Assembly (NCBI GenBank): GCA_016791285.1
Contig: JAEUMX010000168.1
Location: forward strand, 1-17,265
Source: Burkholderiales bacterium
GTDB lineage: Bacteria > Pseudomonadota > Gammaproteobacteria > Burkholderiales > JAEUMW01
Length of the DNA stretch: 17,265 nucleotides
Direction of reading: 5' to 3'
In this document: positions 1 through 17,265 of the stretch, piece by piece
Layout of the letters: each line of letters starts with the position of its first letter
How positions within the stretch are numbered: the stretch's first letter is position 1
The notes under the pieces: model-generated
Told to the model about the DNA's origin: nothing
What the model saw: the letters and a program-made list of their open reading frames with translations, nothing else
Database searches by the model: none
Program-made: the position numbers and the translations under genes

Positions 1-1
1 G

Positions 2-688
2 GACATGGCGCACTACGCGGGGCTGATTGCCGCCGGGGTGTATCCGAGCCCGATCGCGCACGCCCATTTCACCACCTCGACCACGCACAAGACGCTGCGC
101 GGCCCGCGCGGCGGGCTGATCCTGTCCGCGGCGGAATTCGAGAAGCCGCTCAACAGCATGATCTTCCCCGGCATCCAGGGGGGACCCTTGATGCACGTCA
201 TCGCGGCCAAGGCGGTAGCCTTCAAAGAAGCGCAGCAGAGCGAGTTCAAGCGCTACCAGGAGCAGGTCATTGCCAACGCGCGGGTGCTGGCCAAGGTGCT
301 GCAGGAGCGCGGACTGCGCATCGTCAGCGGGCGCACCGACTGCCATCTGATGCTGGTGGATCTGCGGGCGAAGCACATCACCGGCAAGGAGGCGGAGGCG
401 GCGCTCGGGCGGGCGCACATCACGGTGAACAAGAACGCCATTCCGAACGATCCGCAGAAGCCCTTCGTCACCTCCGGCATTCGCATCGGCTCGCCGGCGA
501 TGACCACGCGCGGGTTCAGGGAACTGGAGGCGGAGGCCTTGGCACATCTGATTGCCGACGTGCTGGAAGCGCCCGCGGACGAGGCCAATCTCAAGCGCGT
601 GGCCACCGAGGTCCAAAACCTCTGCAACAAGTTTCCGGTGTACGCCGCCGGCTCGCTCCGTCGTTCGCTCAGCAGCGCTGCGGCCTGA
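2..688 (+). CDS. glyA: Serine hydroxymethyltransferase, C-terminal part (5' truncated by window edge)
   Basis: The reading frame is open from the window edge and ends at TGA 686-688; about the last 228 residues are present, roughly the second half of a ~415-residue enzyme. The PLP-binding segment [12 protein letters not shown] is visible, with the Schiff-base lysine encoded at 89-91, followed by the conserved FPGIQGGP and the late [15 protein letters not shown] stretch. SHMT converts serine and tetrahydrofolate to glycine and 5,10-methylene-THF in the cytoplasm, feeding one-carbon metabolism. It is 6 nt upstream of nrdR, a common order in beta- and gammaproteobacteria. The first ATG, at position 5, is internal and not a start. 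No disruption is seen, and the identification is secure. Confidence 0.97.
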
Positions 689-694
689 CTCTCG

Positions 695-1168
695 ATGAAA
701 TGCCCGTTCTGCGGTCACCCGGAGACGCAGGTCGTGGACTCCCGGGTGCCGGAGGACGGCGCCAGCGTACGCCGTCGCCGCCGCTGCCTGTCGTGCGACA
801 AGCGCTTCACCACTTTCGAGACGGTGGAGCTGCGCATGCCGCAGATCGTGAAGGAGAACGGCATGCGGCAGGCGTTCGACGAGCAGAAGATCCGCACCGG
901 CTTCGCGCGCGCGCTGCACAAGCGTCCGGTTCCGGCCGAGCATGTGGACGAGGCGATCGAGCGTATCAAGCAGAAACTCCTGTCCCTGGGCGAGCGAGAA
1001 GTGCAGGCGCGGCGCGTCGGCGAGATGGTGATGCGCGAGCTCTACAAGCTGGACAAGGTCGCCTATATCCGCTTCGCATCGGTCTACCGCAGCTTCCAGG
1101 ACGTGGAAGATTTCAGGGACGCGATCGAGGAAGTGCAGAAGCCGGTGCGGCGCCGGCGCCCGCGATGA
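695..1168 (+). CDS. nrdR: Transcriptional repressor NrdR
   Basis: The 157-residue protein has the usual NrdR length. The N-terminal zinc ribbon has two CxxC pairs (C3/C6 and C31/C34, in CPFCG and [12 protein letters not shown]), followed by the ATP-cone domain from about residue 47 ([20 protein letters not shown]). In known members the ATP-cone senses dATP/ATP and the protein represses ribonucleotide reductase operons by binding NrdR boxes. The C-terminus is a basic RRRRPR tail. The start ATG lies 6 nt after glyA, and the stop overlaps the ribD start as ATGA. The position between glyA and ribD is typical and makes the call firm. Confidence 0.97.
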
Positions 1169-2250
1169 GGGCCGAGGACTACGGCTTCATGGCACGCGCG
1201 CTTCGTCTGGCGGAGCGCGGCCTGTACACCACGACGCCCAATCCCCGCGTCGGCTGCGTGATCGTCCGCGACGGCACTGTCGTCGGCGAAGGCTGGCATG
1301 AACGGGCCGGGGAGCCGCACGCCGAGATTCATGCCCTGCGCGCTGCCGGGGACCGGGCACGGGGCGCCACGGTGTACGTTTCGCTCGAGCCGTGCTGCCA
1401 TCACGGCCGGACGCCGCCGTGCGTTGATGCGCTGATCGAGGCTGGCGTCGCGCGCACGGTCGCGGCGATGCAGGATCCGAATCCGCGCGTGGCGGGTGCT
1501 GGTCTCGCCCGGCTGCGCGCGGCGGGCATCGAGACCGCGGCGGGCGTGCTCGAAGCCGAGGCGCGCGAGGTCAATATCGGCTTCGTCTCGCGCATGATGC
1601 GCGGCCGTCCCTGGGTGCGGATGAAGATCGCCGCGAGCCTCGATGGCAAGACGGCGCTCCTGAACGGCAGAAGTCAGTGGATCACCGGGGCGGACGCGCG
1701 GCGCGACGGACACCGCTTCCGTGCACGGGCGTGCGCGGTCCTCACCGGTTTCGGCACGGTGCGCGACGACGACCCGCGTCTCACCGTGCGCGACGTCGAC
1801 ACGCCGCGTCAGCCGCTCAAGATCGTGGTCGACAGCCGCATCGAGACGCCGCCCGATGCGAAGGTAATGATGCGCGGCAACGTGCTGGTCTTCGCAGCGA
1901 TCGACGATCGAGCGCGCCGCGTCGCGCTGGAGGACCGCGGCGCCGAGGTGGTGCTCTTGCCGAACGCTGTGCGCAAGGTCGATCTCGATGGAATGATGCG
2001 GGAGCTCGGTCGACGCGAGTTGAACGAGGTGCATGTCGAGGCCGGTTTCAAGCTGAACGGTTCGCTGCTCACAGCCGGCGTCGTCGACGAGCTCGTGCTC
2101 TATCTCGCGCCGTGCCTGCTCGGCGACGCGGCGCGCGGCCTGTTCGACCTGCCCGCGCTCGACGACCTCGGGGAGCGGCGCGCGCTCGCGATCCGCGACG
2201 TGCGCCACGTGGGCGCCGATCTGCGCATGGTCGCTCGCTTCGCCTCATGA
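1165..2250 (+). CDS. ribD: Bifunctional diaminohydroxyphosphoribosylaminopyrimidine deaminase / 5-amino-6-(5-phosphoribosylamino)uracil reductase
   Basis: This 361-residue protein carries out two successive steps of riboflavin synthesis: deamination, then NADPH-dependent reduction of the ribosylaminopyrimidine. The N-terminal cytidine-deaminase-like domain (about 1-145) shows [14 protein letters not shown] at 52-54 and [11 protein letters not shown] at 76-86, giving zinc ligands H52, C77 and C86. The reductase domain (about 150-360) shows [20 protein letters not shown]-like binding segments and HVEAG. I chose ATG 1165, which overlaps the nrdR stop as ATGA; the frame is open further upstream but that extension only shadows nrdR. 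The stop again overlaps the next gene by ATGA, suggesting translational coupling. Confidence 0.97.
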
Positions 2251-3002
2251 GCGGCACCGGCTTCAAGGATCACTTCTCCTCTCACGCCGAGGCGTATGCC
2301 TGCTCGCGCCCGGGTTATCCGCCTGCGCTGTTCGCGCATCTCGTCTCGCTCGCGCCATCGCACCAGCTCGCGTGGGACTGCGCGACAGGAAACGGACAGG
2401 TCGCGATCGGACTCGCACGGCATTTCGACCGGGTGGTGGCTACCGACGCGAGTGCGGCGCAGATCGACCACGCGTTTCGCCACGAGCGCATCGCGTATCG
2501 CGTCGAGCCGGCAGAGGCAACGTCGTTCGACGCGGCGAGCGTCGATCTCGTTGCGGTAGGTCAAGCCCTGCACTGGTTCGATCTCGACCGGTTTTATGCC
2601 GAGGTGCGGCGCGTGTTGCGAACGGGCGGCGTGATCGTCGCCTGGTGCTACGGGCGGTGCACGGTCGCGCCGGATATCGACGCCATCATCGACCGCTACT
2701 ACGTGGAGATCGTCGGTCCGTTCTGGCCGCCGGAACGGATCTTCGTCGAGTCGGGTTACCGCACGCTGCCGTTTCCGTTCGCGCGCGTGCCGCTGCCCGC
2801 ATTCGACATGCAAGCGGAGTGGACGGCGGAGGAACTGCTCGCCTATCTGGGTACCTGGTCCGCGACGAAGCGGTTCGAAGCTCATCACGGCAGGGATCCG
2901 CGTGACGAAATCGCCGAGCCTCTCGTCAACGCATGGGGTTCTCGCCACCTGCGGCGGCGCATCGAATGGCCGCTCTCGTTCCTCGCAGGCAGGAACAGCT
3001 AG
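2247..3002 (+). CDS. Class I SAM-dependent methyltransferase
   Basis: This is a 251-residue protein with a Rossmann-type methyltransferase fold. Motif I is WDCATGNGQVAIGLA (about 43-57), followed by the acidic strand end VVATDAS and the motif VDLVAVGQALHWFD (about 105-118), typical of the UbiE/YcgJ-like Methyltransf_11 group. Such enzymes transfer a methyl group from SAM; the substrate cannot be read from the sequence. The N-terminal FKDHFSSHAEAYACSRPGYPP is a common start for this subfamily. The start ATG overlaps the ribD stop by 4 nt, and the stop TAG shares its last base with the GTG start of ribE. The gene is therefore embedded in the riboflavin operon, but nothing shows it acts on a flavin intermediate. 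Confidence 0.9.
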   Translation: MSGTGFKDHFSSHAEAYACSRPGYPPALFAHLVSLAPSHQLAWDCATGNGQVAIGLARHFDRVVATDASAAQIDHAFRHERIAYRVEPAEATSFDAASVDLVAVGQALHWFDLDRFYAEVRRVLRTGGVIVAWCYGRCTVAPDIDAIIDRYYVEIVGPFWPPERIFVESGYRTLPFPFARVPLPAFDMQAEWTAEELLAYLGTWSATKRFEAHHGRDPRDEIAEPLVNAWGSRHLRRRIEWPLSFLAGRNS

Positions 3003-3598
3003 TGTTCTCCGGGATCATCGAAGCCGTCGGCCGCGTGATTCATCTCGCTCCTGCGAGCAAAGGCTTCCGCGTCACGATCGAAGCGCGCTCGCTCGATCTC
3101 GCGGACGTCGCGGTCGGCGACAGTATCGCGGTGAATGGCTGCTGCCTGACAGTGGTCGATCTTGCGAAGGGATCCTTCGCCATGGATGTATCGCAGGAAA
3201 CACTGGATTGCACGGCGGACCTGCGGCAAGGCACGGAGGTCAATCTGGAGAAGGCGCTGAGACTGTCGGATCGGCTGGGCGGGCATCTCGTGACCGGACA
3301 TGTCGATGGCGTGGGAACGGTGGCGGACTTCGTCGCCGAAGGTGACAGCCGGCGCCTCACCGTTGCGGTCCCCGTGGCTCTCTCGCGCTTCATTGCACGC
3401 AAGGGCTCGGTCACCATCAATGGCGTGAGCCTCACCGTAAACGAGGTGTCCGCTTCGACCTTCGGCGTGAATCTCATCCCGCATACGCTGGCCGTGACGA
3501 ATCTGAAGGAACTGGCGCCCGGCGTACGCGTCAACATCGAGGTGGACCTGATCGCCCGTTACGTCGAGCGGTTGCTGACAGCGTCCGAGAACGTCTAG
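3002..3598 (+). CDS. ribE: Riboflavin synthase (alpha subunit), 3' end used as integration site
   Basis: The 198-residue protein dismutates two 6,7-dimethyl-8-ribityllumazine molecules into riboflavin and a pyrimidine. It shows the internal duplication of the family: FSGIIEAVGRV with GDSIAVNGCCLTV in the first barrel and GHVDGVGTV with GSVTINGVSLTVN in the second. The start is GTG 3002, sharing its G with the upstream TAG; the family start MF(T/S)GIIE supports it over upstream in-frame codons. The last coding segment, 3545-3595, is a 51-bp repeat found again at 13427-13477. The present stop codon TAG is the first base triplet after that repeat, so the mobile element supplies it. The copy at the right end reads one more residue, ENVR then TGA, which was probably the original C-terminus. 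The enzyme should be unaffected. Confidence 0.96.
   Translation: MFSGIIEAVGRVIHLAPASKGFRVTIEARSLDLADVAVGDSIAVNGCCLTVVDLAKGSFAMDVSQETLDCTADLRQGTEVNLEKALRLSDRLGGHLVTGHVDGVGTVADFVAEGDSRRLTVAVPVALSRFIARKGSVTINGVSLTVNEVSASTFGVNLIPHTLAVTNLKELAPGVRVNIEVDLIARYVERLLTASENV
3545..3595 (+). repeat. attL: 51-bp direct repeat inside ribE 3' end
   Basis: The segment is identical base for base to 13427-13477. The flanking bases differ on both sides (3544 G against 13426 T, and 3596 T against 13478 C), which fixes the limits. It encodes the ribE C-terminus ending in SENV. This is the expected result of site-specific recombination within a gene whose end is rebuilt by the element. Confidence 0.93.
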
Positions 3599-3661
3599 CT
3601 GTCCCGTATAAAATCACGGTAGTTCAGTAGGTTATTCTCCTGTAGCGTCCGAGAGAGTCCA

Positions 3662-3691
3662 TTGACAGCCGGCTCCGGCTGTCGGTATATT
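3662..3691 (+). promoter_or_regulatory. Candidate sigma-70 promoter for the integrase with a palindromic operator
   Basis: A perfect TTGACA (3662-3667) is followed after 18 nt by TATATT (3686-3691, one mismatch to TATAAT). The spacer is almost wholly occupied by a perfect palindrome with 9-bp arms GACAGCCGG and CCGGCTGTC (3664-3672 and 3675-3683). It lies about 118 nt upstream of the integrase start and points towards it. A dimeric repressor bound there would cover both promoter elements. This is inferred from sequence only. Confidence 0.5.
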
Positions 3692-3796
3692 TGACGGTAA
3701 GTAGCGCGCTTGCTTCGCACAATACCGTCAGGCTAGACCAGGCTTCGAACAGTCCTCCTGACGGGTGTATGCCGTAAGGGTGCGGAAATACCGTCA
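3692..3796. promoter_or_regulatory. Candidate left arm-type integrase sites (TGACGGTA x3)
   Basis: The octamer TGACGGTA occurs at 3692-3699 in direct orientation and as its complement TACCGTCA at 3723-3730 and 3789-3796. The same octamer appears twice at the right end (13350-13369). Clusters of one short motif at both ends of an integrase-bearing element are the usual layout of arm-binding sites for the integrase N-terminal domain. The rest of the 3599-3808 gap also holds AGCGTCCGAGA at 3644-3654, an 11-bp echo of the core repeat. Confidence 0.5.
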
Positions 3797-3808
3797 CGGG
3801 GCTGGGAG

Positions 3809-5041
3809 ATGCTCACCGATAAGGCGATTGCGGCCGCGAAGCCGGGGTCGAAGCCGTACAAGCTTGCGGATCAAGGGGGGCTGTACCTCTTCGTCACCCC
3901 GACGGGGGGCAAGTCTTGGCGCTACGATTACCGGATCAGCGGGAGGCGCTGCACTCTGGTCCTCGGTCGCTACCCTGACGTTCCGCTACGATCGAGGCTG
4001 ACCCCCGAGGGGATCTGGATCGAGGGCGCGCGAGACCAGCATGAAGCAGCGCGCGCGCTGGTAGCCCAAGGCATCGACCCCGCAGCGAAGAAGAAGGAGG
4101 GGAAGGTGTTCGCGCGGGAATCGGCCGCGAACACCTTCCCGACGCTGGCGAAGCTGTGGAAGGGCGAGAAGGCGGCGCGCCGGTCGAACACCTGGAACGA
4201 TAACGCCACCCGCTGGCTGAAGGATGCGGAAGCTGCCTTCGGCAGCCGGCCTGCGGAGGAGATCACCCCCGCGGCCGTGCTCGCCCTGCTGGAGAAGATC
4301 AAAGCCGAACGTGGCGCCCGTTCCGCGGAGTATGCGCGCCAGACCTTCGCCGGCGTCTTTGCCGCCGGCGTCCGCACCCTGCGTGTGAAGAACAACCCGG
4401 CCCGCGAGCTCGCGGGCTGGTCAGAGATGCCACCGGCTCGCAAGCAGCGGCCCCTCTCCGTGGCGGAGTTGCCTGCCTTCCTCGCGGCCGTTGACCGGTA
4501 TCCCGGCCGACCCGAGACCCGCCTTGCGCTCGAGTTGCTGCTACTCACCTTCGTGCGGAAGCGCGAGCTCACCGAAGCGCGCTGGTCTGAGATCGACTTC
4601 GACCGTGCTATCTGGCAGATCGAAGCCGAACGTATGAAGGCGCGGGCTGCGCACATTGTCCCGCTCGCGACGCAGGCTCTCAATCGCTTTCGCGAGCTGC
4701 GCCGGCTGGCGCCGGAGCGGTCACCGTTTGTTTTCCCGAACCTGGGCAACCCCCTGCACAAGGCGATGGGCGCCTCGACGTTGAACGTCGCGATGGGTCG
4801 CATCGGCTTTGCCCACCTGCCCCCCCACGCGATTCGTGGAACCGCAAGCACGATCTTGAACGGCGCCGGCTGGGGTCGCGATGCGATCGAGAGGCAACTG
4901 GCGCACGCCGAACGCGACAAGGTCCGGGCCGCGTACAACTTCGCGGACTATCTAAAGGAGAGGACCGCAATGATGCAGGCATGGGCCGACACCCTCGACG
5001 AGTTGCGCAGCGCGGCACAACAACAACGCAGCACCTTGTAG
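3809..5041 (+). CDS. int: Tyrosine-type site-specific integrase (DUF4102 family)
   Basis: The 410-residue protein has the three-part P4-like integrase layout. The N-terminal arm-binding DUF4102 domain (about 1-85) has KPYKLADQGGLYLFVTPTG and LVLGRYPDVPL; a core-binding domain follows (about 100-200), then the catalytic domain. Catalytic residues are visible: R250 in FVRKRELTEARW, K in MKARAAHIVPL, HAIR at 340-343, H366 in QLAHAE, and the nucleophile Y376 in RAAYN. It catalyses integration at, and with help excision from, the ribE att site. The start ATG 3809 follows GGGAG, and the N-terminus MLTDKAIAAAKP matches the family start. It is adjacent to attL, as expected. No regulator fused to it is seen; the upstream palindromic promoter is the likely control point. 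Confidence 0.95.
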   Translation: MLTDKAIAAAKPGSKPYKLADQGGLYLFVTPTGGKSWRYDYRISGRRCTLVLGRYPDVPLRSRLTPEGIWIEGARDQHEAARALVAQGIDPAAKKKEGKVFARESAANTFPTLAKLWKGEKAARRSNTWNDNATRWLKDAEAAFGSRPAEEITPAAVLALLEKIKAERGARSAEYARQTFAGVFAAGVRTLRVKNNPARELAGWSEMPPARKQRPLSVAELPAFLAAVDRYPGRPETRLALELLLLTFVRKRELTEARWSEIDFDRAIWQIEAERMKARAAHIVPLATQALNRFRELRRLAPERSPFVFPNLGNPLHKAMGASTLNVAMGRIGFAHLPPHAIRGTASTILNGAGWGRDAIERQLAHAERDKVRAAYNFADYLKERTAMMQAWADTLDELRSAAQQQRSTL

Positions 5042-5053
5042 GGGGTTTGCATC

Positions 5054-5492
5054 ATGGCTGCGCGCAATTCTACTGCCGGGGACGATGCCATCATCGCCCG
5101 CGCGCTCACGATCCTCGAAGCCCGCGCCACTTACGACGGCGTCTATATGAGCGATCCGGGGGCCGTTCGGCAGTACCTGCGCCTGAAGCTGTTCGGCCTG
5201 GAGCATGAGGAATTTCATGTCGCTTGGCTTCGAGCGGCTTTTTCGGGGGACCTTGACACAGACGGCGGTATATCCCCGGGAGGTTGCCAAGTCCGCGCTG
5301 CTGCACAACGCGGCGGCTGCGATCCTGGCACACAACCACCCCGGCGGGTGCGCGACCCCGAGCAGGTCGGACATCGAGCTTACCCGCCGCCTGCGGCGAA
5401 CGTTCGAGCTCATCGACGTCAGGCTCCTCGACCATTTTGTCGTTGCTGGCGGCGAGATGGTTTCGTTCGCGGAGCGGGGGCTGTTGTTGTAG
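5054..5492 (+). pseudogene. radC: RadC-like JAB-domain protein, broken by an internal deletion/frameshift
   Basis: The first part reads from ATG 5054 (AIIARALTILEAR, then [22 protein letters not shown]). The rest of the family continues in another frame from about 5225 ([30 protein letters not shown] to [11 protein letters not shown] 5490-5492). The JAMM-type metal motif HNHPGG with the later S..D is intact in the second frame. Between HVAWL and GFERLF the family normally has about seven more residues (a DxxHRL-type segment); these are missing, so a deletion of some 20-odd nt moved the frame near 5220-5235. RadC homologues are common accessory genes of mobile elements, and their molecular role is unsettled. 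Programmed frameshifting is unlikely because residues are missing as well. Confidence 0.82.
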
Positions 5493-5501
5493 TTCACTTT
5501 C

Positions 5502-5558
5502 GCCGCGCCTAGCCCGACGGGGCGAAAACCGGGAAACCCTTCACCCGGCTGGCGCGGC
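5502..5558. repeat. Imperfect inverted repeat between radC remnant and the next gene
   Basis: The left arm GCCGCGCCTAGCC (5502-5514) pairs with GGCTGGCGCGGC (5547-5558) with one bulged T. The 32-nt loop contains a smaller CCGGG/CCCGG pairing. It sits just after the radC stop. It could be a terminator-like or RNA-processing structure, but there is no U-tract and the function is unknown. Confidence 0.35.
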
Positions 5559-5600
5559 TCCCTTCTCCGAAGGCAAAGGCCCTTGAAGGAGGGCAAGGCG

Positions 5601-6344
5601 ATGGCACACGACGAAGTCGTATTGGAGCTTCAGCGGTTCGTGCGCTTACGAGCTCAACAAGGCTCTGCAGCAGCGACCCGACTGCTGAAGCGTGGCGTCG
5701 AGATGAAACCCGTCTTCGAGAATATCGCCGAAAAGCTGCAAGTAGACGGGGGTCGACTCTTTCTCGACGCTTGCATAACCGCCGTCGAACTGGGGTCCCC
5801 TCCTGACCGGCTGCGCGAAACGTCGCTAGCCGTTGCCGATGCCAGCGCGCGGTTGCGGCGGATCGCCAAGAAAGCCCGCGATCTCGCTGAGGAACTGCTG
5901 GCCCTCGAGCGAGCCACCAATGATGTCGACTGGCCGAGCGAGGCGCAGGACCCTATGGAATTGATCGACCGTGCGGGCGGGACCATGTACCGCTGGCACG
6001 TCGGGCCGTATATCAAACCCTTGCGGGGGCGCTTCATCAACGAAGGCTATTGGCCCAGCATGGATGAGGTTCTCGACGAGCTCGCGCGCCTGGTGGAAAC
6101 GGGGACCACAGAGGCGCTCTGCGAAGCGGCTCGGTCTGCACTCAGATCGAGGGAAAGAGGCTGGCCGGACATCCTGCGCGCGCTTACGCCAAACCTGGAC
6201 CACCTGAGGCACAGCGGCTTAATTCCGAAAGACTTCGATCCGAGTAGCGAACTCCTGGCGACGGTGCTCGCCTGTGCCCTCGAGCTCGGCGAGCCGCTAG
6301 ACGCGGAGGCTGTCCGCAAAGCCCGCGCGCGATGGCGCGCCTAA
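5601..6344 (+). CDS. Hypothetical protein, 247 aa
   Basis: I do not recognise this family. The start is ATG 5601, seven bases after a strong Shine-Dalgarno GAAGGAGGG (5585-5593); the frame stays open to a TTG at 5583, but that would place the ribosome site inside the gene. The protein is soluble-looking, without a signal peptide or membrane segment. Residues about 75-110 are charged and heptad-like (SARLRRIAKKARDLAEELLALERA), followed by a central GTMYRWHVGPYIKPLRGRFINEGYWPS segment rich in aromatic residues, which may be the conserved core. A helical C-terminal half follows. It lies between the broken radC and the AlpA gene in the part of islands that often carries accessory genes. A role in regulation, replication or host defence cannot be separated from sequence alone. 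Confidence 0.7.
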   Translation: MAHDEVVLELQRFVRLRAQQGSAAATRLLKRGVEMKPVFENIAEKLQVDGGRLFLDACITAVELGSPPDRLRETSLAVADASARLRRIAKKARDLAEELLALERATNDVDWPSEAQDPMELIDRAGGTMYRWHVGPYIKPLRGRFINEGYWPSMDEVLDELARLVETGTTEALCEAARSALRSRERGWPDILRALTPNLDHLRHSGLIPKDFDPSSELLATVLACALELGEPLDAEAVRKARARWRA

Positions 6345-6351
6345 GCCAGCC

Positions 6352-6388
6352 GGACAACTCGCTGACACTCGCCGCCGGCGAGTTGTCC
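6352..6388. terminator. Perfect 11-bp inverted repeat after the 247-aa gene
   Basis: GGACAACTCGC (6352-6362) pairs perfectly with GCGAGTTGTCC (6378-6388) across a 15-nt loop, starting 8 nt after the upstream stop codon. The sequence ACTCGCC (6367-6373) within the loop can instead pair with GGCGAGT (6377-6383), giving a competing shorter hairpin. There is no run of T after it, so intrinsic termination is uncertain; an mRNA-stability or switch-like structure is equally possible. Confidence 0.4.
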
Positions 6389-6460
6389 TTACGACGCAGG
6401 TGCGCGCAGCTTATGGTCGCCTCTCCCGAGACAACCGAAATCGACCCAAGGAGGCCAGAC

Positions 6461-6664
6461 ATGCAGCCGCCGCGCTTGATCCGCTTACGTGAGGTAGTGG
6501 CCCGCACGGGTCGGTCCCGATCCATGATTTATTCCGACCCCCAGTTCCCGCGGCCGATAAAGATCGGCCCTAGGGCATCGGCATGGCTGGAAAGCGAGGT
6601 CTCGGAATGGGTTGCTGCGCGTATCGCTGCTGCGCGGTCGCCCGCAGGGGGCGACCATGGGTGA
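6461..6664 (+). CDS. alpA: AlpA-family helix-turn-helix regulator
   Basis: This 67-residue protein matches the AlpA/Cox-like DNA-binding family in size and motif: RLIRLREVVARTGRSRSMIY, FPRPIKIGPRASAWLESEVSEWVAARI. The winged HTH fills the whole protein. Family members act as excisionase-like or activator proteins of P4-type and satellite islands, often controlling integrase or primase operon expression. The start ATG 6461 follows AAGGAGG (6448-6454) at ideal spacing. The longer open frame from 6332 lacks such a site and runs through the hairpin. Its end overlaps the primase gene by 8 nt, so the two are probably co-translated. Confidence 0.9.
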   Translation: MQPPRLIRLREVVARTGRSRSMIYSDPQFPRPIKIGPRASAWLESEVSEWVAARIAAARSPAGGDHG

Positions 6665-9176
6665 TCTCGCCATAAACGAAAAGCCCTCGGAGGCTGCACC
6701 CTCCGAGGGCCTTGAGATAAACGCGCAACAACGGGCGCATCATATCGCGGCCGCGCTGCCCCCGCCACTACCTTCGAGCGGCGCCCACGGCGCCACGGTA
6801 ATCCGCTATTCGCGGGGGGCGACCATCCACGATGTGCACCCCGTCCCTTGTACGGCCGCGACGTTTCGTGACTTCTGTGCGCAGATCCTCGCGGACCGAG
6901 GCATCCGCAAGGGACAGCAGTGGTTTTCCGGCCCCTTCGGGGGGGATGGCAGTCGCTGCCGACAGAATGCGGAGCCGCGGCGATTCCTGCCAGTGGATAT
7001 CGACCACGTCGCACCCGACCGGCTGGCCGACCTGAGGTTGTGGTTCGCGCGATATGGAGGGTTTGGATATCCGACCGCCTCCTCGACACCGGACGCACCG
7101 CGCGAACGCGCTGTGCTGGAGCTCTCCCGGGACGCGACCCGCGACGAGTGCGTCTCGATTGGGGCAGTTCTGGCGCGCGACCTGGGCGAAGAGTTCGGGG
7201 CCGACGTCGCACTCGATGTTTCCGTTTTTCGCAACGAGCAGCCGGTCTACTGTCCCTTGAAGGGAGCCAAGGCGGTCTTCTACACCGGCGAGCCGCTCGA
7301 AGTTGATGTTCTGATCGAGAGCGCCACGCGCGGCGATGGGCGCACGGCAGCCGATCGCGCTCCGGCCGGCGGCAAGCATATCGACGACGAGATCGAACGC
7401 ATCCGCAGCACGTTTGACTACCTGGGCGATGCTGACGACCGCGAGGTATGGCTCGCTGTTGGGATGTCGCTCCACGAGGGTACGGGCGGATCCAAACAGG
7501 GATTCCTGTTGTGGTGTTCGTGGGCGGAGCGCTCCGCGAAGTTCAACCTGGAGGACTCGGCACGCACCTGGGCATCCTTCGGTCGCGGAAAGCAGCGGCG
7601 CACCTTGGCGTCACTGTTCTACGTTGCGCGTGAGCGTGGATGGAGAGACGGCGCGACGCTGGAGGCTCCCGCCGAGGCCTGGGGCGAGCTCCTGCTCCCT
7701 TCCAGCGTCGCGCTCCCTGAGCTTCCGTGCTTGCTGATCCGCGGCCCCGTCGGCGCTATGGCGGCTGCCGTGGCCGAGATGACGCAAACACCGACCGCGC
7801 TCTCGACGCTGATTGTCCTGAGCATCTGCGCCACCGCGGTTCAGAAGGCCTTCGTCGTGCAGCCGACCCCGCTGGCCGACTACGTCGAACCGCTTTCTCT
7901 ATGGGCGTTGTGCGGGTGCGGTTCCGGTACCCGAAAGACCGCCGTGTTGCGCGAGCTCTTGGGGCCCGTAGTCGCGTGGCAGGAGGCCGAGCGCAAGCGC
8001 CTCGGACCCGAGATTGCCGGCCGTTTCGCTGCAAGAGCCGTTGCCGAAAAGGTGATCGAGCGCCTGAAGGCCGATGCTGCGAAAACGAAAGACCGCGCAG
8101 AGCGGAAGGAGCTCGAAGCGCAGATCCGCGGCGAGAAGGAGGCCATGCCGGCCGAGCTGCACGCGCCGGTGCTGGTCGTGAGCGATATCACCCCGGAGGC
8201 AGCTCAGCGGCTGTTGCAGCAAAACGACGGCGTGCTCTCCATCATTTCTGACGAGGGCGCCCTCCTCGACGTGATGGCAGGCGCCTACGGCGATCGCGCG
8301 ATGGTGGACGTGTTCCTGGCGGGTCATTCCGCATCGCCCGTCCACGTGGAACGGCAGTCCCGTTCCGTGCATTTGGAGCGAGCCTGTCTTTCCGTCGGGT
8401 TGCTCGTGCAGCCCGGGGTCCTGCAGGAGCTCGGCGAGGTTAAGAGACTCCGCGACAAGGGGGTATGTGCCCGATTCCTTTTCGCGCTTCCGGATTCGAC
8501 AGTTGGCCGCCGCGATCCGCGGAAGCAGACTGCGATCGGCAGTGACGTACGCGCCGCGTACTCGAGACGGATGACCGAGTTGCTGGATTATGCGGGGCGA
8601 AGTGCGGGAATCACCCGCGTGGGCTTTTCCGCCGCGGCCGCGGAAGTGTTCTTTGCCTTCGCGGAGCGGGTCGAACCCATGCTCGGCCCCCGCGGCGCGC
8701 TGGGGGCGCTGGCAGATTGGGGCGGCAAGTTGCCTGGCGCCATGGCCAGGGTTGCTGCACTGATGGCGCTTGCCGATCGTGGGGCGCCCTCACCCCTGGC
8801 TGGAGCAATCGAGGTTACGGAAGTCGACGCGAACAACGCCGTGGCGTTGTGCGATGCACTGATCGCGCACGCACGCGCAGCGTTCCGCATGATGGAGACG
8901 GACCAGGTGGAAGTTGATGCGCTGGCGTTGCTGCGATGGATCGTCGAGAGCGGGGGCATCACCGAGTTCAAGCGCTCAGCGGCCCAGAAGGCGCTCGAAG
9001 GACGGTTCCGAACCGTGGAGCGACTGAAGGCAGCGGCGGAACGTCTTGCCGAGTGGAACGCGATATCCGCTGAGCGGTGGAAGCGCAATGCGAATGCCCG
9101 GCCTTCCGTGTACTACGCCGTGAACCCGGAGGTCCACGCACGCGGGTTATTCGATGTTTCGAGAAATTCGCAGTAA
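6657..9176 (+). CDS. Primase/helicase-like replication protein (PriCT-2 and DUF3987)
   Basis: The 839-residue protein has three parts. An N-terminal region (about 55-230) resembles primase-polymerase-type domains of satellites, with acidic FLPVDIDH. A PriCT-2 primase C-terminal domain (about 243-328) has DDREVWLAVGMSLHEG and FLLWCSWAERSAKF. A DUF3987 region (about 355-760) has a Walker A-like GCGSGTRKT at 420-428, an EKVIERLKADAAKTKDRAER coiled segment, and SDEGALLD as a likely acidic ATPase motif. Such proteins start replication of mobile elements. The start ATG 6657 overlaps alpA; AGGGGGCG precedes it. A strong hairpin (6683-6710) falls inside its first 18 codons, which is unusual. The 259-nt repeat region downstream may be its origin. 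The family assignment is good; the separate activities are inferred. Confidence 0.85.
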   Translation: MGDLAINEKPSEAAPSEGLEINAQQRAHHIAAALPPPLPSSGAHGATVIRYSRGATIHDVHPVPCTAATFRDFCAQILADRGIRKGQQWFSGPFGGDGSRCRQNAEPRRFLPVDIDHVAPDRLADLRLWFARYGGFGYPTASSTPDAPRERAVLELSRDATRDECVSIGAVLARDLGEEFGADVALDVSVFRNEQPVYCPLKGAKAVFYTGEPLEVDVLIESATRGDGRTAADRAPAGGKHIDDEIERIRSTFDYLGDADDREVWLAVGMSLHEGTGGSKQGFLLWCSWAERSAKFNLEDSARTWASFGRGKQRRTLASLFYVARERGWRDGATLEAPAEAWGELLLPSSVALPELPCLLIRGPVGAMAAAVAEMTQTPTALSTLIVLSICATAVQKAFVVQPTPLADYVEPLSLWALCGCGSGTRKTAVLRELLGPVVAWQEAERKRLGPEIAGRFAARAVAEKVIERLKADAAKTKDRAERKELEAQIRGEKEAMPAELHAPVLVVSDITPEAAQRLLQQNDGVLSIISDEGALLDVMAGAYGDRAMVDVFLAGHSASPVHVERQSRSVHLERACLSVGLLVQPGVLQELGEVKRLRDKGVCARFLFALPDSTVGRRDPRKQTAIGSDVRAAYSRRMTELLDYAGRSAGITRVGFSAAAAEVFFAFAERVEPMLGPRGALGALADWGGKLPGAMARVAALMALADRGAPSPLAGAIEVTEVDANNAVALCDALIAHARAAFRMMETDQVEVDALALLRWIVESGGITEFKRSAAQKALEGRFRTVERLKAAAERLAEWNAISAERWKRNANARPSVYYAVNPEVHARGLFDVSRNSQ
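6683..6710. promoter_or_regulatory. GC-rich hairpin within the first codons of the primase gene
   Basis: GCCCTCGGAGG (6683-6693) pairs perfectly with CCTCCGAGGGC (6700-6710) around a 6-nt loop, preceded by AAAA and followed by CTTGAG. It has the shape of an intrinsic terminator whose T-tract has been altered to keep the reading frame. It could act as an attenuator, lower translation, or be an ex-terminator captured into the coding sequence by N-terminal extension. Confidence 0.5.
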
Positions 9177-9221
9177 AGATCAAAGAAAAGGGTTTTTTTT
9201 CATATGTCTCCACGTAAGGGA

Positions 9222-9316
9222 GTGCGCCCCCTGTCGAATAACTCGAATAACTCGAAGAACTGCACAAAAAATAGGCGGTTATTCGAGTTATTCGAGTTAT
9301 TCGACAGGGGGCGCAC
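9222..9316. repeat. Perfect 35-bp inverted repeat with 9-bp TTCGA iterons (candidate origin or packaging site)
   Basis: The arms are 9222-9256 and 9282-9316, identical as reverse complements over 35 bp, with a 25-nt AT-richer loop. Each arm has three TTCGA units at an exact 9-bp period (right arm at 9282, 9291 and 9300; mirrored in the left arm at 9234, 9243 and 9252), next to a G-rich block GGGGGCGCAC. It lies in the 9177-9435 non-coding gap between the primase and small-terminase genes, preceded by T8 at 9193-9200. A diverged copy occurs at 13274-13313. Iterons beside a primase gene suggest a replication origin; the position before a small terminase gene also allows a packaging site, and a bidirectional terminator cannot be excluded. 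Confidence 0.75.
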
Positions 9317-9322
9317 CCTCCA

Positions 9323-9421
9323 CCACGGGGCGCGGCGGGTCCTTCCCCCGTGGGCTGTGTGCGCACGAAACGCGCGCGGAAAAGCGCTAGCGTCTGGTCG
9401 AAAGGTTACTGGTCACTGGTC
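9323..9421. other. Rest of the 9177-9435 non-coding region: small hairpin and TGGTC repeats
   Basis: After the large inverted repeat there is CCACGGGG (9323-9330) pairing with CCCCGTGG (9346-9353) across 15 nt. Next come two tandem ACTGGTC units (9408-9421), with a related TCTGGTC about ten bases upstream, just before the small-terminase start at 9436. The tandem units could be an operator for the morphogenesis operon. No convincing promoter pair was found. Confidence 0.3.
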
Positions 9422-9435
9422 AATAAGGCATTGAT

Positions 9436-9990
9436 ATGGCTGATGAATGGCTATCTCTGCGCGAGTTCGCGCGACGGCATAGCGTCGCGTTGAACGCGGT
9501 GCAGGAGGCAATCACCTCCGGGCGCATCTCCGCGGCTGCGGTGCGCCGGGACGCGGCCGGACGGCTGGTGGCCGTTGACGAGCAGAGGGCGCTGGTAGAC
9601 CTCCATGAGAACACTTCACCTTCCGCGAGAACGTCGAAGGCCTGGGCTGCCACAGGCGGCAACGAGGCCGCCGCCGAGGATGATCCCTCAGACCCGAGCT
9701 ACCGTGCTTCGCGGGCGAAGCGCGAGAGGCACCAGGCCGACATTGCCGAGCTCGACTACCTGCAGCGCGTGGGCAAGCTGGTGGACGCTGGCGCCGTCGA
9801 TCGCGAGATCACCGAGAGCCTTACCCGAGTCATGACCAGCGTGATGCGCATCGCCGACCGCAAGGCGCAGATCCTCGCTGCCGAGACCGACCCCAACCGT
9901 GTGCACAAGATCCTGACGGCGGAATTCCGGGCCGCATTCGATGAGTGTTCACGGGCCTTTGCCGCCGCATCCAAGTCGGGGAGCGAATGA
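9436..9990 (+). CDS. Nu1-like phage terminase small subunit
   Basis: This 184-residue protein has an N-terminal HTH-like part (about 5-35, LSLREFARRHSVALNAVQEAITSGRI) and a VDEQRAL-type wing. A disordered linker rich in S, A, E and D follows (about 55-90). The helical C-terminal part contains SRAKRERHQADIAELDYLQRVGKLVDAG and a final helical domain. That order is typical of lambda Nu1-type small terminases, which recognise packaging DNA and recruit the large subunit. No large terminase is in the element, so it would have to work with a helper phage's enzyme. The start ATG 9436 has only a weak AAGG upstream. Its end overlaps the next gene as ATGA. The family assignment is moderately firm. Confidence 0.72.
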   Translation: MADEWLSLREFARRHSVALNAVQEAITSGRISAAAVRRDAAGRLVAVDEQRALVDLHENTSPSARTSKAWAATGGNEAAAEDDPSDPSYRASRAKRERHQADIAELDYLQRVGKLVDAGAVDREITESLTRVMTSVMRIADRKAQILAAETDPNRVHKILTAEFRAAFDECSRAFAAASKSGSE

Positions 9991-10424
9991 ACCCGTTTGC
10001 GCCGCGTGACCCGCTGCCGGCGCTTGAGGCGTTGCGCGAGCTGGTGAGGCGGTCCGACCACGATGATGTCCGCCTGCGGTTGTGGCTCGATCGCGGGCTC
10101 GCGGACTTCCTCGCCGGCCGAGTCGATTCACTCGACGCGGCCCTCGGCCTGCCGACACCAGCCGCGCGCCGAAGGGCGGAATGCGAGCAGATGCGCCTCG
10201 TCGCCCTGCGCTTGGTGTTGCTCGCTGGCTGGCCGCCCGAGGTTTCGCTCACCCGCCGCGTTGGGCGGCTGAGCGCTCTGCTTCGCGGCGCCCCTCGGCT
10301 CCCCGGAGAAAAGGATGTGCGAGCCGCGCTCGCAAACATGCCGTTCCGGATCCCGACCTCACCGCGCAGGCTGTGGGACTTGGTGCCGGCGGCGCTTTCA
10401 ACCAACCTGGAGATTCTGAAATGA
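9987..10424 (+). CDS. Hypothetical phage-type protein, 145 aa
   Basis: I do not recognise this protein. The start ATG 9987 overlaps the terminase stop (ATGA), and its own stop overlaps the following gene the same way; the frame is open upstream to 9945 but that would overlap the terminase gene by 46 nt. It is helical and rich in L and R, with a conserved-looking LRLWLDRGLADFLAG segment near residues 28-42 and RRAECEQMRLVALRLVLLAGWPP around 58-80. There are no membrane or signal features. Its place between small terminase and capsid genes suggests a role in particle assembly or size control, but this is inference from position only. Confidence 0.72.
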   Translation: MNPFAPRDPLPALEALRELVRRSDHDDVRLRLWLDRGLADFLAGRVDSLDAALGLPTPAARRRAECEQMRLVALRLVLLAGWPPEVSLTRRVGRLSALLRGAPRLPGEKDVRAALANMPFRIPTSPRRLWDLVPAALSTNLEILK

Positions 10425-10870
10425 CAACGCCACCCAACCCATCCCCAATCAGCACCGCCATTTCAAAGGTGCGCCTGGCTGTCGTTGACCATACCGAACG
10501 CGGCGTGCTGCTTCGCCTCGAGAGCTACGGCGAGCCTTCTCTCGACGTGGACATCGGCGACGACGCTCCGAACTTGGCCGCTGCGCTGCTCAAGACCTGG
10601 GGCGAGTGGCGGGCGAAGGATGCCCCTGCGGCTCACCAGGAAGCGCTGGAAGCTATCCGCGTCTTCGCGCATACCGCTATCCGCTTGGCGGCGGCTGCAT
10701 GCGAGCATGGCGCGAATGCAGCGCTCGCAGAGGCCGACGGACCTGGTGAGCTCGCCGTCGAACTCACAAAGGCGACGGACCTCGTGCGCATGGCCGTGAG
10801 CGGCGACATCGACCCCGGCACCGAAGCCATCCTCGATCGGCTGGCACTGCAAGAAACGACTGACGATTAG
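10421..10870 (+). CDS. Hypothetical protein, 149 aa
   Basis: Family not recognised. The ATG 10421 overlaps the previous stop as ATGA; the frame upstream of it is open only as a shadow of the previous gene. The N-terminal part (VRLAVVDHTERGVLLRLESYGEPSLDVDIGDD) looks like a small beta-rich domain. Residues about 55-149 are alpha-helical and acidic, ending in ETTDD. No catalytic motif, signal peptide or membrane segment is visible. It belongs to the morphogenesis operon by coupling and direction. Sixteen bases separate its stop from the next ATG, the only gap in that run of genes. Confidence 0.7.
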   Translation: MTTPPNPSPISTAISKVRLAVVDHTERGVLLRLESYGEPSLDVDIGDDAPNLAAALLKTWGEWRAKDAPAAHQEALEAIRVFAHTAIRLAAAACEHGANAALAEADGPGELAVELTKATDLVRMAVSGDIDPGTEAILDRLALQETTDD

Positions 10871-10885
10871 TGCAGTAGCGGGTGC

Positions 10886-11167
10886 ATGGGGCATGCTCCC
10901 TCCATGCATCCGGAAGCCGCCCGCATTCGCGAGATCGAGCTTGACCAGGCCGAGCACCTGCTCGGCCGCTTCGCCCTGGGGAATCGCGGCCCCGCTCGCG
11001 AGGCGGCGCATGTCGCGCTCGCCGCCCTGAGGCTGTCCCGCCGGCTCGAGCGCGCCGAAGTCACGCGGCGGACATTCCGAAATCGGCCGATACCGGAGGC
11101 TCACTTGACGAGCCTGCTAGGCTGGCTGCGGCAAACCATCGTCTCCATCAAGCTGAGAAACCCATGA
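10886..11167 (+). CDS. Hypothetical small basic protein, 93 aa
   Basis: Family not recognised. ATG 10886 or the in-frame ATG 10904 could be the start; neither has a strong ribosome site. The protein is helical and basic (LSRRLERAEVTRRTFRNRPIPEAHLTSLLGWLRQTI). Its stop overlaps the start of the capsid fusion gene as ATGA, so it may serve mainly to couple translation into that gene, or be an assembly factor. Its reality rests on the overlap at its end and on lack of any other frame here. Confidence 0.6.
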   Translation: MGHAPSMHPEAARIREIELDQAEHLLGRFALGNRGPAREAAHVALAALRLSRRLERAEVTRRTFRNRPIPEAHLTSLLGWLRQTIVSIKLRNP

Positions 11168-13056
11168 CCGACTTGTCGATCTCGACCCGCGTTGAGCTCC
11201 CTCTACAAACCCGCCTCGCGCCCGTCGGCGCCGTCAACGCCGGGGCGCGGACCGCTGAGCTCACCTGGACCACTGGCTGCGCCGTGCGGCGATGGAGTTG
11301 GCAGCGAGGCGCGGAATATTGGGAGGAACTCTCCCTCGATCCGGGGCATGTGCGCATGGACCGACTGCGCAGCGGCGCGCCGCTGCTAGCGGTTCACGCC
11401 GCCTTTTCGCTTGACGGCGTGATAGGCGTTGTCGAACGCGCCGAGCTCTCAGGCGGGCGAGGCGTTGCCACGGTGCGCTTCTCGGATCGCGAGGACGTCG
11501 AGCCCGTGTTTCGCGACGTTCAAAACAAGATCATCAGAAACGTTTCCTGCGGCTACGTCGTACATCGCATGCTCGACACCGGCGAGACGCGCGACGGGCT
11601 GCCGGTCTATCGCGCGACCGACTGGGAGCCGATGGAGCTCTCGCTGGTCCCGATCAATGCCGACGCCGGCGCCCAAGTCCGCAGCGAATCGAGCGGCAAG
11701 CGTTATCCCTGTGAAATTGCACAACCCCGAGGAGCAAAAGTCATGGAACACACAGCAGCCCCCGCCGAGGGCATCAGCAACACCCAAGCGACCCTTGCCG
11801 AGCGTGAGCGCGTCTCGTACATCGCCGCCCATGTACGCGAGCACCCGCTCCTCACCGCCGAGGATCAGCGCAAGTGGATCGAGGACGGCACGCCGTGGGA
11901 GACGGTCCGGGAACAGGCATTGGAGAAGCTGGTCGCGCGCCAGCACGTTACCCGGCGCTACGACCCCTACGCAGAAGGCATGAGCCGGATGGATTACGCC
12001 TCGCCGACTGTGCAACGCCAACTCATGGTCGAAGCGATCTCGTGTCGCCTTCTCGGCACGCAGCCATCCGAGGCGGCGCGCCCGTTCGCCAACAAACGCC
12101 TGACCGACCTGGCGGGCGACGTGCTGCGCTGGCGCGATGTCAACGTCAACCACATGAGCCCGAATCGGGTTATGACTAGGGTATTCCAGTCCAACAGCGA
12201 TTTCCCTGGAATTTTGGCCGACGCGCAGGGCAAAGCCATGCTCGACATCTTCCAGGGCGTTGCGAGCGGCATCAAGATCGCAGCCCGAAAGACCAGTGCC
12301 CCTGACTTCAAACAAAGGGCGCTCGTTCGTCTGTCTGAAGCGGGCGCCCTGGAGAAGGTGCTGCCAGGCGCCGAGATCAAGCACGGCTTCTTCACCGACT
12401 CGAAGACGACGTACGGACTTGTCACTTACGCCAAAATCTTCGGCGTCAACCGGCAGGCGATTGTCAACGACGATTTGAACGCGTTCCGCGATATCCCTCG
12501 GGCCATGGCGCTCTCCGCTGCGGAAGTCGAGGCCGCGGAGCTCGCGGGCCTGATCAACGCGAACCCGCAGACATATGACGGCGTCGCAACGTTCCACGCA
12601 ACGCACAGCAACCTGGCCGCATCCGGTGCCGCGATCGATGTCACCACCTTGGGGGCCGGCCAGGCTGCGCTGCGCCTGCAGAAGGGCATCGCCGGCGTGG
12701 TCCCCCTGGGTCTCGCCGCGCGCTATCTGGTGGTCCCGGCGGCATTGGAAGGACGGGCGTTGCAGTACGTCGCGACGCTGACGCCTGCGCAGGCAGCGAA
12801 CGTCAATCCGTTCGCGTCGAAACTGGAAGTGGTTGTGGACCCGCGCCTTGACGCCACGTCGGCAACCGCCTGGTATCTGGCCGTCGATCCAAGCCTCGCG
12901 CCTTCCATCGAGTACTGCTACCTGGAAAACGAGGAAGGTCCTCAGGTTTCCACCAGGGACGGCTGGGATGTCGAAGGCATGGAGTTCAAGGTCAGGCTCG
13001 ACTATGCCTGCTCGATTATCGACTGGCGTGGGCTGTACAAGAACCCCGGCGCCTAA
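11164..13056 (+). CDS. Prohead protease / major capsid protein fusion (Mu gpT-like capsid)
   Basis: In this 630-residue fusion, residues about 1-185 are a U35-type prohead protease: PLLAVHAAFSLDGVIGVVER carries the catalytic His (H78) and NKIIRNVSCGYVVHR the catalytic Ser (S128), followed by YRATDWEPMELSLVPINADAG. Residues about 195-270 (EGISNTQATLAERERVSYIAAHV...) are a charged scaffold-like linker, usually removed by the protease. Residues about 280-630 resemble the Mu-like major head subunit gpT, with HGFFTDSKTTYGLVTYAKIFGVNRQAIVNDD (shown over two segments of the protein) and FKVRLDYACSIIDWRGLYKNPGA at the end. It would self-assemble into a procapsid and mature by self-cleavage. ATGA overlap with the gene before. 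It appears intact and is the last gene of the island. Confidence 0.9.
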   Translation: MTDLSISTRVELPLQTRLAPVGAVNAGARTAELTWTTGCAVRRWSWQRGAEYWEELSLDPGHVRMDRLRSGAPLLAVHAAFSLDGVIGVVERAELSGGRGVATVRFSDREDVEPVFRDVQNKIIRNVSCGYVVHRMLDTGETRDGLPVYRATDWEPMELSLVPINADAGAQVRSESSGKRYPCEIAQPRGAKVMEHTAAPAEGISNTQATLAERERVSYIAAHVREHPLLTAEDQRKWIEDGTPWETVREQALEKLVARQHVTRRYDPYAEGMSRMDYASPTVQRQLMVEAISCRLLGTQPSEAARPFANKRLTDLAGDVLRWRDVNVNHMSPNRVMTRVFQSNSDFPGILADAQGKAMLDIFQGVASGIKIAARKTSAPDFKQRALVRLSEAGALEKVLPGAEIKHGFFTDSKTTYGLVTYAKIFGVNRQAIVNDDLNAFRDIPRAMALSAAEVEAAELAGLINANPQTYDGVATFHATHSNLAASGAAIDVTTLGAGQAALRLQKGIAGVVPLGLAARYLVVPAALEGRALQYVATLTPAQAANVNPFASKLEVVVDPRLDATSATAWYLAVDPSLAPSIEYCYLENEEGPQVSTRDGWDVEGMEFKVRLDYACSIIDWRGLYKNPGA

Positions 13057-13121
13057 GAGCATTACACCCCCTTCGCGCGAGACCTGGGGGACCATAGCGC
13101 GCGGGGGACTGTCGAGGGGGC

Positions 13122-13197
13122 GGGGGTCTCTCCCCCTTCGATCAATGGTCGCCCAGGCGTCCGGCCCTCTTGTCGCGGATGATGGCAAGAGGGCCGG
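13122..13197. terminator. Hairpins downstream of the capsid gene
   Basis: GGGGG (13122-13126) and CCCCC (13132-13136) form a tight stem around TCTCT. Further on, CCGGCCCTCTTG (13161-13172) pairs perfectly with CAAGAGGGCCGG (13186-13197) around a 13-nt loop. The 12-bp stem is the better terminator candidate for the morphogenesis operon, though no T-run follows it. The rest of 13057-13426 holds no gene; its other signals are listed separately. Confidence 0.45.
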
Positions 13198-13273
13198 GCA
13201 ACGCGCTCCCGCCCCGGCCGATCACGCCTGTCAGGAGCGCGACCCCCTCTCGACATCACCTCCGAGGACTTTT

Positions 13274-13313
13274 TTCGATTAATTCGATTTTTTCGACGGG
13301 GGGCGCGCACTCC
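13274..13313 (+). repeat. Diverged copy of the TTCGA-iteron/G-block motif at the island's right end
   Basis: TTCGA units at 13274, 13283 and 13292 keep the exact 9-bp period of the 9282-9316 arm. They are followed by GACGGGGGGCGCGCACTCC, matching the GACAGGGGGCGCACCCTCC of that arm closely. The spacer bases have diverged (T-rich). A second copy in one small island suggests that one protein binds both sites. Confidence 0.65.
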
Positions 13314-13349
13314 CTGCGGACGATTCTCGATCTTCAATCGCGCGCCGGC

Positions 13350-13369
13350 TGACGGTACGGCTGACGGTA
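13350..13369 (+). promoter_or_regulatory. Candidate right arm-type integrase sites (TGACGGTA x2)
   Basis: TGACGGTA occurs at 13350-13357 and 13362-13369, as tandem 12-bp units GCTGACGGTACG and GCTGACGGTACA, 58 bp before attR. The same octamer occurs three times near attL. Confidence 0.55.
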
Positions 13370-13390
13370 CAGCAAGCAACGCCAAGATGT

Positions 13391-13419
13391 TTAACGCCGA
13401 CAGATCAAACCCTTACAAT
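13391..13419 (+). promoter_or_regulatory. Candidate outward-facing promoter at the island's right end
   Basis: TTAACG (13391-13396, 4 of 6 to TTGACA) and TACAAT (13414-13419, 5 of 6 to TATAAT) are 17 bp apart. They point out of the island through attR to the cas6 remnant and the CARF operon. The match is modest and unproven. Confidence 0.35.
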
Positions 13420-13426
13420 GCCCATT

Positions 13427-13477
13427 GACCTGATCGCCCGTTACGTCGAGCGGTTGCTGACAGCGTCCGAGAACGTC
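13427..13477 (+). repeat. attR: 51-bp direct repeat, detached copy of the ribE end
   Basis: The copy is identical to 3545-3595. In the ribE frame it continues as CGT TGA (13478-13483), so the pre-insertion ribE product probably ended ENVR. Sequence to the right is therefore the old chromosomal neighbour of ribE. Confidence 0.92.
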
Positions 13478-13550
13478 CGTTGAATGCCGCGCCCACCCGA
13501 ATTGCTGCGGCTGGTCCTGGACACGGCGTTACGCGTCGAGCGCCAATCGC

Positions 13551-13881
13551 GTCGTTGGCGCCGGTGATCTGCGCTTTGCGGACCTATTAACCGAGCTGAC
13601 GGCGCCGGCGCGCGAAGTCGAATTCCAGCGGACGGCTTCGAGTTGCGTGACTGGACGCGTTACTCCTCGCGCCAGAAGGCCACCATGCAGTTGGAGGGCG
13701 TAGTCGACGAAGCCAGGCTCGGCGGCGACGGATCGATTCGTTCTCGCCGTACCTGTGGCTCGGGCAGTTCATCCACGCGGGGTACAACGCGAGCATGGGG
13801 CTTGGGCGTTACCGAGTCGAAGCCGCAAGCTTGCGGGGTGATCCCCTGAGCCCCTTCGTCGGCGATACTTCGAGGTCATGA
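13551..13881 (+). pseudogene. cas6: Decayed cas6 (CRISPR RNA endonuclease) C-terminal remnant
   Basis: Three frames read together give a Cas6 C-terminal half: VVGAGDLRFADLLTEL (frame of 13551), then DGFELRDWTRYSSRQ and KATMQLEGVVDEA (frame of 13643), then DSFSPYLWLGQFIHAG and YNASMGLGRYRVEA to TGA 13879-13881. WxRYSSRQ with MxLEG and the glycine-rich GLGRYR end are hallmarks of Cas6, which cuts pre-crRNA. Two frameshifts, near 13630 and near 13730, break it, and the N-terminal half is absent: the 13478-13550 stretch before it contains only a 27-codon frame from ATG 13484 with no Cas6 likeness. Its stop overlaps the start of the next gene as ATGA, so it was the first gene of the following operon. 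Sequencing errors are the alternative to true decay. Confidence 0.8.
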
Positions 13882-15002
13882 ACGCCCCGCAGCCGAACGA
13901 ACCCGCAAGCTATCCCCGCCGCGTCCTGCTTGCAGCGACCGGGCTGTCGCCCCAGGTGGTCACCGAGACGGTCTACGCGCTCGCCGTGCAAGCGCAGTGT
14001 GCCTTCGTTCCCACCGAGATCCACCTGGTTACAACCAAACAGGGCAAGGAACACGCGCGACTCAATCTCCTCTCCGGCGATCCGGGCTGGTTTCAGCGAC
14101 TGCGTGCCGACTACGCGCTGCCCGAGATCGCGTTCGATGCCGGGCGCATCCATGTGCTCACAGGGCCTGACGGGGCGCCGCTCGCCGATATCCGCACGCC
14201 CGAGGAGAATGAGCACGCCGCCGACACGATCACCCGGCTCGTCGCAGAGTTCACGGCGGACACCAGTGCGGCGCTCCACGTCTCGCTCGCCGGCGGGCGC
14301 AAGACCATGGGCTATTACCTCGGTTACGCGCTGTCGCTGTTCGGACGGCCGCAAGACCGTCTCTCCCACGTGCTCGTCTCGGCGCCATTCGAATCGCATC
14401 CCAGGTTCTTCTACCCGACACCGGGCGAGTGTGTCATCCACACCCTCGAGTCGCGCCCGCTCGACTGCCGCGACGCCGTCGTGACCTTGGCGCAGATTCC
14501 CTTCGTGCGCCTGCGCGACGAACTGCCGCCCCGTCTCCTCGGCGGAAATGCACGCCTCACCGAGATCGTGACCGCCGCGAACCGCGCGCTGCAGCCGCCG
14601 CGGCTCACGCTGGATACGATGCAGCGCCTGGCCTCCGCCGACGATCAGCCGCTGTCGCTGGGGCGGACCGAGTTCGCCGTCCTGCTTTGGCTCGCCGAGC
14701 GCGCGCGTGCGGGAGCACCCGAAGTCGACTGGACCCGTCCCGAAGCCGCGGACGAGTTTCTGGGCGTTGCCCGGCGCATCTTCAACCCGATGGGCGCGGA
14801 GTACGAGCGCATCGAGAAGGCGGTCGACTGGCGGAGGTCCGCCGCGATCAAGCTCGGCAAGTATTTCGAGCCCCACAAGTCGCGCATCAACGACGCCATC
14901 GAGCGCGCGCTGGGTGCAGTCGCCGCCCGCCGCTATGCGATCCCGCCGCGAGGGCCCAACGGGCTTCCCCTTGCCGGCGAGCAGATCGAGATCCGCCCAT
15001 GA
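13878..15002 (+). CDS. CRISPR-associated CARF protein, NE0113/TIGR02584 family (ring-nuclease/Csm6-like annotation)
   Basis: The 374-residue protein begins with the family signature LLAATGLSPQVVTETVYAL (about 17-35) and has SLAGGRKTMG at 136-145, the CARF loop that binds cyclic oligoadenylate. Families with this N-terminus occur with type III CRISPR systems and are annotated as CRISPR-associated ring nucleases (Csm6/Csx group). A second domain (about 250-374) looks helical, ending HKSRINDAIERAL, and could be a winged-helix part. No HEPN RxxxxH motif of a Csm6 RNase is visible, so it may degrade or sense the second messenger rather than cut RNA. The start ATG 13878 overlaps the cas6 remnant's stop; its stop overlaps DUF2130 as ATGA. 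Confidence 0.85.
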   Translation: MNAPQPNEPASYPRRVLLAATGLSPQVVTETVYALAVQAQCAFVPTEIHLVTTKQGKEHARLNLLSGDPGWFQRLRADYALPEIAFDAGRIHVLTGPDGAPLADIRTPEENEHAADTITRLVAEFTADTSAALHVSLAGGRKTMGYYLGYALSLFGRPQDRLSHVLVSAPFESHPRFFYPTPGECVIHTLESRPLDCRDAVVTLAQIPFVRLRDELPPRLLGGNARLTEIVTAANRALQPPRLTLDTMQRLASADDQPLSLGRTEFAVLLWLAERARAGAPEVDWTRPEAADEFLGVARRIFNPMGAEYERIEKAVDWRRSAAIKLGKYFEPHKSRINDAIERALGAVAARRYAIPPRGPNGLPLAGEQIEIRP

Positions 15003-16180
15003 CCGACACAGTTCTCACGTGCCCCAATTGCGGTCACGACATCCCGCTCAACGAGGCCCTGACCGCGCAACTGCGTGGCGAGCTCGAGGCCGGGATGCGC
15101 GTCGAACACGAAACGCGGCTAAAGCAGGCGATGGTCGAAGCAGAGGCGCGCGCGCGGCTGCAAGCCGAACAGGCTGCAGTACATGCTCGCGAATCCGCCG
15201 ACAGGGACCTCACGTTTCTGCAGGACCAGCTAACCGAGCAGCAACGCAAGGTGCGCACTGCCCAGGCGGCGGAACTCGTCTTGCGCAAAGAGAAGGCGGC
15301 GCTGGAGGAACACGCCCGCGACGTGGATCTCGAAATCGCCCGGCGTGTCGATGCCGAGAGGCAGCGCCTCGAGGAGTCCGTGCGCAAGTCCGCGGCCGAG
15401 GAACAGGCGCTCAAGCTCCGCGAGAAGGACAAGCAGATCGACGATCTCAAGAAGCTCGTCGACGAGATGAAGCGCAAGAGCGAGCAGGGTTCTCAAGAGC
15501 TGCAGGGCGAAGCGCTCGAGCTCGACATTCAGGCCGCCCTCGAACGGCAGTTTCCCCATGACATGATTCGCCCTGTGCCCAAGGGCATCACCGGGGCCGA
15601 CCTTGTCCAGGAGGTGCGTAACGACCAAGGCACGGTTTGCGGACGCATCGTGTGGGAAACCAAGAACACCCGCCACTGGCAACACGGCTGGCTAGCCAAG
15701 CTGCGCGACGACATGCGTGCGGTGCCGGGCAATCTCGCCGTCCTGGTCTCGGTCGCGCTGCCGTCGGGCCTGCACGAGTTAGGTCTCTTGGAGGGTGTGT
15801 GGATCGTCAGCCCGCGTGCTTGGCCGGCCCTCGCCGTGGCGCTGCGAGAGCAACTGATCCAGGTCGCCTTCGCCCACGCGGCGGGGGAAGGCAAGAACGA
15901 GAAAATGGAGCTTCTCCATCGATACCTTGCAGGCGACCAGTTTTGTGCAAAAGTGCAGGGAATCGTCGAGGCCTTCTCTGCGCTGCAGGACGAACTCCAG
16001 CGCGAACGCCGTGCGATGGAGCGGATCTGGAAGGAGCGCGAGAAGCAGATCGAGCGGGTCGTCCTCAACACCGTCGGCATGTACGGCGAGATGCGCGGCA
16101 TTGTCGGCAGCAGTTTGCCGGAGATCCCGGCCCTCACCCTCGAAGGGGCGGCGGGGTTGCTGGAGGGGGAGCCGGCATGA
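14999..16180 (+). CDS. DUF2130 protein: zinc knuckle, coiled coil and putative PD-(D/E)XK nuclease domain
   Basis: The 393-residue protein opens with CPNCG (C8, C11), a half zinc ribbon. A long charged coiled coil spans about 22-168 (EAEARARLQAEQAAVHARES and similar). The DUF2130 core (about 170-335) holds E171/E174 in GEALELDIQ, D201 in GITGADLVQE, and E220/K222 in GRIVWETKNT, an arrangement like the E-D-ExK site of PD-(D/E)XK nucleases. A second coiled coil follows (about 330-360), ending in a hydrophobic IPALTLEGAAGLLEG tail. The function of DUF2130 is not established. ATGA overlaps at both ends place it between two CARF genes, suggesting it acts in the same CRISPR signalling response, perhaps as a nuclease. 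The catalytic reading is inference. Confidence 0.82.
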   Translation: MTDTVLTCPNCGHDIPLNEALTAQLRGELEAGMRVEHETRLKQAMVEAEARARLQAEQAAVHARESADRDLTFLQDQLTEQQRKVRTAQAAELVLRKEKAALEEHARDVDLEIARRVDAERQRLEESVRKSAAEEQALKLREKDKQIDDLKKLVDEMKRKSEQGSQELQGEALELDIQAALERQFPHDMIRPVPKGITGADLVQEVRNDQGTVCGRIVWETKNTRHWQHGWLAKLRDDMRAVPGNLAVLVSVALPSGLHELGLLEGVWIVSPRAWPALAVALREQLIQVAFAHAAGEGKNEKMELLHRYLAGDQFCAKVQGIVEAFSALQDELQRERRAMERIWKEREKQIERVVLNTVGMYGEMRGIVGSSLPEIPALTLEGAAGLLEGEPA

Positions 16181-17265
16181 ATCCCCAAGTTCACGTGCTG
16201 GTCGTCTCCGAGCAGGCTGCGCCGAACTTGCTGCCGGCCCTCGATCCGAACCTCAAGCCGGCTGAGGCCGTGCTTGTCGTCTCCAGCAAGATGAAGTCGC
16301 GGGCATGCGACCTGGAAGCAGTATTTGCCGAATCTGGGGTGAGAACGACCCGCGTCCACTTGGAGAACGAGCACGATTTCGCCCGGCTGCAAGACGCCTT
16401 GCTTGAAGTCGCCGCTGCCCGCAGCGGGCAAAGCATCGCATTGAACGTCTCGGGTGGCACCAAATTGATGGCCTTGGCCGCGCAGAACGTCGCCGCCGCG
16501 GCAGGCTGGCAAGTCTTCTATGTGGACCTCGACACCGACGATGTCATCTGGCTTGGCGGGAAGGTGCGCCGCCAACCGCTCACCGAGCACTTGCGGCTGC
16601 GCCATTACCTGCGCGGATACGGGTTCACGCCGGGGGAAACGATCCAGCGGCCGCAGCCAAGCCCACGTCACGACGATCTGCTCCGAACCCTCGTGGCGCA
16701 GGCAGGGAGTCTGGAGCAGCCACTCGCACACTTGAACTTCCTGGCACAGCAAGCGCAAGATCGCGGTCAGCTGGATGTCATCCTCTCGGTCGAGCAAATG
16801 GACAGTCGTGGCCTGGAGGCACTGCTCAGGAACTTTCAGGATGCAGGCGTGCTGACTGTCGACGGAAGCACGCTGCGTTTCGCGAATGAAGCTGAACGCA
16901 GCTTCGCGAAAGGTGGGTGGTTGGAGACCCACGCGTTTCGCACCGTCAGCGCGTTGACGGGCGAACTCGGGTTGCGGGACAAGGCGGCAAACCTCGTCGT
17001 GCTCGACAGAAACCGCGTGAAGAACGAGCTCGACGTGGTATTCATGGCGCGCAATCGCCTTTTCGTCATCGAATGCAAGACGGCACGCATGGACAGATCC
17101 GAGGCGCCCAAAGCTAACGACACGCTGTTCAAGCTATCCGAAATCTGCCGACGCGTCGGCGGCTTGGGCACGCGCGGCATGCTGGCGAGCTATCGGCGCG
17201 TGGGCGAGGCGGAGAGGCGGCTGGCGGCCGCGCTCGGCATCGAGGTGGTCTGCGGCGCGGCCCTG
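16177..17265 (+). CDS. can2: Card1/Can2-type CARF-nuclease (DUF1887), 3' end cut by window
   Basis: The frame is open from ATG 16177 to the window edge, 363 residues. The N-terminal CARF domain (about 1-140) has VLVVSSKMKSRA and NVSGGTKLMALAAQN at 90-104, the classic ligand loop. A linker and wHTH-like part follow. The C-terminal PD-(D/E)XK domain shows GGWLE (E250), NELDVVF (D286) and FVIECKT (E299, K301). Card1/Can2 enzymes are activated by cyclic tetra-adenylate made by Cas10 and cut DNA and/or RNA, halting phage or cell growth. The start overlaps the DUF2130 stop as ATGA. Only the last few tens of residues should be missing. All visible catalytic residues are present, so it is probably active. 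Confidence 0.93.
   Translation, partial: MNPQVHVLVVSEQAAPNLLPALDPNLKPAEAVLVVSSKMKSRACDLEAVFAESGVRTTRVHLENEHDFARLQDALLEVAAARSGQSIALNVSGGTKLMALAAQNVAAAAGWQVFYVDLDTDDVIWLGGKVRRQPLTEHLRLRHYLRGYGFTPGETIQRPQPSPRHDDLLRTLVAQAGSLEQPLAHLNFLAQQAQDRGQLDVILSVEQMDSRGLEALLRNFQDAGVLTVDGSTLRFANEAERSFAKGGWLETHAFRTVSALTGELGLRDKAANLVVLDRNRVKNELDVVFMARNRLFVIECKTARMDRSEAPKANDTLFKLSEICRRVGGLGTRGMLASYRRVGEAERRLAAALGIEVVCGAAL

Follow-up and report, generated by a model that had tools for sequence, protein, structure and literature searches.

DUF2130, a predicted coiled-coil nuclease, is a recurrent neighbour of NE0113-family CARF genes in type III CRISPR loci

What is a DUF2130 gene doing between two CARF genes? The question is raised by the last three genes of the window (the whole stretch of DNA analysed, 17,265 nucleotides), which overlap one another as follows:

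13878..15002, + strand: NE0113-family CARF protein (TIGR02584/PF09623), 374 aa, from profile matches
14999..15002, + strand: ATGA overlap of the NE0113 and DUF2130 genes, read directly
14999..16180, + strand: DUF2130 protein (PF09903), 393 aa, from a profile match, alignment and structure model
16177..16180, + strand: ATGA overlap of the DUF2130 and Card1 genes, read directly
16177..17265, + strand: Card1/Can2-type CARF-nuclease, 363 codons without a stop, its 3' end cut by the window end, from PF23400 and PF09002, PADLOC and PDB

The coupling of the three genes, as put forward in a preliminary description, is exact at both junctions, and the assignment there of the outer two genes to CARF families tied to type III systems is confirmed by NCBIfam, PADLOC and Pfam profiles. 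The first gene product is a member of TIGR02584 (235.7 bits, E 5.3e-70; cut-off 80.65) and matches PF09623 in Pfam at 160.4 bits; the second belongs to PF09903 (217.1 bits; cut-off 26.7). The third carries both Pfam domains of the Card1/Can2 family, CARF_Card1 (PF23400; 46.3 bits, cut-off 24.6) and Card1_endonuc (PF09002; 79.7 bits, cut-off 26.4), its final residues lying beyond the window end; it also matches the PADLOC family CARF4--CARF_PDDEXK at 339.6 bits, and its nearest solved structures by sequence are VC1899 (1xmx, 8.8e-32) and Can2 (7bdv, 4.4e-29). Cas10 was not seen in the window, which stops inside this third gene.

A scan of GTDB (one genome per species), with a 27-sequence DUF2130 alignment as query, yielded 75 loci. 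Seventeen of these are type III-linked, meaning that NE0113 or Cas10 lies within the fetched stretch; they come from 16 genomes, L037 and L062 being contigs of the same one. The neighbourhood thus recurs across unrelated taxa with cas10, and with 17 of 75 loci so linked, an adjacency peculiar to this one genome is rejected. Several loci owe the label to NE0113, without Cas10 in the stretch: L002 (which has cas6), L012, L037, L014 (a RAMP gene) and L032 (a CARF-deaminase gene). L007, in which only a cas6-like gene was seen, at a distance of ~3 kb and on the opposite strand, was labelled "other" and left out. NE0113 stands immediately 5' of DUF2130 and on the same strand in ten relative genomes, with spacings from -4 to +63 bp that include two 4-bp overlaps. 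The association spans four phyla and both Csm and Cmr systems, and the hosts are Alpha-, Beta- and Gammaproteobacteria, Nitrospira, Acidobacteria and Syntrophorhabdus, nearly all of the relatives being metagenome bins, in which CRISPR islands can be mis-binned. Between the best 120 DUF2130 and the best 120 NE0113 homologues, 17 longest-contig sizes match exactly, compared with a mean of 0.7 and a maximum of 6 in 2000 jittered controls; the pairing exceeds chance.

Cas10 is found on the DUF2130 contig in 11 loci (L001, L006, L008, L009, L013, L018, L020, L039, L062, L066 and L071). Most of these Cas10s show an HD pair near the N-terminus, and ten of the 11 keep the GGDD motif, the other being truncated by a contig end, so that cyclic oligoadenylate (cOA) signalling is likely intact in DUF2130-bearing loci, to judge by this motif. 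Gene order varies around the pair: a Cas_APE2256 CARF gene lies between NE0113 and DUF2130 in two Nitrospira loci (L006, L008), cas6 and a small gene separate them in L013, and in L032 NE0113 lies downstream of DUF2130, after a Cad1-type CARF-deaminase. NE0113 is absent from the short contigs of L009 (order DUF2130-Csx1-Cas10) and L018 (cas6-small gene-DUF2130-Cmr1-like RAMP-Cas10), and no match to it was found in the genome bin of L018 (G017) either. In L013 and L018, the small gene that separates cas6 from DUF2130 has no convincing likeness (best E 0.055).

A search of 49 whole genomes, among which that of L049 is not included, found DUF2130 in all 49, NE0113 in 19 and a PF22335 match over the cut-off in 28, a figure that includes weak, GGDEF-like matches, as this Cas10 palm profile also matches GGDEF proteins (seen in the E. 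coli control). In 14 of the 49, one contig carries both DUF2130 and NE0113, and DUF2130 lies close to a clear Cas10 in ten, a count that leaves out G021, with its PF22335 match of 27.3 bits at 59 kb from DUF2130 on the same contig. No relatives were found in IMG/VR, and a crude test requiring three exact 22-mers detected no CRISPR array either in the window or in any of the 75 loci. Among plasmids, DUF2130 occurs in 44 records (31 of them Bradyrhizobium, all <60% identical) and NE0113 in ten.

DUF2130 had also been described as locked between two CARF genes. It is not usually so placed: the pair that recurs is NE0113–DUF2130, and Card1 lies immediately 3' in just one of the 16 relative genomes. 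A fixed NE0113-DUF2130-Card1 triplet is accordingly rejected, being directly repeated only in L004, where the Card1 ORF is short (290 aa) and near the contig end. Card1 is found elsewhere in the locus in L001, L013 and L037/L062. The defined stoichiometry and the regulation by two sensors that were also proposed stay conjectural.

What kind of protein is DUF2130? It is predicted to consist of an N-terminal CPxCG motif, a single long helix (residues 19-184) forming a coiled-coil stalk, and a PD-(D/E)XK core (~165-293) with D201, E220 and K222. This acidic residue and ExK motif are invariant across the 27-row alignment, and E220 and K222 are present in 71 of 77 DUF2130 rows, the remaining six being without the region (L066 through a deletion; L062, L064, L067, L070 and L074 as fragments). 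Decay is seen in L066, where the part with E220/K222 is deleted, and in L039, which has an in-frame stop; the L071 copy is gapped ahead of the core, yet keeps both residues. In the structure model (pLDDT 81, pTM 0.39) the core fold comes out close to the PD-(D/E)XK nucleases 1xmx, 8bao and 8q41; Foldseek alone gave no match for the model at E<=0.001. On this modelling DUF2130 is a predicted coiled-coil nuclease of the PD-(D/E)XK superfamily, and its core would be close in fold to that of Card1/Can2 (DUF1887; a CARF-PD-(D/E)XK, cA4-activated nuclease). Unlike Card1/Can2, it has a CPxCG knuckle and the long helix in place of a CARF domain: no CARF or SAVED domain of its own was found, Pfam giving DUF2130 only, PADLOC-DB 2.0.0 nothing beyond weak LmuB matches in the helical part, and NCBIfam 20.0 no matching model. 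Nor was a CARF-DUF2130 fusion seen among the 120 best matches of a joined query (candidates of 0.55-1.75 times its 488 aa). Such a domain is not obligatory for a type III effector, since NucC is listed without CARF or SAVED in PMC9704534.

How much of either family is involved was gauged on an even sample of 369 genomes from the class that contains the centre genome G001, Gammaproteobacteria in GTDB. NE0113 is present in 31, DUF2130 in 36 (over the cut-off) and both in four; they are side by side in two of the four, G133, in which DUF2130 precedes NE0113, and G001 itself, which was picked for having the pair, and are on separate contigs in G396 and G409. As most sampled NE0113s and DUF2130s occur apart, the link is a minority trait of both families. 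We built a tree of 69 DUF2130 proteins, from 67 of the 75 loci, the window and L145, leaving out L062 (the second part of the L037 gene), the fragments L064, L067, L070 and L074, and the distant L072, L073 and L075; each ORF was taken to begin at the first start codon following a stop, which gives some rows extra N-terminal residues. Eighteen of the 69 are type III-linked and 51 are labelled as outside type III loci. Fifteen of the 18 fall, with five others, in one 20-row set (SH-aLRT 95); L066 and L145 form a separate pair inside a 27-row set, and L039 lies far apart, although its row is a 194-aa C-terminal fragment of unsure placement. The type III label changes seven times on the tree (at least six changes are forced by well-supported branches) versus 16.1 in shuffles, a concentration that can mean several recruitments, or fewer gains together with losses. 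NE0113 and DUF2130 distances are correlated over 14 loci (Mantel r 0.39, p 0.0008), possibly through mere shared descent.

These data bear on whether DUF2130 might be a hitchhiker, a mobile defence-island gene that has landed in type III operons but plays no part in the response. That the association is seen in only a minority of the class-wide sample, and that copies are decayed or shortened in L039, L066 and L071, would fit such a gene; its same-strand placement 3' of NE0113 in ten genomes of several phyla, at such short gaps, would not, and neither would the clade-level concentration or, shared descent permitting, the distance correlation. We regard the hitchhiker explanation as improbable, and DUF2130 as very probably a true type III accessory gene.

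If it is one, the position it occupies may indicate its role. We surveyed the gene following NE0113 in 30 of 31 stretches (L143 was left out because its NE0113 ORF was not recovered) from 28 of the 31 NE0113 genomes of the class-wide sample, that is, without G001, G246 and G300. A common arrangement runs cas6-NE0113-(slot)-Cmr1/Cas10. Nothing occupies the slot in 12 stretches; it holds Csx1 in three (L149, L154, L155), Card1 in one (L148) and an unannotated gene in two, and Csx1 (two stretches) or DUF2130 (one) is found before NE0113; the other nine are unassignable because of contig ends or because no cas neighbour was recognised by the few profiles used. The unannotated genes, which lie between NE0113 and Cas10/Cmr1 and encode 249 aa (L141:2137-2883) and 161 aa (L140:8031-8513), have no Pfam or PADLOC match.

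Because the slot can hold Csx1 or Card1, DUF2130 sits where cOA-activated effectors can sit, and to this extent the earlier proposal that it is a new effector gains support. Like DUF2130, Csx1 (CARF-HEPN) can come directly after NE0113, and Card1, which can share this slot, is in the window the next gene after DUF2130; Csx1 is an RNase with its own CARF sensor, whereas none was found in DUF2130, a predicted PD-(D/E)XK nuclease. In nine loci, counting the window, DUF2130 is accompanied by a known CARF effector, namely Card1 or a related CARF-nuclease (the window, L001, L004, L013, L037/L062 and L039), Csx1 (L009 and L066) or a CARF-deaminase (L032), so DUF2130 is possibly an adjunct; L020 and L071 have no CARF effector among the genes scanned. 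We think it rather likely that DUF2130 is a nuclease effector, and its recurrence at an effector position, with no sensor of its own found, suggests that type III immunity has a helper enzyme of a new kind.

How would a nuclease without a sensor be controlled? NE0113 comprises a CARF domain (~14-225) and an OmpR-like winged helix (~241-365), without a catalytic effector. The steadiest partner of DUF2130, a sensor-less, nuclease-like protein, is an effector-less sensor, and the simplest mechanism would run from Cas10 through cOA and NE0113 to DUF2130. Cas10 would produce cOA; NE0113 would bind it, and would then release or recruit the DUF2130 nuclease in trans; DUF2130 would cut nucleic acid, often together with a conventional CARF effector. 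Sensor and nuclease, fused in Card1/Can2, would here be split over two genes. What is observed is that DUF2130 recurs next to NE0113 and Cas10, concentrated by clade, at the position of cOA effectors and in Csm and Cmr loci whose Cas10 keeps the cyclase motif. We put the chances at roughly even that it serves the type III response as an ancillary nuclease, often found beside a CARF effector, with a gating through NE0113 that we infer. Its steps deserve separate weights. Unlocking by contact would be our first choice and unlocking by raised expression a close second, and gating at the protein level is offered tentatively. Less likely still is a dedicated two-protein, cOA-gated nuclease in which the coiled coil of DUF2130 and the winged helix of NE0113 would hold the subunits together: most NE0113s are without DUF2130, no fusion was seen, and some type III DUF2130s have no visible NE0113. 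Since NE0113 runs straight into Cas10 or Cmr1 in 12 of the 30 stretches, it is not dedicated solely to DUF2130.

The winged helix means that NE0113 may be a transcription regulator, and a related explanation would have it act like Csa3, as a cOA-responsive regulator that sets the amount, not the activity, of DUF2130 as an operon nuclease. Csa3 is likewise a CARF–winged-helix protein without a catalytic effector (PMC4012209); PMC9704534 places it often in type I-A systems, whereas NE0113 is found in type III operons, coupled to DUF2130 in this clade. The NE0113 gene often lies within the operon, between cas6 and Cas10, which sits poorly with such a regulator, and a helix-turn-helix in a CARF protein need not regulate genes, Csx1 being CARF-HTH-HEPN in a table of PMC9704534. 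We consider this explanation unlikely, if by no means negligible. Appreciably less probable is a role for DUF2130 as a helper or repair nuclease with an Hjc-like fold that needs no gating by a cOA switch, and that either processes DNA which Card1 or the HD domain of Cas10 has nicked or gives the host protection; its slot is one that cOA effectors use, and the cell would need to tolerate an ungated nuclease.

A recurrent, sensor-less DUF2130 beside NE0113 provides a concrete, testable pair for asking what effector-less CARF proteins do in type III loci; if the split two-protein nuclease is real, this "effector-less" family gains an effector in trans. Further type III effectors are to be expected, as Hoikkala et al. 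(PMC11229360) count 133 type III loci whose Cas10 bears a cyclase but is nuclease-deficient and in which no known or credible effector is present. The DUF2130 loci probably fall outside that set, because their Cas10s mostly show the HD pair, and a term count over the main text of Hoikkala et al. 2024 (PMC11229360) did not return DUF2130. The CoCoNuT type IV restriction superoperons similarly have coiled-coil nucleases adjoining CARF genes, and differ in being a McrBC-like GTPase system; DUF2130, COG4487 and NE0113 are not mentioned in the main text of the paper that describes them (PMC11090510). A literature search for DUF2130 returned few papers, none with CRISPR in its title among the matches listed, PF09903 is barely mentioned, and a search for COG4487 with CRISPR gave nothing beyond a genome report. 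The link to type III CRISPR is thus apparently unrecognised. DUF2130 might already be listed in one of three catalogues of type III accessory genes, those of Shah et al. (new type III cas families), Shmakov et al. 2018 and Makarova et al. 2020, and priority is not proven.

Several further genes were noted near DUF2130. The Cmr locus L020 has, between its RAMP genes, a match to the PADLOC candidate families PDC-S23/PDC-S05 (L020:17458-18678; 412 bits) and, between DUF2130 and the first RAMP gene, an ADP-ribosylglycohydrolase gene. A DndA/SspA-like cysteine desulfurase gene (L039:7220-8365) lies upstream of the type III-A locus with NE0113 and the stop-containing DUF2130, and a gene between DUF2130 and Cas10 in L008 (6079-6720) has a weak AbiEii-like match (33 bits). 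Outside CRISPR loci, DUF2130 overlaps an AAA_15 (OLD-like) ATPase gene by 4 bp (L036:4871-8061), which may be another defence pairing for the family.

The upstream flank of the three genes contains two further features:

3545-13477: phage-satellite-like element, bounded on both sides by the same 51 bp of the ribE 3' end, a perfect direct repeat
13484..13833, + strand: cas6 remnant, C-terminal half only, split across several frames, from cas6 profile matches

The frame pieces of the remnant score 8.1, 3.9, 26.7 and 47.8 bits, in order over positions 190-330 of a profile made from 27 cas6 proteins of related loci. This broken cas6 counts against the NE0113-gated nuclease explanation, as does the absence of Cas10 from the window. 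The element encodes an integrase, an int-alpA RNA, an excisionase-like gene, a DUF3987 primase/helicase, a small terminase and a fused protease-major capsid protein. In window 13478-13877 the cas6 remnant comes directly after the right (att) copy of the ribE repeat and starts at most 10 bases from it, making the ribE 3' end the common neighbour of the type III fragment and the phage-like element, and the type III fragment may itself have arrived earlier at this site.
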